A stretch of 64,000 nt of DNA, from the NCBI GenBank assembly GCA_019637335.1, contig JAHBVV010000018.1, positions 1 to 64,000 on the forward strand, read 5' to 3'. Shown in pieces: positions 1 to 64,000 of the stretch. A program made the position numbers and the translations under genes. Below the pieces are notes generated by a model, which was given only the letters and a program-made list of their open reading frames with translations, ran no database searches and was not told the DNA's origin. Origin of the DNA: Candidatus Hydrogenedentota bacterium. Lineage in GTDB: Bacteria > Hydrogenedentota > Hydrogenedentia > Hydrogenedentales > JAEUWI01. How positions within the stretch are numbered: position 1 is the stretch's first letter; each line of letters starts with the position of its first letter.

Positions 1-160
1 ACGGATAGTAGTACGGATGACACAGGTAGAAAATCGTTCCGGTCGTTGTGGCCCGCCGGTGGTTGTGTGCGATTTCCGGCGCAGCCTGCGCGGATTGTCA
101 AGCGTCGGAATTGTAGCGGGGTTGATCGGGCGGCTACTCCGTCAATCGGCTATGGCGTCA
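1..160. repeat. Dispersed ACGGATGACAC-type repeat, copy 1
   Basis: The stretch aligns by eye with 14571-14690. Both have ACGGATGACAC, a run ending in GATTGT(C/T), then CGGAAT(T/G)GTAGCGG(G/A)GTTGATCGG. It is non-coding apart from the last bases of the gene that ends at 142. Repeats built on cacggatgacacggatag-like words are common in intergenic DNA of PVC-type and related genomes; their function is unknown. Confidence 0.6.
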
Positions 161-1800
161 TGCGGTAATTGCGCTGATGGTTGCGGGACGCGGTGAATGG
201 TGAAGTTTTCGGATGCGAATACCCGATCGAGGCCCGGGAACCTTTCTTCCGTGATCCAGTCTCGTTGTTCGGCTTCGGCGAGGACGTGGGTCACGCCCCA
301 GGCCGCCGCGAGATCGTGGAAGGCGTCCGCGCCGTTTTCGCGCAGGGCGGTCCAGAGCTGTTCGCGCGCCGCCGCGCCGGGCTCCCAGGGTACGTAGAGA
401 TTCCAGAAGAAGGGATCGCAGGACACCACGCGCGCACCCGCCGGGGCGACGCAGTAGATTCCGGGGCGGTCGTTGCAGAGGAAGACCGCTCCCTTTCCGG
501 CATTCGCCACGATCCAGCGGTATGGCGCGAAATGGTCCGTCTGATCGAGGCGGCGCAAGGCCACGCCGCGGTCGCGGGTGAAGCCGTGCCAGACGCGGAA
601 GTCGCGGTAGTGGGCCGCGAACAGCACGGCGATGGCAACGAGCAGGATCCCCTGCCGGAGGCGCGCACGCACTCTGGCGTCGTCCGGGATGTGCGCGCGA
701 TTGGCGAGGGCGGTCGCGCTGGCCCGGGCGATTCCGGCGATTCCCAAGCCCGTGTAGAGGTGTCCCGCGGCGAGCAGGTAGAGCACGTAGTGGTATCCCG
801 GGTTGATCTGGCGGAGCGTGATGCCGTGGGATTCGGCCCATTGCGCCAGGTAGCTGTAGGCCAGGAAGGCTCCCGAGACGGCCGGCCAGGCGATCAGGAC
901 TTGCTTCACCGCGCGCGGGGCTTTGCTTCGCCAGAGCGCCACGGCGCCCGCCAGCATGAGCGCGGTTTGCCAGTGGAGGAGCCCCCACAGTGTCTGGGGG
1001 AGGCGTCCCAGCGCGGCGCCCTCCCAGATCCAGGTCGTCGGGGTGGGATTTTTGATCTGGAGTTGGTATCGGAACAGGATGGATATGGTGAACGGCAGGC
1101 CGGCGACAAAGGCGGCGCCGAGCGCCAACGCCAGGAGCCGGAGGTGGCGGGCGCGGTCCGCGCCGGCAAGGGCGGACGTGAGGACCATGACGCACCCCAG
1201 CAATACGGCTGGCGCGGTGTGCCCCAGGAACGTAAGGCCGAGCATCAGCCCCGCGAGCAGGGCGGTGTGGGCCCGGGGGCGCTTCAGGTGGCGCATCCAA
1301 ACGAGCAGGGACGCGTAGAACACTGCCTGGGTGAGGTGCGGGGCCAGCAGCCAGGGCGAGTAGCTTGCGGAGACGTAGCTGGGCCGCTCCTGCGGGAGGA
1401 AGAAGAGAAACGAGAGCAGCGCGGCCAGTGCGGCGCCCGGACCGGCGACGCGCCACGCCAGGGCGAAGAAGAGGAGGGGCGGCAGCAGGTTGATCCACGG
1501 CGCCATCCGGACGTTGGCCTGTGGTGGCGCGAGGCCGGTGGCGCGCGATACACCGGCGATGAGCGCGCCGGTAAGGGGGTTGTACCAGAGCCAGGCGTCG
1601 GGTACGAGGTAGTCCGCCGGATAGTCGCCGTCGAGGATGATCTGGGCGAGCGCAATGTCCCGGTAGGCGTCGGATCCGGGGTGCCAGTCCAAGCCGCGCG
1701 TGGCCTTGAGCCCGTGGTAGAGCGCGACGGCGCAGAAGAAAAGCGCGCAGGCCAGCGCCACCGCCGTGGGGCGGGGCCAGGGTGTTGTGGGAAGCTTCAT
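142..1800 (-). CDS. Polytopic membrane protein, GT-C glycosyltransferase-like
   Basis: This 552-residue integral membrane protein has about 10-12 hydrophobic segments over the first ~400 residues, then a soluble C-terminal domain of ~150 residues. The first loop, after TM1, holds acidic residues (GSDAYRDIALAQ near residues 43-54), as in GT-C transferases of the PMT/ArnT type where an acidic pair sits in the first periplasmic loop. I infer a lipid-linked sugar transferase, but no family signature is certain and it could be a non-catalytic membrane protein. The ATG at 1800 fits the start of TM1. It is divergent from the GT-C-like gene at 2185, with a ~230-bp MITE between them. Confidence 0.6.
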   Translation of the reverse strand: MKLPTTPWPRPTAVALACALFFCAVALYHGLKATRGLDWHPGSDAYRDIALAQIILDGDYPADYLVPDAWLWYNPLTGALIAGVSRATGLAPPQANVRMAPWINLLPPLLFFALAWRVAGPGAALAALLSFLFFLPQERPSYVSASYSPWLLAPHLTQAVFYASLLVWMRHLKRPRAHTALLAGLMLGLTFLGHTAPAVLLGCVMVLTSALAGADRARHLRLLALALGAAFVAGLPFTISILFRYQLQIKNPTPTTWIWEGAALGRLPQTLWGLLHWQTALMLAGAVALWRSKAPRAVKQVLIAWPAVSGAFLAYSYLAQWAESHGITLRQINPGYHYVLYLLAAGHLYTGLGIAGIARASATALANRAHIPDDARVRARLRQGILLVAIAVLFAAHYRDFRVWHGFTRDRGVALRRLDQTDHFAPYRWIVANAGKGAVFLCNDRPGIYCVAPAGARVVSCDPFFWNLYVPWEPGAAAREQLWTALRENGADAFHDLAAAWGVTHVLAEAEQRDWITEERFPGLDRVFASENFTIHRVPQPSAQLPHDAIAD

Positions 1801-1877
1801 GGCGTGTCTCGCGGCGGGCGCCCGCCGGGGCGAATCGGGTGCGCGTCACGGTACGTCGCGCCGGAGACTGGATGCAA

Positions 1878-2107
1878 GCAGGGCAATCGCATTTAAACTT
1901 CGTGTCCGAGTTAATCGCCCGATCAGCCACCTGCATTTCAGAAAAAGGCGCGTGTTGGAGCGCTGGCATTTCGCCTGCGGCGAATCCCTGACCCTGCCGG
2001 CAGAGATGCCGGCGCTCCAGCACGCTCACATTCCTTGATTCGAGGTTTCCAATCCTCACCCGCAAACGATCATCTATCCCGATCCGGTTTACATGCGATT
2101 GTCCTGC
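1878..2107. mobile_element. MITE family A, copy 1 (~230 bp)
   Basis: Terminal inverted repeats are GCAGGGCAATCGCAT on the left and ATGCGATTGTCCTGC on the right, with one mismatch. Near-identical 8-bp flanks, GGATGCAA (1870-1877) and GGATTCAA (2108-2115), look like a target-site duplication. The interior has an inverted pair around a TGGAGCGC(T/C)GGCAT...GCCGGCGCTCCA palindrome. It encodes nothing. The second copy is at 61975-62205. Confidence 0.7.
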
Positions 2108-2123
2108 GGATTCAAGCGTTCGC

Positions 2124-2153
2124 TTCGCGTCCGGCGCCGGAATGCGGTACGAT
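2124..2153 (+). promoter_or_regulatory. Candidate sigma-70-type promoter
   Basis: TTCGCG (2124-2129), an 18-bp spacer and TACGAT (2148-2153) lie 31 bases before the ATG at 2185. The match is moderate. It overlaps the right edge of MITE A only in its flank. Confidence 0.35.
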
Positions 2154-2184
2154 ACGCCCGCCCCATCCGGGCTGGTGGATTCCG

Positions 2185-3456
2185 ATGAACAACCCACGAA
2201 ATCAGGCGCTTCTCTTTGCGGCCGTGTCGGCGGCGGCGCTGGCGCTGTGCGCGCTTCCCGGAACGGCCGACGTGAACGTCTGGCGGGCGTGGTCCGAGGG
2301 CCTTGCCGAGGCGGGCTTCCTTACGGGTTACAACGCGGGCGTCGGCCACATCCTCCATCCCCCGCTCGGCATGCTCCTGCTCCATGCAGCGCACGAAATC
2401 GCTCCAATTCTGGGCCTTCCGGCGCACGTCTGGCCGGAATACGGGTGGACCGGCTTCAAATTGGCCGTCTGGGTCTTTCTCGTCGGGGGCGGCCTCACCT
2501 TCTGGCGCATTTCGGGCGATGGGCGCTGGGCTCTGGCGTTTCTGTTCGGCTACCTGCTGAACAGCGTCGTATATGGCGCGTTCGACCTGTTCGGGATCCC
2601 CTTTCTGATTCTGGCGATCCATGCTTTCTCCCAACGACGGACGGCCTGGGCCCTGGCCTGGTATTCGCTGGCGGCTCTGATCAAGTTCCAGTTTCTGATC
2701 TTCGCGCCGTTCATCGCGTTGTATGTGATTCGACCGGCAAGGACTTCCGATTTTCCCGCGCCCTGGCGCTGGCGCAATTACCTGCCCGCCGCGCTGATCT
2801 GGGCCGTTGTGTTGGTGTTCGCCGGGCGGGGAACGCTTCTGGCCCTCGAACGCGGGATTGCGCACGATACCCTGAGCGGATACGCCTTGAACAGCGGCTG
2901 GATATTGACCTGGGCCATGCACGTACGCTGGCCCGAGAGCTATGGCCCGCTGCAGGATGGCCTGATCGAGGTCCTGCGCACCCGGGACACCCGGATCCTG
3001 GCGCTCGTGCGCATTACGTTCGGCGCGGCCTTCCTGTTCGCGCTATGGCGGCAGTGGCGGGGGCCGCGGACGACCGACGGGCTGCTCCGGGCGATGCTCG
3101 CCGGCTACCTGGCCTATTTCCTGTTCAACAAGGGCGTGCACGAGAACCACCTGGCTCCCGCGGTGGCCGTAGCGGGGTATCTCGCGTGGCGGGATCGCGG
3201 CTGGCTTTGGGACGCGGTTTTCCTGGCGTTCGCGTTTAATTTGAACATGTTCTTTTTCTATGCGATCAATGGAATAGACCGCGGGGACGCGCGCGTTGTC
3301 GCCGGATTCGACGTGTCTCTGCTCTTGGCGTTTGTGTATGTGGCGGTGCTCGGCCTTATTTACGCGCGCCTGCTGGGGTTCGGGAGGACCCACTGGCCTC
3401 CGGGGGCCGCGCACGGGTATGATGACGCCCTAACCACGCCGGGGAGCCGGACTTGA
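2185..3456 (+). CDS. Polytopic membrane protein, GT-C/GT87-like
   Basis: The 423-residue membrane protein has about 10 hydrophobic segments. The sequence after the first TM contains an acidic TADVNVW segment, and a later loop reads FNKGVHENHL. A charged GVHEx(H/N)L-like loop between TMs recurs in GT-C mannosyl/glucosyltransferases (GT87 and ALG6/8-like), so a transferase using a polyprenyl-phosphate sugar is inferred. I chose the ATG at 2185 because it begins directly before the signal-anchor helix; the reading frame extends upstream to 2035 only through MITE sequence. The next gene starts 19 bases after the stop, so the two are probably co-transcribed. Confidence 0.6.
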   Translation: MNNPRNQALLFAAVSAAALALCALPGTADVNVWRAWSEGLAEAGFLTGYNAGVGHILHPPLGMLLLHAAHEIAPILGLPAHVWPEYGWTGFKLAVWVFLVGGGLTFWRISGDGRWALAFLFGYLLNSVVYGAFDLFGIPFLILAIHAFSQRRTAWALAWYSLAALIKFQFLIFAPFIALYVIRPARTSDFPAPWRWRNYLPAALIWAVVLVFAGRGTLLALERGIAHDTLSGYALNSGWILTWAMHVRWPESYGPLQDGLIEVLRTRDTRILALVRITFGAAFLFALWRQWRGPRTTDGLLRAMLAGYLAYFLFNKGVHENHLAPAVAVAGYLAWRDRGWLWDAVFLAFAFNLNMFFFYAINGIDRGDARVVAGFDVSLLLAFVYVAVLGLIYARLLGFGRTHWPPGAAHGYDDALTTPGSRT

Positions 3457-3475
3457 AGACTTCGGGAGGAAGACC

Positions 3476-5650
3476 GTGCGCGTTACCTTGAGCCAGGCCG
3501 CGAAACGAGAGTGCGCGCTGGTGGCCTGCGTGTTTCTCACGGCGGCGATCGCCGGAATGGTCTACGTCTCCACGTGGGGCCAGACGGCGGACATCCTCCA
3601 GGCGAGCTTTGGCCCGTCGGTTATGCTCGCGTGCGGGCAGGGCTTTGTAAACCCGAAAGCGGCCGATGTTCCCGAACTTGCGGCGTTCCTCCAGCCGGAG
3701 CTCCACCGGGATGGCCCGCCGCTGATCGACGCCTTTGATTGCGCGCTGTTGCCGCCCGATCTCGAGACCGTGCCGTTTACGGGGATTCACCGGCGGACCT
3801 GGCACATGTTCTACATCGCCGGCTGGGTCTGGCGCGTTTTTGGCGTGGCGTGGTCGTCGCTCACGCCGCTCTACGGACTGCTCTACGGGCTCTCGGCCGC
3901 CGCGGCCTACGGGTTGTTTCGGCTGCTGCTCAACCGCCCGCTGGCGCTGTTCTGTGCGGGGCTGTTTCTGATGTCCCCGGTGCAGCTGCACTTCCTACCG
4001 CGCCTGCGTGATTTCGCCAAGGCCCCCTTCATGTTGATAGCGCTATTCTGCCTGGTGCTGCTCTTGACGCGCCCGGCGGGCTGGCGGCGCGCGCTGTGGT
4101 GCGGCGCGGCGGCGGGCGCGGCGATCGGGCTCGCCACGGGGTTTCGCGCCGAGGCGGTCATGTACTTGTTCGTGTTTGTCCCGGCGGTCCTGCTGTTCTA
4201 CCCGGGCTGGCGCCCGCCGGCGATGGGCTGCCGCGCGATCGCCGTTACCGCCTTTCTGATTTGCTTTCTACTGGCCGGGTGGCCCGTGCTCATGAAATTC
4301 CAGACCTACGGCGAGCGCACGCACCCGTTTCTGATGGGGTTCGCCGGCATCTACGACGCCCGTCTCGGCGTGGACCACCCCGCCTACCAGGTCGCGTGGA
4401 CCGACCTCGACACCGAGGCGCTCGCGATGCACAATGCGCACAACCGCTACCTCGACGACGCCGCGAAGCCGATCATTTACGAGACACCGGGGTACGAGGC
4501 GGTGGGGGACGATTACTTTTTCCGGAACCTGCTGTGGACGCTCCCGGGCGACCTGGCGACGCGGACGGCGGCGGCGGGCCTGCGTATTCTGGACGAGCTC
4601 CGGCCAAATCCCGAGGCGTATATGCCCCGCGAGATTACGCACCACCTGCTTGAACCAATCTACGCGGCGCGGGCGCGGCTGATGGAGACCGTTTTCAGCC
4701 GCACCCGGTATGTCGCGCTGGCGCTGCTGCTCATTCTCGGCGCGATCCGCCCCCGGCTTGGGTTCCTCGCCCTGTACCTTGCCTTCTGTCTGGCGGGGAT
4801 GGCTTCGGTGCAATTCGCTTCGCGCCACTACTTTCACCTTGAGGTCTTTCCGCTGCTCGCGGGGGGACTCGTGCTGCAATTCGGGTGGTGGGTATGCACG
4901 TTGGTACGCAAAACCGAACGCGTTCGGTTCTTGAATTGGATCGCGGTGCAGCCCGAAGATCCCACGCATCGCGCGATCGCCGCCGCGCTGCCCCCGGGCC
5001 ACCGGGCACGGCTCTGGGCGCGCCACACCGTGAAGCAGGGGCTGTACTTCGCCATCGGCGCCGCCGCGTTGGTTCTCGTGCCGTGGTACGTGCTCTGCTG
5101 GCATCAGGACCGGCAGTTGCAAGCGCTTTTCGACGCTTACGCGGCCTCCGAGCGCGATACGGTGTGGCCGGTGGTTCGCGAAGTCGCTCCCGGGGAGGAT
5201 GGCCCCCGCGTTCTGCTCGCCCTGGACCCGGTTACGCGTCCGGGCGGCCTGCCGGAGGCGGGGCCCGCGGGGTATTTCGATGTGGACATGCTGGTGCTGC
5301 GGGTGGCGTCCGGCGATGCGCCGGTGCGCCTGACGTTCCGCTACGCCGGGGACACCTCCGAACGCGACCTGACCTGGTATACGGACATCCCGCCCGCGCC
5401 GGACGGGGCGCCGGTCGAATTCTACGCGCCGGTGTACAACGCGATCTGGCCGGACACGCCCGACAATGCGACGTGGGGCGATCTGCCGCCCGCGTGGACC
5501 CGGTTTGAGGGGATCGAGGTCTCGGCCGGCGATTTGCCCCGGCTGGCGGGGGTCGAGCGGTTTCGGTATGCCGCCGGGTACACGCCGCTGATTGGCGTGC
5601 AGTTGAATGGCGCGGCGGGTGCGCCGTGGGTGCAGCGTTTTACGCGATAG
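3476..5650 (+). CDS. Large membrane protein, GT39-like, with soluble C-terminal domain
   Basis: The 724-residue protein begins with GTG behind GGGAGGA (about 3460-3468). Around ten hydrophobic helices occupy residues ~10-480. A further TM lies near 520-545, followed by a ~170-residue extracytoplasmic domain containing YFDVDMLVLRV and TFRYAGDTSERDLTWY. The membrane half resembles dolichyl-phosphate-mannose-type (GT39/ArnT-like) transferases in layout, but I cannot point to a diagnostic motif. The 19-base gap from the preceding GT-C-like gene suggests one operon for surface glycan or glycoprotein assembly. Function beyond 'membrane glycosyltransferase-like' is inference. Confidence 0.55.
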   Translation: MRVTLSQAAKRECALVACVFLTAAIAGMVYVSTWGQTADILQASFGPSVMLACGQGFVNPKAADVPELAAFLQPELHRDGPPLIDAFDCALLPPDLETVPFTGIHRRTWHMFYIAGWVWRVFGVAWSSLTPLYGLLYGLSAAAAYGLFRLLLNRPLALFCAGLFLMSPVQLHFLPRLRDFAKAPFMLIALFCLVLLLTRPAGWRRALWCGAAAGAAIGLATGFRAEAVMYLFVFVPAVLLFYPGWRPPAMGCRAIAVTAFLICFLLAGWPVLMKFQTYGERTHPFLMGFAGIYDARLGVDHPAYQVAWTDLDTEALAMHNAHNRYLDDAAKPIIYETPGYEAVGDDYFFRNLLWTLPGDLATRTAAAGLRILDELRPNPEAYMPREITHHLLEPIYAARARLMETVFSRTRYVALALLLILGAIRPRLGFLALYLAFCLAGMASVQFASRHYFHLEVFPLLAGGLVLQFGWWVCTLVRKTERVRFLNWIAVQPEDPTHRAIAAALPPGHRARLWARHTVKQGLYFAIGAAALVLVPWYVLCWHQDRQLQALFDAYAASERDTVWPVVREVAPGEDGPRVLLALDPVTRPGGLPEAGPAGYFDVDMLVLRVASGDAPVRLTFRYAGDTSERDLTWYTDIPPAPDGAPVEFYAPVYNAIWPDTPDNATWGDLPPAWTRFEGIEVSAGDLPRLAGVERFRYAAGYTPLIGVQLNGAAGAPWVQRFTR

Positions 5651-6149
5651 CGACCACCGTCTTTCGATTATCGCGCTCGCCCGGGCCAGCATCGGGCGCC
5701 AACGTGGGCTGCAAGTCCGCCGCAGGCGGAATAAGCATTCCTGCTTGACGCAAGGCGCGCTCCGGGGTATGAAGGGCGCTTCACGCTGGGCTCAGCCGCA
5801 TGCCTCAAGCAGGAAAATGGCAACATTCCATTGCCCGGGGTTCTGAACATGGGCGGTTGGAAGAACCAGTAGCCAGCGTTGGCGGTTCGCGCGCCCGACG
5901 TGTCAACCGGGGACGGTTAACCAGCCTTCGGCGGACTTCCAGCCCACATTGTCGCCCTTCGGAATGGAGCGCTTCCCTGGAATGTTTGAGGTGGCCTCGC
6001 GTGGGCGTGGCATCGCCAGATCACGTGGCATTGCGGTCTACCCCAACCAGTACGGGCTGCTCGGAAACCGGTGTCCCTCAGGCGGTATATTATACGTGGT
6101 AGTACGCAAGGCCCCGTGGCAAGTGCGCCGAAACCGAGGATCAATCACC
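5651..6149. other. Intergenic region with stem-loop
   Basis: No convincing gene was found. An 11-base inverted repeat, TTCCTGCTTGA (5738-5748) and TCAAGCAGGAA (5805-5815), could form a long hairpin downstream of the glycosyltransferase-like operon. The 6005-6050 part (GGCATTGCGGTCTACCC) resembles 7905-7930, so some of it is dispersed repeat. Confidence 0.4.
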
Positions 6150-6908
6150 ATGCCCGTCATCAGCATTCTACTCGCTTCACTTGCCGGCCTTTCGGCTGCC
6201 GTGCAGGTCACGCCCCTGCCCGATGGAGATGAGCACGCAGAAGCGCTTAAGGCGGTACACAGCGACTTTCTTCAGCTTGGGAATACGCCCACGGTCGGCG
6301 AGCTTGTCCGGCTGGATGGAGAAATTCGGGTCCTGCGGGAGGCCGTCTCGAACATCGAGCAGAACGTGTTCGGCCCTTTCTACTTCAGAGAGGAATATGC
6401 CGTCTTGGGGCTGTCCGCCAACTTCTGGAGCGGAACGCTTGAGTATGACGGGAAACTGCTGAAACTCGCGCATGCGATTAACCCGCATTCGGAATTCCGC
6501 GATCGGACACTGTATTCTCAAATCGAGATCGGGTATTGGCGCGAAGGCCTGCCTGGTGTAGCAATTGCGCATCGATATGCGACGGAGTTTCCCGACGGGC
6601 CGTTTATCTTCGAGGTGTACGAAATTCTGGCGACGTTCTATGACGATTTGTACAAGTGCGTCCGGTACAACGTTGCGCCGCTGAAGAATGATTCGAGCAT
6701 ATATCGAATGGAATGTTACGAGCCCTATTTCTCGTCCATACCGCTGGACCAGCAGATGTTGCAGTATCAGGCGCTGGCGACGGTTTTCTACGGGCAAGCC
6801 CTGGCGCTATTGGACGATGCCAGCGAAAAGTCGGCTGAACTTCGGGCGCAATGCGAGGCGCTACGGCGGGGTTCAACGAAAGATTTCTATTGGTGTGTGG
6901 GCTGCTGA
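6150..6908 (+). CDS. Secreted protein of unknown function, YWCxxC paralog 1
   Basis: The 252-residue protein has a short signal peptide (MPVISILLASLAGLSAA) and a mostly helical, acidic mature part. It ends exactly in FYWCVGC. It is a clear paralog of the next gene: both share a YA(T/A)EFP(D/N)GPFI segment, an E(I/V)(L/I)ATF(Y/H)DDLYK segment and a C-terminal YWCxxC. I chose the ATG at 6150 because it opens a signal sequence; the frame is open further upstream without one. Only 46 bases separate it from its paralog, so they look like an operon born by tandem duplication. No known family is recognised. The terminal CxxC could be a metal, disulfide or thioether site (inference). Confidence 0.7.
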   Translation: MPVISILLASLAGLSAAVQVTPLPDGDEHAEALKAVHSDFLQLGNTPTVGELVRLDGEIRVLREAVSNIEQNVFGPFYFREEYAVLGLSANFWSGTLEYDGKLLKLAHAINPHSEFRDRTLYSQIEIGYWREGLPGVAIAHRYATEFPDGPFIFEVYEILATFYDDLYKCVRYNVAPLKNDSSIYRMECYEPYFSSIPLDQQMLQYQALATVFYGQALALLDDASEKSAELRAQCEALRRGSTKDFYWCVGC

Positions 6909-6954
6909 CGCGCGCACCGACGCAGCGGAAAAACAGCCATCCGGAGGCCGCTTG

Positions 6955-7749
6955 ATGTCATTGACGCCGTGCCTGATTCTGAGCCTGCTCGCCCTGCCTG
7001 GCGCCGCGCCGCGGGCGGAGCTTCCGCAGGATAGCGGATATGCGCGGGAGCTGGAGCACATCTACTCGGAGTACGTTCAGCTTGGAAGCCCACCGGAAAT
7101 CGCGGCTCTGGTGCGGCTCGATAGACTGCTGCGCGACATCACCGCGCGAATCGCGGAGGATGTGAGGGCGAACAGAAGCCTGGAATCCAATTCCGCGTAT
7201 CGGGAGGCGTTCCGGGATATGGGATTGTACATTGGTCATTGGAGCGGCTACATGCAATACTCCGGGGCGCTCCTGGCCAGGGCGCACCGGCAGGATCCGA
7301 ATTCACGTCTCCGGCCGCACACGCTGTACGCCGCCATCTCGTCGTCTGACCCGGCGCGTGAACCGCACGGCATGCCGGACATGAACGCGGCATTCCAGTA
7401 TGCCGCCGAGTTTCCCAATGGGCCATTCATCGCGCAAACCTACGAGGTGATCGCGACTTTCCACGACGATCTCTATAAGGCGCTCCGGAAGTTCATGGCG
7501 GAGAAGATCTACGACGACGATGTCTATATGGCGTGCTTCAGGCAGTACATGACGGATCAACCGTACGAGAATCAACGGGTCCAGGCGCAGGTTCTGGCGC
7601 ACCACTTCTACGAGAAGGCGTTGCTGGCGTCCGGAGAGAACGCGGACCTGTCCGAGTCCATAACGCGGAAACTCGAGAACTTCAGGGAAATGCTCGGGGC
7701 GGCGGACCAACACCGTTATGAAGTATGGTACTGGTGCTCCGCATGCTGA
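6955..7749 (+). CDS. Secreted protein of unknown function, YWCxxC paralog 2
   Basis: The 264-residue paralog of the preceding gene has GGAGG at 6942-6946 before the ATG at 6955. The N-terminal MSLTPCLILSLLALPGAAPRA is a signal peptide. Conserved points with paralog 1 are a QLG(S/N)xP motif near residue 45, EFPNGPFI, VIATFHDDLYK and the terminal WYWCSAC. Sequence between these is well diverged, so the duplication is old or the pair evolves quickly. No enzyme motif is visible. The coding frame is open upstream to 6688 but overlaps the first paralog and is not used. Confidence 0.7.
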   Translation: MSLTPCLILSLLALPGAAPRAELPQDSGYARELEHIYSEYVQLGSPPEIAALVRLDRLLRDITARIAEDVRANRSLESNSAYREAFRDMGLYIGHWSGYMQYSGALLARAHRQDPNSRLRPHTLYAAISSSDPAREPHGMPDMNAAFQYAAEFPNGPFIAQTYEVIATFHDDLYKALRKFMAEKIYDDDVYMACFRQYMTDQPYENQRVQAQVLAHHFYEKALLASGENADLSESITRKLENFREMLGAADQHRYEVWYWCSAC

Positions 7750-7943
7750 AGGGCGCTCGCCGCCCCTTGCCCAAGGGACGTACCCGCGCACGTACGCTTG
7801 ATCCTGGAAAACACACCCACACGTAAACCGGACTTGTGTTTCCCAAACGGCAAGCGCTCCAGGGCGGGGGTATGTCCCGGCCGGGGTAGCGTTGGACTAT
7901 GCGGCGGCATCACGGCATTGCTGTCTACCCGGACCGGGACGGG

Positions 7944-8151
7944 CACGCGCCCTGCGGCCCTTGTGGGTGGCGGCTGGGCCGGTTGATGGACGCGATCGGG
8001 CGCCGGGCGCGGGAGGTTACGCGCGCGCGTCCGTCCCTTGCTGACGGAACGGTCACGCGCCCTGCGGCGCTTGCGGGTGGCGGCTGGGCCGGTTGATGGA
8101 CGCGATCGGGCGCCGGGAGCGGGAGGTTACGCGCGCGCGTCCGTCCCTTGG
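7944..8151. repeat. 110-bp tandem direct repeat (two units)
   Basis: Unit 1 starts CACGCGCCCTGCGGC at 7944 and unit 2 at 8054. They differ at only a few positions (for example GGGCGCGGG versus GGAGCGGG). Each unit contains GGTTGATGGACGCGATCGGG and ends in TCCGTCCCTTG. The 7750-8263 gap holds this repeat and no gene. The phrase CCCGTCCCTTGG also occurs in the tandem array at 59609-59860. Confidence 0.8.
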
Positions 8152-8177
8152 GCCGGGGACGCGCCCGCGCCAAAAGT

Positions 8178-8206
8178 TTTACTTTGCCGCCGATCTGTAG
8201 TAGGGT
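8178..8206 (+). promoter_or_regulatory. Candidate promoter of galM
   Basis: TTTACT (8178-8183), 17 bases, TAGGGT (8201-8206), located 57 bases before the galM ATG. TTGTGG-18-TAGGGT before the gene at 46500 has the same -10 element. Confidence 0.4.
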
Positions 8207-8263
8207 AACGCGCAACCCAAGCGGGGATTGCGCGAGGTTTGTCGAAAGAGGAGGCGTCGAGCC

Positions 8264-9382
8264 ATGACCAAATCGGGTGTTGCGTGTGGGATGCTGTGGG
8301 CTTGCGGTCTGTTGGTGGCTGCCGGCGCGGAAGGGTCGGCCATGGGAATTCAGGTGGCGCCGTATGGCGAAACGAAGGATGGCGGGGCCGTATCGCAGTA
8401 CACATTGACCAACGCGAACGGGCTGAAGGCGGTGTTGATCGACTATGGCGCGACGCTGGTGTCGCTGGAGACGCCGGATCGGGAAGGCAACTTCGCCAAC
8501 ATCACGCTGGGCTGCCCGAATCTCCAGAGCTACGAGGAAAACAGCCCGTATTTTGGCTGCGTGGCGGGCCGTTGCGCCAACCGCATCGCCCTGGGGAAGT
8601 TCACGCTGGACGGGACCGAGTACACCCTGGCCACGAACAATCCGCCGAACCACCTTCACGGGGGGGAGAAGGGATTCGACAAGAAAGTCTGGACGTCGGA
8701 GGGCTTCACGACGGCGCAGGGCGTGGGTGTGAAATTCACGTACCAGAGCGCCGACATGGAGGAGGGGTATCCCGGCAACCTTCTGAGCACGGTGAAGTAC
8801 ACGCTCGGAAACGACAATTCGTTGAGTTTTGAATACGAGGCGACGACGGACAAGCCGACGGTGGTGAATCTCACGCAGCACAGCTACTGGAACCTGGGCG
8901 GCCACGGCGCGGGGACGATCCTGGATCACGTCCTGAAGTTGCACGCCAGCCGCTACACGCCGGCGGACGAAACGCTGATCCCCACCGGTGAGATTGCGCC
9001 GGTCGCGGACACACCCTTTGATTTTACGGCGCCGGCGGCGATCGGCGCGCGGATCGACCAGGTGGAGGGGGGCTACGATCTGAACTTCGTGCTTGACGAA
9101 TCGCCCGAGCCGCTCAAGCCCGCCGCGCGGGTCTCCGATCCGAAGACGGGCCGCGTGATGGAGATTTACACGACGGAGCCCGGCATCCAATTCTACTCCG
9201 GAAACTTCCTCGACGGCAGCTTTGAGGGTCTGGACGGGGTGATTTACCCGAAGCACAGCGGGTTCTGCCTGGAGACGCAGCATTTTCCGGACAGCATCAA
9301 CAAGCCCGAGTGGCCGTCGGTTGTGTTGCGCCCCGGCGAGGTCTACCGCCACCACACCGTGCACCGCTTCTCCGCCGAATAG
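8264..9382 (+). CDS. galM: Aldose 1-epimerase (mutarotase), exported
   Basis: The 372-residue enzyme interconverts alpha and beta anomers of aldoses such as galactose and glucose. Family landmarks are present. The segment NPPNHLHGGEKGFDKKVW carries the first catalytic-site histidine region, LTQHSYWNLGGHG the second histidine, and CLETQHFPDS the glutamate that acts as base. A ~26-residue signal peptide precedes the domain, so it acts in the periplasm or outside, unlike cytosolic E. coli GalM; this exported form is common in polysaccharide-degrading bacteria. AAAGAGGAGG (8246-8255) lies before the ATG at 8264. It is convergent with the Rrf2 gene, only 13 bases apart across a CCGGCGCGCCGG palindrome. 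Confidence 0.93.
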   Translation: MTKSGVACGMLWACGLLVAAGAEGSAMGIQVAPYGETKDGGAVSQYTLTNANGLKAVLIDYGATLVSLETPDREGNFANITLGCPNLQSYEENSPYFGCVAGRCANRIALGKFTLDGTEYTLATNNPPNHLHGGEKGFDKKVWTSEGFTTAQGVGVKFTYQSADMEEGYPGNLLSTVKYTLGNDNSLSFEYEATTDKPTVVNLTQHSYWNLGGHGAGTILDHVLKLHASRYTPADETLIPTGEIAPVADTPFDFTAPAAIGARIDQVEGGYDLNFVLDESPEPLKPAARVSDPKTGRVMEIYTTEPGIQFYSGNFLDGSFEGLDGVIYPKHSGFCLETQHFPDSINKPEWPSVVLRPGEVYRHHTVHRFSAE

Positions 9383-9395
9383 CCGGCGCGCCGGG

Positions 9396-9809
9396 TCAGA
9401 TGTAGTACATGTCGATGTTCGACGCCTTTTCCATGAGATTGCGCACGGTGGTTTCGGCGAGGACGGCGCGGATACGATCGGCGACCTCCTCCCAGGCGCG
9501 CTTGAGCGCGTCGCTGTGCGGATCGTCCACGGGGAGGGGGTCCAGGGTGGGGCCGTCAATGGCTTCGACGATGTCGAGCAGGCGGACGTCCTCCGGCGGG
9601 CGGGCCAGGAGGTAGCCGCCCTGGGCGCCGCGCACGCTGCGCACGATGCCGGAGCGCTTGAGCTGGAGCAGGATGTGGACCAGGTATTTCTCCGGGATGC
9701 TCCGCCGCTCGGCGATGTCCTGCGAGGTCATGGTGGTTTGCGCGCCATGGCGGAGTCCCAACTCCACCGCCGCCCGGCAGGCGTATTCACATCGTGCGGA
9801 TATATTCAT
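9396..9809 (-). CDS. Rrf2-family transcriptional regulator
   Basis: The 137-residue winged-helix protein has the Rrf2 hallmarks: a leading MNISARCEYACRAAVELG helix, recognition region TSQDIAERRSIPEKYLVHILLQLKRSGIVRSVRGAQGGYLLAR, then the EDVRLLDIVEAIDG dimer helix. Members such as IscR, NsrR and RsrR bind an Fe-S cluster through three C-terminal cysteines. Here the only cysteines are C7 and C11 near the N terminus, so cluster binding of the IscR kind is not expected; CymR-like members also lack the triad. I start it at the ATG at 9809, where family homology begins, although the frame is open to 10121. Its target is unknown; the divergent response-regulator gene is the obvious candidate. Confidence 0.9.
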   Translation of the reverse strand: MNISARCEYACRAAVELGLRHGAQTTMTSQDIAERRSIPEKYLVHILLQLKRSGIVRSVRGAQGGYLLARPPEDVRLLDIVEAIDGPTLDPLPVDDPHSDALKRAWEEVADRIRAVLAETTVRNLMEKASNIDMYYI

Positions 9810-10066
9810 CGGAATCCCGTTACAGCGCTGAAATTGGCCAACTGGTTGCGGCAGGGCGCATCCCGGAGCCAGCCCGGAGCCATGGTAGGCGACCCGTGTG
9901 GGGAAATCAACGTGGGGCCCGTCCCGGCAGCGCGTCCCTTGACGGCGCGGCGTTGGTTTCGCCACACTGGGCATTGAAACGCGAAACCCCGGAATTCCTG
10001 ACCCGGCAGCTGGAAGGCGCCGGCGGATCGCGCGCCCGCCGGCGGGGTCCGATTCTTCTTTCCGGG

Positions 10067-10082
10067 GTGGTATACTTACCAC
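10067..10082. promoter_or_regulatory. Perfect palindrome over a TATACT box
   Basis: GTGGTA-TACT-TACCAC is a perfect inverted repeat that overlaps TATACT (10071-10076), 39 bases before the ATG at 10121. It has the look of an operator over a -10 box, for example for the divergent Rrf2 protein. No good -35 element is seen. Function is inferred. Confidence 0.4.
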
Positions 10083-10120
10083 TGCGTATGTGAACCAACC
10101 TCGAACCGCGGAGAGCGCCA

Positions 10121-10774
10121 ATGCAGGGCGAGTCAGTTCTGGTCGTGGACGACGACCCGGTGAACCGGATGACCATACAGCAGCTGATACGGCGCCGGAA
10201 CGACTTCAAGATTCTGGAAGCCGTGGACGGCAAGTCGGCCCTGGATTTTGCGCAGGCGGATCCGGGCCTTGCGGCGATTCTGTTGGACGTTCAAATGCCC
10301 GATATTTCCGGGATCGAGGTGTGCCGGCTTCTGAAGCACAACCCGCGCACCCGCGCGGTGCCGATAATCCTGATTTCCGCCGTGCACACGGATGATACGA
10401 GTATTGCGGAGGGTCTGGAAGCGGGAGCCGACGGGTATCTGACGAAACCGGTTGCGGAGAATATGCTTAACGCGTGGCTTAATGCGGTCACGCGGATCAA
10501 CGCGCTGAACCGGGCGCTCGCGGAGAACGCCGGCGGGGCCCCGGGCGGCCAGGTTGAGTTGCTCGCGGACATGGCCCAGCTTTCCCACAACATCAACAAT
10601 CCCCTGCAAGCCATCATGGCGACGAGCGACCTGCTCGACCTGGACTACGAAGCCGACGCGCGCGTCCGCGAGGCGGTGCGCCAGATCCAAGACAGCGCCG
10701 AGAGAATCGCGCAGCTTGTTGGCCAGGTGAGCCAGCGCGCGAAGGCGGTGCGCCAGGCGGGCGGGCAATACTGA
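10121..10774 (+). CDS. Response-regulator receiver fused to a DHp-like helix pair, no ATPase domain
   Basis: The 217-residue protein has a receiver domain in residues ~5-122. The acid pocket is at D10-D12, the phospho-acceptor is D56 in LLDVQMP, S86 is the switch residue and K109 lies in TKP. After a short linker, ~145-215 form a helical hairpin with LSHNINNPLQAI (H156), which matches the H-box of histidine kinases (SHDLxNPL). The catalytic ATP-binding domain of a kinase is absent. It may accept phosphate from other kinases, act as a phosphotransfer element, or dimerise through the hairpin. A GT2 gene follows 28 bases later. The unusual domain pairing is what is seen; the role is inferred. 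Confidence 0.85.
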   Translation: MQGESVLVVDDDPVNRMTIQQLIRRRNDFKILEAVDGKSALDFAQADPGLAAILLDVQMPDISGIEVCRLLKHNPRTRAVPIILISAVHTDDTSIAEGLEAGADGYLTKPVAENMLNAWLNAVTRINALNRALAENAGGAPGGQVELLADMAQLSHNINNPLQAIMATSDLLDLDYEADARVREAVRQIQDSAERIAQLVGQVSQRAKAVRQAGGQY

Positions 10775-10802
10775 GCGGGCTGTCGCGCCGCCGGGAGATA
10801 CC

Positions 10803-11525
10803 TTGGAAAACCAGCCCAACACCGCGCTTCCGGGGGCCGTTGCCGTCATTCCCTGCTACAACGCCGGCGGCCGGGTGCGTCCGGTTGCCGAGGGGGTGCT
10901 TTCGCGTCTGCCGAACCTGATCGTGGTTGATGATGGATCCACCGATGGGTCGATTGCCTCGCTTGAGGGACTCACGTTCCAGCTGGTGCGTTTGCCCGAG
11001 AATCGGGGCAAGGGGCATGCGTTGCTTGCGGGCTTTCGGGCCGCGCTGGCGGATCCGGCGATGGACTGCGTTTGCGCGCTTGACGCGGACGGGCAGCATG
11101 ACCCCGCGGAGATTCCGCGGCTGGTGGGGGCCTTCCGGGAGACCGGCGCGGACCTGGTCATCGGCAGCCGTGTGTTCGACGGCGCACACGTGCCGTGGCG
11201 GAGCCGGTTTGGCAATACGTTGACGGTGACGGTCACCGCGTGGCTACTGGGGCGCCGCCTGCCGGATACCCAGTGCGGCTTCCGGGTGCTGTCGCGCGCC
11301 TTTATTGAAGACATCGTCGCGTCGGTCGATGGCGGGCGTTACGAAACCGAAATGGCGATCATTGTGAAGGCCATCCGGGAAGACTGGCGCATCGAATCCG
11401 TGCCCATTCAAACCATCTACGAGAAGGGGAACGCGTCGTCGCACTTCCGTAAAATTCAGGACTCGTACCGGATCTACCGGCGATTGATTGGCGCGGCGCG
11501 CATGCGTCCCCGAAACTCCCGTTGA
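10803..11525 (+). CDS. Family 2 glycosyltransferase (DPM1/DolP-mannose synthase-like)
   Basis: The 240-residue GT-A enzyme shows PCYNAGG at the start, VVDDGSTDGS (nucleotide-sugar binding), CALDADGQHDP (DxD-type metal site) and DTQCGFRVLSRAF with a later YETEMAI. This is the pattern of polyprenyl-phosphate sugar synthases. It lacks C-terminal transmembrane helices, so it is peripheral. Such enzymes make the polyprenyl-P-sugar donors used by GT-C transferases, several of which are encoded at 142-5650. The start is TTG at 10803 behind GGGAGA (10793-10798). It probably shares a transcript with the receiver-DHp gene. Confidence 0.88.
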   Translation: MENQPNTALPGAVAVIPCYNAGGRVRPVAEGVLSRLPNLIVVDDGSTDGSIASLEGLTFQLVRLPENRGKGHALLAGFRAALADPAMDCVCALDADGQHDPAEIPRLVGAFRETGADLVIGSRVFDGAHVPWRSRFGNTLTVTVTAWLLGRRLPDTQCGFRVLSRAFIEDIVASVDGGRYETEMAIIVKAIREDWRIESVPIQTIYEKGNASSHFRKIQDSYRIYRRLIGAARMRPRNSR

Positions 11526-11546
11526 TTGCGCCGCCGTCCCGGCGTT

Positions 11547-11576
11547 TTGTAACGCGGCGGGCGGCGGCGGTATTGT
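11547..11576 (+). promoter_or_regulatory. Candidate promoter
   Basis: TTGTAA (11547-11552), 18 bases, TATTGT (11571-11576), 48 bases before the ATG at 11624. A second -10-like TAGTAT follows at 11578. Confidence 0.4.
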
Positions 11577-11623
11577 GTAGTATTGGGGCGATACCCCCCG
11601 ACACGAGATTGAGGTAGCCCATA

Positions 11624-12487
11624 ATGCCCGCAGGTGGAACGAACAGGTTGATGGCCGTGCTGCTGGGGTTTCTGGCGGCGCTTCTGCCGCAGGGATGCCC
11701 GCTCCCACCCATTTCCAACGCGGAGAATCCCGCGGGCATTGCGATGCAGCGGATTCTGCCGTCCGCCTACTACCCGGGCGATGATTTGTTGGTGACGATT
11801 CGTATCACCGCGGAGGATCCGAAGAAGATCAGCGCGATCGGCGTAACCGAGATGCTTCCCGTGGGGTGGGTGTTCGTTTCGGCCGAAGGCCCGCCGCTCT
11901 CGCCGCCCGCCGGGGCCGCCGGCACGATCGATTTTGCGTGGATCGCGCCGCCCTCGTTTCCGATCGAATTCCGATACCGGGCGCGGTCGCCGCGCGAGGC
12001 CGCGGGCAGCGCCACGTTCAGGGGATCGGTGCAGTACCGCGAAGGGGCGGGCCCGCACACGATCGGGGACGTGATCTCGACGGTTTCGCCCGCGAATCCG
12101 GCGGGCGTGTCCCTGGAACGGGCCCACAGCACGGCCTATAGCCCCGGTGGCGTTTTCACGGTGGATATCGGCATTGACGCCGACGATCCGGCGGGCATTT
12201 CCGCGATCGGATTGTCCGAGACCATTCCCGAGGGCTGGTCGCTGCGCGCCGTATCGGGCGGGGGCGGCTCCGCGCCGGAGGTTTTTCCCGCGCCGGGCCA
12301 GCAGGGCGCCATCGATTTCGCCTGGATCGATCTGCCCGCGTTTCCCGTCCATTTTCGGTACACGCTGGACGTGCCGGAGGACGCGGCGGGCCCGGTGTCC
12401 ATCTCGGGCTACGCCGCGTACCGCCAGAACAGTGGCCCGCTCGGCACGGAGTTGCTGGTCTCGGAAATTGAAGCCTCCCGTCGGTAG
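11624..12487 (+). CDS. Secreted surface protein with two PAG...GW...FxWI modules
   Basis: The 287-residue protein has an N-terminal hydrophobic segment ending LLPQGC, possibly a non-canonical lipobox. Two tandem modules follow, about residues 31-145 and 146-285. Each starts NPAG, has Y(Y/S)PG near position 20, (I/L)SAIG(V/L)(T/S)E then P(V/E)GW, and closes with IDFAWI..P.FP(I/V).FRY. I recognise this as the beta-sandwich module found repeatedly in PVC-type and acidobacterial secreted proteins (YSPGxxxTVxI...GW), for which no function is known to me. A third copy is in the next gene at 13008. It is probably a cell-surface adhesion or structural protein. Confidence 0.7.
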   Translation: MPAGGTNRLMAVLLGFLAALLPQGCPLPPISNAENPAGIAMQRILPSAYYPGDDLLVTIRITAEDPKKISAIGVTEMLPVGWVFVSAEGPPLSPPAGAAGTIDFAWIAPPSFPIEFRYRARSPREAAGSATFRGSVQYREGAGPHTIGDVISTVSPANPAGVSLERAHSTAYSPGGVFTVDIGIDADDPAGISAIGLSETIPEGWSLRAVSGGGGSAPEVFPAPGQQGAIDFAWIDLPAFPVHFRYTLDVPEDAAGPVSISGYAAYRQNSGPLGTELLVSEIEASRR

Positions 12488-12662
12488 CTCCGGCGGCGTG
12501 TCACGGCTGGAGTGGAATGGGTGATGGATCGGGATAACACAATGCAGTCTCTGGCCGCAACCGAATAGATTTGAACCGCGAATGAACGCGAATGAACGCG
12601 AATTGTATGGTGGTTCAAGGCGCGGCGATGATGAATGTAGTGGACTCGGGATTCCCGCTCTT

Positions 12663-12884
12663 CCGGCCCGAAGGGCCAATGCAGCTTCGAGCCCTGGGCA
12701 ACGCCCAGGGAAGCGTGGTGTAGTTTTTGTTCGCCCTGAAAGGGCAGCGCAGTTCAGCGCGGGAGCAAAAACTCCGCCGTCCGCCTTCGGCGCATCTTCG
12801 ACCCTTTCAGGGCTCACAGGAAATCTATTCCGTTAACCCCGGGCGTTGCCCGGGGCTCGAAGCTGCCGTGCCCCTTCGGGGCGT
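12663..12884. repeat. Palindrome-rich dispersed repeat, copy 1
   Basis: The repeat is a chain of perfect short palindromes: GGCCCGAAGGGCC, CCCTGGGCAACGCCCAGGG, CGCCCTGAAAGGGC, CCCCGGGCGTTGCCCGGGG and GCCCCTTCGGGGC. Copy 2 at 32236-32384 has the same order in a shorter form. The 12488-13007 gap also holds GCGAATGAACGCGAATGAAC (12579-12602), another dispersed-repeat type, and no gene. Confidence 0.75.
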
Positions 12885-13007
12885 TTTCTCAAGGCTTTGC
12901 CGATAGATGGCGCCGAATCTCGAACCCGCGCGCCGGCCACGTAACCTGTTTTGTATGAATGGATTACCGCGTGACTTTCCAATAAACTTGCTAAAAAAAA
13001 CAAGAAA

Positions 13008-14243
13008 ATGACGGATAGTAACACAATGCCATACGCCTCCCCTGGCGGCGGGCCGTTTCGCGCCGCCCTGGCGCTGGCCGCCGTGATGCTGGCCAGCGCG
13101 GCGGGGCTTGCGCGGGCCGCGGCCGCCCAGGGAGCGCACAATCCCGCCGGTGTGGTGATCAACCGCGAACACGATGGTCCCTACAAGGGTGGCCGCACGG
13201 CGTCGGTCACCGTCTTCATTGCGGCCGCGCAGTGGGATGGGATGACGGCCATGGGGCTCTACGAACGCGTTCCTTCGGGCTGGGCGCTGGTTGACCTCCA
13301 GACGATCGCCGGCCCCGCGCCGGCCGTCACGCCCGAACCGGGCTCCGGCGGCGTGCTTCAGTTCATCTGGATTACCCCGCCCCGCGCGCCGCTGGCGCTG
13401 CGCTATACCCTCCAGGTTCCCCCGCGCGATGCGGGTCCCAAGCCGTTTTCCGGGCAGGTGGAATACCGGCTGGACGCGGGCAAGCTGGTCTCGGGCGTGG
13501 CGCTGTCCCAGGCCGATGGCGTCGCGGACGCGCCGCCGGTGATTCAGTTGCGGGGGAGCGTGGAAATGGCGGTTGCGGCGGGGGGCGAATTCGTTGACCC
13601 CGGGGCCAGCGCAACGGACGCGGAGGACGGTGACCTCAGCGCGCGGGTGGAGCGTACCGGGCAGGTGGATACGGATACGCCGGGGGCCTACACGCTGGTC
13701 TACAACGTAGCCGACAGCGTGGGAAACCAGGCGGAACCGGTGGAGCGGGCCGTTCGCGTGACCCCGGAAGCGCCTTCCGGGAGTGGATCGGATGCCGGCG
13801 GAACGGCCCCACCCGGGCCGGGCGCGCCGGAGAGCTCCGGAGTGCGCCCCGCCGGAAGCCGCCCGCCGCTGCCCGAGGCGCCGCCGGATTCACCCGGGTA
13901 TAGCGGTCCGCTGCCGGATATCGTGATCCCCGAGGATGCGGGGGACTATACGTTGCCAAGACAGGAAGGCTCAGCAGAGACCAGGCCGGCGAACGCGGCG
14001 GAGACGCCGGGCGTTGCCGGGTCCCCCACCGGCGCTTCCGGCGGGGCGTGGCGGGCCGGAGACGCGAGCGCGAGTACCGTGGCCGGCGCGAACGCCGGCG
14101 ACCGCGCGGGCGGGGCGCGGGAAGGAACGCGGGCGATACCGGCGATCGTGGCCGCCTCCGTCGCCTTCGGGGTGGTGGTGCTTGTGGCTGCGGGTTGCTG
14201 GACGGCGCGCGCGGCATCGCGCAGGAGTCGAACGCGTTCATAA
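13008..14243 (+). CDS. Surface protein: PAG/GW module, Ig-like DUF5011 domain, proline-rich stalk, C-terminal TM
   Basis: The 411-residue protein has a signal peptide to about residue 41. Residues ~45-165 form one NPAG...FIWI module like those of the preceding gene. Residues ~178-258 form a DUF5011-type Ig-like domain (PPVIQLRGSVEM...FVDPGASATDAEDGD...GAYTLVYNVADSVGNQAEPVERAVRV). A disordered Pro/Gly/Ala-rich stalk of ~120 residues follows, then a TM helix (IPAIVAASVAFGVVVLVAAG) and a basic tail RRSRTRS. The tail may be a membrane anchor or a C-terminal sorting signal. ATG 13008 or the ATG at 13026 could start it; the signal peptide fits either. The AT-rich stretch just upstream is unlike the coding DNA. 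Confidence 0.7.
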   Translation: MTDSNTMPYASPGGGPFRAALALAAVMLASAAGLARAAAAQGAHNPAGVVINREHDGPYKGGRTASVTVFIAAAQWDGMTAMGLYERVPSGWALVDLQTIAGPAPAVTPEPGSGGVLQFIWITPPRAPLALRYTLQVPPRDAGPKPFSGQVEYRLDAGKLVSGVALSQADGVADAPPVIQLRGSVEMAVAAGGEFVDPGASATDAEDGDLSARVERTGQVDTDTPGAYTLVYNVADSVGNQAEPVERAVRVTPEAPSGSGSDAGGTAPPGPGAPESSGVRPAGSRPPLPEAPPDSPGYSGPLPDIVIPEDAGDYTLPRQEGSAETRPANAAETPGVAGSPTGASGGAWRAGDASASTVAGANAGDRAGGAREGTRAIPAIVAASVAFGVVVLVAAGCWTARAASRRSRTRS

Positions 14244-15068
14244 AATAGCTTTGGGTGTAGTTTCGGGTGGCCACAGCGAACGCAGGGTCAGCCGCTGGGC
14301 GCAACGAAAGAAATGATCACCACGAAGGGCCCAGGGCCGCCCCTGGCCGCAACCAAGAAAATGATCACCACGAAGGGCACGGAGGGCACGAAGAGAAATG
14401 GAGAAGGGCTTTAACCGCAGAGAACGAAGAGGGCGCATAGGGTGATTTTTTGTGTGCGGATGGTGTGGGTGGTTGAGTGGCGGCGCGAGTTTTTAACCAC
14501 GAATGGACACCAATGCACACGAATGCTTTGGGAGCGGCGGCGATTAAGAATTGTGACCACGGATTCCACGGATGACACGGATAGAGAATGATGTCGGTTG
14601 TTGGTGTGTGCAGGCGGCTGCGTGCTCTTTCCAAGGTGGCCTGTTCGGATTGTTCAGCATCGGAATGGTAGCGGAGTTGATCGGATGGCGGGCTGTGCGA
14701 TCTCATCTGGTTGGAGCGTCGCTTCAATCCGTGTCATCGGTGTAATCCGTGGTCAAGAAAAGAATACCAACCACGAAATTCACGGATAGGCCTAGGACTT
14801 CTCTCCGGAGATTCCGATTCGCAAATGCTTATACACCAGATGGTTATGGAGTAATTGGAACCTGCGGAAAAAACAAGAAGTTGACGGATAAGTAAAAAAC
14901 GGATAGAGACAGGTTTTGGCGTTGGCGCGTTTTGACGGCCCGCGCGCCGCTTGCACAATGACACTACGGAATCGGGAGGGGGCTCGCACGTAATCCCGTT
15001 GTAAGGCCAACGCTGTGCGTTCGCCATCCTCCACGCTTAACCCTTGTGGGAGCGTGTTCTTGCCGCCT
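14244..15068. repeat. Intergenic block of dispersed repeats
   Basis: No gene was seen. The words ATGATCACCACGAAGGGC (14312 and 14360), CACGGAGGGCACGAAG (14377) and AACCACGAATGGACACC (14495) belong to the widespread 'accacgaag / accacggat' intergenic repeat class. The 14571-14690 part matches 1-160. AAAAACAAGAAGTTGACGG (~14868) resembles the sequence before the gene at 13008 (AAAACAAGAAAATGACGG). Confidence 0.6.
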
Positions 15069-15854
15069 TTAGCGGTAGGGCTCCCACTCGGGTTCGTTCT
15101 GGAAGATCCAGTCGTAGTAGCCGCGGTTTTCGAGCTTTGCGGCGGCGGCTTCATCGCAGATGACGGTGCATCGGGGGTGCAGCTGGAGTGCGGTGGCGGA
15201 GATCATGGAGGTGATCGGCCCCTCGACGGCCTTCGAGAGGATATTCGCCTTGGCTTCGCCGGTCACGAGCATGATGCAGCGGCGGGAGTCGAGTATGGTG
15301 CCGACGCCCATGGTGATCGCGCGGCGGGGCATCTCTTCGGGGTTGTCGAAGAGGGGCGAATTCTGGGCGATGGTGCCGGGGGTGAGGGCCTTGCAGCGGG
15401 TGCGGCTTCGGAGGGCGGACAGGGGCTCGTTGAAGCCGATGTGGCCGGTGCTGCCGATCCCGAGCAACTGGAGGTCGATTCCGCCGGCGGCTTCGATGCG
15501 ATCCTCGTAGTCCTGGCATTCCCGGTCGAGGTCGGGGGCGGCGCCATTGGGGAGGTGGGTCCGCTCGATGGGTATATTGATCCGGTTGAAGAGGTGGCGG
15601 TTCATATAGGTGCGGTAGGAGTTTGGGTTTTCCGGCGGAAGCCCGATGTACTCGTCGAGATTGAAGGTGGTGGCTTTGGAGAAATCCAGTTCGCCGGCCT
15701 CGAATTTCGCCGCGAGGAGCGCGTAGAGGCTTTCCATGGTGCGCCCGGTGGCCAGGCCCAGCACCAGCCGCGGGTTTGCGACGAGCGCGCTCCCGATCAG
15801 ATCCGCGGCCAGGCGGGAGGCTTCTTCCTCGGTCCCTCGAATGATAACTTCCAT
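15069..15854 (-). CDS. nagB: Glucosamine-6-phosphate deaminase
   Basis: The 261-residue enzyme converts glucosamine-6-phosphate to fructose-6-phosphate and ammonia in the cytoplasm; the product feeds PfkA encoded at 41872. Diagnostic motifs are GLATGRTMESLY, ATTFNLDEYIG (catalytic Asp), SYRTYMNRHLF, LGIGSTGHIGFNEP (catalytic His and Glu) and SRTRCKALT. The residue matching Asp141 of the E. coli enzyme (NDGHIAFNEP) is Thr here; Bacillus NagB has Asn at that point, so loss of activity is not implied. The ATG at 15854 fits the family's N terminus. An 8-base inverted repeat, GTGGGAGC/GCTCCCAC (15046-15053, 15080-15087), spans the stop codon. Confidence 0.93.
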   Translation of the reverse strand: MEVIIRGTEEEASRLAADLIGSALVANPRLVLGLATGRTMESLYALLAAKFEAGELDFSKATTFNLDEYIGLPPENPNSYRTYMNRHLFNRINIPIERTHLPNGAAPDLDRECQDYEDRIEAAGGIDLQLLGIGSTGHIGFNEPLSALRSRTRCKALTPGTIAQNSPLFDNPEEMPRRAITMGVGTILDSRRCIMLVTGEAKANILSKAVEGPITSMISATALQLHPRCTVICDEAAAAKLENRGYYDWIFQNEPEWEPYR

Positions 15855-16101
15855 CGGTGTCAACTCTCTCCCACGGCGGACGGCCGAAGCGCCGGAATCC
15901 GCCGCAACCGGACATGCTCCGCGAGCGGTGGGGCTTCCCCGGACTCCATTCGCCGGGCGGATTGCCATGCCGGGCCGCCCATCGAGGCGCGCGTCCGGCG
16001 GCGTGGCGCGGGCGCAACGGAACAGCTGGGAAACCCGGTACGGGAAGGCCCCCAGCATACCGGCTTCCGCGCTGGAATCGCAACTTTTCGGGCCTTGGGG
16101 C

Positions 16102-16130
16102 TTGCAAGATCGGCGCGTATAGCCGATAAT
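16102..16130 (+). promoter_or_regulatory. Strong candidate promoter of the TPR gene
   Basis: TTGCAA (16102-16107), 17 bases, GATAAT (16125-16130), 100 bases before the ATG at 16231. The 15855-16230 gap between divergent nagB and this gene holds nothing else recognisable. Confidence 0.6.
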
Positions 16131-16230
16131 TAGCGTGTAGACGGCGGCGTTGGGCCATACGCGGCCCGGCGCCGTCCGGGCGGCAGCAATACGAAGAAGG
16201 GCCGCGGATTTGCGGGTCCCCGGTGAACCT

Positions 16231-17109
16231 ATGAAGCAACATCTACTGGTATGGCTGGCCGCGCTGATTGCGGTGGCGCTGGCGTCCGTCGTGTATATTT
16301 CGCGGCAGACGACCGCGCGCACGTCCGATGCACTTGCGAGCCCGGCGGCGGCGGTGGATCAGGCGCTGGCGCTGCTGGAGGTGGATCCCAATGCGCTCCG
16401 GGTGGCGACGCAGCGCGCTATCCGTGCGGCGTCGGTACTCGCGGAGGGGGGATCCGTCCCGGGGGCGAAGGGGGCCTTCTTGTTGGGGTACCAGTATATG
16501 CGCGAGCACAACTTCCACGCGGCGGAGGGGCAGTTCAAGAAGGCGATCGCGCTTGATCCGGCGTGGAGCTGGCCCTACGCCAATTTGGGGAACCTTCTGG
16601 GGCTCCACAGTTTCGGGCGGACGGCCGAGGCGATGGACGTGCTTCAGAAGAGCGTTTCGCTCGACCCCGAATGGGGGCGGCCCTACGGGATTATGGCGGT
16701 AATATTGCGCGCGGAGGGGAAGTTCGACGAGGCGCTGGTGCAGGCGGAGCTTGCGCTGAAGTACATGCCGGAGAATATCTCCCCGCTGAACAACTACGCG
16801 AATCTGTTGGTCGACCTGAAGCGCTTTGACGAGGCGGAGGTGTATTACCGCCGCGCGATCGAGAGCTTTCCCGAGCATCCGAAGCCCTATTACAACCTCG
16901 CGTGCCTTTACGCGCTCGTGGGCCGCAAGGCGGAATCGCTGGACAACCTCCAGGAGGCCTTCCGCCGTTCCGACGTGCTCCGCTACGAGGCCGTGGACGA
17001 CGCCGATCTCGCCAACCTCCGGGGGGACCCGCTTTTCGAGTCCCTTGTCCACCGCGACCGCGCCGGCGACCGTCCGTCCGGCCACGACGCCGGGTTGGAT
17101 TGGGAATAG
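16231..17109 (+). CDS. Membrane-anchored TPR protein
   Basis: The 292-residue protein has an N-terminal signal-anchor (residues 5-24) and then helical TPR repeats at ~80-245. They can be recognised by FLLGYQYMREHNFHAAEGQFKKAIALDP, YANLGNLLG, FDEALVQAELALKYMPE, FDEAEVYYRRAIESFPE and YYNLACLYALVGR. It probably scaffolds a protein complex on the outer face of the membrane. I chose the ATG at 16231 since it opens the hydrophobic anchor; the frame is open to 16150. Its stop codon lies within the 8-bp target duplication of the IS66-like MITE at 17112, so the insertion sits exactly at the gene's 3' end. Confidence 0.8.
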   Translation: MKQHLLVWLAALIAVALASVVYISRQTTARTSDALASPAAAVDQALALLEVDPNALRVATQRAIRAASVLAEGGSVPGAKGAFLLGYQYMREHNFHAAEGQFKKAIALDPAWSWPYANLGNLLGLHSFGRTAEAMDVLQKSVSLDPEWGRPYGIMAVILRAEGKFDEALVQAELALKYMPENISPLNNYANLLVDLKRFDEAEVYYRRAIESFPEHPKPYYNLACLYALVGRKAESLDNLQEAFRRSDVLRYEAVDDADLANLRGDPLFESLVHRDRAGDRPSGHDAGLDWE

Positions 17110-17111
17110 GC

Positions 17112-17336
17112 GTAATTCTTTAGCCGTCTGAAGTAAGGCGTTCGCCGATACGAGATTCCTTACTTACACTGGATGTATTCGTCATTCCCGCGAAGGCGGG
17201 AATCCAGAGGGTTTCCGAGGTTAACGTTGCATGGTCTCTGGATCCCCACTTTCGTGGGGATGACGGTGCTCGATCACCGAGAGCCGCCACCGTTGGGTGC
17301 GACGAGGGCGACTACTTCAGACGGCTAAAGTGTTAC
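17112..17336. mobile_element. IS66-like MITE, copy 1 (225 bp)
   Basis: Ends are GTAATTCTTTAGCCGTCTG on the left, and on the right the reverse complement of GTAACACTTTAGCCGTCTG. The flanks are a perfect 8-bp direct repeat, GAATAGGC (17104-17111 and 17337-17344). IS66-family elements begin GTAA and make 8-bp duplications, so this is best read as a non-autonomous IS66 derivative. The interior carries the widespread GTCATTCCCGCGAAGGCGGG repeat and its partner near 17240. There is no ORF. The second copy is at 45834. Confidence 0.85.
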
Positions 17337-17396
17337 GAATAGGCGAAGGCGGCGCGGGGGCCCCGGCGTCCCGAATTTCCGGCGACCGGGCGCAAG

Positions 17397-17425
17397 TTGC
17401 CGTCCGGTCCGGGAGTTTGTACACT
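17397..17425 (+). promoter_or_regulatory. Strong candidate promoter
   Basis: TTGCCG (17397-17402), 17 bases, TACACT (17420-17425), 51 bases before the ATG at 17476. Confidence 0.6.
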
Positions 17426-17475
17426 ACGTCGCATTGAGGAACGCGCCGGGTGGCGCGCCACGGCGGGACGGGACG

Positions 17476-18834
17476 ATGAGTCAACGAATCACCAAACGCT
17501 GGATTGCGGGGGGCGCGGCCCTGGCCTTGGCCCTTTCGGGCTGTGAAACCCTGCCGGCCCCCGGCGCGCAGGCGGCGTACGAGGCGTACCGAAACGAAGG
17601 GGTCCGGCCGGCGTTCAACGTGGGTTTTAACTACAACGACGGTCTGGTCGTCGACAACGCGTTTGTGGCGTCCCAGTACTACGAGGGAACGGCCCGGGCG
17701 GGCCGGGCGGAGGTGGCGTTTCAGGCGGGTCTGAAGGAGCAGGCGGGGGCGCTCGCCGTGGAGATCGAGCAGCACCTTGCGCATGTCGAGCAGGCGCTCG
17801 GGCGCGACTATCCGCTGCCGGTGCGCGCGTATCTCCTCCGGCGCGATCGTATGCCGGGGACGATTGCGGGGAGCTTCCAGAAGACCAGCGAGGTCTTCCA
17901 GTTTCCCCTGTTCGCGGTGGACGGGGAGGAGTCCTTTGAGACGATCCGGTCGACGAATCCATTCTACCCGTACATGTTTGTGCACGAGCTCACGAAGCTG
18001 AGCCTGGTCGACCCGGCGCGCCCGCCGCTGGTGCTGGCGGATCAGAGAAGCAATCCGCTGGTGAAGATCGAGTACAACACGCGCTGGTTCCGGGAGGGGC
18101 TCGCGAACTACGCCGAGTATCTCGTGTATGAGCGCTTGCGCGCCCGCGCCGAAGCCGAGGGCGACCCGCTGGCCCTCTCGCCGTTTGAATCGTCCCACGT
18201 GTACCAGAAACCCCTCAGCGCGCTGGCGGCGCTTGGGCCCGCGGTGCTCGACTGGCCGGCCTTCGGCGAAACCGCCCGGGATCCCGATTACTTCAACGCG
18301 AGCCTGGGGCTGTTCCTGCTGGTTGAGGACCAGTTTGGCGAGGGGGCGGTGCGCCGGGTGCTGGATGAGCTGGAGACGGCCGAGTACGTGGATGGGACGG
18401 TAATCGAGACGGCGTTCAACCGGGCGCTGAACACGGACATCCGCCGGCTCGCCACCGACTTCGCGCTGCCCGCGCCGGGCGCCGAAACCAGCACGCTGAC
18501 GCCGGCCACCGCGAAGAACTATGGCCTGCGCGCCGGCAGCGGGCTCTACGTGAACAATGTTGCCGAGGGGGGCCTCGCGAAGGCGGCGGGGCTCCAGCGC
18601 GGGGACGTTATCGTCCAGATCAACCGCCGTCCGGTCGCCAATACGCTTGACGCGGAACTCGCGATGCTGGAGGCGAAACGTCACGGAAACGTGTATTTCA
18701 CGATTGACCGGATGGGCGAGCGGCAGACGCTGGGCACGCGCTTTAACGTGCCGGCGGCGCCGGGAACGGGGCAGAGCGGCGTCGGGCCCGGCCTCGTCAC
18801 CGGCGATGTTCTGGGGTTCAGCGGCACGGAGTAA
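17476..18834 (+). CDS. Lipoprotein with degenerate HExxH peptidase-like domain and C-terminal PDZ
   Basis: The 452-residue protein has a lipobox LSGC (C23). Residues 168-176 read FVHELTKLS and 204-213 read WFREGLANYA. This is the arrangement of gluzincin metallopeptidases (HExxH, then a downstream (R/N)EGLAxY glutamate), but the second zinc histidine is replaced: H170-E171-x-x-K174. Residues ~345-430 form a PDZ domain (GSGLYVNNVAEGGLAKAAGLQRGDVIVQINRRPV). M61-type peptidases also combine a gluzincin domain with PDZ. It may be an inactive scaffold or sensor, or use a different ligand set; activity is uncertain. GGGACGGGA precedes the ATG at 17476. Confidence 0.75.
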   Translation: MSQRITKRWIAGGAALALALSGCETLPAPGAQAAYEAYRNEGVRPAFNVGFNYNDGLVVDNAFVASQYYEGTARAGRAEVAFQAGLKEQAGALAVEIEQHLAHVEQALGRDYPLPVRAYLLRRDRMPGTIAGSFQKTSEVFQFPLFAVDGEESFETIRSTNPFYPYMFVHELTKLSLVDPARPPLVLADQRSNPLVKIEYNTRWFREGLANYAEYLVYERLRARAEAEGDPLALSPFESSHVYQKPLSALAALGPAVLDWPAFGETARDPDYFNASLGLFLLVEDQFGEGAVRRVLDELETAEYVDGTVIETAFNRALNTDIRRLATDFALPAPGAETSTLTPATAKNYGLRAGSGLYVNNVAEGGLAKAAGLQRGDVIVQINRRPVANTLDAELAMLEAKRHGNVYFTIDRMGERQTLGTRFNVPAAPGTGQSGVGPGLVTGDVLGFSGTE

Positions 18835-18844
18835 CCGGGCCGCA

Positions 18845-18874
18845 TTGACCCATTTTCCAGCCCTTTGCTAGACT
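18845..18874 (+). promoter_or_regulatory. Promoter of hisS
   Basis: TTGACC (18845-18850), 18 bases, TAGACT (18869-18874). The first 16 bases, TTGACCCATTTTCCAG, are nearly the same as those of the SRP RNA promoter at 55759 (TTGACTCATTTTCCCG), with the same spacer. Confidence 0.65.
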
Positions 18875-18978
18875 TCGTGCCGTTGTGTGGGCGCTATTTG
18901 TGGGGCGGCCCCGTATTCTCGCAATCATCCGGACGCCGCCGCGCGCGCCGGCACACCCCGAGTGGAAGGACCGTGGAC

Positions 18979-20427
18979 ATGGCTGGGAAGACTCCCCTGG
19001 TGAAGGCGCAGACGTTGAAGGGGTTTCAGGATTTTCTCCCGGCCGGCGCGATGATGCGCGCGGGGGCCATGCGGCGGATCGAGGCGATTTTCCAGCAATA
19101 TGGCTTCTCCCCCGTGGAAACGCCCGCGCTCGAATACCTCGACGTGCTGCTCGGCGCCGGGGGCGAGGAGACCAACAAGGAGCTATTCCGCCTCGAAAGC
19201 CCCGAGGGCGAGCCGATCGCGTTGCGCTTCGACCTCACGGTGCCGTTTGCGCGGCTGCTCGCGCAGTACCCCGACCAGATCAAGGCGCCCTTCCGCCGCT
19301 ACGCGATGGGGCCGGTCTGGCGCGCCGACAAGCCGGGCCCGGGGCGCTTCCGGCAGTTCACGCAGGTGGATATCGACGCCGCCGGAGCCGCCACGGTCGC
19401 CGTGGACGCCGAGATCATCGCCGTGATGTGCGCGGTAATGGATGCCCTGGGCGCGCCCGAGTACCTGGTATTGATCAATAACCGGAAGCTCATCGACGCG
19501 CTCCTCGAGGATTGCGGCATCGTGGAGAGCGGTCGCCAGAAGCATGTGCTGCGCGTGATCGACAAGCTCGGCAAGGTGGGCGTTGAGAACGTGCGGCTTG
19601 AGCTGGGCGGCGGGCGCATCGACGATTCCGGCGACCCCATTCCCGGGGTACAGCTCCCGCCTGAGACGATAGAGCGGATACTCGGGTTTGTCGCTATCGG
19701 CGGCAATACGCGCGCGGCGGTGGTGGCCGGGATGCGCGCGGCGCTCTCCGGCAGCGCGCTGGCCACCGAGGGGCTGGCCGAAATGGAAGAGCTCGCGGAG
19801 TCGCTCGACGCCCTGGGCGTTGCGGACGCGCACACGCGGTTCGACCCGAGCCTGGCGCGTGGGCTGGATTACTATACCGGCCCGGTGTTCGAGATGATCT
19901 TGCCGGGGGCGCCGGAATTCGGCACGGTGATGGGCGGCGGGCGCTACAACCAGCTCGTCGAGCGGTTCATGCACCAGGCGATCCCCTGCACGGGCATGTC
20001 CGTCGGCCTCGATCGCCTGCTGGCCGCCCTGGGCCGGCTGGACCTCGTGCAGGCCCCCTCAACGCCGGTCGAGGCGCTTGTCGTGACGATGGGGAACGTG
20101 CCGAAGGCCGAGACCCTGCGGGTCGCCCAGGAGCTCCGCCTTGCCGGCATACGTACCGAGACGTTCTTCGCGAGCAAGAAGAAAATGCAGATGGGCAACC
20201 AGCTGAGCCACGCGGACCACTACGGGATCCCGGTTGCGGTTATCATTGGGGAAGACGAGATCGCGCGGGGTGTCGTGTCCGTCAAGGATCTTGAGGCGGG
20301 GAAGGCGGGCCGGGAAGGGATCGACGATCGGGACGCGTACCGCGAGGCGGGCAAGACCGGGCAGGTGACGGTGCCGCGTACCACGATGGTGGCGACGGTA
20401 CTGGCGTGTCTTGGGCGCACGGGTTGA
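18979..20427 (+). CDS. hisS: Histidyl-tRNA synthetase
   Basis: The class II aminoacyl-tRNA synthetase of 482 residues charges tRNA-His. Visible are motif 1 at KGFQDFLPAGA...FGFSPVETPALEY-like sequence near residues 14-50, motif 2 in FRRYAMGPVWRADKPGPGRFRQFTQVD, the histidine-specific LARGLDYYTGPVFE, and motif 3 in TGMSVGLDRLLAALG. The C-terminal anticodon-binding domain starts at VEALVVTMG. The motif 2 loop reads GPGRFRQF rather than the QxGRYRQFHQ of most bacterial enzymes; it resembles the longer eukaryote-like branch also found in some bacteria. GGAAGGA (18964-18970) supports the ATG at 18979. Length is normal for that branch. Confidence 0.95.
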   Translation: MAGKTPLVKAQTLKGFQDFLPAGAMMRAGAMRRIEAIFQQYGFSPVETPALEYLDVLLGAGGEETNKELFRLESPEGEPIALRFDLTVPFARLLAQYPDQIKAPFRRYAMGPVWRADKPGPGRFRQFTQVDIDAAGAATVAVDAEIIAVMCAVMDALGAPEYLVLINNRKLIDALLEDCGIVESGRQKHVLRVIDKLGKVGVENVRLELGGGRIDDSGDPIPGVQLPPETIERILGFVAIGGNTRAAVVAGMRAALSGSALATEGLAEMEELAESLDALGVADAHTRFDPSLARGLDYYTGPVFEMILPGAPEFGTVMGGGRYNQLVERFMHQAIPCTGMSVGLDRLLAALGRLDLVQAPSTPVEALVVTMGNVPKAETLRVAQELRLAGIRTETFFASKKKMQMGNQLSHADHYGIPVAVIIGEDEIARGVVSVKDLEAGKAGREGIDDRDAYREAGKTGQVTVPRTTMVATVLACLGRTG

Positions 20428-20584
20428 AGGCGGTCGGGAAAAAGTTGATCTGTCCAACCGTATCCGCGAAGAATACAGGGCGCCGGTAAACGCAGGTTCA
20501 CGCGGGAACGCGCGCGAAAAGCGTTTTTCCGGGCGAAGATCGGTTGTTTTTGTCAGTTTGCGTCGCTGGCTGTTAAGAAAACAC

Positions 20585-20613
20585 TTGCGGTGAAGCGCCT
20601 TAACGTATATGCT
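20585..20613 (+). promoter_or_regulatory. Candidate promoter of the 2250-residue surface protein
   Basis: TTGCGG (20585-20590), 17 bases, TATGCT (20608-20613). It would give a leader of about 150 nt before the ATG at 20773. The rest of the 20428-20772 gap has no gene or clear structure. Confidence 0.5.
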
Positions 20614-20772
20614 GGTCAGAGTACGGAGAGCTATACATTGAGCGGGCCAGGGACTGCACATGCAGGAATCGGTACAAGATTTCCTGTAAGATGTGTCGGG
20701 CTGAGTGGCGGCAATGACGGCGTGCTTCACATTGGGAACGGATCAAATCTGGCAACGGTGTAAGGTGTAAAC

Positions 20773-23700
20773 ATGTACAGACTACTTAGTGAGAGAACTC
20801 TCGGGGCAAGATTCTGGACGGCTGCTATTCTTGGATCGTTCGCCTGCACCGGCGCCATAGCGTATGCGGAGACGTTCACCGTCAACTTTCTCTCCGTCGT
20901 AGAGGTGGGGAATGACGATTGGGCGGATGACCCGGATGCGCGGCCTGGCGACGGGATCGCGGAGCGGGTGGTGGGATCCGGCGAGGTAACGTTGCGATCC
21001 GCCATCGAGGAAGCCAACGCCCTGCCGGGGCACGACATCATCTTGCTGCCCGGCGGCATGTCGACGAAGCACTACACCCACTACCCGCCACTGACGGATC
21101 CGGCGGGTGTGACGATCATGTCAATCGGCGAGGGGCGGTTCACGGTGGATGGAACGAGCGCCGGGGATCGGATCTCGGGCTATGCGAGCCTTCTGAACAG
21201 TGCGTTTGCGGCCTTGGATGTGTCTCCCACGGACGACCGATTGAGCATTTCCGAGGCGCGGGGGATCTTCAGCGAAAACCCGGATGGCGTGGCGGACCTC
21301 TTCGAAAACCAGCGCTTTGAGCGGGGCCTTAGCGACGAAGACTTCTCGGATCTGGACTTGAATGGAGATGGCTTTCTGACGGCGGAGGAATTGCAGGATG
21401 TGAACCCCCGGGAAGGCGGGTTTGTGATTGCGAGCCCGAACAACAAGATCATCAATGTAGCCTTTGCGAACCTACCGGGTGTTGCGATTGAACTCCGGGG
21501 CCCCACCGCAAGCAACAATATTATCCAAGGCTGCTATATCGGAACCAATGGTTCGAGCGACGCGAACAACGACGAGCACGGCATTCTGATCACGGGCGGC
21601 GCGCACAGCAATTTGATAGGCGGGACAACGGAGGAGGCGCGCAACATCATCTCGGGCAACGGCGACTCCGATGTGGACGCCAACATGGTGGCCAAAGACT
21701 ACGGGCACGGGATCCTGATCACGGGCGCCGGCACCACCAACAATACGATCATTGGAAACTATATCGGCACGGATGAAACCGGCGAAACGGCGGTTCCCAA
21801 CGCCTTCAGCGGAATCGCCATCATCAATGGAGCGCACGGAAACATCATCGGCGGGCCGGGCGAGGGTGAGCGGAACATTATCTCGGGCAACGGGATGACC
21901 AGCGATGGTTGCGACGACAATTGCGGGTACGGGTTCTATTCGCTTTACGGCCACGGCATTTTTATCGCCAATTCGGCCAACAATCGAATCCAGGGCAACT
22001 GGATCGGCGTGAACAGCGCGGGCGAACGGCTGGGCAATTATGTTACCGGCATCCGGATTATTAATTCGGTCAATGATCTTATCGGCGGGCCGACACCCGA
22101 GGAGGGGAATGTGATTGCCGGGCACAACGTCTCGGGAATTCGAAACTGGAGCCCCGGCGGGGTGCGGCTTTTAGTTACGACAGCGACGCGGCTCCAAAAC
22201 AACGTCATCGGTCTCCTGCCAGACGGCGAATCCTTTGGCGGCAATTACCGGGGCCTGCTCGCGGACTTCTGCCTGGACCTCGAAGTCGGCGCGCCCGGCG
22301 CCGGCAATGTGATTTCCGGCAACGGTACGCGCGGCATGACAATCATTGACAGCGCGGGCGCGCTCATTCAGGGCAATTTCATCGGGACCGACGTGACGGG
22401 GTCCACGGCGATTCCCAATGACGATTCCGGCCTTCAGATTATCGGAAACTTCTTCGGCGTGGACCGGAATCTCGTCGGCGGCTCGGGGGCGGGAGAAGGC
22501 AACGTTATCTCAGGCAATTTCGATGATGGCATCATCCTGCTGGACGCCTCGGGGGTGGATATCGAAGGAAACCATATCGGCGTGAGCGCGTCGGGCACGC
22601 AGGCTGTGCCCAACTCCGTGATCGGCATCCTGGTGAATTCCGGGTCTCGGGATATACGTATTGGTGGAAGCGGCGCTGGCCAGGGTAATGTTATATCGGC
22701 GAACGAGTGGGACGGCATTCGAATTGCGCGCAGCGTCATAGGATCGGCCACGCGGGATATCATCGTGCAGGGCAACCGGATCGGGGTGGCGGCGACGGGG
22801 ACCGCGGCGCTGCCGAACCGCCTTAACGGCATAACGCTGCTTGAGGGCGCGATCGACAATATCATCGGTGGCGTTGGGCCGGGGGAAGGCAACATCATCG
22901 CGTTCAGCGGCGTTGGATTCACGGATGACACGGGCCAGAGCGGCTTCGGGGTTCGAATCAAGGGCGGTAGCCAGCGCACCACGGAGCGGAACACGGTGCG
23001 CGGCAACTCGATTTTCAGCAACCGTGAGAAGGGGATCGTCCTCCAGAAGGAAGCGCTTCCCGGCGCGACTCCCGTGAACAATGACATCGCCCCGCCGGTT
23101 ATCAATTCCATCGGCCCGGTAATCGGGACGGGCCCGGCGAATTCGTTTATTGACCTGTATGGCGACAATGCGGACGAAGGGAGGCTGTATCTGGGTACGG
23201 GCGTCTCGGACGGCGCCGGCAACTTCTCGTTTGACCTCGATCTTTCCGCTGTCGCCGCGGCCAATCTCAGCCACATAACGGCGACGGCAACCGACAGCGA
23301 CGGCAACACGTCCGAATTCTCGGCGCCGATGGTAGTCGCTCCACCCTCGATCGTCACCCCCCCATCGGCGTTGCGCGTTGCGGAAGGCGATCCATTCAGC
23401 CTCACAATCGAGGCGGCCGGGTCCGAGCTGCTGGTCTACACCTGGGAGTACGTGGAGGACGGCAGTGACTTTGTTCCAGTGGCCGACGACGGTGTATTCA
23501 GCGGATCGAATACGAATCAGCTCCAGAACAACGGCGCAAGAATCGAAGACGGAGGAATCTACCGTTGCGTCGTGACCAACGCCGTTGGAACGGTGTCCAC
23601 CACGCCGGTAATCGTGGAGGTCATTCCGCTGAACACCGACGTATCCACGGTATCGACGCTGCAGGATGTTGTGGACGGCAACACCATGTCGCCGGCGCAC

Positions 23701-26700
23701 CTGATTGCGAATCCCGGCGCGGACGGCGCGATATCGCTTCGGGAAGCGATCATCGCGGCGAACAACCGGGCGGGCGCGGACACGATCAACTTCGGCGTGA
23801 CGGGAACGATCCTGCTTAGCGGCGGCCTGCCGAACCTGGCCGATGGCGAGACGACCATCAATGGCGGGGGGCAGATCACCCTGGACGGCAACAGCCTGGC
23901 CGGCTCGATCGCGGGTCTCCGGATCGTCTCGGCGGACAACGTGGTCCGCGGGCTGGCGATAGTTCGGTTCCCGGGCAGCGGCGTCGAGATTGACGGCGCT
24001 GCGGCCACGGGCAACCTGATCGCGGATTGCTTCATCGGCACCAACGGCCAGGCGCCGCTGGGGAACAACAACCACGGCGTCCTGATCCAGAATGGCGCCT
24101 CGGATAACCTCGTTGGCGGGGCGGACGCGGGCGACCGGAACATACTTTCCGGGAACATCCGCAGCGGCGTCTTCCTGACGGGAACCGGGACGTCGGGCAA
24201 CCGAATTCTCGGCAACTACATCGGTCTTGACAGCGCGGGCGTTGCGGCGGTCGCGAATGGCGCCACCGGCGTCAGCCTGGTGGCCGGCGCCAGCGACAAC
24301 GCGGTTGGCGGCGTCGAGGAAGGCGAAGGCAACGTCATCTCGTCGAACATCACGACGGGCGTGTTCGTTTCGGGCGCCGGTACGTCGGGCAACCTGATCG
24401 CCGCGAACCTTATCGGCCTGGACGCGAATGGCGCCGGGAGCCTGGGCAACGTGCGCAACGGCGTGGCCATCCTGGACGGCGCGACGGACACGACGGTCGG
24501 CGGCGACGATCCGCTGGCGGCGAACACGATCAGCGGCAACGGCAACGCCGGCGTTCTGGTCGATGGCGCGGCGAGCCTCCGGAATACGGTGCGCCTCAAC
24601 AGCATACACGGGAATTTCGCCACGGGCATCGCGCTGACGTCGGGTGCGAACGCGGACATCGCCGCGCCTGAAATCACGATGCTCGGATCGGTGATCGGCA
24701 CGGCCGCGCCGGGCGCCACGGTGGATATTTACGCAAGCGAGGACGGCCAGGGCCGCCTCTACCTGGATACGGTTGCCGCCGATGGCGACGGGGCATTCTT
24801 CAGCGCGATTGATCTGGCTGAAGTGGTTGGCCTCAATGTGACCGCCACGGCGACGGACGCGGACGGCAATACGTCCGCCTTCAGCCCGGCTGTCTTTGTG
24901 GATCTTGCTCCGCCCGTCCTGACGCTGAACGGATCCGCGGAAGTTACCGCGCAATGCGGCTCCCCCTATACCGACGCGGGAGTAACGGCGATCGACGATG
25001 TGGATGGCGATCTCTCCGGCCAGGTGGTTGTGACGGTCACGCGGAACGGCGTCGCGGTTTCCTCGGTCGACACGTCCGTGCTCGGCGTCTACACCCTGGT
25101 TTACGAAGTGTCGGACAGCGGCGGCCAGGCCGCGGTTCCGGTCACGCGGACGGTGACCGTTGTGGATACGGCGGCGCCGGTCATCACGCTCAACGGCAGC
25201 GCGAGCGTCACGGTAGAGTGCAACACGGGCTTCACGGACCCCGGCGCCACCGCGATCGACGCGTGCGAAGGTAGTGTGGCTGTATCGGTGGCCGGTGTGG
25301 TCGACGTGACTACCCCGGGCGTATACCCGATTGTGTACTCCGCATCCGATGGGCAGGGCAATACCGCGACGCCGGTCACGCGAACCGTCACCGTGCGCGA
25401 TACGGCGGCGCCGGTTATCACGCTGAACGGGGCGGCTTCCGTCACGATCGAGTGCGGTACGCCGTACCTGGATCCGGGCGCCACCGCGACGGATGCGTGC
25501 GACACGGCGGTTGAAGTTGTGGTTGACAACCCGGTCGAGCCGGGCGTTGCGGGCCTCTATACCGTGCTGTACGACGCGGTGGACGCGTCGGGCAACCGCG
25601 CGACCCAGGCCTTCCGCGTTGTTGAAGTGGTGGATACGCGCGCGCCGGTAATCCAATTGCTTGGCGCGGCCGACCTCACGGTCGAGTGCGGCGTACCCTT
25701 TGTCGATCCGGGCGTTGTGGTGACCGACGCCTGCGATGGCGGGCTACCCGCGATAGTTTCCGGCGGTGTGAACACCGATGTGCCGGGCAACTATACGGTT
25801 GTTTACTCCGCCAGCGACAGCGCCGGCAACGCCGCGGAGAGCGTAACGCGTATCGTGCGCGTGGCGGACAACGCCGTGCCGGAGATTCTGCTTAACGGCC
25901 CGGCCACGGTGAACGTGCCGTGCGGCGGCGTTTATGAAGAGCTGGGCGCCACCGCGATAGACGGCTGCGAAGGCAACCTGACGGACGAGATCGCCATCGG
26001 CGGGTCCGTCAACACGGGCGTTGCGGGCCGCTACACCATTACCTACGACGTGCAGGACAGCCGCGGGAACGTTGCGGCGCGGCGCACGCGCACGGTGATA
26101 GTGGCCACGTGCCCGGCGCCGTGTGAGGATCAGTGCGCGACCGACCCGGCCAACCAGGTGGATGAAGACGGCGACGGGCTCTCGGCCTGCGTCGAGGCCT
26201 GCCTGGGCACGGACGACACCCTGATCGACACCGACGGCGATGGGGTGCCGGATAATGTGGAAGTGGCGACCGGCACCGACCCGACCGTTCCGGATTCCGA
26301 TCTGGATCTGGATGGCGACGGGCTGACGCAGCTTGAGGAGTTCATCTTCGATTCGGATCCGCTGGATCCGAACAGCCCGGCGGTATCCTTCTTCGTGGCT
26401 CCGAACGGGGCCAACCTGGAGGCGGGCGGCGACTCGGGCGCGCCGTGGGCGACGATCGCCTACGCGATCGAGCAGGCCAACCCGTCGGTCGCGAATCCGG
26501 TGCGCATCGTGCTGGCCGACGGCAACTATCCGGAGGATGTGGAGCTTGTGCCGGGCGTTACGCTGGTCGGCGCGGTGGGCAGCCTGCCGCGCATCGAAGG
26601 CGCCGTCTTCGGCGCGGACAACAGCGCGCTGATCAATGTCGAGCTGGCGGCCTTCACCAGCGACGACGTGTTGCTGGTCATTGACAATGTGGCGATGTCC

Positions 26701-27525
26701 GTGGAGAACGTGGTTTTCCGCGGATCGGCGGCGCGCCCCGCGGCGGGTATCCTGGCGATTGGCGCCCGCGCCCGCGGCAGCATGATCGACGGCTGCCTGT
26801 TCACGAGCCTTTCCATCGGGATTGACGTGGAGGGCGGGCTGCCGGCCATCCGCCGCTGCACCTTCGAGAATACGTCCATCGCGGGCGTGTTCCTGCGGAG
26901 TTCGGCGTCGATCGCCTCCGGGGTTTCGCTGGGCAACGCCAACGATCCATCGACCGGATCCAACCTGTTCAGCGGCGTGACGGAAGGCCGCGCGGTAATC
27001 AACGACACCAACACGCTGCTGCTCGCGCAGCAGAACGACTGGGGCGCCGCCGATGTCAACTTCATCGAGCAAAACCTGGTCCGCGGACGGGTCGAAGTGT
27101 CGCCGGTGCTTGCGCCGGGAACGGCAGTGAATACCGGCAGCCTGTATGTCACGGTGTGGACCGCCGCGACGCAGTCCCGGATCTCCACGGCCACCGTGGT
27201 GGTGACGGGTTCCGGGGGCGCGTCGGTCACGATACCGCTGGCGCGCAACGGCGTCTACGCCGTGCCGGTGTTGCGTTCCGGGACCTATACCCTTGCGGTG
27301 AGCGCGCCGCTCTTCGAGGCCAGGACGCAGACGATAACGCTGGAGCCCGGCGAATTGGGATCGCGCATTGTGGCGCTCAGCGCTTCGGCCGTGAAGCCGG
27401 GCGGGCCGAGTTGCAGCGCGGCGTCGGGAAGCCTTGGCGCTTTCGGATGGATGGATGGCCTGCTGGCGGCGCTCATGCTCGCGCTGCTGCTGTGGCTGCC
27501 CGTTCGGAGGAGCGCCCGCGGCTGA
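20773..27525 (+). CDS. Giant secreted beta-helix protein with CSLREA, Ig, DUF5011, TSP3 and C-terminal sorting-like tail
   Basis: The 2250-residue protein starts with a signal peptide to ~32. A first CSLREA-like segment (LRSAIEEANALPG, ~75) follows, with an inserted EF-hand-like loop (DLDLNGDGFLTAEEL, ~193-207), then a right-handed beta-helix to ~770 built on IGTDxxGxxAxPN and NIISGN repeats. An Ig domain lies at ~856-952, a second CSLREA (SLREAIIAANN, ~990) leads into beta-helix 2 to ~1296, and five DUF5011 Ig-like repeats fill ~1380-1779, each with one or more cysteines (VECG). TSP3-type calcium repeats (DTDGDGVPDN) span ~1790-1870, then a DUF1565-like helix and a carboxypeptidase-regulatory-like domain. 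The tail has Cys, a TM helix and RRSARG. It is probably a surface-anchored, calcium-stabilised polysaccharide-binding or lyase-like protein; no catalytic residues can be assigned. Confidence 0.85.
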   Translation: MYRLLSERTLGARFWTAAILGSFACTGAIAYAETFTVNFLSVVEVGNDDWADDPDARPGDGIAERVVGSGEVTLRSAIEEANALPGHDIILLPGGMSTKHYTHYPPLTDPAGVTIMSIGEGRFTVDGTSAGDRISGYASLLNSAFAALDVSPTDDRLSISEARGIFSENPDGVADLFENQRFERGLSDEDFSDLDLNGDGFLTAEELQDVNPREGGFVIASPNNKIINVAFANLPGVAIELRGPTASNNIIQGCYIGTNGSSDANNDEHGILITGGAHSNLIGGTTEEARNIISGNGDSDVDANMVAKDYGHGILITGAGTTNNTIIGNYIGTDETGETAVPNAFSGIAIINGAHGNIIGGPGEGERNIISGNGMTSDGCDDNCGYGFYSLYGHGIFIANSANNRIQGNWIGVNSAGERLGNYVTGIRIINSVNDLIGGPTPEEGNVIAGHNVSGIRNWSPGGVRLLVTTATRLQNNVIGLLPDGESFGGNYRGLLADFCLDLEVGAPGAGNVISGNGTRGMTIIDSAGALIQGNFIGTDVTGSTAIPNDDSGLQIIGNFFGVDRNLVGGSGAGEGNVISGNFDDGIILLDASGVDIEGNHIGVSASGTQAVPNSVIGILVNSGSRDIRIGGSGAGQGNVISANEWDGIRIARSVIGSATRDIIVQGNRIGVAATGTAALPNRLNGITLLEGAIDNIIGGVGPGEGNIIAFSGVGFTDDTGQSGFGVRIKGGSQRTTERNTVRGNSIFSNREKGIVLQKEALPGATPVNNDIAPPVINSIGPVIGTGPANSFIDLYGDNADEGRLYLGTGVSDGAGNFSFDLDLSAVAAANLSHITATATDSDGNTSEFSAPMVVAPPSIVTPPSALRVAEGDPFSLTIEAAGSELLVYTWEYVEDGSDFVPVADDGVFSGSNTNQLQNNGARIEDGGIYRCVVTNAVGTVSTTPVIVEVIPLNTDVSTVSTLQDVVDGNTMSPAHLIANPGADGAISLREAIIAANNRAGADTINFGVTGTILLSGGLPNLADGETTINGGGQITLDGNSLAGSIAGLRIVSADNVVRGLAIVRFPGSGVEIDGAAATGNLIADCFIGTNGQAPLGNNNHGVLIQNGASDNLVGGADAGDRNILSGNIRSGVFLTGTGTSGNRILGNYIGLDSAGVAAVANGATGVSLVAGASDNAVGGVEEGEGNVISSNITTGVFVSGAGTSGNLIAANLIGLDANGAGSLGNVRNGVAILDGATDTTVGGDDPLAANTISGNGNAGVLVDGAASLRNTVRLNSIHGNFATGIALTSGANADIAAPEITMLGSVIGTAAPGATVDIYASEDGQGRLYLDTVAADGDGAFFSAIDLAEVVGLNVTATATDADGNTSAFSPAVFVDLAPPVLTLNGSAEVTAQCGSPYTDAGVTAIDDVDGDLSGQVVVTVTRNGVAVSSVDTSVLGVYTLVYEVSDSGGQAAVPVTRTVTVVDTAAPVITLNGSASVTVECNTGFTDPGATAIDACEGSVAVSVAGVVDVTTPGVYPIVYSASDGQGNTATPVTRTVTVRDTAAPVITLNGAASVTIECGTPYLDPGATATDACDTAVEVVVDNPVEPGVAGLYTVLYDAVDASGNRATQAFRVVEVVDTRAPVIQLLGAADLTVECGVPFVDPGVVVTDACDGGLPAIVSGGVNTDVPGNYTVVYSASDSAGNAAESVTRIVRVADNAVPEILLNGPATVNVPCGGVYEELGATAIDGCEGNLTDEIAIGGSVNTGVAGRYTITYDVQDSRGNVAARRTRTVIVATCPAPCEDQCATDPANQVDEDGDGLSACVEACLGTDDTLIDTDGDGVPDNVEVATGTDPTVPDSDLDLDGDGLTQLEEFIFDSDPLDPNSPAVSFFVAPNGANLEAGGDSGAPWATIAYAIEQANPSVANPVRIVLADGNYPEDVELVPGVTLVGAVGSLPRIEGAVFGADNSALINVELAAFTSDDVLLVIDNVAMSVENVVFRGSAARPAAGILAIGARARGSMIDGCLFTSLSIGIDVEGGLPAIRRCTFENTSIAGVFLRSSASIASGVSLGNANDPSTGSNLFSGVTEGRAVINDTNTLLLAQQNDWGAADVNFIEQNLVRGRVEVSPVLAPGTAVNTGSLYVTVWTAATQSRISTATVVVTGSGGASVTIPLARNGVYAVPVLRSGTYTLAVSAPLFEARTQTITLEPGELGSRIVALSASAVKPGGPSCSAASGSLGAFGWMDGLLAALMLALLLWLPVRRSARG

Positions 27526-27550
27526 GGCCCGCAGATCAGTTGTAGTGTCC

Positions 27551-27590
27551 AAAGCGGAGCATGGGCGCCATGCTCCGCTTTGTTCTTATA
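27551..27590 (+). terminator. Rho-independent terminator
   Basis: AAAGCGGAGCATG (27551-27563) pairs perfectly with CATGCTCCGCTTT (27569-27581), followed by GTTCTTATATT. It lies 25 bases after the stop of the 2250-residue protein. A TATAAT at 27625-27630 follows in the gap before 27839, but no -35 box fits it. Confidence 0.85.
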
Positions 27591-27838
27591 TTGGAGTGCA
27601 CGAGCACGAATTTGTATAGTCGGGTATAATCCATCCGGGTAGTAACTACCCCGCCCGCACGGGAGTCTGCACTGAACCGAGGCTTGCGCAGGTGCGCCTG
27701 GCCCGGAACATTGCTCCGGACGGCCCGGGCTTTGCTCTTTTTTGAGCGGGGCGGGCGCGCCGGGGCCGCGTGGAATAGCGCGCGCCCCGGGCCACAGGGT
27801 GTGCGCCGGGCGAACCGGCACGAGAGGAAGAAATTACT

Positions 27839-30800
27839 ATGTTATTCTTGCGTCCAGCAGTGTATTTGTTTGTTCCGGCCGCCCTGTTGATTTCAGCGCC
27901 GGCGCCGGCGTTGGCGAAGGGCGCGGCAGCCGCGACGGTCACCGTCACGACGGAATCCGATGTTGCCGACGGCGATACCAGTTCAGTGGACGCGCTGCTG
28001 GGCAACAGCGGGCCCGATGGCGAGATATCCCTCCGCGAGGCGATAGAAGCCGCGAACGCGACCGGCGATGTCCTCATCCAGTTCAGCGGCGTCAGCGAAA
28101 TTCGCGTGACCGCTGCTTTGCCCGGCATTGTGGGCCCGCTCACCCTGGATGGGGGCTCCGGAATCCTGATCGAAAACGGATCGGGCAATTCCGCGTTGGA
28201 CGGCATCCGGATCACGGGGAGCTTCAACACGGTCCGGGGGCTGGTAATTCGGGGATTCCGCAACGGAATCCTGATTACCGGCGAGGGCGCCACCAACAAT
28301 TTTGTGGATCGCTGCCGCATCGGCGCCGGCTCGCCGGGCGACGGCGGTAACACGAACGGCATCGCCCTTGAGGCGTTGGCCTCGGTCAACACGATCGGGT
28401 CGAACCTCTTTCAGGGGGGCAACGTTATCGCCGGCAACACCGGAGACGGGATTGTACTCCGGAATTCCAGCGGCAACAGCATCCAGAACAACTTTATCGG
28501 CACCAGCTCGAGTTTTGTTGCCGATATCGGGAATGGCGGCGCCGGTATCCGGCTTGAAGGCGCCTCGGAAAGCAATGTCCTCGGCAGTCCAGGCGGCTTT
28601 GGCAATACCGTCTGGTACAACGGGGCCGGTATCGTTCTGGACGGTGGCGGCGCGCGCCATAACGCGATTCGAAACAATTCCCTGTCGGAGAACGGGGGCC
28701 CCGGCATCGCGCTTCTGAATGGCGCGCAGCAGGGTATACTCCCGCCGGTGCTGGATCCGGTTTTCCCCGACGCGCCTGTCACCGGAACCGCCGCGCCCAA
28801 TGGCGTTGTCGAAGTTTTTCAGACGCTCGACGGCGAGGAGGGCTATTTCGTGCTGGCGACCGCCACGGCGGACGGCGATGGGCTGTTCTCCACCGGATCG
28901 CCGCTCTTTCTGAGCAGCGCCGCAACCATCACCGCGACTGTGACGGACCCGGACCTCAACACCTCCGCTTTTTCGAGCGGGGTGCTCGCGCCCATAACCT
29001 TCACCGGCGACGCGGATCAGCTCGCGCCGCTCTTCCACCAATTTGACGCCAACCAGGACGGGCGATTCACCGAATCCGAGTTCACCGCCGCAACCGGCCG
29101 GGACGCGACCGCGTTCGCGTCGGCAGACGCGAATAGCGACGGTTTTGTTGGGTTCCTTGAGCTGCTCGATCTTTCCGAAAGCGAGGCCGGCTACACGGCC
29201 GTGCAGGTCACCACGCTCAGCGACGTCGCCGACGCGCCCTCCACCGCGACGGTGCAGGATCTGCTTGCCGACCCCGGCGCGGACGGCGCCATTTCGCTCC
29301 GTGAAGCGCTGCTCGCCGCCAGCGCGCAGTCGCGCGTACGGATTGGATTCGATCCCAGCGGCACGATCCGCCCGGATAGCGCGCTTCCGCCGCTTCCGCA
29401 AGGGAGTTTCCGTGTGAATATCCGCGGCGGGGGGCGTATCACGATCGACGGGTCGAATCTCGCGGAGACGGAGAGCGGGCTAACCCTTTCCGGTTCGAGC
29501 ATCCTGGTGGAAGGTCTTACGATTGTCGGTTTCCCCGGCGCCGGCGTGCACATAACCGGCAGCGGCGCGAATGGGAACACACTGCTCGGCAATCGCCTCG
29601 GCAACACGGGATCCTCGGCCTTCGGCAATGCCGTTGCCGGGGTCTGGATTAATGGGAACGCCTCCGGAAACGCGGTCGGGGCGGGGATCGCGGGCGTGTA
29701 CAACACGATCTCCGGCAACACTCAGGGTATCCTGATCGAGGGCGCGTCGACCTCGGGCAACATTATCGCAGGCAACTACATCGGCCTGGACAGTAACGGC
29801 TTGACCGCGCTTCCCAATTCTGGCGGCGGCATACTGATCGACAACGGGGCAAGCTTCAATTTTGTTGCGGGTTTTGGCGTGACCGGCGGAGACAACCTGA
29901 TCGCCGGCAACGGGAACGGGAGCGCGGGCGGGGGCGTCCACGTCACGGGGGGCGCCCGATCGACGTTCATCCTGGGCAATCACATCGGCCTTAACGCCGA
30001 GGGGAACCCCGTTGCGAACAACCCGCACGGGGTGCTGGTGGATGGCGGCGCCACCGACACATCGATTGGCATTTTCGTCTTTTCCGAGTTCCAGAAGGGC
30101 GTAATTGACGGGCGCCTGGGCTTGCGCGCCGCCATGAAGGGCGTATCGCCGCCGCAATTGCCGTTCCCCAACACAATCTCCGGCAACGTGGCGGACGGAA
30201 TTCATGTCGAAGGTGAAGCCACTGTGCGCACGCTTATTTCCGGCAATTCCATCCATGACAACGGCGGCGCCGCGATCGCGTTGTTGAACGGCGCCAACGG
30301 CGGAATACTCCCGCCCTCCATCGCGAGCGTCAGCGGAGGCCAGCTTATTGGAACCGCGATCCCCAATGGCGCTGTGGAAGTGTATACGGATGACAGCGAC
30401 GAAGCCCGGGATTTCCTGGGCGTGGCGTCCGCCGATCCGGCGGGCGGGTGGGTTTTTGACATTCCCGCCACGGGCCTGCGCGCGAATCTCACGGCGCTTC
30501 AGATCGACATTGGAACGGACCTCCGATCTTCGGCGCTCAGCGCGCCCGTGCCCGCTCCGGCTGGCGGCGAGGGCGAAGGCGAGGGTGAAGGCGAAGGCGA
30601 AGGCGAATGTGACGACCCCGAGCTGGATTCGGATGGCGACGGCTTGACCGATTGCGAAGAACTGGCGCTTGGGACTGATCCGCATTCGCCGGATACCGAC
30701 GGGGATGGCTTGCCCGATGCCTACGAGGTAATGTTCGGGCTGGATCCGTTGAACCCCGCGGATGCGCTCATCGACACCGACCTGGACGGCATCAACAACC

Positions 30801-32065
30801 TGCGCGAGTTCCTGAACGGCACCGATCCCACGGATCCCAACGATCCGGGCGCCGCGTTCTTCGTTTCCGCCGCCGGCCTCGATCAGCCGGGGCGCGGCAG
30901 CGCATCGCAGCCTTTCCTGACCATCGGCTTCGCGATCAGCCAGGTATCCAGCCTGGGGTTGAGCAACGCGTCGATAGTACTCGAATCGGCCATCTATACC
31001 GGCGAAATCGAGCTCCCGCCCGGGGTGACGCTGCGCGGCCGCGAAGGCGCGGAAGCCATCATCGACGGCAACGTATTCGGCGCGGAAGGCGCGGGATTGG
31101 AGAACCTCACGATCCGGTCGGTGTCCGGCGGGGAGGTCCTGCTGCACGTAGATGATGTGAAGATGGAAATCCGCCAGGTACGTTTTGTCGGGTTGGCCCG
31201 CAAGCGCGACGCGACCGGCATTCTGGCGGAGGGAAGCCGCGCCCGTGAAACCCTGATCGCGGAGTGCGACTTCATAGACCTGCGCATCGGGATCGACATC
31301 AAGGATGGCGTGCCGGTGATCCGGCGCAATGTGTTCGATAATCCCTCGGAAGCGGGCATCTACCTGCGATCCTCCGCGCAGGTAATGGACCGTCCCCTGA
31401 GCGACGCGGAGGACGCGGAGAGCGGCTTCAACACGTTCGCGATCTTCCCCCTCCCGGAAGACGACAAGGGCGACAACGACCCGGTGGCTGTAATCAATGA
31501 GACCGATGTCGACGTGATGATGCAGAACAACGACTGGGGCACGGAAGATCCCGCCGAAATCGATGCGCTTATCGACGGCCCGGGCCAATTCGAGCCCTTC
31601 CTGGCGCGGGGTTCCGCCATTCTGGCGGGCAGCGTCTTTTGCACCATCTGGGATGGCATCGATCAGAAGCGCCTCCTCGAAGTCTCGGTGGACCTGAATG
31701 TCAGCTCCTTCAAGTCCGTCACCAACAACACCGACGGGGTGTATGCCTTCCCCACGGTGCTTCCGGACGCCTATACCATCGTCTGCCGGACCAACGGGTA
31801 CGTGGACGCCTCGCAATCAGTCAATGTCGGACCAGGCGAGATCAAGTCGGTGGTCATCCCGATGCGCGCAACCGCCGGTGGCGAGGGCGAAGGGGAAGGT
31901 GAGGGCGAAGGGGAGGGCGAAGGCGAAAAGCCCGCGGGTACGCCCGCGATTTGCGGGCCTGGCAGTGGCGCGGGCGGTGGCGGGTTCGCGGGCGACCTCC
32001 TGCTCGTGCTGGCCATCATTGCGGCCCTCGCCGGGGCCAGCCGGGGCCAGCGCGCCCGGGCATAG
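27839..32065 (+). CDS. Secreted beta-helix protein with (GE)n linkers and C-terminal sorting-like tail
   Basis: The 1408-residue paralog of the preceding protein has GAGAGGAAG before its ATG. The order is signal peptide (to ~28), CSLREA (SLREAIEAANATG, ~63), beta-helix (~104-297), Ig-like (~299-387), EF-hand pair (FDANQDGRFTESEF and ADANSDGFVGFLEL, ~400-450), second CSLREA (SLREALLAAS), beta-helix 2 (~520-813), Ig-like, GEGEGEGEGEGE linker (~909-924), TSP3 repeats (DSDGDGLTDCEE, DTDGDGLPDAYE), DUF1565-like helix (~1007-1254), CNA_B/carboxypeptidase-regulatory-like domain (~1260-1340), a second GE linker, and the tail ICGPGSGAGGGGFAG + TM + RGQRARA. (GE)n linkers are typical of Lentisphaerae and Hydrogenedentes secreted proteins. 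It is probably anchored or processed at the C terminus. Confidence 0.85.
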   Translation: MLFLRPAVYLFVPAALLISAPAPALAKGAAAATVTVTTESDVADGDTSSVDALLGNSGPDGEISLREAIEAANATGDVLIQFSGVSEIRVTAALPGIVGPLTLDGGSGILIENGSGNSALDGIRITGSFNTVRGLVIRGFRNGILITGEGATNNFVDRCRIGAGSPGDGGNTNGIALEALASVNTIGSNLFQGGNVIAGNTGDGIVLRNSSGNSIQNNFIGTSSSFVADIGNGGAGIRLEGASESNVLGSPGGFGNTVWYNGAGIVLDGGGARHNAIRNNSLSENGGPGIALLNGAQQGILPPVLDPVFPDAPVTGTAAPNGVVEVFQTLDGEEGYFVLATATADGDGLFSTGSPLFLSSAATITATVTDPDLNTSAFSSGVLAPITFTGDADQLAPLFHQFDANQDGRFTESEFTAATGRDATAFASADANSDGFVGFLELLDLSESEAGYTAVQVTTLSDVADAPSTATVQDLLADPGADGAISLREALLAASAQSRVRIGFDPSGTIRPDSALPPLPQGSFRVNIRGGGRITIDGSNLAETESGLTLSGSSILVEGLTIVGFPGAGVHITGSGANGNTLLGNRLGNTGSSAFGNAVAGVWINGNASGNAVGAGIAGVYNTISGNTQGILIEGASTSGNIIAGNYIGLDSNGLTALPNSGGGILIDNGASFNFVAGFGVTGGDNLIAGNGNGSAGGGVHVTGGARSTFILGNHIGLNAEGNPVANNPHGVLVDGGATDTSIGIFVFSEFQKGVIDGRLGLRAAMKGVSPPQLPFPNTISGNVADGIHVEGEATVRTLISGNSIHDNGGAAIALLNGANGGILPPSIASVSGGQLIGTAIPNGAVEVYTDDSDEARDFLGVASADPAGGWVFDIPATGLRANLTALQIDIGTDLRSSALSAPVPAPAGGEGEGEGEGEGEGECDDPELDSDGDGLTDCEELALGTDPHSPDTDGDGLPDAYEVMFGLDPLNPADALIDTDLDGINNLREFLNGTDPTDPNDPGAAFFVSAAGLDQPGRGSASQPFLTIGFAISQVSSLGLSNASIVLESAIYTGEIELPPGVTLRGREGAEAIIDGNVFGAEGAGLENLTIRSVSGGEVLLHVDDVKMEIRQVRFVGLARKRDATGILAEGSRARETLIAECDFIDLRIGIDIKDGVPVIRRNVFDNPSEAGIYLRSSAQVMDRPLSDAEDAESGFNTFAIFPLPEDDKGDNDPVAVINETDVDVMMQNNDWGTEDPAEIDALIDGPGQFEPFLARGSAILAGSVFCTIWDGIDQKRLLEVSVDLNVSSFKSVTNNTDGVYAFPTVLPDAYTIVCRTNGYVDASQSVNVGPGEIKSVVIPMRATAGGEGEGEGEGEGEGEGEKPAGTPAICGPGSGAGGGGFAGDLLLVLAIIAALAGASRGQRARA

Positions 32066-32235
32066 TCTATTTCCGCCACGCCGCGGCGCCCAACTCGGCC
32101 GCTGCGGCGCTCTTTCTTGGCTCATCCGGTTTGAGCGTACGGGACTATTCACAGGCGTTTCTCCGTGCCCGAATTATCCGGAACCGTCAATGTATGCCGG
32201 TAAGAGCCTCTGTTGGCGAGATCGTTTCCTCTGGT

Positions 32236-32384
32236 CTTTCGGCCCGAAGGGCCAGTGCAGCTCCCAGCCCTGGGCAACGCCCAGGGAACACTGCGCTGCC
32301 CTTTCAGGGCGTACAAGAAACCCGCCGCTCAAACCCCGGGCGTTGCCCGGGGCTGAAAACTCCGTTGGCCCTTCGGGCCGAAAG
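32236..32384. repeat. Palindrome-rich dispersed repeat, copy 2
   Basis: The element has perfect 19-base inverted ends, CTTTCGGCCCGAAGGGCCA (32236-32254) and its complement (32366-32384). Inside are CCCTGGGCAACGCCCAGGG, GCCCTTTCAGGGC and CCCCGGGCGTTGCCCGGGG. It is the same chain of palindromes as 12663-12884. The rest of the 32066-32588 gap shows no gene. Confidence 0.8.
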
Positions 32385-32588
32385 AGTGCGTTCGCATTCA
32401 GTTCTGCTGCCGAATATACCGTCTGCGCTGCAGACACGATCCAAGGGATCTCGTATCCGCTCACAGCATCGCCGCCCGGAAATGAGAACCGAGCAACCTA
32501 CTCCTATTTGCCGTTCTCGTTGCCGACGTACCTTCAATCTGGATGAGCCTCTTTTTTTCCCGGCGGGCGGAGTCTTTCCGCCGCCGCG

Positions 32589-33791
32589 TCAGGACTTATT
32601 CAGCAGTCCCCGCGTCAGCGCCAGTAGGACGAGCGCGGCCAGGGCGATCGCGAAGGAGGCCATCAGGACCTGCTGTAACGCGCCGTCCCGGCCCAGGTGC
32701 GCGAGCCCCCACAACACCCCGGAAAAGGCCATCCGCCCGGCCAGGCTTTCCAGGGAGAGAAAGGTTGCCCGGTGTTCCCGCGCGATAAGCGGCGCCACCG
32801 CCGCGTTGCGCGGCGCCGTCATGATCGCGCGCGGGCAACTGCGCAATAGAATGAGCGCCACGATAAGGGGATGGGTGAAGAAGGCCATGGTGCCGATGAT
32901 CAAGGTCTGAAGTCCCGTGCCCGCGAGGAGGGTGGGCCCGAGCCCGATCCGATCGCGCAAGCGAATGCTCCGCGCCGCGACCTGCCCCGCGATGAGCATG
33001 GTGGCGAGGGTGATCACGCCCGAGAGCGCCGGCGCGGATCCCGACCCCGCCCTGGTCTCCCGCAGGAGGCTGTCCAGGTAGGGCTGGTAGAATTCGTAGG
33101 GCAGGTGGTTCAGCACCACCATCAACACGGCGTATCCGGAAAGCCAGCTCAGCGCGGGCTGGCGCAACTCGCGCAGCGCCCGCCCGATCTGCTTGAGAAA
33201 CCCGGCGGGACTCAAGATCGCCCGCGCGCCCGGGCTCTCCGGCTCCAGCATCCGCCAGACGATCGCCAGGGACGCCAGCGCCCCCGCCAGCGAGAGGGCA
33301 TAGGCAATGCGCAGGTCCAGGGCGGCGCCGAGCCCGCCCGCGAGCGCCGCTATCCCGCTCAACCGGAACGACCACCCCGCGACGAGCGCTTCCCGCTCGC
33401 CATATTCCGCTTTTCGGTTCAGCGCCGCCAGGGTGTCGTAGTGCAGCGCCGTGTCCGTTCCCGAGTTAAAGGCGATGCCTCCCGCGAGAAGTATCTGCGC
33501 GGCGGCGAAGAACAGGAAGGTATCGCTGAACAGAAACAGCGCGTGGGCGGCGGCGGTGGAGAGGGCCGCGATGATGAGCGTGACCCGCCGCCCCACCGCG
33601 TCCGAGAAATAGCCGGAAGGGACTTCCAGCAGCACGACGGCGAAATAGTAGATGGCCTCCAGGCGCAGAACATCGGCCAGCGTGAAGTGGGATTGAAAGA
33701 AGAGGAAGAACACCGGGAGCCAGAAATGGGCGGCAAAGAGCGCGGCGTAGGCCGGGTACAGGCTCAGGTTGCGATCCAGCGAGCGTGGCAT
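32589..33791 (-). CDS. Major facilitator superfamily transporter
   Basis: The 400-residue protein has about 12 hydrophobic helices. The MFS signature lies in the loop between TM2 and TM3: LEVPSGYFSDAVGRRVTL, matching the G-x-x-(S/A)-D-x-x-G-R-(K/R) motif. The substrate cannot be predicted; the closest layout is drug/sugar efflux MFS proteins. I start it at the ATG at 33791 (MPRSLDRNLSLYPAY), with GGAAGGAG 13 bases upstream; the frame stays open much further but without a membrane segment or signal. It is divergent from the gene at 34256. Confidence 0.85.
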   Translation of the reverse strand: MPRSLDRNLSLYPAYAALFAAHFWLPVFFLFFQSHFTLADVLRLEAIYYFAVVLLEVPSGYFSDAVGRRVTLIIAALSTAAAHALFLFSDTFLFFAAAQILLAGGIAFNSGTDTALHYDTLAALNRKAEYGEREALVAGWSFRLSGIAALAGGLGAALDLRIAYALSLAGALASLAIVWRMLEPESPGARAILSPAGFLKQIGRALRELRQPALSWLSGYAVLMVVLNHLPYEFYQPYLDSLLRETRAGSGSAPALSGVITLATMLIAGQVAARSIRLRDRIGLGPTLLAGTGLQTLIIGTMAFFTHPLIVALILLRSCPRAIMTAPRNAAVAPLIAREHRATFLSLESLAGRMAFSGVLWGLAHLGRDGALQQVLMASFAIALAALVLLALTRGLLNKS

Positions 33792-34114
33792 GCCGAAACA
33801 CGTGCTCCTTCCAGCGCCACCATAGCACATGGAAAAAGCGCGGGTCACCAAAGGGCGCCTCCCACTGCGAAGCGGGCGCCGGATCCGTGCGGCCAAAGCG
33901 CTACTGATTCGCGAAAGGGCTTGCACAATTGCCGCGCCCGCCGTACGGCCCGCCTTGGCAAGTGCGGCGGCCAGCCGCCTCTTTTCTCGCCCCGCCGGGG
34001 CTCTGTTTTTCGGCGCGGGCAGCCCGGGGTGCGTTCGTTCGCGCGGCCGCGCGATCTTCCTTCCCCCATCCGCCGGCGCGGGCTGTCTCAGGCGGGAATG
34101 CCGAGTCCCCGGGG

Positions 34115-34143
34115 TTGCCATGGTGGCGGTTGCGTGTTATGCT
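34115..34143 (+). promoter_or_regulatory. Strong candidate promoter
   Basis: TTGCCA (34115-34120), 17 bases, TATGCT (34138-34143), serving the gene starting at 34256. The remainder of the 33792-34255 gap shows no gene. Confidence 0.6.
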
Positions 34144-34255
34144 CGCCCTGGTGGCTGGCGGACTGGGCGCCGGCCTTACAGCGGCAAGAGCGTTTCACGG
34201 GCGCGGTTCCCGAGTCGGGGCGGGGCGCCGTGGGAGCGGCCTTACGGAGGGACGT

Positions 34256-35740
34256 ATGGACGCCACTATTTCCTGGCGATTCGGGTTGATTGCGCTGGCG
34301 TTGGGCGTGTGTGGCGGAGGCTTGGCGCAACCGGCGAACCACTATTTCAGCGGCGCGGTGTTGGATGCGCAGGGGAATCCGATAGCGGGGGCGGTGGTGA
34401 CGCTGGGGACGCCGCCGGTGCTTTTCGAGCGGGAGGCGAACCGTCTGACGCAAAGCGGCGAAGACGGACGGTTCCGGATAGGGGTTCCGTATGCGGGGGA
34501 CGCGACGCTGGCCTTCTGGCACCCGGACTACATCAGCGCGACGCTCCGGGCGGACACGGGAGCGAAGGCCGATGTCGCGCTGCGGCGGGGCGAGGTGCTG
34601 GAGGGCGCGGTTACGGCGCCGGCGTCCGTGAAGGGGCGCATCGTGGTGTCGGTGCTTTCGCGGGGAGACGGGTTTCGCGATTATACGCGCGCGGACGCGG
34701 ACGGGCGCTTTCGGTTTGGCAATCTGGCGTCGGGCCCGTGCGCGGTGGAGGCGCGGGCGGAGTCTCGCGATGGGACGATCCGACTGGCGGCGTGGACGTC
34801 GGCGACGGTGCGCACGGGCGGCGGGGGCGGCACGCTCGATATCTCGCTGCCGGGCGGCGCGTCGGCGATTGCGGGATCGCTCGCGGACGCAACGGGTTTT
34901 CCGGTGATGGGCGAGGCCACGCTGTACATGAACAGCGAGGCGGGCAGCTTCATCGCGACAGGCCGCTGCGGCGCGACGGGGGAGTTTTTGATCTCGGGGG
35001 CGCCGTCCGGCGAGGGCGTACTCGTGCTTTCCGCCCGGGACCGTGGCAGCCTGGTGCGGGAGGTGTCCCTGGACGGCGGCGAGCTGCGTCTCGATCCGGT
35101 GATTCTTGGTAATGGCCTTCCGCTGCGGTGTTCGTTCCTGAACACGCCGGCGGGGACCCGCGCGATTCACGTGCTGGTGATGCCCGGTAAGGTCGCGCGG
35201 CCCGACGGTGGCATCGCGAGCGTACGCGCGCTGCTGGATTCACCGGCGGTTTGGACCGGGGCGCTTCGCGGCAAGAGCGAGAAACTGGATGTGCTACAGC
35301 CGGGGGAGTACACGCTGCTGGCGTATCCGCTGGACTCCAGCACGCGGGATCTTTCGGTTTTCGAGCGCGCGGAGCTGATGCAGAATGCCCCAGTGTACAT
35401 GAACACGTTTACGGTGGCGGCGCACAGTACGGGGGCGACGGTTGCGGCGGCGTTTCCGGCTGACCAGCGCCCCATGATGGAGGCCGCGCGTGCTCCGATG
35501 CACCCGATTATCGGCCGCTGGGCCTACACCCACGAGGGCAGCGTCTGGACACGGATCTTCACGGCGGACGGGCGCTGCATCCTGACCGAGGGTCCCGCGA
35601 CGCACTGGACGCACCCCTATGTCATTCTGGGGGAGAACCGGGTGGCGGTGCTGGTGGACGAGAAGCGGCGGATTCACGTGATCCGGGATGACGGGAAACT
35701 GGATATCGAGGGGCAGTTCGTCGCCACGAAGGCGCCGTAG
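34256..35740 (+). CDS. Secreted protein with carboxypeptidase-regulatory-like beta domains
   Basis: The 494-residue protein has a signal peptide cleaved near LAQPANHYF (residue ~24). Residues ~30-110 form a carboxypeptidase regulatory-like fold (FSGAVLDAQGNPIAGAVVTLGTPP...GEDGRFRIGVPYAG). At least two similar beta-domains follow (GRFRFGNLASGPCAVEARAESRDG; ~195-290 with GSLADATGFPVMGEATLYM). The last ~75 residues contain HPIIGRWAYTHEGSVWTRIFTADGRCILTEG, which resembles small lipocalin-like 'W..Y..DG' sheets. No enzyme motif was found. GGAGGG lies just before the ATG at 34256. It is probably a periplasmic or surface binding protein; the partner is unknown. Confidence 0.65.
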   Translation: MDATISWRFGLIALALGVCGGGLAQPANHYFSGAVLDAQGNPIAGAVVTLGTPPVLFEREANRLTQSGEDGRFRIGVPYAGDATLAFWHPDYISATLRADTGAKADVALRRGEVLEGAVTAPASVKGRIVVSVLSRGDGFRDYTRADADGRFRFGNLASGPCAVEARAESRDGTIRLAAWTSATVRTGGGGGTLDISLPGGASAIAGSLADATGFPVMGEATLYMNSEAGSFIATGRCGATGEFLISGAPSGEGVLVLSARDRGSLVREVSLDGGELRLDPVILGNGLPLRCSFLNTPAGTRAIHVLVMPGKVARPDGGIASVRALLDSPAVWTGALRGKSEKLDVLQPGEYTLLAYPLDSSTRDLSVFERAELMQNAPVYMNTFTVAAHSTGATVAAAFPADQRPMMEAARAPMHPIIGRWAYTHEGSVWTRIFTADGRCILTEGPATHWTHPYVILGENRVAVLVDEKRRIHVIRDDGKLDIEGQFVATKAP

Positions 35741-35778
35741 GCGGCTCGAGCTCGAGCCCGGGTGGTAGCTCGCTTTGA

Positions 35779-35964
35779 CGCGGAATGTCCGCGATCCTTG
35801 CGCCTGCGGCGCGGTGGACAGCCGGGACGGCTATCCTACATTTGCGCCTTGCAGCGCTGAACACAGGCGAGACGCCTGTGCCACTTTCTTTTTGAGGTGG
35901 TTTTGGTGGGGGGCGGCGGGCCTGTTGAAGGTGGGCTCACGTTGCCGCGGAATGTCCGCGATCC
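35779..35964. repeat. CGCGGAATGTCCGCGATCC repeats
   Basis: The 19-base word with hairpin CGCGGA-ATG-TCCGCG occurs at 35779-35797 and 35946-35964, and again at 54095-54113. After the first and third copies the similarity runs on for ~50 bases through GGACAGC(C/A)GGGACG and CTATCCTAC. ACAGGCGAGACGCCTGT at 35862-35878 is another palindrome. Confidence 0.7.
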
Positions 35965-35991
35965 TTTGCGGCGGATTCACGAGATCCGGGA

Positions 35992-37260
35992 CTACTCCAG
36001 GTTTACGCGCACGGCGACGACCGGGCTTTCGGGCCAGTCGGCGGGCAGGGTTATGGCGTTGGTTTGCGCCGCGACGGCGAGTTCTTCTCCCGTGGCGAGG
36101 ACTGAGGCGCTCTTGATCGACTGATCGAGGCCGATCAGGGAGACGGTGTCGCCGGGGCGGGATTCGAGGAGGAGGTAGATCGCGTCGCCCTTGCGCGTGA
36201 GCTTGCCGGCGGAGGCCTCGACGCCGTGTACGCGGCGGGTCCCGTAGATGGCTTCGCCGTTGACGTCGAGCCAGGCGCCGATGTCGCGCAGGCGTTCCGC
36301 GAGGTGATCCGGGATTGTGCCGTCGGGTTTCGGACCGACGTTCAGCAGGAGGTTGCCGCCGCGGCTGACCACGTCGGCGAGGGTGCGGATGAGTTCCGCG
36401 CTGCTCTTGGGTTCGCCGTCGTCCTGGCGGTAGCCCCAGGAGGTTCCGATGGTGAGGCAGGCCTCCCACGGGCGAATATCCTTGTCTTCGGTGTCGGTTT
36501 TCTTGCCGATTTCGGACATCTGCTCGCGCGTGTAGAAGTCGGCGAGGGGCGTAACGCCGCGCTCGCCCTTACCGAGCCGGTCGTTAACGAGCGCGTGGGG
36601 CTGAAGGGTGTGAATCATGCGCACGAGATCCTCCGCGCGCCAGGTTTCCGCCGGGTGATCCCATTCGCCGTCAAACCAGAGGCCGTCGATGGGTCCATAG
36701 TTCGTGCAGAGTTCGCGCACCTGGCCGAAGAGGAACTCGTCGACGTATTTCGGGAGATCCGCCTGGAAAACGGGGTGATACCAGTCGAGTGTGGAGTAGT
36801 AAAACGAAATCTTCACGCCGTTCGCGCGGGCCGCGTCGACCAGTTCCCGCACGAGGTCGCGCTTTGCGGCGCGATCCATGCTGTCGTAGTCGGTGAGGGC
36901 GCTGTCGAACATGGAGAAGCCCTCGTGGTGCTTGCTGGTGAAGGTGAGGTAGCGCGCGCCGGCCTCGCGTACCAATTTCATCCAGGCGTCCGCGTCGAAT
37001 TTGTCGGGATTAAACCGATCGGCGTACGGGGCGTATTCGGCGGCGGGTATGCCTTCGTTTTCCATGGCCCAGGAGACATAGGGGCCCTTGTCGTTCTTGC
37101 CGTGCAGCGCGTAGAGTCCCCAGTGGACGAAGATACCGAACTTGGCGTCCTGGAACCAGGCGCTGTCGGGCCGGGGCGGCATGGGATCGGCCTGCGCAAC
37201 GGCGGCGGGCGCGAGGAATATGAACGCGGGGAGGAAGGCGATGCGAAGCCAGGCGAACAT
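35992..37260 (-). CDS. Alpha-L-fucosidase, GH29, secreted
   Basis: The 422-residue glycoside hydrolase has a signal peptide (to ~23). GH29 landmarks are KFGIFVHWGLYA (40-51), YLTFTSKHHEGFSMFDS (104-120) and GPIDGLWFDGEW, where D197 is the catalytic nucleophile. SRGGNLLLNVGPKPDGTIP and GEAIYGTRR mark the end of the barrel, followed by a short beta-domain. It releases L-fucose from host or algal glycans outside the cytoplasm. The family's acid/base residue varies by subfamily and cannot be fixed by eye. I chose the ATG at 37260 for the signal peptide. It lies downstream of an entericidin-like gene on the same strand, but a terminator separates them. Confidence 0.93.
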   Translation of the reverse strand: MFAWLRIAFLPAFIFLAPAAVAQADPMPPRPDSAWFQDAKFGIFVHWGLYALHGKNDKGPYVSWAMENEGIPAAEYAPYADRFNPDKFDADAWMKLVREAGARYLTFTSKHHEGFSMFDSALTDYDSMDRAAKRDLVRELVDAARANGVKISFYYSTLDWYHPVFQADLPKYVDEFLFGQVRELCTNYGPIDGLWFDGEWDHPAETWRAEDLVRMIHTLQPHALVNDRLGKGERGVTPLADFYTREQMSEIGKKTDTEDKDIRPWEACLTIGTSWGYRQDDGEPKSSAELIRTLADVVSRGGNLLLNVGPKPDGTIPDHLAERLRDIGAWLDVNGEAIYGTRRVHGVEASAGKLTRKGDAIYLLLESRPGDTVSLIGLDQSIKSASVLATGEELAVAAQTNAITLPADWPESPVVAVRVNLE

Positions 37261-37289
37261 GGGCGGGTACTCCTGAATGGGCTGCGGAA

Positions 37290-37327
37290 AACAGCGCGGG
37301 CTCCCGAAGCCGAGGCCGGGAGCCCGC
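37290..37327 (-). terminator. Rho-independent terminator of the entericidin-like gene
   Basis: GCGGGCTCCC (37296-37305) and GGGAGCCCGC (37318-37327) are perfect 10-base arms. On the minus strand they are followed by GCTGTTTTCC. It ends the small-lipoprotein transcript before the fucosidase gene. Confidence 0.75.
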
Positions 37328-37352
37328 GAGAATGTCGAATTCGAGCGGGCCC

Positions 37353-37490
37353 CTACTGGGCCGCCTTTTCTATAGCCTCGCCGCCCTTCTTGATGTCTTT
37401 CCCGACGCCGCGCACGGTGTTGCAACCGGTCACGGAGAGGACCACGAGCACGGCAAGCGTGGCGAGTACAGCGCGATTTATCAGCTTCAT
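37353..37490 (-). CDS. Entericidin A/B-family small lipoprotein
   Basis: The 45-residue lipoprotein has an N-terminal hydrophobic signal, lipobox SVTGC, then NTVRGVGKDIKKGGEAIEKAAQ. This closely matches the entericidin consensus CNTxRGxGxDIxxxGxAIExAA. Family members are tiny outer-membrane lipoproteins; EcnA and EcnB are described as an antidote/toxin pair linked to stationary-phase lysis, though in many genomes a solitary copy has no assigned role. AGAAGGA lies before the ATG at 37490. It has its own promoter and terminator, so it is expressed alone. Confidence 0.9.
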   Translation of the reverse strand: MKLINRAVLATLAVLVVLSVTGCNTVRGVGKDIKKGGEAIEKAAQ

Positions 37491-37547
37491 GGCAAGCATC
37501 CTTCTAACACGTCTCGGCGCGCCGTCCAGCCATCGCGGCGCCCGGGT

Positions 37548-37577
37548 ATCGTACTGCGCCGGCGCGCCGGGGTGCAA
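37548..37577 (-). promoter_or_regulatory. Promoter of the entericidin-like gene
   Basis: On the minus strand, TTGCAC (37577-37572), 18 bases, TACGAT (37553-37548). The -10 lies 58 bases before the ATG at 37490. Confidence 0.55.
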
Positions 37578-37594
37578 GGCGGCGGCGGAAGTTG

Positions 37595-37826
37595 TGCCGG
37601 CAGGGATGCCGGCGCTCCATCGGGCTCGCTTTTCTTGTTGCGAGCTTCTGTTCGGTCGTGCGCGCGCGTCCATAAAGCGTGGCGGACGGCGCCCGTTGCG
37701 AGATTGGGCGATGCGCGGCATGCAGGTCGCGGATAGGAAGGGTTCTCGTGCATGCCGGCAGGGATGCCAGCGCTCCATCGGGCTCGCTTTTCTTGATGCA
37801 GGCGGCTGTTCGGTCGTGCGCGCGCG
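37595..37826. repeat. 74-bp direct repeat pair, 158 bp apart
   Basis: Copies at 37595-37668 and 37753-37826 share TGCCGGCAGGGATGCC(G/A)GCG followed by CTCCATCGGGCTCGCTTTTC and end in TTCGGTCGTGCGCGCGCG. The GCCGGCAGGGATGCCGGC hairpin core also appears inside both MITE A copies. The 37491-37871 gap has no gene besides the promoter. Confidence 0.8.
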
Positions 37827-37871
37827 CCGATACGCGGCGTATTGATCACGATGCGGCCACGTCTGGCGGGC

Positions 37872-40856
37872 CTATTCCGCCGGCGGCGCCTCGTTCGCCT
37901 GGATGAAGGCGAAGAGATCGCGCAGGTCCTGGTCGGACATGCCGGTGAGGATGCCTTCGGGCATGACGGAGAGGGCCATGGGCTCCATGGATTTCACCTT
38001 TTCGAGGGGCACGGTCATTTCGTTGCCCGCGGAATCCACGAGCATCATTTCCGTATCGGTCTTGCGGAGGAGGAACCCGGTGATGACCCGCTCCGTCTCG
38101 CCGAGGCCGTCGTCCTCGCCGAGGATGGTGAAGGTGGCGCCGGTGTATTCGGGCAGCACGGAGCGGCTGGGGTCGATCACGTTGGTGACGAAGTCCCAGA
38201 GGTCCTTGCGGTTGAGGCCGGTGATTTCCGGGCCGACCTGGCGGCCGAAGCCGTGGTGCACGTGGCATTTGCCGCAGTTCTCCGCGTAGATCGGGATGCC
38301 GCGACGCGCGTCGCCCGGGCCGTTTTTCACGGTCGCCCAGACCGCGTTCACCTGCGCCATTTTCTCGTCGGGGCTGGTTCGGATGGCGCCCCAGTATTTC
38401 TGTACGAGGCGGTCGATCTCGGGATCGTTGAGCGCGGCGAGGTTCATGAGGAGCACGCGGTCGACATCGCTGGCGGGGACCTGGCCCGCATCCACGGCCT
38501 TCAGCAGGGCGGTGGCCCAGGGCTTGCGCGACACGAGCGCGCTGGCGATCCGGCCCTTGAGGTCGCCCGCTTCCGGGAGCGCCGCGAGCAGGGCGGCGCC
38601 CACGTCGGCGTCGCCAAAGCGCTGGAGCGCGCCGAGGGCGTCCGCGCGGAGATCGGGGCTGTTCTGGAAGAGATCGAGCAGCACCGGTTTCGCCGGGGCG
38701 TGGGTCTCTTCGCCGAGGAGGGTGATGAGGGCCTTCCGCTGCGCGGCGGGGACCTCGGGATCGGCGATCATCGCCGTCGCCTTCTCGTACACCTCGGTAT
38801 TGCCCAGGCGCGCCGCGATGATCAGGAGCTGCGTGTTATTCGGGTCATTTTCGAGGAGGCGGGCGAGCTCCGCATTGAGCGCGGCGGGGACAGTTGCGTT
38901 TGTGCCGGACCCGAGGCCCTTCGCAATGCCGGCGAGCAACTGCTGGCGCTGCGCGGGGGATTGCATGGCCGCGAGCACCGCCGCGCAGGCATTGAAGTCT
39001 TCGTCGCGCCGGTCCTGCGTGAAGCGCTGGCCGAGGCGGGCGACGATGGTCTGATCGAAGATCGCGCTGCTTGCCTGGACGGCGTCGTTCACCCACGCGA
39101 CGGCTGTGGCGCGGTCCCGGCGGATCTGGGCTTCGACGGCCCACCAAAGGAGCATGGGGATATGGGTATCGTCCACATCCTTCCCCGAGCGGAGCATGGC
39201 GAGGACGACGGCGAGGCCCTCTTCGGCATTCAGGCGGCCGGCCGTGCTTGCGAGCTGGCTGCGCACCTGGGGATCCTCCTCCACGAGGCCGAGCGCGACA
39301 AGTTTCCGGGCGATCAGATCGTTCGTGGCGCCGTCGTTGCCGATGATGCGCACCGTCCACTCGCGGACGGCGGGGTTCGGGTGATCGAGCGCGCGGGCGG
39401 CGAAATCCGGCGTGAAGCCGCCGGACGCGTTGATGGCCCAGAGCATCCAGAGGGAGCGCGCCTCGACGCGGTTCGGCTCCCAGAAGATGGCTTCGAGCGC
39501 GGGGATTGCGCTGGCGTCCTTCCGGTCGTACAGCACGCGGAGTGCGGTCTCCCGGTACCACTTGTTCGGGTGGTTGAGCGCGTTGATCAGGTCTTCGGTG
39601 GACGCCGCACCGAGATCGAAAGGGCGGTAGGGCGTGTTCTCACCCCAGGTCACGCGGTAGATGCGGCCCGTTTCGCGCAGGATGCGGTCGGTCTCCGCCG
39701 AAACGCTCCAGGTGATGTTGGTGTCGTGCCAGTCGGCGATGTAGAGGGCGCCGTCGGGCCCCTGGGCCATGTCGACGGGCCGGAAGTGCTGATCCTCGGT
39801 CTGGAGTATTTGGGCGGTTTCGTGCGCGGCGTAGGTCGAGCCTTTGGGCTTGAGTTCGGCGGTGCTGATGCAGCGTTTCAGGGCGCGCGCGGTGAAGAGG
39901 TTGTCCTGGAATTGCGCGGGGAAGTTTGGCGCGTGGTAGGAGACCATGCCCTGCGAGAGCTTGGCGCGGGTGCTGTGGTCCTCCATGCCCTCGAACCAGC
40001 CGTAAGCGTAGGGGTTGGTGAGTTCGCCGTGCTTGCCCCAGCTTTTCCAGTAGTAGCCGCCCTGGACGTTGTGAAAGCCGATGAGCCCGCCGTTGCTGCC
40101 GGTGAACATGCGGCCCTCGGCGTCCATGGCGATGCCGAAGTTGTTGTGGCCGCCCTCGGCGAAGAGTTCGAAGCGGCGGTCCTCGGTGTTGTAGCGCCAG
40201 AGGTTCTGGCCCTTGAAGTGGAGGCCTTCCTCGTCGATGCCGGGGCGCGTGACGGTGGCGGTGGTGGTGGAACCCTGGTAGCCGTAGAGCCAGCCGTCGG
40301 GCCCCCAGGTGAGGCTGCTGGCGACGGCGTGGAGATCTTCGAGGCCGAAACCGGCGAGGTGTACTTCCGGATCGCCATCGGGTACGTCGTCGCGATCCGC
40401 GTCCGGGTAGAAGAGCAGGTAGGGCGGGTTCATCACCCAGACGCCGCCGCGGCCGGGCAGGGCGGAGGTTGTGACGCTGAGTCCCTCCACGAAGACTTTC
40501 ATGTGGTCGAAGGTCCCGTCGCCGTCGGTGTCTTCGTGGATGGTGATGCGGTCTTTGCCCCGGACGTGGTTGGGCGGGGCGGCTGGGGGGAAGTTCTCGT
40601 ACTGGATGCGCCAGTATTCGTCGTGGCCGATGACCGTGAGTCCCTCGGGAAAGGGGAATTGGAGGTACTGCGTGATCCAGAGGCGTCCGCGCTCGTCGAA
40701 ATTCACGTCGAGCGGCTGGCGCACGTCGGGCTCGCGGAGCACGGTCTCGAGTTGGAAGCCCTCGGCGATGGTGAAGTCGATGTCCTGGCCGACCTGGGCG
40801 GGGGCGTGGAGCGCGGTAAGAAGGACGATCAGGCACGGAAACAAACGGGTGGGCAC
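37872..40856 (-). CDS. PVC-type membrane-bound dehydrogenase with HEAT-like repeats and c-type heme domain
   Basis: The 994-residue exported protein has a signal peptide (PTRLFPCLIVLLTALHAPAQ). An N-terminal beta-propeller of the PVC 'putative membrane-bound dehydrogenase' type (~25-400) follows, with RGRLWITQYLQFPFP, GPDGWLYGYQGS, GHNNFGIAMDAEGRMF and RPVDMAQGPDGALYIADWHD. Helical HEAT-like repeats fill ~420-830. A C-terminal heme-binding domain contains YAENCGKCHVHHG (CxxCH) and GPEITGLNRKDLWDFVTNVIDPSRSVLPEY. It is probably a periplasmic sugar or polyol oxidase passing electrons to cytochromes. The start is GTG at 40856, eight bases after AGGAGA; further upstream codons lack a signal. This family is strongly enriched in Planctomycetes, Verrucomicrobia and relatives. 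Confidence 0.9.
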   Translation of the reverse strand: MPTRLFPCLIVLLTALHAPAQVGQDIDFTIAEGFQLETVLREPDVRQPLDVNFDERGRLWITQYLQFPFPEGLTVIGHDEYWRIQYENFPPAAPPNHVRGKDRITIHEDTDGDGTFDHMKVFVEGLSVTTSALPGRGGVWVMNPPYLLFYPDADRDDVPDGDPEVHLAGFGLEDLHAVASSLTWGPDGWLYGYQGSTTTATVTRPGIDEEGLHFKGQNLWRYNTEDRRFELFAEGGHNNFGIAMDAEGRMFTGSNGGLIGFHNVQGGYYWKSWGKHGELTNPYAYGWFEGMEDHSTRAKLSQGMVSYHAPNFPAQFQDNLFTARALKRCISTAELKPKGSTYAAHETAQILQTEDQHFRPVDMAQGPDGALYIADWHDTNITWSVSAETDRILRETGRIYRVTWGENTPYRPFDLGAASTEDLINALNHPNKWYRETALRVLYDRKDASAIPALEAIFWEPNRVEARSLWMLWAINASGGFTPDFAARALDHPNPAVREWTVRIIGNDGATNDLIARKLVALGLVEEDPQVRSQLASTAGRLNAEEGLAVVLAMLRSGKDVDDTHIPMLLWWAVEAQIRRDRATAVAWVNDAVQASSAIFDQTIVARLGQRFTQDRRDEDFNACAAVLAAMQSPAQRQQLLAGIAKGLGSGTNATVPAALNAELARLLENDPNNTQLLIIAARLGNTEVYEKATAMIADPEVPAAQRKALITLLGEETHAPAKPVLLDLFQNSPDLRADALGALQRFGDADVGAALLAALPEAGDLKGRIASALVSRKPWATALLKAVDAGQVPASDVDRVLLMNLAALNDPEIDRLVQKYWGAIRTSPDEKMAQVNAVWATVKNGPGDARRGIPIYAENCGKCHVHHGFGRQVGPEITGLNRKDLWDFVTNVIDPSRSVLPEYTGATFTILGEDDGLGETERVITGFLLRKTDTEMMLVDSAGNEMTVPLEKVKSMEPMALSVMPEGILTGMSDQDLRDLFAFIQANEAPPAE

Positions 40857-40912
40857 GTTGGATTCTCCTGCGATTGCGGCTGCCGCCGGCGCCACCGGCG
40901 GGTGAGTCCGTT

Positions 40913-40941
40913 ATTGTGGCGGATTCGCGGGGGACTATCAA
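40913..40941 (-). promoter_or_regulatory. Candidate promoter of the PVC dehydrogenase
   Basis: On the minus strand, TTGATA (40941-40936), 17 bases, CACAAT (40918-40913), 57 bases before the GTG start. Confidence 0.45.
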
Positions 40942-41018
40942 GGCGGGGGTGCGGGAGGCGGCGGAGGGACGCGGCAGATGCGGGGTCGCGCGCCAAGCCA
41001 ACGCAACCGTTGGCCCCG

Positions 41019-41351
41019 TCACTCCAGTTGCGACCAGCCCTTGTTCGAGTCACCGATCTGGAGGAGGCCATATAAGATGGCAACGCCCGCCAATCCTCCG
41101 ATAATCGGGCCGATTCCCACACCGATGTATAGGTTGATGACCGCAGCTACGGCAGCGGTTACACAAAAGCCCCAGAATCCCCATTTCTTCCAGCGAAACA
41201 GGGCAATGGCGAAAATCACATTGCAGAGAGCGAAGAACGTCAGTATCGTCGCGCCATAGAGTCCGTACGTGAAAGCGGTGGCTGAATTGGCAACTATCAC
41301 GAATGCCAGCCATGCCGTGAGACAACCGTGCCTGCCCTTTTCTTCCGCCAC
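41019..41351 (-). CDS. Small membrane protein of unknown function
   Basis: The 110-residue protein has four hydrophobic segments: LTAWLAFVIVANSATAFTY, ATILTFFALCNVIFAIALF, WGFWGFCVTAAVAAVINLY and GIGPIIGGLAGVAILYGLL. A basic FRWKKWGFWG loop separates the middle pair. It resembles small HGCLTxWL-type membrane proteins found in diverse bacteria without known function. I prefer GTG at 41351 because GGGAGAAGGAA lies eight bases before it; an ATG at 41444 would add an unlikely 31-residue leader. G+C is visibly lower than in its neighbours, which hints at acquisition. Confidence 0.6.
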   Translation of the reverse strand: MAEEKGRHGCLTAWLAFVIVANSATAFTYGLYGATILTFFALCNVIFAIALFRWKKWGFWGFCVTAAVAAVINLYIGVGIGPIIGGLAGVAILYGLLQIGDSNKGWSQLE

Positions 41352-41871
41352 AATAAGTTCCTTCTCCCTGGTCCGAATCAATCGGTCCCAACAAACCCCA
41401 CTGGAGCACTTCGGATGCACGATGCCTCCAGAATTATGTCCCAATTGTCAAGGGGCTCTAACTGGCTGCAAACCACTTTAAGTCTTCCAAGGGCAGGATA
41501 GCGAGACTCACCACGACTGTCAATAACAGGTAACGGAGCGGTACACCCACCGGCTGGTGCTACGCGCAACAGCCAGGCGTGTGGCGCACTTGCCAGCCGG
41601 AGGCAGTCCCCCGGGTGCGGGTACAGCCTTTTATGACGCTTCGCGTCACCCGTTAAGGTTGAAAATGGACGGCAGCTTCGCCGCCTGGCAGGCGGGGACG
41701 CCTGCGCTCCCAGCCTTTGCCGCTTCTTTGGGAGAGATACTGTATTCTGGTTTGTGTGTGGCGGTTGTGGTGAAGCTGAGGCGTGTTTTTTCGGAGCAGA
41801 TTTCAGAGCAGCCAGAGGCAGTCCCCTGTGGATCGCATCGTGCATTTGCCAGGCGGAGCCGGCCCCCCTGA
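41352..41871. other. Intergenic region with GGCAGGCGGGGACGCCTGCG motif
   Basis: No gene was seen. The word GGCAGGCGGGGACGCC followed by TGCGCTCCCAGCC (about 41687-41716) recurs near 46035 and 62285, where it is part of a longer repeat. The region around 41445-41560 is lower in G+C. Confidence 0.4.
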
Positions 41872-42843
41872 TCAGGTTGCGAGGAGGCGTGCGACGCGGA
41901 GGAGGTCTTGATCAAATTCGGTGCGGTGTTCCCAGGCCTCGCTGAGGGGGCAGAGGATCATTTTGAGGTGGCTGATGCCGACCATTTTGCCGGTTTCGCC
42001 TTCGAGCAGGGCTTCGACGGCGCGGACGCCCATGCGGCTGGCGAGGACGCGGTCGAAGGCGGTGGGGCTGCCGCCGCGCTGGAGGTGCCCGATGATGGTG
42101 ACGCGGGACTGCTTGAATTCGGAGACTTTTTCGACCTCGTTGGCGATGGTGATGGCGTTGCCGGCGTCATCGCCCTCGGCGACGACGACGACCATGGAGG
42201 TTTTTCCGTTGTCGCGGCCGTAGCGGAGCATGTCGACGAGCGCGGGGATGTCGGTTGGCTCTTCGGGCACGAGCACCTCCTCGGCGCCACCCGCCATGCC
42301 GGCGATGATGGAGATGTAGCCGCTGTGGCGTCCCATCATTTCGACGAAGAAGATGCGATCATGCGAGGCGGCGGTGTCGCGCACGCGATCGAGGGCGTCC
42401 ATGGCGGTGTTGATGGCGGTGTCGAATCCGATGGTGTAGTCGGTGCCGCCGATGTCGTTGTCGATGGTGCCGGGGAGGCCGATGCAGGGGATGCCGTGTT
42501 CCTGGTGCAGGAGGTGGGCGCCCCGGTAGGAGCCGTCGCCGCCGATGACGACGAGGCCCTCGATGCCCTGCTCCCGGAGCTGCGCGGCGGCGCGGGCGCG
42601 TCCCTCGGGCTGCATGAATTCCTTGCAGCGGGCGGAGTGCAGGATGGTGCCGCCGCGGTTGATGATGCCGCTGACGGAGCGGGCTCCCAGCGGCTCGAAC
42701 TGGCCCTCGATCATGCCGTGGTAGCCCCGGTGAATGCCGGTGACCTCCAGGCCGTGGTGGATTCCGGCCCGCACGACCGCGCGGATGGCGGCATTCATTC
42801 CCGGCGAGTCCCCGCCGCTCGTCAACACCCCGATGCGTTTCAT
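41872..42843 (-). CDS. pfkA: ATP-dependent 6-phosphofructokinase
   Basis: The 323-residue glycolytic enzyme phosphorylates fructose-6-phosphate. Motifs are TSGGDSPGMNAAIR (phosphate loop), VVIGGDGSYRGA with Gly104 in GGDGS (the ATP-type residue; PPi-dependent enzymes have Asp), PGTIDNDI with catalytic D128, VEMMGRHSGY and LGHLQRGGSP-like IIGHLQRGGSPTAFDR. The length is that of bacterial PfkA. Its ATG overlaps the stop of the upstream gene in the tetramer ATGA, so it is translationally coupled as the last gene of a three-gene operon. Fructose-6-phosphate from NagB would be a substrate. Confidence 0.95.
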   Translation of the reverse strand: MKRIGVLTSGGDSPGMNAAIRAVVRAGIHHGLEVTGIHRGYHGMIEGQFEPLGARSVSGIINRGGTILHSARCKEFMQPEGRARAAAQLREQGIEGLVVIGGDGSYRGAHLLHQEHGIPCIGLPGTIDNDIGGTDYTIGFDTAINTAMDALDRVRDTAASHDRIFFVEMMGRHSGYISIIAGMAGGAEEVLVPEEPTDIPALVDMLRYGRDNGKTSMVVVVAEGDDAGNAITIANEVEKVSEFKQSRVTIIGHLQRGGSPTAFDRVLASRMGVRAVEALLEGETGKMVGISHLKMILCPLSEAWEHRTEFDQDLLRVARLLAT

Positions 42844-44720
42844 TTCTTCTTCCCCTTCGCGTTTGCGGTTGGCTTTGGTTCTTCCTGCTTTTCCGGCTCG
42901 GGCAGGGCCATCTGGTCGCTGAGCGGGCCGGCCTTCACTGCGTGTTCCAGCCCCCGCGCGCGCCATTCGGCCAGGGCGGCGACGGCGTCCGCCTCGGCCT
43001 TGGCGCCGGCCGCGAGGAGCCATTCTACCTCGTCCATGAGGCGCCGCACTTCTCCGACGAGCCAGTCGCCCCGGGCGCGCGCCTGCGGGGTGGCGGTGGC
43101 GCCGGTGAGGTAGGCGCTGACGAACTCGTCGCAGCGGGCGAGGGTGTCCTGGATGGGCTCGATGAAGGTGGCGCCGCGGGCTCCTTCGAGGCGGCAGAGC
43201 GTCCGGGTGAGGCGGGCGAGCTCGGCCATGGCTCCGACGGCGGCGGGCCTGGGGATGCGCCCGGCGTGCCAGCGATCCTCGATATCGGGGAAGCCCCGCA
43301 GGAGCGCGAAGAAGTGTACGCGGCTGGTTTCGCCGTCGGGCGCATCGCCCGCCGCGGCGAGGGTTTCGCGCTGCGCTTCGGTCCAGGCGGGTGCGAGGTC
43401 GCGGCGCGCGAGAATCGCCCGGACGGTGGATTTGGTCTCGGCGACGAGCGCGGCTTCGAGCAGCGGCCCGCCAGCGCCCGTCAGGAATTGAATGGAGGCG
43501 CCGGCGGTTCCGGCCCAGCGCTCGCCATCGGGATCGCCGAACGTCCGCGGGTTGCCCCAGGCGTCCCGCAGGGTGAAGGGGGCGCTTTCGCTCCAGGGGA
43601 GGGCAATTTCGGTGTCGCCGCCGGTGCTCCATAGGGCCATGGTCCACGCGGGGCCGCGCGCGAAGAGGCGCGCGCGGGCGGCGCCGGGCTGCGGGAGGAT
43701 GGCGGCGAAACCGGCGGGTGGAATGGCATGGGCGAGGGTGTTTGCGTAGCCGATCCCGGATTGCAGCGCGCCATCGGCCACGAACAAGCGGGCGGGGATG
43801 CCGATCCGGACCGCGCCGCGCGCCCGGGCCTCGAAACAGGCGGGCAGCAGCCCCGCGGGGTCCTCCCCGGCGTGGAGGTACTCCAGCGTGGCGGCTTCGA
43901 TGCCCCGAACCTGAAACGCGATGCGGATCAGGGCGAGCGCGTCGGGGCCGGCGGCGTCGCCGCGAAGGACGAGGTGCTCGGCGTCGCGGACATCCACGGC
44001 GGCGAGTACGGCGTCCAGGTCGGCGGCGTCGCCAATGGCGAGCATGACGGGGAGGCTGCACGGCAGCGCCTGTAGCGCTTCGATGGCGGCGGGGAGCGCG
44101 GGTGCGTTTTCCGGCGTGGCGGCGAGTTCCCAGCGTGCGATGGCGCCGCAACCCAGTTCGCCCAGGCGGGCCCCGGTGCGCGCGGCGTTTTCGACATCGT
44201 CGAGGACCACGAGGGCCTGCATGCCGAGCGCGGCCAGGCCGGTGAAGAGGACCTCCGGTTCGGGGTGGCTTGCGGGCACGCGCACCCGATCGATGGCGGC
44301 GGCGCGCAGCGCGAGGAGGGTATCGCGGCTGATTTCGTCGCCCCAGGCATAGACGGGATGGGGTTCCGCCCCGGCGGGCCGATCGATCCGGTACACCGCC
44401 GCTTGCCGCTCTTCGATCGCGGCGCCATCGCCCACGCGGACCGTAACCCGCCATTCTCCTCGGATCTCGGGGAGGTTCTTCACGGCGCACCAGCGGTCGA
44501 TACCGGGTCCGAGACTGACTTCCGGGAAGACCTGGCGCACGGCATCGCCCTCCGCGCCGGGCTCAAGGATCACCTCGACATTCGCCACGGTCGCGGCGTC
44601 GCTCCGGATCTCGACGATAAAGGGATCATCGACGTAGCTGTAGGCAAGGGGCTGATCCGGCGAAACGGTGATTTCCACCGCCGCCAGGAGCAGCGCCAGT
44701 GCCGCGGCCGCGCCGGTCAC
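42840..44720 (-). CDS. Exported protein of unknown function, coupled to pfkA
   Basis: The 626-residue protein has a short signal peptide. An N-terminal beta-domain (~20-110, PFIVEIRSDAATVANVEVIL) is followed by an alpha/beta region (~125-330) with repeated short strands and helices (DRVRVPASHPEPEVLFTGLAALGMQALVVLDD, GIPARLFVADGALQSGIGYANTLAHAI), suggestive of a glycosidase-like TIM barrel. A beta region and a helical C-terminal part (~440-600) end in a Lys-rich tail (KGKKK). No catalytic residue can be assigned. It starts with GTG overlapping the MBL hydrolase stop (GTGA) and ends overlapping pfkA (ATGA), so three unrelated-looking proteins are translated as a set. Confidence 0.65.
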   Translation of the reverse strand: MTGAAAALALLLAAVEITVSPDQPLAYSYVDDPFIVEIRSDAATVANVEVILEPGAEGDAVRQVFPEVSLGPGIDRWCAVKNLPEIRGEWRVTVRVGDGAAIEERQAAVYRIDRPAGAEPHPVYAWGDEISRDTLLALRAAAIDRVRVPASHPEPEVLFTGLAALGMQALVVLDDVENAARTGARLGELGCGAIARWELAATPENAPALPAAIEALQALPCSLPVMLAIGDAADLDAVLAAVDVRDAEHLVLRGDAAGPDALALIRIAFQVRGIEAATLEYLHAGEDPAGLLPACFEARARGAVRIGIPARLFVADGALQSGIGYANTLAHAIPPAGFAAILPQPGAARARLFARGPAWTMALWSTGGDTEIALPWSESAPFTLRDAWGNPRTFGDPDGERWAGTAGASIQFLTGAGGPLLEAALVAETKSTVRAILARRDLAPAWTEAQRETLAAAGDAPDGETSRVHFFALLRGFPDIEDRWHAGRIPRPAAVGAMAELARLTRTLCRLEGARGATFIEPIQDTLARCDEFVSAYLTGATATPQARARGDWLVGEVRRLMDEVEWLLAAGAKAEADAVAALAEWRARGLEHAVKAGPLSDQMALPEPEKQEEPKPTANAKGKKK

Positions 44721-45331
44721 AGGCCCCTCAGAAAGGGGTTCGTGGCGCGCTCGCGCCCGATGGTCGTGGTGGGGCCGTGACCGCAGTAGACGACGGTGTC
44801 GTCGGGCAGGGGCCAGAGCTTTGTCTTGATGGAGTCTAGCAGCTGTTCGAAACTGCCGCCGGGCAGGTCGGTGCGCCCGATGGAGCCGCTGAAGAGGACG
44901 TCGCCGCCGATCACAAAGCCATCGCCGACGAGGACGACGTGTCCCGGCGCGTGGCCGGGCGTGTGCAGCACCTTCATCTCGACCCCGCCGACTTTGATGA
45001 TGTCACCCTCCTCAATGAAGCGATCGGGATCCGGCGAGGGCGGGCAGGCGACGCCAAACATCATGCCCTGTTGCTCCAGGGATTGCAGGAGCGGGAGGTC
45101 GTCGCGGTGGCAGACGAGGGGCGCGCCGGTGGCGGCGACCATGCCGGCGTTTCCGCCGGCGTGATCGATGTGGCAGTGCGTGTTGAAGATCATGGTGACC
45201 GTATCATCCGCGACGGAGGCCTTGAGTTCCGCGGTGGCTTCGCCGGGATCGATGACGATGGCCTCGCCGCCGTCCTTGATCACGTAGCAGTTCATGGCGA
45301 AGGGGGTCATCTCGAAGGACAGAATTTCCAA
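44717..45331 (-). CDS. Metallo-beta-lactamase-fold hydrolase (glyoxalase II-like)
   Basis: The 204-residue binuclear zinc hydrolase has THCHIDHAGG (ligands H52, H54, D56, H57), HTPGHAPGH (H127 region), GGDVLFSGSIGRTDLPGG (bridging D144) and YCGHGPTTTIGRE (H185). The pattern matches the YcbL/glyoxalase II-like subgroup that hydrolyses thioesters such as S-lactoylglutathione; the true substrate is unknown. It lacks the C-terminal substrate domain of full-length glyoxalase II. The start is TTG at 45331, directly behind AAGGAG (about 45339-45344). A -10-like TATACT (45381-45376, minus strand) lies upstream. It is the first gene of the coupled operon ending in pfkA. Confidence 0.9.
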   Translation of the reverse strand: MEILSFEMTPFAMNCYVIKDGGEAIVIDPGEATAELKASVADDTVTMIFNTHCHIDHAGGNAGMVAATGAPLVCHRDDLPLLQSLEQQGMMFGVACPPSPDPDRFIEEGDIIKVGGVEMKVLHTPGHAPGHVVLVGDGFVIGGDVLFSGSIGRTDLPGGSFEQLLDSIKTKLWPLPDDTVVYCGHGPTTTIGRERATNPFLRGL

Positions 45332-45833
45332 ACGTAACTCCTTGTAGTGCGGTCCGGCGCGGCCGGGCGTCCCCCAGTATACCCGAAATCGGGGCGCCGC
45401 CGCCGGGTTGTGGCGGGCGAATTCAATGGCTTGTGTTTATCTGTCCGGTGATCGCGTATGGCGCGGGACCGCGTTTTGGGGGTAACGGATGAGTGGGCCA
45501 CGATTGGACACGAATTCACACAGGGCAGCCTCTGGCCGCAACCGAAGAAGGGATCACCACGAAGGTCACGAAGGTCACGAAGAAAAGAAGTCTTTGAAGG
45601 GGAGTTCTCCATGCCAAGGTGTAAGGAGGCGACGCGAGGTCTATGCGCGCGGCGGATTGGATTGGGAGCCACAAAGAGCACAGAGAACACAAAAGATTTG
45701 TTTGGACCGCGAGTGGACTCCGCGCAGCGTTTGGCCGCGATTTGGAATTTTGACCACGGATTACACTGATTGCACGGATAGAGATGGAATTCGATGAGTT
45801 CCAACCGCGATTGGTCACGAGTGAAGAAATGAT
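45332..45833. repeat. Intergenic dispersed repeats
   Basis: GGATCACCACGAAGGTCACGAAGGTCACGAAG (read as two halves from 45551), ACCACGGATTACACTGATTG (45752) and CACAGAGAACACAAAAG belong to the same class as 14244-15068. GCCGCCGCCGGGTTGTGG occurs here (45396) and again at 46381. No gene was found. Confidence 0.6.
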
Positions 45834-46137
45834 GTAATTCTTTAGCGGAATGAAGCTGGCTTGATACCTCGACGACACAATCCCGCGCAGCAACGGAAGT
45901 GTGGACGAATGGGAGCGCGGGCGGCCCGCCCGCACCGCGCCGAAGGCGCGAATCTAAACAGTGGTAGTCCGGGTCCAATCGTCTCCCCGATCAAGTGTGC
46001 CCAAATCGCAAATACGCCATGCACCTCCGGTGCATTGCAGGCGGGGACGCCTGCGCTCCCAGCCTTGCGAGCTCTCGTCGTAGGATCGCGGCATGACAAG
46101 AATGGGCTGGCGCTACTTCAGACCGCTAAAGTGTTAC
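45834..46137. mobile_element. IS66-like MITE, copy 2 (304 bp)
   Basis: The left end is GTAATTCTTTAGCGG and the right end ACCGCTAAAGTGTTAC. A perfect 8-bp target duplication, GAAATGAT, occupies 45826-45833 and 46138-46145. The interior differs from copy 1 and is homologous to 61870-62345. It contains GTGGTAGTCCGGGTCC (45961), the unoccupied version of the site where MITE A sits at 61975, and the GGCGGGGACGCCTGCGCTCC word. Confidence 0.85.
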
Positions 46138-46392
46138 GAAATGATTTATTCGTCGTGGGATTCCAAGGCTGAATTCCTGGCTTCCATGGGCCGTTCGAAG
46201 GCGCCGCTCGCGCTGAGTCAGCCTGGAAGGCCAGGCCACGATGGCGAGCGCTGAAGGATTGCGGCGATTGTGGATCCGCGACGGGCATCGGGGCTGATCA
46301 CCGTCAGGCAGGGTCGAAGATGCGCCGTGCGGGATCCCCAACCTCCTGGCGGAAATGGCGGGGTGATGGGACTTTCGAATGCCGCCGCCGGG

Positions 46393-46422
46393 TTGTGGAA
46401 CGCGGTCGCGGTTGTGTAGGGT
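46393..46422 (+). promoter_or_regulatory. Candidate promoter of the lyase gene
   Basis: TTGTGG (46393-46398), 18 bases, TAGGGT (46417-46422), 78 bases before the ATG at 46500. The -10 box equals that of galM. Confidence 0.4.
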
Positions 46423-46499
46423 GGCGGGATATATTGCCGCGTTGCGGTAGACCAGGCGGGGGCTGATTCCGCCTGGCGAACCGAGAAGGAACCCCTCCG

Positions 46500-48773
46500 A
46501 TGACCACGCTTCCCCTGCTTTTGACCCTCGCGCAGCTTGCCACGGCGGGCGCGCTGCAACTGGATGAATCGCCCGCGGGCCCACAGGACTGGGGCTTCCG
46601 CCCGGCGCACGAATCCACGGTGCGGACGACGCCGCCGGCCCTGGTGTGGCGTCCGGTGGAGGGCGCGGCCTATTACGCCGTCGAAATCGCGCGGGACGAG
46701 GCATTCACGGCGCAGAAGCGTTTGTATCCGGCGGTGCGCTGGTCTTCGTTTGCGCCCGACATGGCGCTGGAGCCGGGGGTTTGGTTCTGGCGTTACGCCG
46801 CGGCGGACGCGGACGGCGCGCAGAGCGCCTGGAGCCGGACGCGGCGCTTTGAGGTGGCGGCGGACGCCCGGCCCTACCCGAAACCGGCTATCGGGGAGCT
46901 GGCGGGGCGTATTCCGGCGTCGCACCCGAAGCTTTTTCTGCGGCCGGAGGAGATCCCCGCGTTTCAGGAGGCCGCGCAGGGCCGCCAGGCCGCGCAGTGG
47001 GCGGACCTGGTGAAGAGTGCGGACGGGCTGCTGAAGTCCCCGCCGGACACGACCGAGCCGCCGAAGTATCCCGAGGGTACGGTGCACAAGAGCGACGCCT
47101 GGAAAAAGATCTGGTGGGGCAACAGGCGGCGCGCCATCGCGGTGGCGGATGGGGCGGCGACGCTGGCCTTTGTGTACCGGCTCACGGGCGAGGAGAAGTA
47201 TGGCGACGCGGCGAAGGATCTCATGATGGCCTTTGCGGCGTGGGACCCGCGCGGTGCGACGAGCTACAAGTACAACGACGAGGCGGCGATGCCGCTGCTG
47301 TACTTCCCGGCGCGCGCGTATACGTGGGCGCATGATCGCTTCAGCCCGGCGGAGCGCAAGAAGATCGTGGAGGTCATGCGGGTTCGCGCGGCGGAGTGCT
47401 TTAACCACCTGAACGGGCGTCAGCACCTCTGGCGGCCCTACGCGAGCCACTCCAACCGCGCGTGGCACTTCCTCGGCGAGGTGGCGATCGCGTTCCACGG
47501 TGAGATTCCCGAGGCGGAGACCTGGCTGGACTACGCGATGACGATCTTCTACACATGCTACCCGGTGTGGGGCGGCGAGGATGGCGGCTGGCACGAGGGA
47601 CTCGCGTACTGGTCGAGCTATATGGGCCGGTTCATGTACTGGGTGTTCGCCTCGCAGGCGGCCTTCGGCATCGACCCCTTCGAGAAGCCGTTTTTCGCGT
47701 CCACGGGCTACTACGCGATGTATTCGCTGCCGCCGGGCACGAAGGAGGGGGCGTGGGGCGACCAGGCGCAGGGCGCCTCCTCCAGGAGCATTGCCAGCCT
47801 GATGCGCACCTTCGCGGCGGGCGCGGGTAACCCGCACTGGAAGTGGTACGCGGAGACGCAGGGGGCCGGCGCGCCGGGCGGCTACATGGGCTTCATCCAG
47901 TCCTACCGGGGCGGTGACATCGCGGCGGCGGCGCCGGCCGATCTGCCCTCGTCGCGCGCTTTCCCGGCGGCGGGCCTGGCCGTGCTGAATTCGGACCTGA
48001 TGGACGGCGAGAACAACGTCCAGATCCAGCTGAAGAGCAGCCCCTTCGGCCGCCAGAGCCACGGCTACAACGCGAACAACGCCTTCCTGCTGCACCTGGG
48101 CGGGGAGCGCGTTTTCCGGAAGAGCGGGAAGCGCGACGTCCACGGAAGCCCGCACCACACGAAGTGGATGTGGGAGACGAAGTCGGACAACGCGATCCTC
48201 GTGAACGGGAAGGGCCAGCCGCCGCATTCCGCCGCCGCGCGCGGACATATTGCGCATTTCCAGACCTCGAAGACCCTCGATGTCGTTGTGGGCGAGGCCG
48301 GCGCTTCCTACGAATCGCTCGACCGCTGGACGCGCCGGATCTTCTTCCTGAAGCCGCACGCCGCCGTGATCCACGACGTGCTGGAGGCGCGGGAGCCGTC
48401 GGACTACCAGTGGCTCCTGCACGCCACGGGATCGTTCACGATCGACGAGGGCGGCGTGTTCTGGGAAGGCGAACAGGGCAGCGTCGACGTGGAATTCATC
48501 CACCCGCCGAAGCTCGCCATTTCCCAGACGAAGGAATACGACACCCCGCCGCATGAGTGGGCCAATTTCGACCTCGACGAGGTGCACCTGACCGCCGCGA
48601 CCACCAAAAAGGCCGCGCGCCAGGAGTTCATCACGCTGATGACCTTCGACGACGCCCCGGTGGAGTTCAAGCACGAGCGCAAGCAGGACCAGACGACACT
48701 CGCCATCGCCCTGCCCGACCGTATCGTCGCCCTCCAACTGAGCCCGGATCGCTTCGAGGTGCGCGAGGAGTAG
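46500..48773 (+). CDS. Heparinase II/III-like polysaccharide lyase (DUF4962 type), exported
   Basis: The 757-residue protein has a signal peptide (~1-18). An N-terminal Ig/FN3-like part of DUF4962 (~20-120: PPALVWRPVEGAAYYAVEIARDEAF) is followed by an alpha/alpha toroid (~125-480) with WRPYASHSNRAWHFLGEVAIAFHGE and GGEDGGWHEGLAYWSSY. The C-terminal heparinase II/III beta-sheet domain (~500-757) contains SHGYNANNAFLLHLGGERVFRKSGKRD and GSPHHTKWMWETKSDNAILVNGKGQ. In this superfamily Tyr/His residues in the toroid and a metal-binding His in the beta-domain act in beta-elimination of uronate polymers; the substrate here is unknown. AGAAGG lies before the ATG. The last 557 bases are duplicated at 52663. 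Confidence 0.85.
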   Translation: MTTLPLLLTLAQLATAGALQLDESPAGPQDWGFRPAHESTVRTTPPALVWRPVEGAAYYAVEIARDEAFTAQKRLYPAVRWSSFAPDMALEPGVWFWRYAAADADGAQSAWSRTRRFEVAADARPYPKPAIGELAGRIPASHPKLFLRPEEIPAFQEAAQGRQAAQWADLVKSADGLLKSPPDTTEPPKYPEGTVHKSDAWKKIWWGNRRRAIAVADGAATLAFVYRLTGEEKYGDAAKDLMMAFAAWDPRGATSYKYNDEAAMPLLYFPARAYTWAHDRFSPAERKKIVEVMRVRAAECFNHLNGRQHLWRPYASHSNRAWHFLGEVAIAFHGEIPEAETWLDYAMTIFYTCYPVWGGEDGGWHEGLAYWSSYMGRFMYWVFASQAAFGIDPFEKPFFASTGYYAMYSLPPGTKEGAWGDQAQGASSRSIASLMRTFAAGAGNPHWKWYAETQGAGAPGGYMGFIQSYRGGDIAAAAPADLPSSRAFPAAGLAVLNSDLMDGENNVQIQLKSSPFGRQSHGYNANNAFLLHLGGERVFRKSGKRDVHGSPHHTKWMWETKSDNAILVNGKGQPPHSAAARGHIAHFQTSKTLDVVVGEAGASYESLDRWTRRIFFLKPHAAVIHDVLEAREPSDYQWLLHATGSFTIDEGGVFWEGEQGSVDVEFIHPPKLAISQTKEYDTPPHEWANFDLDEVHLTAATTKKAARQEFITLMTFDDAPVEFKHERKQDQTTLAIALPDRIVALQLSPDRFEVREE

Positions 48774-48779
48774 GCGGAG
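48223..48779 (+). repeat. 557-bp direct repeat, left copy (3' end of the lyase gene)
   Basis: Bases 48223-48779 align without gaps to 52663-53219, with 7 mismatches by direct reading (about 98.7% identity). It spans from CGCATTCC through the stop codon to TAGGCGGAG. It bounds the lower-G+C island on the left. Confidence 0.97.
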
Positions 48780-48842
48780 TATTTAGGTCCGTCCGTGTCC
48801 GGATGGCCGATTAATCGATTTCGGAACCCTGAGATCAAGAAA

Positions 48843-50393
48843 TCACGGATGGTATAAAACCTTAACTGGAACTGACCTCTCGTCGTCTGTCTTGAACAAC
48901 AATCCCCCACTTCCTCGCTCGCTTAACGGTACCGTGGGTTTGTAAGTCACTTTGTACTTTTTGGCCTTGGAGTCGCCTGCCAAGATTTCCTCAATATATA
49001 GCCCTTCGAGCCCGAATGATTCTATTGACGTTACCTCGACTTCTCCACCTGATCGTCGTCGTATACTCGTTTCTGCAACCAACTTGCTTGATCCTAACAA
49101 TAATACTGCGGGATTTGCCTGAATATCTCTAACTATCTCCCCATTTATTCCCACTCTTATGGGTTGCTCCCCCGCATTCTTGCTTGTCATGACTTCTAGT
49201 ATTGCGTCTAAATGACCCTCGACAGATTCCGACTCGACGGTAGCTGTCAAATCTATGACCCAATCCCTCTTCGTTGCCATTGGCAGGCCTGTTCGCGTCG
49301 GTTCATTCCTTCCAAAACGCACTTTTATTGTGACTGCTTCCACGGGCACCTCTGAATTCTTTGTCCCGACAGTTCGAACATCAATGATTTGAAAGGATTC
49401 ATCTGCTGGCGCAAATACCGCAAGATGCCTGGAGATAGTCTGGCCAATGGACATGGGTCCGAAGTTAATCTCTGTCGGATTCGTGATTTGGGGATTGGAA
49501 ACATGGCCGCTTATGCGCAAATATGAACTGGGACAATCCAAATCGTTTGACGTCACATAAATTGAAGTGAAAAAGTCTCCACGATCATTGCTGAGATCTA
49601 GTACGGCTCGAAGTTGGGTCGTTTCACCAGGCTTTACAACCTTGCTGTCTATGCCAGCAGACGTGCATGAACATCCCACCTTTCCTAGCTCAAGGGTCAG
49701 ACACTCGTTGCCAAGATTGCTAGCATTAAATGCGACTTCCAGTGACTTGCTGGGTTTCACAACTCCAAAGTCGACCGACGCAGTCTCCCAACTCAAACGC
49801 GGACCAATTCTTGAGTATTCAATCGCTGGACGCTTCAAGAGCAGAGCCTCGCCGTTCCACATTCGGGATAACTCATCCTGCGCAAGCAGGCGGGCGGTGT
49901 CTTCGGGATCGTAAACGTATACCTTACTCGGAATTACATCACTGACCTCCCTAGGGTCACAGGCTACGAAGTGATTTCCGTTCACCCAAAGCACTGCAGT
50001 TCCCTTGAATCGTACCAGCTCTTGCCATGTTGTTTCTCGCAACTCAGCATTCGCACCGAATTGTTCTGCTCTTGACTTCAATTCAGCAAAGGAATTCCCC
50101 TTGTCGCTTATTGTCATCAATGAAGCAATTTGGCGGAGATCCACTGGATAACCTATACGGCTCAGCGCGACCATAAGTGAACGAGGCCCGCAGAGTTTTT
50201 CGTGACTGTCCTGCTCTCCAAGTGATTGTGCATCCATTACGTTTTCTAACGGGTGATCGGCAGAACAAGATGCAAGCTGAAATACTACCCAAATAGCGAT
50301 ACAAATCGCACTGTGGGAAAGCACCACTTTAGGCCGATATTTACTACACCCATGTCGCACTTTTATTCCATCTCCGAGTCTGAATCGACTCAT
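48843..50393 (-). CDS. Lipoprotein: C39-like cysteine peptidase fused to DUF1573
   Basis: The 516-residue protein has an N-terminal hydrophobic segment with lipobox LASC (C43). Residues ~60-185 match the papain-like C39 fold: LCGPRSLMVALSRIG with nucleophile C68, VNGNHFVACDP with H141, and YVYDPED with D162. DUF1573 follows (~204-290: FGVVKPSKSLEVAFNASNLGN...GCSCTSAG), then further beta-domains to the end. C39 enzymes cut precursors after double glycine, and a GG-containing Cys-rich protein is encoded in the same cluster. It would act outside the cytoplasm, tethered by lipid. I start at the ATG at 50393, 10 bases after the preceding stop; TTG at 50399 is possible. G+C is clearly lower than in flanking DNA. 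Confidence 0.8.
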   Translation of the reverse strand: MSRFRLGDGIKVRHGCSKYRPKVVLSHSAICIAIWVVFQLASCSADHPLENVMDAQSLGEQDSHEKLCGPRSLMVALSRIGYPVDLRQIASLMTISDKGNSFAELKSRAEQFGANAELRETTWQELVRFKGTAVLWVNGNHFVACDPREVSDVIPSKVYVYDPEDTARLLAQDELSRMWNGEALLLKRPAIEYSRIGPRLSWETASVDFGVVKPSKSLEVAFNASNLGNECLTLELGKVGCSCTSAGIDSKVVKPGETTQLRAVLDLSNDRGDFFTSIYVTSNDLDCPSSYLRISGHVSNPQITNPTEINFGPMSIGQTISRHLAVFAPADESFQIIDVRTVGTKNSEVPVEAVTIKVRFGRNEPTRTGLPMATKRDWVIDLTATVESESVEGHLDAILEVMTSKNAGEQPIRVGINGEIVRDIQANPAVLLLGSSKLVAETSIRRRSGGEVEVTSIESFGLEGLYIEEILAGDSKAKKYKVTYKPTVPLSERGSGGLLFKTDDERSVPVKVLYHP

Positions 50394-50403
50394 CTTCAAA
50401 TGC

Positions 50404-51405
50404 TCAGTTGGCCGCCGAACGTTCCAATTGCAATTCGGGCGTCACATAGTCCGGCATCCGCTCTCCAATCCCGAGTTCCATAACTAGAGGGATTGACGGG
50501 TTTCGGTGGTCGATCAGCGTCGTTTGTCGGGCGTACGGGCCATAGGAATGCTCCAAAGCCTGCCGGAGAAGTTCGGCGTTCTCCGATGGCGCGATCGTCT
50601 CAAACGTTATCGTCACCGACTCACCTTCTTTCATGGAAGGGGTCCGCCAGCGGCCCCATTCCGGAATGAAGCGGCCCTCTGTGACGCGCGCGCCATGGTT
50701 CTCCATGTGCAGGAACGCGATCCCGGCACGTTCATCCTCCGCGCTCTGGTAGAAGGATGCGCTCCTTACCATCCAGTGCTTTTCGGGCTCTATGGTCAAG
50801 CGCCACCATCCGATCTGGGAATCTAACAGCCCCCTTCCGCTCCCACGGACATCGAGCGTTCCTTCGCCGACTTCGGAGACCGACTCTACCGCGTCGATGT
50901 GGGATGCGAACCCCCTGCCCATGGACCATAGCACCCTTTTCACCGGCTCGGAAAATGCCTGGCTGTCCCCGCTCTGAATGGAAACGATTGCCTGCTGTTT
51001 GTCCAGGGGTATGTCGTCTGCTCTCGCTGCGGTACTATTCGGGTCTGCCTTTATTTCCACAATGGTTGCCAGAACTTCCGTTACAAGGGTTGTGGTGCCT
51101 ACATAGGCCATCCATTCCCTGGCATCGCCAACATGCGCGGGGAATTCCCGGGCTCTGCTCACAACCGCCACATACCCATTTCCCGCAGAGAATTGCCAGG
51201 TTCGCTCCAGTTCCGGACTGACTCGTGTTGAAAGTCTTTGATCCGTTCCGGAAACGCTCACGGAACTCGTATAGGCGGAATCAAAGTCGCGAAGTTGCGG
51301 GAGAATGTCACTCGGACGGTGGGGCTCACCTGCGCCGGCCTGTAGAGCGACTCCCGCCAGAATTAAGCCTGTCAATTGAACGTGAAACCTTGTCGAATTG
51401 CGCAT
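50404..51405 (-). CDS. Secreted protein of unknown function in the C39 island
   Basis: The 333-residue protein has a signal peptide (FHVQLTGLILAGVALQAGAGEP) and GGAGG before the ATG at 51405. The mature part looks mixed alpha/beta with no cysteines: WQFSAGNGYVAVVSR near 70, a central GRGLLDSQIGWWRLTIEPEKHWMVRSASFY (two halves, ~195-225), and GESVTITFETIAP. The layout, with repeated short strands and W-rich turns, recalls LolA/LolB-like or outer-membrane sorting-protein folds of planctomycetes, but this is only a resemblance. It is co-transcribed with the C39-DUF1573 gene (10-base gap). No homolog elsewhere in the window. Confidence 0.7.
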   Translation of the reverse strand: MRNSTRFHVQLTGLILAGVALQAGAGEPHRPSDILPQLRDFDSAYTSSVSVSGTDQRLSTRVSPELERTWQFSAGNGYVAVVSRAREFPAHVGDAREWMAYVGTTTLVTEVLATIVEIKADPNSTAARADDIPLDKQQAIVSIQSGDSQAFSEPVKRVLWSMGRGFASHIDAVESVSEVGEGTLDVRGSGRGLLDSQIGWWRLTIEPEKHWMVRSASFYQSAEDERAGIAFLHMENHGARVTEGRFIPEWGRWRTPSMKEGESVTITFETIAPSENAELLRQALEHSYGPYARQTTLIDHRNPSIPLVMELGIGERMPDYVTPELQLERSAAN

Positions 51406-51676
51406 GATTTGTGCCTCCGGATTTCAAACACCAAATCCTCGTTGCCGTTGCCAATTGAAGAGGAGCCTCGTGACAAGATATGGTTCGGTCCAGAACGCTC
51501 CATTGCTCGAGCACTTTCACTTCAAGAGAATTCTTTCTCCGCATCCGCAGGGAATTATGGAGAAACAACGCGGGTCTTTATCGCCGCCACCTTAGAATGG
51601 ACTGCTGAGACCCAGGCGCGTCTCCCCAATAGACCGCATAGATGAGAATGTCGTTGAATTTTGGCGCGCCCCCTCT

Positions 51677-52231
51677 TTAACCGCAGACCACTCTGCCCAG
51701 TTGAGTTTCAACAGTAACATAGCTACCGCCATCGCAGTTCGCTCGTAGACATTTATATTCAATCGCGTAAGCGTTGCACCACAGTGGATCGTTAAAGGAT
51801 ACAACAGCAGGGTCGCATCCAGTAAATGAACCTTCGTACTGAATCTGGTACGTCATTATCTTGGAGGAATCTTGGCGCAAGACGCATGGAACCGGATTGG
51901 TTTGCTCTTCCACGGGACATCTGGCGTAGAGTTCGATGTTTAGGAGGCATTTCGTTGCGTCGCACAGCGTTAATGGATTCATGTTCGCATGATCGCATTC
52001 AGCTTGAACTTTTTCCGGGTGGATGAGTCCGCCAGAGTCGATACACTCCCCGCATCCGGTTTCGCCTCCTCGAAGGCGCTCTAAGTTGCCAACAGCCTTT
52101 TCACTCAATCGGTTTTCCGATGTTGTCAAACCGGTGAATCCTGAAATTGCGATTACAACGAGGGAGATACCATAGCAGAAATGGATTACTATCCGCTTTT
52201 TTGTTCCTCTAGGTATATTTGAGAACTCCAT
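51677..52231 (-). CDS. Signal-anchored Cys-rich protein with double-glycine-like motif (candidate C39 substrate)
   Basis: The 184-residue protein has an N-terminal TM or signal segment (~13-35), then ENRLSEKAVGNLERLRGG with GG at 55-56. Hydrophobic residues at -4 (L53) and -7 (L50) from the glycine pair, and an LS ahead, match double-glycine leaders cut by C39 peptidases, although the LS sits three residues further out than usual. After GG come 12 cysteines, starting GCGEC and ending VVCG, enough for six disulfides. AAAGGT lies before the ATG at 52231. It is the first gene of the minus-strand cluster; 271 bases with no ORF of note separate it from the next. Processing is inferred from motif and neighbourhood. 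Confidence 0.7.
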   Translation of the reverse strand: MEFSNIPRGTKKRIVIHFCYGISLVVIAISGFTGLTTSENRLSEKAVGNLERLRGGETGCGECIDSGGLIHPEKVQAECDHANMNPLTLCDATKCLLNIELYARCPVEEQTNPVPCVLRQDSSKIMTYQIQYEGSFTGCDPAVVSFNDPLWCNAYAIEYKCLRANCDGGSYVTVETQLGRVVCG

Positions 52232-52662
52232 AATTTATACCTTTGAAAGTAGTTAAAGATACACACCACGACAGGTTTACTAATCTACAAGCCAGATGTC
52301 CAAAATACATGGAATCTGAGGCACATCTCCGTTGCTGGGGATTCATCGCTTCAAGAGGTCAAGTTAGTTCGTCTGCTTGGGGTGAGAAGAGGTATTGAAT
52401 TTGCCCGTGTGAGAGCAAGCCGACATAGCCACTCACTTATATCACTGTATAGCGCGAGACTTTGTTTCTCGTGTACACTGTGCTGCCGTCCTTTTGAAAG
52501 GATAACTTAGATCGACCGTATTGTCAAGATAAATATTCGGCGGAGCCTGCGATGAAACCAGGGTGAATTCCCGATCCGGTTTTTCTGGATTTGCCTGGGC
52601 GATACGCGCGATTTGTCCCAAAATGGGATTGGAGGAAACGTGGCGCGGGCTGGAAACTGGGG
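52232..52662. other. AT-richer end of the island, no gene
   Basis: This stretch has the lowest G+C around here. It likely carries the promoter of the Cys-rich protein gene on the minus strand, but no clear -35/-10 pair was found. No integrase, att-like short repeat or tRNA fragment is visible. High-G+C sequence resumes at about 52550. Confidence 0.5.
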
Positions 52663-53219
52663 CGCATTCCGCCGCCGCGCGCGGACATATTGCGCATTTC
52701 CAGACCTCGAAGACCCTCGATGTCGTTGTGGGCGAGGCCGGCGCTTCCTACGAATCGCTCGACCGCTGGACGCGCCGGATCTTCTTCCTGAAGCCGCACG
52801 CCGCCGTGATCCACGACGTGCTGGAGGCGCGGGAGCCGTCGGACTACCAGTGGCTCCTGCACGCCACGGGATCGTTCACGATCGACGAGGGCGGCGTGTT
52901 CTGGGAAGGCGAACAGGGCAGCGTCGACGTGGAATTCATCCACCCGCCGAAGCTCGCCATCTCGCAGACGAAGGAATACGACACGCCGCCGCATGAGTGG
53001 GCCAATTTCGACCTCGACGAGGTGCACCTGACCGCCGCGACCACCAAAAAGGCCGCGCGCCAGGAGTTCATCACGCTGATGACCTTCGACGACGCCCCGG
53101 TGGAGTTCAAGCACGAGCGCAAGAAGGAACAGACGACACTCGCCATCGCCCTGCCCGACCGTATCGTCGCGCTCCAACTGAGCCCGGACCGCTTCGAGGT
53201 GCGCGAGGAGTAGGCGGAG
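52663..53219 (+). pseudogene. 3' fragment of the heparinase-like lyase gene (right direct-repeat copy)
   Basis: This copy encodes the last ~184 residues of the lyase (from HSAAARGHIAHFQ to EVREE) with no N-terminal domain, signal or active-site toroid. A start at 52563 would only prefix unrelated residues, so it is treated as a broken copy. Of 7 substitutions against 48223-48779, five are synonymous and two change Q-D to K-E (KQDQ to KKEQ). The synonymous excess suggests it diverged as part of a working allele before being truncated. Confidence 0.9.
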
Positions 53220-53323
53220 GGGCGGGCGCTGTCCGAATCGGCGCGGGTGTAATGGCCGTTGGTTCAGCGTTGCCGCGCGTCGCGGCGGCGGGCTGACCCC
53301 TGCGCATTGCGTTGTTGATTCGC

Positions 53324-53830
53324 TTAAGGGAATTCTCCGGGCGACCAGAATCCCAAGACGAGATACCCGTATAGGAGTGCGTGTGCCAGTAGCGGCGCGA
53401 GAAAGAGCGGGTAACGTGTGCTTTCAAATGCGAATTCCACGGGGTCTTCCCTTGCATCTCGCTCGAGGCGCTTCAGCCGACCGGCTGGGCTCTTCCAAGG
53501 GTGCGCGATCGGGGTCTGCGGTTTGGCAATTGTTTTGGCCGAATGCACTGTTGGCCGGCTTTCTTGCAGGTAAGGCCTACAGAATTCGCGAGACAAACCC
53601 CAGAAATACACAACCACAAAAATACCGCTGAATACTCCCAGACTATAGAGAAGATATGGAAGGGGGTTTTCCAGATCATAACGAATCGGATACTCGTAGG
53701 CGAGGAAAGTATAGAGAACCGCATGCCAGCATGCCGCCCAGAAGAACGCGGGAATGATCGAAAGAAGCGAGAACATAACGTTAAGCGCGATTACACGCCG
53801 TACTCGTTGGTTGGTTTCCGGTATAGGCAT
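53324..53830 (-). CDS. Membrane protein of unknown function
   Basis: The 168-residue protein has three or four hydrophobic helices: VIALNVMFSLLSIIPAFFWAACW (two halves, ~13-35), LLYSLGVFSGIFVVVYFWGL near 62-82, and LFLAPLLAHALLYGYLVLGF near 143-162. A basic loop (WKSPAGRLKRLERDAREDP) precedes the last helix. No family is recognised. G+C is lower than in the oxidoreductase genes beyond, like the island just to the left, so it may be part of the same acquired DNA. Its start at 53830 is the only ATG before the first helix. Confidence 0.6.
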   Translation of the reverse strand: MPIPETNQRVRRVIALNVMFSLLSIIPAFFWAACWHAVLYTFLAYEYPIRYDLENPLPYLLYSLGVFSGIFVVVYFWGLSREFCRPYLQESRPTVHSAKTIAKPQTPIAHPWKSPAGRLKRLERDAREDPVEFAFESTRYPLFLAPLLAHALLYGYLVLGFWSPGEFP

Positions 53831-54283
53831 GGCTATCCAATTCAGCGGCCAACTGTTTCCACACGGTCCTGTCTGACCGAATCGCTGTTCCGGGCGCGAG
53901 ACTTGCGTGGTTAGTACTTGTGGGATTTCGGTCGAATGCCCGCGTTGAAATTGTGTTGAATCAACCCTACATCAGATTGGCCGGGAGGTCAAGCGAAGAA
54001 GCCCGCTCGCGGACCGGCTTTGTTCGTGATTAGGCCGGGAAGCCCGGGGCTCCGGAAGAACGGGCAGGCGCTGTCCGAATGGGGGCGTTCGCTGCGCGGA
54101 ATGTCCGCGATCCTTTCCGCCTTTGGCGCAGGGGACAGCAGGGACGCCTATCCTACGTTTTTCGCGGACAGGCCGAGGGTGCGTCTTGGCGGGAATGTCT
54201 GAGTCCGCCCGCAAAAATAATCCGCCCCCGGGCCGGGGTTGGCGGCGCGGGGGCGGATGGGTGTCGGGCGGTGTGTGTGCGCG
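53831..54283. repeat. Intergenic region with CGCGGAATGTCCGCG repeat
   Basis: The third copy of CGCGGAATGTCCGCGATCC is at 54095-54113; similarity to 35779-35850 continues to 54165 (GGACAGCAGGGACGCCTATC). No gene was found in this gap. Confidence 0.65.
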
Positions 54284-55585
54284 TCAGACGAATTCGGTCT
54301 CGCCGGGGCGGGCGATGGGCCGGACGGCGAGGGGGCCCCATTCGAGCCTGGGCAGCAGGTCGAGCTGCGAGTTGGACACCTCGTCCCAGGTGAGGGTTTT
54401 GCCGGTGTAGGCGGAGAGGCGCCCCATGATGGCCATGAGCGTGCTGTCGCACATGTACTGGCCGTCGTTGATGGGCTCGCCCTGGCGGATGCTCGCGAAG
54501 AGGGCGTTGTGCTCGTTCTGGTACATGTTGTCGTCGGGCGCCTTTTCGTGCTTCCACTCGCCGAGTTTGGCGGATTTAATCGTGTGGCTCTGGAGCTCGG
54601 CGACGCCCTCGGTCCCGTAGATCCAGTCGGACACGTCGGTGCTGGTGCTGGCCCACTGGCGGCAGCTGCTGAAGCACTTCGTGCCGTCGGCCCATTCGTA
54701 GACCGTGTTGAAGTGGTCGAAGATATTGCCGAACTTCTCGTCGGTGCGGACGGCGCGCCCGCCGCTGGAGGTGGCTTTCACGGGGTAGACGTTGCCCATG
54801 ACCCAGCCGATCTTGTCGAGGCTGTGGATGTGCTGCTCGTTGATGTGGTCGCCGGAGAGCCAGTCGTGGTAGAGCCAGTTGCGCACCTGGAACTCCATAT
54901 CGGTCCAGTCGGGCTGGCGATCATGGAACCAGAGTGCGCCGGTGTTGTAGGTGGTCTGCATGGTGAGGATCCGGCCGACGGCGCCGTCCTGGATGCGCCC
55001 GATGGTGTCGCGCTTGGCGTTTTCATAGCGGTAGCACAGGCCGGAGACGATCGAGAGGCCCTTCTGCTCGGCGAGCTTGCAGGTTTCGCGCACGGAGCGC
55101 ACGCCGGTCGGGTCGACGGCGATGGGCTTTTCGCAGAAGACGTGGCAGCCCTTTTCCACCGCCGCGCGCAGGTGCTCGGGGCGGAAGGCGGGCGGCGCCG
55201 CCAGCACGACGACATCGCACAGCGCGATGACGTCCTTGTAGCCGTCGAATCCGGCGAACTTGTGGGCCTCGTCCACGGCGACCTGGTTTTCCACGCCGCT
55301 GCCGGCGGCCTGAAGCCGCTTGTGCACGTCGTCGATGCGGTCGGCGAAGGTGTCGGCCATGGCGACCAGCTTCGTGTTCGGATCGGCCAGCAGCGCCTCG
55401 CGGATGGCGCCGCGCCCGCGCCCGCCGCAGCCGATAATGCCGACCTTGAGCACCTCCGCCTCGCTGTCGCCCGCGGCCGCCCGCGCGCTGGAGGCGACGT
55501 GGAACGTGGCCGCGGCCACGGCCGCCGCGCCGGAATGGCGCATGAAATCACGGCGGGAAGCGCCCGCCCCGGGAATGTGTGTCAT
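54284..55585 (-). CDS. Gfo/Idh/MocA-family oxidoreductase, Tat-exported
   Basis: The 433-residue NAD(P)-dependent oxidoreductase begins with a Tat signal (SRRDFMRHSG then a hydrophobic Ala-rich stretch to ~37). The Rossmann motif is VGIIGCGGRGRG (~48-59). The conserved CEKPIAVD contains the EKP lysine that is catalytic in the family, and DHINEQHIHSLDKIGWVMG holds the active-site His pair. Periplasmic members of this group, common in Planctomycetes and Hydrogenedentes, oxidise sugar derivatives; the substrate is unknown. AAGGAG lies eight bases before the ATG at 55585. A relative with the same Tat motif lies at 58063, on the other side of dnaX. It is divergent from the SRP RNA-dnaX unit. Confidence 0.9.
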   Translation of the reverse strand: MTHIPGAGASRRDFMRHSGAAAVAAATFHVASSARAAAGDSEAEVLKVGIIGCGGRGRGAIREALLADPNTKLVAMADTFADRIDDVHKRLQAAGSGVENQVAVDEAHKFAGFDGYKDVIALCDVVVLAAPPAFRPEHLRAAVEKGCHVFCEKPIAVDPTGVRSVRETCKLAEQKGLSIVSGLCYRYENAKRDTIGRIQDGAVGRILTMQTTYNTGALWFHDRQPDWTDMEFQVRNWLYHDWLSGDHINEQHIHSLDKIGWVMGNVYPVKATSSGGRAVRTDEKFGNIFDHFNTVYEWADGTKCFSSCRQWASTSTDVSDWIYGTEGVAELQSHTIKSAKLGEWKHEKAPDDNMYQNEHNALFASIRQGEPINDGQYMCDSTLMAIMGRLSAYTGKTLTWDEVSNSQLDLLPRLEWGPLAVRPIARPGETEFV

Positions 55586-55758
55586 GGAATGGCTCCTTCG
55601 GATCGGCCCCCGGCGCGCCCGGACGCCCCGCAATATGGCGAGAAAGCCGGCCGGGCCAGCGGCCGCGTGTTCATCGTGTGGGGTTGCCGGCGGCCCGGTC
55701 CCCAAGGCGTCATGATAGCGCAAAGCGCCCCCGCTCGCCAAGCCCGCCCGCGGGCCGT

Positions 55759-55788
55759 TTGACTCATTTTCCCGCCATGTGCTACGCT
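55759..55788 (+). promoter_or_regulatory. Promoter of SRP RNA-dnaX
   Basis: TTGACT (55759-55764), 18 bases, TACGCT (55783-55788). The sequence TTGACTCATTTTCCCGCC and the TGCTA before the -10 are nearly those of the hisS promoter at 18845. Confidence 0.6.
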
Positions 55789-55860
55789 CTTCCGAATTGT
55801 CCCCACTGTATGCGTGGACCGGCGCGCGCCCCAGCCCTATCGGCGCGGGTGCGCGATATC

Positions 55861-56001
55861 CGGCGGTGTAAATGGTGGTGGCGGTTGGGTCCTACTCAAC
55901 GTATGGTTGGCGAACCCGGTCAGGTCCTGACGGAAGCAGCCGTAGTCTTCTCATGCGTGTGCTGTAGGGGCGCCTGGCCGCCATCACCCTTTGCACCGCC
56001 G
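55861..56001 (+). ncRNA. ffs: Signal recognition particle RNA (small bacterial type)
   Basis: The conserved apical core is seen in GAACCCGGTCAGGTCCTGAC with GGAAGCAGCC (55912-55942), the Ffh-binding GGTCAGG...GGAAGCAGC. The distal GCGTGTGCTGTAGGGGCGCC matches the 3' arm of E. coli 4.5S RNA. The closing helix can be long: CGGCGGTGTAAATGGTGG (from 55861) pairs with CCATCACCCTTTGCACCGCC (to ~56000), with G-U pairs and one mismatch. That suggests ~141 nt, longer than the 114 nt of E. coli. It lies directly upstream of dnaX, a frequent neighbour of ffs. Confidence 0.9.
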
Positions 56002-56044
56002 CTTGTTCCCGCGCCGCCGGCGCGGCGCCAGCGCGGAGGCTTGC

Positions 56045-57829
56045 ATGGCAGACAACCAATACCTGGTGCTTGCCCGGAAGTGGCGCCCCCAGGCCTTCGA
56101 CAGCGTTGTGGGCCAGGAGCACATCACGCGGACGCTGAAGAACGCGATCAGCTCCGGGCGCATCCACCACGCCTTCCTCTTCATCGGCTCGCGCGGCATC
56201 GGCAAGACGACCACGGCGCGCATCCTCGCCAAGGCCCTCAACTGCCTGGAGAGCGACAAGCCCACGCCCGAGCCCTGCGGCCAGTGCAGCAACTGCACTT
56301 CGATCGGCGCGGGCAACAACCTCGATGTCATCGAGATCGACGGCGCGTCCAACAACGGCGTGGACGATATCCGCGAATTGCGCGACAACATCCGCATGGT
56401 GCCCACGAACGCGCGCTATAAGGTCTACATCATTGACGAGGTGCACCAGCTCTCCACGGGCGCCTTCAATGCGCTGCTGAAGACCCTCGAAGAGCCGCCG
56501 CCCCACGCCATCTTCGTGCTGGCCACGACCGAGGCCCACAAGATCCCCGCCACGGTCGTCTCGCGCTGCCAGCGCTACGACTTCCGGCGCGTGCCCGTGC
56601 CGAAGCTGATGGCGCTGCTGCGCGGCATCCTCGACAAGGAAGGCCTCCAGGCCACCGACGAGGCGCTCAACGCCATCGCGCGCGCGGCCGAGGGCGGTGT
56701 CCGCGATTCCGAGAGTATCCTCGACGAGCTCATCACCTACTGCGAGGGTGAAATCACCTTCCAGGACGTTTCCGACGTCCTCGGCCTGGTTGACTGGCAG
56801 ATCATGCACGACCTGTGCGACGCCATCCTTGCGAAGGACGTCACCGCGCAGCTCCTCCTCGTCGAGCGCGTCACCGCCGCCGGCAAGGACCTCTCCCAGT
56901 TCATCCAGGAGCTCCTGCGCTACTTCCGCAACCTCCTCGTCTGCAAGACGGCCAACGTCAAGGAACTGCTCCACCTCCCCGAGGAAGAGCTTGAAGCGCT
57001 CCAGGCCCGCGCGGCCCGCGTCTCGCTCACGCACCTCATCCAGCTCGTGGAGCAATTCGCCGAACTGGCCAACCGCTTCGATTCCCAGATCGCCCAGCGC
57101 ATCGCCCTGGAAGCCCTGCTTATCCGCATCTCCAAGGTCGGCGTGGAGGTGTCCATCGACACCGTCCTCGAAAAGCTCGTGGCCCTGGGCCAGGGCGGGC
57201 TTGGCGCGGGCGCGGTCCCGGCCGAAATCGAGGCGCCCCCCGCGACCCCGGCCCCGAAGCGGCCCGACCCCAGCCCGCCAAACCCTCCGCAGGCCGGGCC
57301 GGCTGAACCAGCGCCCGCGGCACCGGCAACAACACGGCGCATCTCGGTCACCCCGGAGAACCTCCAGCGCGCCTGGACCGCCATCCTGGAAGAGGTCAAC
57401 CTGCGCGACCTCAACCTCGGCATCTGGTTCAGCCAGACGACGCCCCGCGCAATCGATGGCGCCGAACTGACCGTGGTCTACGCCGAAAAGGGCGACACCG
57501 CGTCCGGCTTTCTCCGCGAGAAGAGGAATCTCGACGCCCTCGGCGAGGTCCTCCGCGCGTGCACCAGCACCCTGGAGTCCGTCCGCGTCGAATTCGAGGC
57601 CGCCCCCCGGGAAGCCGCCCCCGCCGCCAAGGCCCCGGCCCAGGGCGAACTCCCCATCTATCCCGCCGTCAACCCCGTCGACGCGCGCGAGGTCCTCGAA
57701 GACCCCGATATCGCCGCCGTCGTCAAGACCTTCCGCGGACGCCTCGCCCACATCCAGCTGCCCGGCATCCCCGGACCCGACGCCATCGGCATCCCCGACA
57801 CCGCCGACGCCACGGACACCCCGGAATAG
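56045..57829 (+). CDS. dnaX: DNA polymerase III subunit gamma/tau
   Basis: The 594-residue clamp-loader ATPase has Walker A GSRGIGKTTTAR (48-59), zinc cysteines C67, C78, C81 and C84 (CGQCSNC), Walker B VYIIDEVHQL (127-136), sensor 1 LATTEAHKIP and the SRC arginine-finger motif (173-175). The collar domain III extends to about 365. A Pro-rich linker (~405-440) and a C-terminal domain (~450-535) follow that may bind the polymerase alpha subunit. No A-AAA-AAG type slippery site is seen, so only the long tau form is expected. CGGAGGC (56033-56039) precedes the ATG at 56045. The SRP RNA gene lies immediately upstream and may share its transcript. Confidence 0.96.
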   Translation: MADNQYLVLARKWRPQAFDSVVGQEHITRTLKNAISSGRIHHAFLFIGSRGIGKTTTARILAKALNCLESDKPTPEPCGQCSNCTSIGAGNNLDVIEIDGASNNGVDDIRELRDNIRMVPTNARYKVYIIDEVHQLSTGAFNALLKTLEEPPPHAIFVLATTEAHKIPATVVSRCQRYDFRRVPVPKLMALLRGILDKEGLQATDEALNAIARAAEGGVRDSESILDELITYCEGEITFQDVSDVLGLVDWQIMHDLCDAILAKDVTAQLLLVERVTAAGKDLSQFIQELLRYFRNLLVCKTANVKELLHLPEEELEALQARAARVSLTHLIQLVEQFAELANRFDSQIAQRIALEALLIRISKVGVEVSIDTVLEKLVALGQGGLGAGAVPAEIEAPPATPAPKRPDPSPPNPPQAGPAEPAPAAPATTRRISVTPENLQRAWTAILEEVNLRDLNLGIWFSQTTPRAIDGAELTVVYAEKGDTASGFLREKRNLDALGEVLRACTSTLESVRVEFEAAPREAAPAAKAPAQGELPIYPAVNPVDAREVLEDPDIAAVVKTFRGRLAHIQLPGIPGPDAIGIPDTADATDTPE

Positions 57830-57890
57830 TCCACCCCGCCCCCAGGCCCGCCAAGGCGCCGGGCCGTAAGTCCCTCCCGTCCCTGCACCC

Positions 57891-57950
57891 TAAAGCCTAC
57901 AGCCTACAGCCTACAGCCTACAGCCTAAAGCCTCCAGCCTGAAGCCTCCA
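57891..57950. repeat. Heptamer microsatellite (AGCCTAC/AGCCTAA/AGCCTCC)
   Basis: About eight 7-base units read AAGCCTAC, AGCCTAC (three times), AGCCTAA, AGCCTCC, AGCCTGA, AGCCTCC. The run lies between dnaX and the promoter of the next gene. Comparable heptamer runs occur in many intergenic regions; a second one (CAACTGT units) is near 59490. Confidence 0.8.
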
Positions 57951-57954
57951 ACAC

Positions 57955-57982
57955 TTGAATTCCCGCCCCGGTATGCTATGCT
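57955..57982 (+). promoter_or_regulatory. Candidate promoter of the second oxidoreductase
   Basis: TTGAAT (57955-57960), 16 bases, TATGCT (57977-57982), 80 bases before the ATG at 58063. The -10 matches those at 20608 and 34138. Confidence 0.55.
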
Positions 57983-58062
57983 GTCGGGGACTGCACCGCG
58001 CGGGCCCTGCGCTGCGGCGCGCCAGTCACGCGATTTCCAACCCATCAAACAGGAGAGCATTC

Positions 58063-59325
58063 ATGTCAGAACAACGCCACGCGGGCATCTCCCGCCGGAA
58101 CTTCGCGAAGGCCTCGGCAGCCGCCGCCGGCTTCGCCATCCTCAGCGCGCGATCCGGGGTCGCCGAAACCAACAGCGGCACGCTCAAGGCGGGCCTCATC
58201 GGGTGCGGCGGCCGCGGGACGGGCGCGGCGATCAACTTCCTCGACGGCAACGAGAACGTCAAGCTCGTCGCCATGGCGGATATCTTCGAGAACAACCTCC
58301 AGGGCTCCCTGGGCAAGATCAAGGGCCACGGCAAGCCGGAGATCTCCTCCAAGTGCGACGTCGCCCCCGACATGCTGTTCGCCGGGGTCGACGCCTACAA
58401 GGCGCTCCTCAAGACCGACATCGACATCGTCATCCACGCGACCACGCCCTACTGCCGCCCGGAGCAGATCGAAGCCGCCGTCGCCGCGGGCAAGCACATC
58501 TTCACCGAGAAGCCCGTCGCCGTGGACCCCGTTGGCATCCGCCGGTTCATCGCCGCCTCCAAGAAAGCCGAGGAGATGAAGCTCTGCATCGTCACCGGCA
58601 CCCAGCGGCGCCACCAGCAGCCCTACGTCGACACCATCAAGAAGATCCGGGACGGCGCCGTCGGCGAGATCGTCGCCGCGCGCGCCTACTGGAACGGCAC
58701 CCTGCCCTTCACAAAGACGCGCCAGCCCGAATGGTCCGACCTGGAAGACCGCCTGCGCAACTGGTACGCCCACTGCTGGGTCTGCGGCGATAACATCGTC
58801 GAGCAGCACGTCCACAACCTCGACATCATCAACTGGGTCATGGGCGGCCCGCCCGCCAAGGTCGTCGCCTCCGGCGGGCGCGCCTGGAAACAGACCGAGC
58901 CCAACCCCGAAGTCTACGGCGACCTCTGGGACAGCTTCACCTGCGACTACGAATACCCCAACGGCGTGCACATGCTCAGCATGTCCCGCCACTGGCCCCA
59001 CGGCAGCGCCTCCAACGTCTCCGAGTTCGTCGTCGGGACCCAGGGCGGCAGCACCTGCCGCGACATGGGCGAAGAAGGCCGCGACCCCTACGTCCAGGAG
59101 CACATCAACCTCGTCGCCGCCATCCGCGGCGAAGCCCCCTACATCAACGAAGGCGTCCAGTGCGCCGAAAGCACCATGACCGCCATCATGGGCCGCATGT
59201 CCGCCTACACCGGCAAGGAATACACGTACGAGCAGGCGCTCAACGAAGACCTGAGCATCGTGCCCGACATCCTCGACTTCAACCGCGCCTACCCCGTCGG
59301 CCCCGTCCCCGTCCCCACGGGCTGA
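58063..59325 (+). CDS. Gfo/Idh/MocA-family oxidoreductase, Tat-exported
   Basis: The 420-residue homolog of the gene at 54284 has Tat motif SRRNFAKAS and a hydrophobic stretch to ~32. The Rossmann motif is AGLIGCGGRGTG. FTEKPVAVDPVG has the family EKP lysine. WVCGDNIVEQHVHNLDIINWVMGG has the active-site His. It is probably a periplasmic NAD(P)-dependent sugar oxidoreductase of the planctomycete-enriched branch; the substrate is unknown. AGGAGAG (58051-58057) precedes the ATG at 58063. Its codons are very G/C-ended, like those of dnaX, so it is native. Confidence 0.9.
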   Translation: MSEQRHAGISRRNFAKASAAAAGFAILSARSGVAETNSGTLKAGLIGCGGRGTGAAINFLDGNENVKLVAMADIFENNLQGSLGKIKGHGKPEISSKCDVAPDMLFAGVDAYKALLKTDIDIVIHATTPYCRPEQIEAAVAAGKHIFTEKPVAVDPVGIRRFIAASKKAEEMKLCIVTGTQRRHQQPYVDTIKKIRDGAVGEIVAARAYWNGTLPFTKTRQPEWSDLEDRLRNWYAHCWVCGDNIVEQHVHNLDIINWVMGGPPAKVVASGGRAWKQTEPNPEVYGDLWDSFTCDYEYPNGVHMLSMSRHWPHGSASNVSEFVVGTQGGSTCRDMGEEGRDPYVQEHINLVAAIRGEAPYINEGVQCAESTMTAIMGRMSAYTGKEYTYEQALNEDLSIVPDILDFNRAYPVGPVPVPTG

Positions 59326-59358
59326 TCGTCCCGGCAAGTCCAACAGACCCCACAAAAA

Positions 59359-59389
59359 ACGGGCCGCGGCAACAATAGCCGCGGCCCGT
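59359..59389. terminator. Strong hairpin, likely terminator
   Basis: ACGGGCCGCGGC (59359-59370) pairs perfectly with GCCGCGGCCCGT (59378-59389). An A6 run precedes it, so a U tract exists only on the minus strand; on the plus strand it would be a hairpin without a U run after the oxidoreductase gene. Confidence 0.5.
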
Positions 59390-59520
59390 CCGCGTTCATA
59401 GCGACGTAAGAGTCCCCAGCACTCTCACACGAGAAATCCAGGTACTCAGACATTCTTGTCTGAGCAACCCCAACCGCATCCGCCTCTACTGCCAACTGTC
59501 AACTGTCAACTGCCCCAGGT

Positions 59521-59860
59521 GTGCCACGGGCAAGCCCTTGCGGGCTTGTCCGTGGCAATCCCCCAGGGACCGACACGCCAAAACCACCACAATCATGCCT
59601 CCCGCCGCTACCCCGACCGGGACAGGCGCGCGCACCGGCGGTGTTCGGGAAGGGCGGCGGTCTCATGCGCGGGACGCCGGTCTATGTGCGCGGGGTCGAG
59701 GTGGCCGGCGCGCACCCGTCCCTTGGCGGCGCCATACCCCGACCGGGACAGGCGCGCGCACCGGCGGTGTTCGGAAAGGGCGGTGGTCTCCTGCGCGGGA
59801 CGCCGGTCTGTGTGCGCGGGTTCGAGGTGGCCGGCGCGCACCCGTCCCTTGGCGGCGCCA
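59521..59860. repeat. Hairpin plus 126-bp tandem repeat (two units)
   Basis: TGCCACGGGCAAGCCC (59522-59537) and GGGCTTGTCCGTGGCA (about 59542-59557) form a 16-bp hairpin. Two 126-bp units follow at 59609-59734 and 59735-59860, starting TACCCCGACCGGGACAGGCG and ending CGTCCCTTGGCGGCGCCA. They differ at a handful of sites. 126 is a multiple of 3, so open frames run through, but they carry no sign of a protein. The rest of 59326-59977 has no gene. Confidence 0.8.
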
Positions 59861-59977
59861 AGGGACGTACCCGCGCACCGGCGCCAGACGTTGCAGCAGG
59901 CGCCCTCGCGTCCACTGGCGCCCCATGCGTCAACGCTTCACGCCGCAGTGCGGGGGTACGTCCCGGCCGGGGTTGAC

Positions 59978-60685
59978 TTACTTCGGATCAAGTATTCGTT
60001 GCGGTCCATTTGAAGACAGCCGGGCCTGCGCCTCCGCCAGCTCCTCTGACGTCATTTTCTTTGCAACCGCATCTCTACGATCTCCCAAATCCCATCCATG
60101 TTTTCCAGCCAGGTCATACCACTGATACGCCGCAATAAGATCCCTCGGTATACCTTCGCCTTCCTCGTACAAGTGTCCGAGGTAGGCCATCGCCAAGGCG
60201 TCCCCCTGGTTGGCGGCTTTCCGAAACCACTTCGCGGCCTCCGCAATGTCCTTCGGCACGCCACCACAGTCGGAGTACAGGCTCTCACAATCCACGTAGA
60301 TTTCGCCCAGTCTGGATTGGGCGTCCGCATTTCCCTGCTCGGCGGCCTTGCGGAACCAAACGATCGCCTGCCCAAGGTCCTTCGGCACGCCATGGCCGTA
60401 AGCGTAGCTTCTACCAAGCACGAATTGCGCGAGCGCGTTGCCCTGTTCAGCGGCCTGGCGGAACCAGAAAAATGCCTGTTCCAAATCCACCGGCGCCCCG
60501 ACACCCTTGGCGTAGCGGTCGCCGAGTTTGAGCTGTGCAGCCGCATCTCCTTGCTCGGCAGCCATTCGGATTACGGCGGTCTCCCGGACCTCGGCAGCAT
60601 ATTGGGCGCTATCTACATCCGGTGCGCAGTTGAAATTAATCGACAATATCAGGAGCAAGATTGAATAAACTCGACAACGCATCAT
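59978..60685 (-). CDS. Secreted Sel1-repeat protein
   Basis: The 235-residue protein has an N-terminal signal (YSILLLILSINFNC) and four or five Sel1-like repeats of ~36 residues: AAEQGDAAAQLKLGDRYAKGVG, AAEQGNALAQFVLGRSYAYGHG, AAEQGNADAQSRLGEIYVD, AANQGDALAMAYLGHLYEEGEG. Each has the A(A/E)xxGxxxAxxxLGxxYxxGxGVPxD pattern. Sel1 proteins form helical solenoids that mediate protein contacts. The third repeat is lengthened by CESLYSDCGG, whose two cysteines could form a disulfide. GGAGG lies before the paired ATG codons at 60685/60682. The partner is unknown; the next gene upstream on the same strand is a secreted unknown. Confidence 0.85.
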   Translation of the reverse strand: MMRCRVYSILLLILSINFNCAPDVDSAQYAAEVRETAVIRMAAEQGDAAAQLKLGDRYAKGVGAPVDLEQAFFWFRQAAEQGNALAQFVLGRSYAYGHGVPKDLGQAIVWFRKAAEQGNADAQSRLGEIYVDCESLYSDCGGVPKDIAEAAKWFRKAANQGDALAMAYLGHLYEEGEGIPRDLIAAYQWYDLAGKHGWDLGDRRDAVAKKMTSEELAEAQARLSSNGPQRILDPK

Positions 60686-60856
60686 TGGAATTGCCTCCGT
60701 GGGCTTTTGAGGGGGTACAGATTCCGTGCATTGCCCGGCCTATTGAAATGTTGCTCTATGAGTACTGACATACTACTTCACTAACACCAAGAGACATCGT
60801 GCAAGCCCCGGCAAACGCGAATCTAGCCGACCGTCAGAGGATTATCCGGCTCCAGT

Positions 60857-61687
60857 TTATTTGCATATGGGCCCAAGCCCCGCCTTTTCACGACCCTCGG
60901 GCGGCATGGTGGGATACAGCACAGACGGCCCTTCGATTGGCCGGCCCTCGAACTCTTCTTTCGCGATTGCATAACGCGCCATAAGCCTGCCAACCGCACG
61001 GTCGTCCTGCAGGATTTCCTCCGCCAATTCCCGAAAATCCTCGTTCTCACACGGTGGGCGAAGATAGTTAAGGAAGATCTTCCTTTCAACCATTTGCCGC
61101 ATATCCATCAACTTCTTTGTAGTCTCCCGAGATTGCCAGGCGGCTTTCCGTCTTTCATTTTCTTCATGAATCGGATCGCTCTCCGGCACAAACCCGGTGA
61201 TACTGAGTGGCCGGGGAATCTCCGGGAGCGCATCGGGAACCTCCTCCTCAAGCGCTACGCGTAGCGCCCTCAGATACGGGACGATATCCTCGCACGGCGG
61301 CCCGCCGTCTTCTGGTTCTACGCGTTCTCGTTTGAGCTTGAACATCGCCCCGCCAAGATCCATGTACACCTCCATTCGCATCAGGGGTTCCAACGGATAC
61401 TCGAGGGCCGCCTCCGCATACTCCACGGCCGATTGTGGATCCGGAAGCCCGTTCTGGCAGTACACATCCGCCAGCGCCGCGTAAATGCGCCCCAAGTCCT
61501 CGGGCGCATTGTAGCGCTCCGAGAGTTCCACGTACCTGGGGGCCGCCTCCGAAGGTGTGACGACGCGCATGCGGACTTTCGTCGCCAACTCCACCAACTC
61601 GACCTGGAGCTGATCGGCGTGCGCCAGCGAAGCGAGAAACAGAATCTGCGACGAAGCGGCTATTCGGATTGTCGTGATTGTTCTCAT
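60857..61687 (-). CDS. Secreted helical protein of unknown function
   Basis: The 276-residue protein has a signal peptide (ASSQILFLASLAHA, cleavage ~24). The mature region is largely helical and acidic. AAPRYVELSERYNAPEDLGRIYAALADVYC and AVEYAEAALEYPLEPLMRMEVYMDLGGAMF look like TPR-type helix pairs (~45-115). LPEIPRPLSITGFVPESDP marks a proline-rich turn, then DMRQMVERKIFLNYLRPPC. Cysteines are few (Cys in VYCQNG, PPCED, PPCEN, PICK). No family is recognised. It could work with the downstream Sel1 protein, 171 bases away on the same strand. Confidence 0.65.
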   Translation of the reverse strand: MRTITTIRIAASSQILFLASLAHADQLQVELVELATKVRMRVVTPSEAAPRYVELSERYNAPEDLGRIYAALADVYCQNGLPDPQSAVEYAEAALEYPLEPLMRMEVYMDLGGAMFKLKRERVEPEDGGPPCEDIVPYLRALRVALEEEVPDALPEIPRPLSITGFVPESDPIHEENERRKAAWQSRETTKKLMDMRQMVERKIFLNYLRPPCENEDFRELAEEILQDDRAVGRLMARYAIAKEEFEGRPIEGPSVLYPTMPPEGREKAGLGPICK

Positions 61688-61855
61688 GTTCGAATTCCTG
61701 CGCCGCCTCTATCGGGAAGTCCGCGCCACGTAGAGAACGACCGGAGTGTTCCGTACGGCACGCCGCATTGCCGAAAACTGCCATACAGGCAACGTAGCAC
61801 ACGCGCGCCCAGCCGTCAATACCCCAGAAGCAAGACGCGCCGCGCCCAGAAGCGA

Positions 61856-62345
61856 AAGACTTTCGCGGAATGAAGTCAGGTCTGGCCCCTGTGCCACACA
61901 AACCCGCGTTGCAACGGAAGTGCGAACCAATGGGAGCGCGGGTCGAAGACGCGAATTTGATTGGTGGTGGTAGCCCAGGGCAATCGCATTAAAACTCGAT
62001 CTCGGCATAAGGGGCGTAACCTTGAGTCGATTCGGAACCTTGAAACAACGAAAGTGAGCGTTTTGGAGCGCCGGCATCTCTGCCGGCAAGGTCGGGGATT
62101 CGCCGCAGGCGAAATGCCAGCGCTCCAACACGCGCCCTTTTTCACATTGAAGGTGGCTTATATGGCCCCCGGCTCGAGTTGGAAGTTTAAATGCGATTGC
62201 CCTGGGTGGTAGGCGGGTCCATGCTTCTTCCCCAATCAAGTGTACCGGTATCGCAAACCCTCCATGCACCTCCGGTGCATGGCAGCAGGCGGGGACGCCT
62301 GCGCTCCCAGCCTTGCGCGCTCTCGCCGTTGTATCGCGGCATTAC
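61856..62345. repeat. Degenerate copy of the IS66-like MITE interior, split by MITE A
   Basis: 61870-61973 aligns with 45850-45966 (GCGGAATGAAG, GCAACGGAAGTG, ATGGGAGCGCGGG). 62207-62345 aligns with 45962-46095 (ATCAAGTGT, CATGCACCTCCGGTGCAT, GGCGGGGACGCCTGCGCTCC, TCGCGGCAT). The GTAA ends are eroded or missing. MITE A lies between the two halves. Confidence 0.75.
61975..62205. mobile_element. MITE family A, copy 2 (~231 bp), nested insertion
   Basis: The ends are CCAGGGCAATCGCATTAAA and TTTAAATGCGATTGCCCTGG, nearly perfect inverted repeats. The flanks GTGGTAGC (61967-61974) and GTGGTAGG (62206-62213) are an 8-bp duplication with one mismatch. The homologous unoccupied site is GTGGTAGTCCGGGTCC at 45961. 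The centre carries GGAGCGCCGGCATCTCTGCC and its inverted partner, as in copy 1. Confidence 0.85.
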
Positions 62346-62387
62346 GATACAGAACGGGCGCGTTTTCATAAGGCTGACGCGCCCAAA

Positions 62388-62419
62388 CAACAAAAGCGCA
62401 CCCCGCGTGGGGGGTGCGC
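62388..62419 (-). terminator. Rho-independent terminator of the FlgM-like gene
   Basis: GCGCACCCC (62396-62404) and GGGGTGCGC (62411-62419) form a 9-bp stem. On the minus strand the stem is followed by TTTTGTTG. It lies 23 bases after the stop at 62442. Confidence 0.85.
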
Positions 62420-62441
62420 GCCAGACCGATTGGACGGTGGA

Positions 62442-62738
62442 TTAGAGGTAGTTCAACAGCGCTTCGGCGACTTCGTTCAGGACTTCCTCGACGCGCTGGC
62501 GGCCTTCGTTCAGGCGCTGCTTCGCCGCCTCCACCTGCGCCTCGCGAATCTCGGATTCTTTGGCGGACTCGCGGACATACCGCGCGACTTCCGCGGCATC
62601 CTTCGCCGCTTCGCTGATGCTCAGGGCATCCGTGCCGGTCGTTTCGGGGCGGTCACCAACCGGCAGATCCCGGGACGTCCTGGCGGGCCGCACGCCGTGC
62701 AGCTCGTTGACGCCTCCGATACCTGTGATTCCGACCAT
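62442..62738 (-). CDS. FlgM-like anti-sigma-28 factor candidate
   Basis: The 98-residue protein has a disordered first part (GGVNELHGVRPARTSRDLPVG), then DALSISEAAKDAAEVARYV and SEIREAQVEAAKQRLNEGRQRV. FlgM proteins have the same layout: an unstructured N terminus, D(x)VxLSxxA, and a C-terminal helix (I)REEKVxxLKxxIxxGxY. FlgM holds sigma-28 inactive until the hook is complete. Here the final GxY is replaced by GRQRVEEVLNEVAEALLNYL, a longer helix. GGAGAAGG precedes the ATG at 62738. A sigma-28-type promoter upstream and flgK on the other strand support a flagellar role. Remote homology, so moderate confidence. Confidence 0.55.
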   Translation of the reverse strand: MVGITGIGGVNELHGVRPARTSRDLPVGDRPETTGTDALSISEAAKDAAEVARYVRESAKESEIREAQVEAAKQRLNEGRQRVEEVLNEVAEALLNYL

Positions 62739-62860
62739 TGTGCCTTCTCCATGCTTGCGATTCCGCCGCCGGGCCTCCATGCCGCGTGCGGCGCGGCGCG
62801 CCGGGCGTAGAACCCGCGCGCCGCCGTTGGAACCGCCTTCAATTGTGTTCGCTGATGGGT

Positions 62861-62888
62861 TTATCGGCAGAATTCGGCGGCCGCTTTA
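62861..62888 (-). promoter_or_regulatory. Sigma-28 (FliA)-type promoter
   Basis: On the minus strand, TAAA (62888-62885), 16 bases, GCCGATAA (62868-62861). GCCGATAA is the exact FliA -10 consensus; the usual TAAA spacing is about 15. It is 123 bases before the ATG of the FlgM-like gene, which FliA would drive. Confidence 0.7.
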
Positions 62889-63073
62889 GCGGTCGGGGCA
62901 ACCGGCAGAATTTGCCCTGTATGCGGTAGAAGCTGCCGCGTGGCGGCGCTATATATGGGGCCGCGCCCGCCGTGAACCCCCAGGTTAAGCCCTCGCGCGT
63001 CCGCGCCGATACTTGGAACGTACATTGCTCTGTCCCAGGCAATGCACCGAACATCCGGAACCGGGAGTACGCC

Positions 63074-64000
63074 GTGGGCACCCTTTTCAGCAGTCTCGAC
63101 ATCGGCCGCGCGGGCCTCAACACCGCCCAGATCCAGCTGGACGTGGTCGGCCACAATATCGCCTCGGCCAGCAAGCCCGGCTTCTCCCGGCAGCGCGCGA
63201 TGGTCTCCACGCGCTTCCCGCTGGAGCGGAGCTACGGCTTCCTCGGGCGCGGGCCCTACATCGCCGGCGTCGAGCGGCTCCGCGACCCCTTCCTCGATAT
63301 TACCTACCGCGACCAGGTGGCCACCCGGGAGAATGCGTCGCTCCAGGCGCAGTTCTTCTCCCGCGTGGAGGATCTCTTCCGCGAACCCAGCGAGGAAGGC
63401 TTCTCGGCGCAGATCAACGCCTTCTTCAACGCGCTCAACGACTTCGCGAACAACGTCGAGGACATCCCGACCCGCGTCGCCACGATCACGCAGGCCGAAT
63501 CCCTGGCGTCGACCTTTCGCGAGTTTGCGCGCAACCTGGAAGACCTCCGCACGGCGGCCAACGAGGACGTGCGCGCGCTCGTCCCGGCCATCAATTCCAC
63601 CGCGCAACAGATCGCGGACCTCAACTTCGCTATCCGCACGCTCGAAACCGGCGGCAGCCAGGCGAACGACCTGCGCGACGATCGCGATGTGCTTCTCGAC
63701 CAGCTCGCGGGCTACATCGCCATCGACTACCGCGAACGGGAGGACGGCCAGGTCGACGTGCTCATCAACGGCGAGCAGCTCGTGGTTGGGCGAAGCTTCC
63801 GCGCGCTGGAGACCTTTCCCAGCGGGACCTTCGATCCGAACCGGCCCGATTTCCTGCAGGTGCGCTTCGCGAACACGGGAACCCTTGTAACCGTCACCGA
63901 CGGGGAGCTGGCGGGCGCCTTCCGCCAGCGCGATGTCGTGCTGCAGGGGCTCGTCGAGCGCAATGATCGCCTGGCCGCCGGATTCATCGAGGGGATCAAC
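63074..64000 (+). CDS. flgK: Flagellar hook-associated protein 1, partial (window end)
   Basis: The first 309 residues are present and the frame is open to the last base. The N terminus is that of FlgK/FlgE-type axial proteins: LFSSLDIGRAGLNTAQIQLDVVGHNIASASKPGFSRQRA, then YGFLGRGPYIAGVERLRDPFLDITYRDQ. FlgK is the first hook-filament junction protein, exported by the flagellar type III system. DLRDDRDVLLDQLAGYI (~205-221) is a typical FlgK segment. The start is GTG at 63074 with GGGAG ten bases upstream. The leading 62739-63073 gap contains the divergent sigma-28 promoter; a TATATA at 62950 has no convincing -35. Confidence 0.92.
   Translation, partial: MGTLFSSLDIGRAGLNTAQIQLDVVGHNIASASKPGFSRQRAMVSTRFPLERSYGFLGRGPYIAGVERLRDPFLDITYRDQVATRENASLQAQFFSRVEDLFREPSEEGFSAQINAFFNALNDFANNVEDIPTRVATITQAESLASTFREFARNLEDLRTAANEDVRALVPAINSTAQQIADLNFAIRTLETGGSQANDLRDDRDVLLDQLAGYIAIDYREREDGQVDVLINGEQLVVGRSFRALETFPSGTFDPNRPDFLQVRFANTGTLVTVTDGELAGAFRQRDVVLQGLVERNDRLAAGFIEGIN

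Follow-up and report, generated by a model that had tools for sequence, protein, structure and literature searches.

A cysteine-rich protein, a LolA-like protein and a C39-DUF1573 peptidase form a conserved gene set that may carry out double-glycine maturation outside the cytoplasm

The analysed window, a 64,000-nucleotide stretch of a Candidatus Hydrogenedentota bacterium (assembly GCA_019637335.1, contig JAHBVV010000018.1, positions 1 to 64,000), harbours three consecutive ORFs on the minus strand between positions 48843 and 52231. The first of these (51677-52231) encodes a protein of 184 aa with a hydrophobic export segment at about residues 14-36, a leader at residues 37-56 and a core (residues 57-184) containing exactly 12 Cys. 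The leader ends in LRGG (residues 53-56; 52064-52075, minus strand), and the predicted C39 cleavage site lies after G56. The second ORF (50404-51405) encodes a secreted protein of 333 aa. The third (48843-50399) encodes a protein of 518 aa if started from TTG, or of 516 aa if started from the ATG two codons later. The G+C content of the peptidase, middle and Cys-rich genes is 47.8%, 57.6% and 47.7%, respectively, against about 65% for the rest of the window. In addition, the cluster lies between two 99%-identical direct repeats of 557 bp (550/557 identical positions), which were not reported in the initial annotation. The first copy (48223-48779, plus strand) is the 3' end of a full heparinase-like gene (46500-48773), whereas the second (52663-53219, plus strand) is an isolated duplicate of this end, and together they bracket the low-G+C insert.

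Searches against Pfam and NCBIfam showed that the 518-aa protein contains a Peptidase_C39 domain (PF03412, E 1.6e-11, residues 65-190) followed by DUF1573 (E 5.5e-14, 52.4 bits against a cut-off of 26.1, residues 202-300), while no domain was found in the other two proteins. The C39 domain (49827-50207, minus strand) carries C70 (50190-50192), H143 (49971-49973) and D164 (49908-49910) in the TTG numbering, which correspond to C68, H141 and D162 of the initial annotation. The Cys and His are invariant in 20 of 20 homologues, and the third residue is D in most, N or E in some. The DUF1573 domain (49500-49796, minus strand) is followed by further Ig-like sandwiches of HYDIN type up to the C terminus, and a lipobox, LAS-C45, is present by sequence. 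The best PDB sequence match of the C39-DUF1573 profile is the AMS/PCAT double-glycine protease 6mpz (E 1.4e-19). The predicted structure of the peptidase (pLDDT 80) likewise matches best this protease, solved with its leader peptide bound (Z 16.8, rmsd 1.9 A over 122 residues). Canonical C39 enzymes, however, have an oxyanion-hole Gln six residues before the catalytic Cys, and this residue appears to be missing here, since no Gln was found at that position in any of the 19 homologues with sequence there. The domain is therefore regarded as C39-like in fold and as one that would work like a C39 enzyme, without a claim of full catalytic equivalence, and it must be borne in mind that catalysis could be weak or lost.

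The middle protein has homologues in the same position in the main loci, and it is described here as LolA-like, although this assignment rests on limited evidence. One member of the family (at locus L122; G and L numbers denote genomes and loci of this analysis) scores just above the Pfam LolA_like cut-off (30.7 against 30 bits), whereas the low-confidence model of the window protein (pLDDT 52) has LolA-superfamily and RseB chains at the top of its list of matches, the best being the LolA-superfamily protein NE2245 (Z 7.6), so that the fold match is only suggestive. In contrast to members of the LolA/RseB/LprG superfamily linked to LolCDE/LolB, the proteins found here are linked to C39-DUF1573, often have a C-terminal membrane anchor and are divergent in sequence. 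In genomes G340, G106, G717, G747 and G739 the LolA-like gene is fused to C39-DUF1573.

A scan of genome contigs with the window peptidase found nothing, and a two-sequence alignment retrieved only genome G065 (OFTM269) and a lone Bacteroidetes C39 lipoprotein without a Cys-rich partner. A search of related genomes with the Cys-rich protein found only the query itself, as the precursors are too divergent for pairwise search. Pfam and NCBIfam models assigned no family to the Cys-rich cores and gave only very weak matches of the leader region to the GG leader model TIGR04149, while a plasmid search yielded no C39-DUF1573 relative covering more than the C39 domain. Nevertheless, the set of Cys-rich precursor, LolA-like protein and C39-DUF1573 was found to recur in other Hydrogenedentota genomes, including G065 (four loci) and G019, and in five other phyla, that is, in at least six bacterial phyla. 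The window clade, with the C504 locus of G065 and with G432, is supported at 97/96. Whether C39-DUF1573 fusions lie next to Cys-rich GG proteins had been set beforehand as a test, and it came out positive. A small secreted Cys-rich gene lies nearby in 27 of 37 C39 loci, against 0 of 20 DUF1573 loci of the phylum that lack C39 (Fisher test, P about 2.5e-8, or 3.8e-8 without the window). The ten C39 loci with no Cys-rich gene include several cut by contig ends. Two DUF1573 clusters lacking C39 (L078 and L085) have Cys-rich genes without the leader, but this comparison comprises two cases only.

Most of the precursors carry a Sec signal, then a canonical double-glycine leader, LSxxE[ML]xxLxG[GAS] (more broadly, [LIV][ST]xx[EDQ][LM]xxxxG[GAS]), which in most of them follows the signal by about 15-25 residues, and finally a core with 6-16 Cys. 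A 12-position leader model separates most cluster precursors (scores 12.5 to 30) from the other Cys-rich ORFs among 451 (best non-cluster score 9.6), and the precursors of L129, L173 and L182, which were not used to build the model, score 15.7, 12.5 and 23.2, respectively. The number of core Cys is even in 20 of 28 precursors (P 0.018). The leader of the window protein, on the other hand, is a degenerate member that scores no better than shuffled sequences in this model, and hence the idea that its GG is significant on its own was rejected. It is supported instead by synteny and by its homologue at the C504 locus of G065, LSAMEIAELAQLRGG, to which it aligns without gaps, and in the family alignment G55 and nine Cys are invariant in 7 members. 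LRGG itself occurs only in the window and in one G065 locus, and a few precursors depart from the GG rule (AG, ATGG or GFGG, and only LAG-C in one paralogue of G1037).

The observation made in the initial annotation, namely three low-G+C minus-strand genes for a C39-DUF1573 lipoprotein, a secreted protein without a recognised domain and a membrane-anchored LRGG protein with 12 Cys, is thus confirmed. Its interpretation, that a free, lipid-anchored peptidase processes a Sec-exported precursor into a disulfide-rich product, is partly supported, and in its main inference largely so. A free, exported C39 peptidase is indeed linked across phyla with a Sec-exported, Cys-rich precursor bearing a GG-type site just before the Cys core, and no ABC exporter is part of the set. 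However, the conserved signature is not the proposed xLRGG but the canonical leader ending in GG, GA or GS. Lipid anchoring is a feature of the window protein, most homologues having ordinary signal peptides or signal anchors, and the middle gene is not a bystander but a third constant part of the set.

Taken together, the data are best explained by a Sec-dependent, ABC-exporter-independent double-glycine maturation system, a reading to which we would give a probability of about 0.75. In this view, the Cys-rich protein is exported by Sec through its signal peptide or anchor, and a second, bacteriocin-type leader, usually of about 15-25 residues, remains at its N terminus outside the cytoplasm. 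The exported C39 peptidase would bind this leader and cut after GG (GA or GS in relatives), releasing a disulfide-rich mature protein. The LolA-like partner probably carries or presents the hydrophobic leader or product, and the DUF1573 Ig domains probably hold peptidase and substrate together. The gene set and its recurrence in at least six phyla, the domain identities, the catalytic Cys and His, the leader motif and the fusions are evident from sequence, whereas the order of events, the cleavage, the disulfides, the roles of the LolA-like protein and of DUF1573 and the function of the product are inferred only. The product may be a cell-surface or secreted protein, glycosylated in lineages where a GT-C glycosyltransferase is adjacent. 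In the window, the set was most likely acquired horizontally with the low-G+C insert.

Several alternatives are considered less probable. As the oxyanion Gln is absent and HlyB-type C39-like domains appear among the profile matches (3zua, E 1.3e-6), the C39 domain might be a non-catalytic leader-binding module, like the C39-like domain of HlyB, that tethers the precursor through its leader, with the LolA-like protein and DUF1573 helping folding or surface delivery without cleavage. This seems unlikely, because non-catalytic C39-like domains typically lose the Cys, which is invariant here, the small residues at positions -2/-1 of the leader are what a cutting enzyme needs, and the matches to active double-glycine proteases are far stronger. 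It is also doubtful, though compatible with the same maturation mechanism, that the product is a bacteriocin-like toxin or signal and the set an alternative bacteriocin export route. Double-glycine leaders are typical of bacteriocins, microcins and pheromones, and the small Cys-rich cores vary greatly between loci, yet no immunity gene or ABC exporter was seen to recur in the neighbourhoods read, and cores of 44-155 residues, with PMT/STT3 glycosyltransferases beside the cluster in two phyla, fit a structural or surface protein at least as well. Finally, the low G+C content, the flanking heparinase repeats and the failure of the window leader to beat shuffles could suggest unrelated neighbours brought in together on a foreign insert, with a GG arising by chance, but this is contradicted by the recurrence of the set with a canonical leader in many genomes of at least six phyla and by the fusions.

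In peptidase-containing ABC transporters (PCAT/AMS, such as ComA and PCAT1), the C39 fold, the Cys/His/Asp residues and the substrate leaders (LSxxE[LM]xxLxGG/GA/GS) are the same, but the peptidase is fused to an ABC exporter and acts at the cytosolic face. The 518-aa protein, meanwhile, has no ABC or exporter membrane domains and starts with a signal/lipobox, the substrates carry a Sec signal before the leader, DUF1573 and LolA-like partners are present and the oxyanion Gln is lacking. The position of DUF1573 behind a C39 peptidase likewise differs from that in DUF1573/HYDIN-ASH Ig-domain lipoproteins. The nearest precedent is FapD of the Pseudomonas functional amyloid (Fap) system, a C39-family cysteine protease exported by Sec without an ABC transporter and active in the periplasm in the secretion of Sec-exported proteins, whose target is unclear; the Fap proteins have no canonical C39 site (PMC5557850). 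The candidate substrates described here have canonical double-glycine leaders, Cys-rich cores and LolA-like and DUF1573 partners; no FapF-like outer-membrane barrel or amyloid-repeat substrate was noticed among the neighbouring ORFs, which were read without Fap-specific models. Literature searches, limited to open-licence papers, found none on C39 with DUF1573 and none on periplasmic C39 with related terms.

Double-glycine cleavage is textbook coupling between a cytosolic C39 domain and an ABC exporter, and proteases built into such exporters are the ones for which this job has mainly been described so far. It seems somewhat more likely than not that the set represents a previously undescribed, widespread secretion-maturation pathway, in which an exported C39-DUF1573 peptidase with a LolA-like partner processes and delivers a large, variable class of disulfide-rich, in some lineages possibly glycosylated, envelope or extracellular proteins in at least six phyla. 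With the precursors, the predicted cut site and the peptidase all named, this is open to a direct test. A system that keeps the same leader code but moves the step outside the cytoplasm, after Sec, would uncouple leader recognition from ABC transport. It would also supply clear substrates for the periplasmic C39 class whose studied member, FapD, has no known target (PMC5557850), and give a first functional setting for many DUF1573 and LolA-like genes of poorly cultured phyla.

On the minus strand lie, in transcriptional order, genes for a 184-aa protein (51677-52231), a 333-aa protein (50404-51405) and a 518-aa protein (48843-50399), and the three are as described in the initial annotation. 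The 184-aa protein has one N-terminal hydrophobic stretch, LRGG at residues 53-56 and 12 Cys after it. The 518-aa protein matches Peptidase_C39 and DUF1573 well above cut-off, whereas no Pfam or NCBIfam match was found for the other two. The G+C content of the three genes is 48-58%, against about 65% for the rest of the window.

The low-G+C stretch lies between two direct repeats of 557 bp that are 99% identical (48223-48779 and 52663-53219), the first being the 3' end of a full heparinase-like gene and the second an isolated duplicate. Immediately before the second copy, and ending at the junction with it, is a sequence of about 143 bp (52522-52664) with six diverged relatives elsewhere in the genome (contigs C2, C3, C11, C16, C24 and C34). 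The simplest reading, which remains an inference, is that a foreign segment was inserted by recombination at the 3' end of the heparinase-like gene. In a tree of C39 domains the window groups with a locus of G065, a genome from another family of its own order, and with G432, a genome of another phylum (support 97/96 for the three), which fits horizontal spread. Further along the window, a bacterial small SRP RNA gene (Rfam RF00169) is found on the plus strand at 55883-55982, just upstream of a DNA polymerase III gamma/tau-like gene.

The window's own phylum is inferred from its sharing an order with G065. In G065 (Candidatus Hydrogenedentota isolate OFTM269), contig C504 displays the same gene order: a Cys-rich protein with LSAMEIAELAQLRGG, a homologue of the 333-aa protein, and C39-DUF1573. 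Three further loci of that genome carry variants, namely with two precursors, with C39 and DUF1573 as separate genes, and with the leader ending in GA. The set is also present in G019, a genome of another genus. A profile of the C39-DUF1573 region then found it in genomes that share only the domain with the window, that is, in other phyla, which, apart from Hydrogenedentota, are known here only as different phyla: G196/G333, G181, G211/G644/G645, G383 and 17 further genomes of its phylum, and G340/G432 and further genomes of the class of G432, most of the genomes being draft assemblies. Reading the DNA around those hits, which were chosen without regard to their neighbours, again showed a small Cys-rich secreted gene and a LolA-like gene.

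Of the 37 C39 loci read, 27 have a small (up to 260 aa), Cys-rich (6 or more), signal-bearing gene on the same strand within 6 kb (26 by the automatic rule, plus locus L176), and several of the other ten are cut by contig ends. Meanwhile, none of 20 loci in the same phylum whose DUF1573 gene has no C39 has such a gene (Fisher P 2.5e-8, or 3.8e-8 without the window). One must bear in mind, however, that the loci are related by descent, so this P overstates independence, and the recurrence in several phyla is the better argument. Signal peptides were judged by a crude hydrophobicity rule, and the ORF starts are not curated.

The precursors have a signal peptide or anchor, followed in most by about 15-25 residues, then a G-G/A/S site and the Cys core. 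The residues before the site follow the classical double-glycine leader: L-12, S-11, E-8, M/L-7, L-4, G-2 and G/A/S-1. When a model of this leader was applied to a set of 451 Cys-rich ORFs, scores of 12.5 and above came only from ORFs next to a C39 gene, and three loci not used to build the model scored 12.5 to 23.2; the best non-cluster ORF scored 9.6, and some divergent cluster precursors fell at or below that level. The window's own leader scores only -0.9 and cannot be told from shuffles. It is nevertheless counted as a member through synteny, through its ungapped match to the leader from C504 of G065, and because the first Gly (G55) and nine Cys are invariant in the alignment of its seven nearest family members. 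In this branch the upstream part of the leader is worn down (NVFGG, SVYGA, VAFGA, TLYGA), and one paralogue has only LAG-C.

At L151 (contig C149 of G390, 2812-3841) a small C39 protein lies beside a protein with LSDLEMDELRGN and no visible signal peptide, which looks like an ordinary cytosolic double-glycine pair and is a useful contrast. At L130 (contig C4 of G334, 5727-12004) a signal-bearing C39 protein lies beside a protein of at least 1875 aa with LDENEMKDVVGK near its N terminus, that is, a leader-like motif on a very large exported protein.

Against solved sequences, the profile of the C39-DUF1573 region matches best the double-glycine protease of an AMS/PCAT transporter (6mpz, E 1.4e-19). 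The structural model of the window protein (mean pLDDT 80) matches 6mpz, which was solved with a leader peptide, at Z 16.8 and 1.9 A over 122 residues. The catalytic Cys and His are invariant in 20 homologues and the third residue is D, N or E. The rest of the protein is DUF1573, with HYDIN/ASH-type Ig domains. The window protein has a lipobox; most homologues, however, do not.

The gene in the middle of the cluster is not a bystander. It accompanies the peptidase in the main loci, one member passes the LolA_like cut-off, and the low-confidence model of the window protein finds mostly LolA-superfamily, RseB and LprG structures at the top of its list (Z up to 7.6). In addition, a LolA-like region is fused in front of C39-DUF1573 in the genomes G340, G106, G717, G747 and G739. 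A carrier or chaperone that handles the leader or product is the natural guess, yet it is no more than a guess.

Other genes recur beside the cluster in particular lineages. In the phylum of G211 (loci L123, L148 and L150) a pair formed by a BlaI-like regulator and an M56 (BlaR1-type) peptidase lies between the peptidase gene and the precursor gene, suggesting possible regulation of the system. In the phylum of G383 (L173, L177, L178, L188, L191 and L192) a cytochrome-c554-like protein (Pfam hit in L173 and L188) with CGCAEGQIGG-type N-terminal motifs recurs next to the cluster.

Two clusters resemble a small natural experiment. In contig C545 of G065 (L078, 2431-5310) and contig C24 of genome G000 (L085, 4587-7609) a DUF1573 gene and a Cys-rich secreted gene sit together without C39, and there the Cys-rich protein goes from signal peptide straight to the Cys core, with no double-glycine leader. 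This fits the leader being there for the C39 enzyme, although with two cases it is only suggestive; these clusters may represent a sister system with no second cleavage.

C39 enzymes are known as part of ABC exporters working at the cytosolic face. The studied exception found is FapD, which is periplasmic and needed for amyloid secretion, its substrate being unclear and without canonical C39 sites (PMC5557850). No paper in the open-licence literature searched mentions C39 together with DUF1573. Thus, the enzyme family and the leader code are known, whereas the place, the Sec coupling, the partners and the substrates are, as far as could be searched, not described.

The gene set, its recurrence, the leader motif and the sequence and structural matches of the peptidase rest on the data presented here, whereas the order of events, cleavage, disulfides, the roles of the LolA-like protein and DUF1573, and the role of the product are inferred. 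The interpretation put forward in the initial annotation, in which a free, exported C39 peptidase processes a Sec-exported precursor into a disulfide-rich product, is supported in part. The Gln that canonical C39 enzymes have six residues before the Cys is missing throughout the homologues; this is a real oddity and the main reason to keep a non-catalytic reading of the C39 domain alive. A toxin or signal role of the product is possible as well, but nothing found points to it in particular.

According to the best reading, Sec would export the precursor, the exported C39-DUF1573 peptidase, helped by the LolA-like protein, would cut after GG/GA/GS, and the mature, disulfide-rich protein would go to the envelope or outside. 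Core Cys numbers are even in 20 of 28 precursors (P 0.018). Finally, in two phyla the cluster lies beside glycosyltransferases of the PMT family (L223, L127, L226, L229, L124 and L188) or the STT3 family (L173 and L178), which act on exported proteins, so the product may be glycosylated there.
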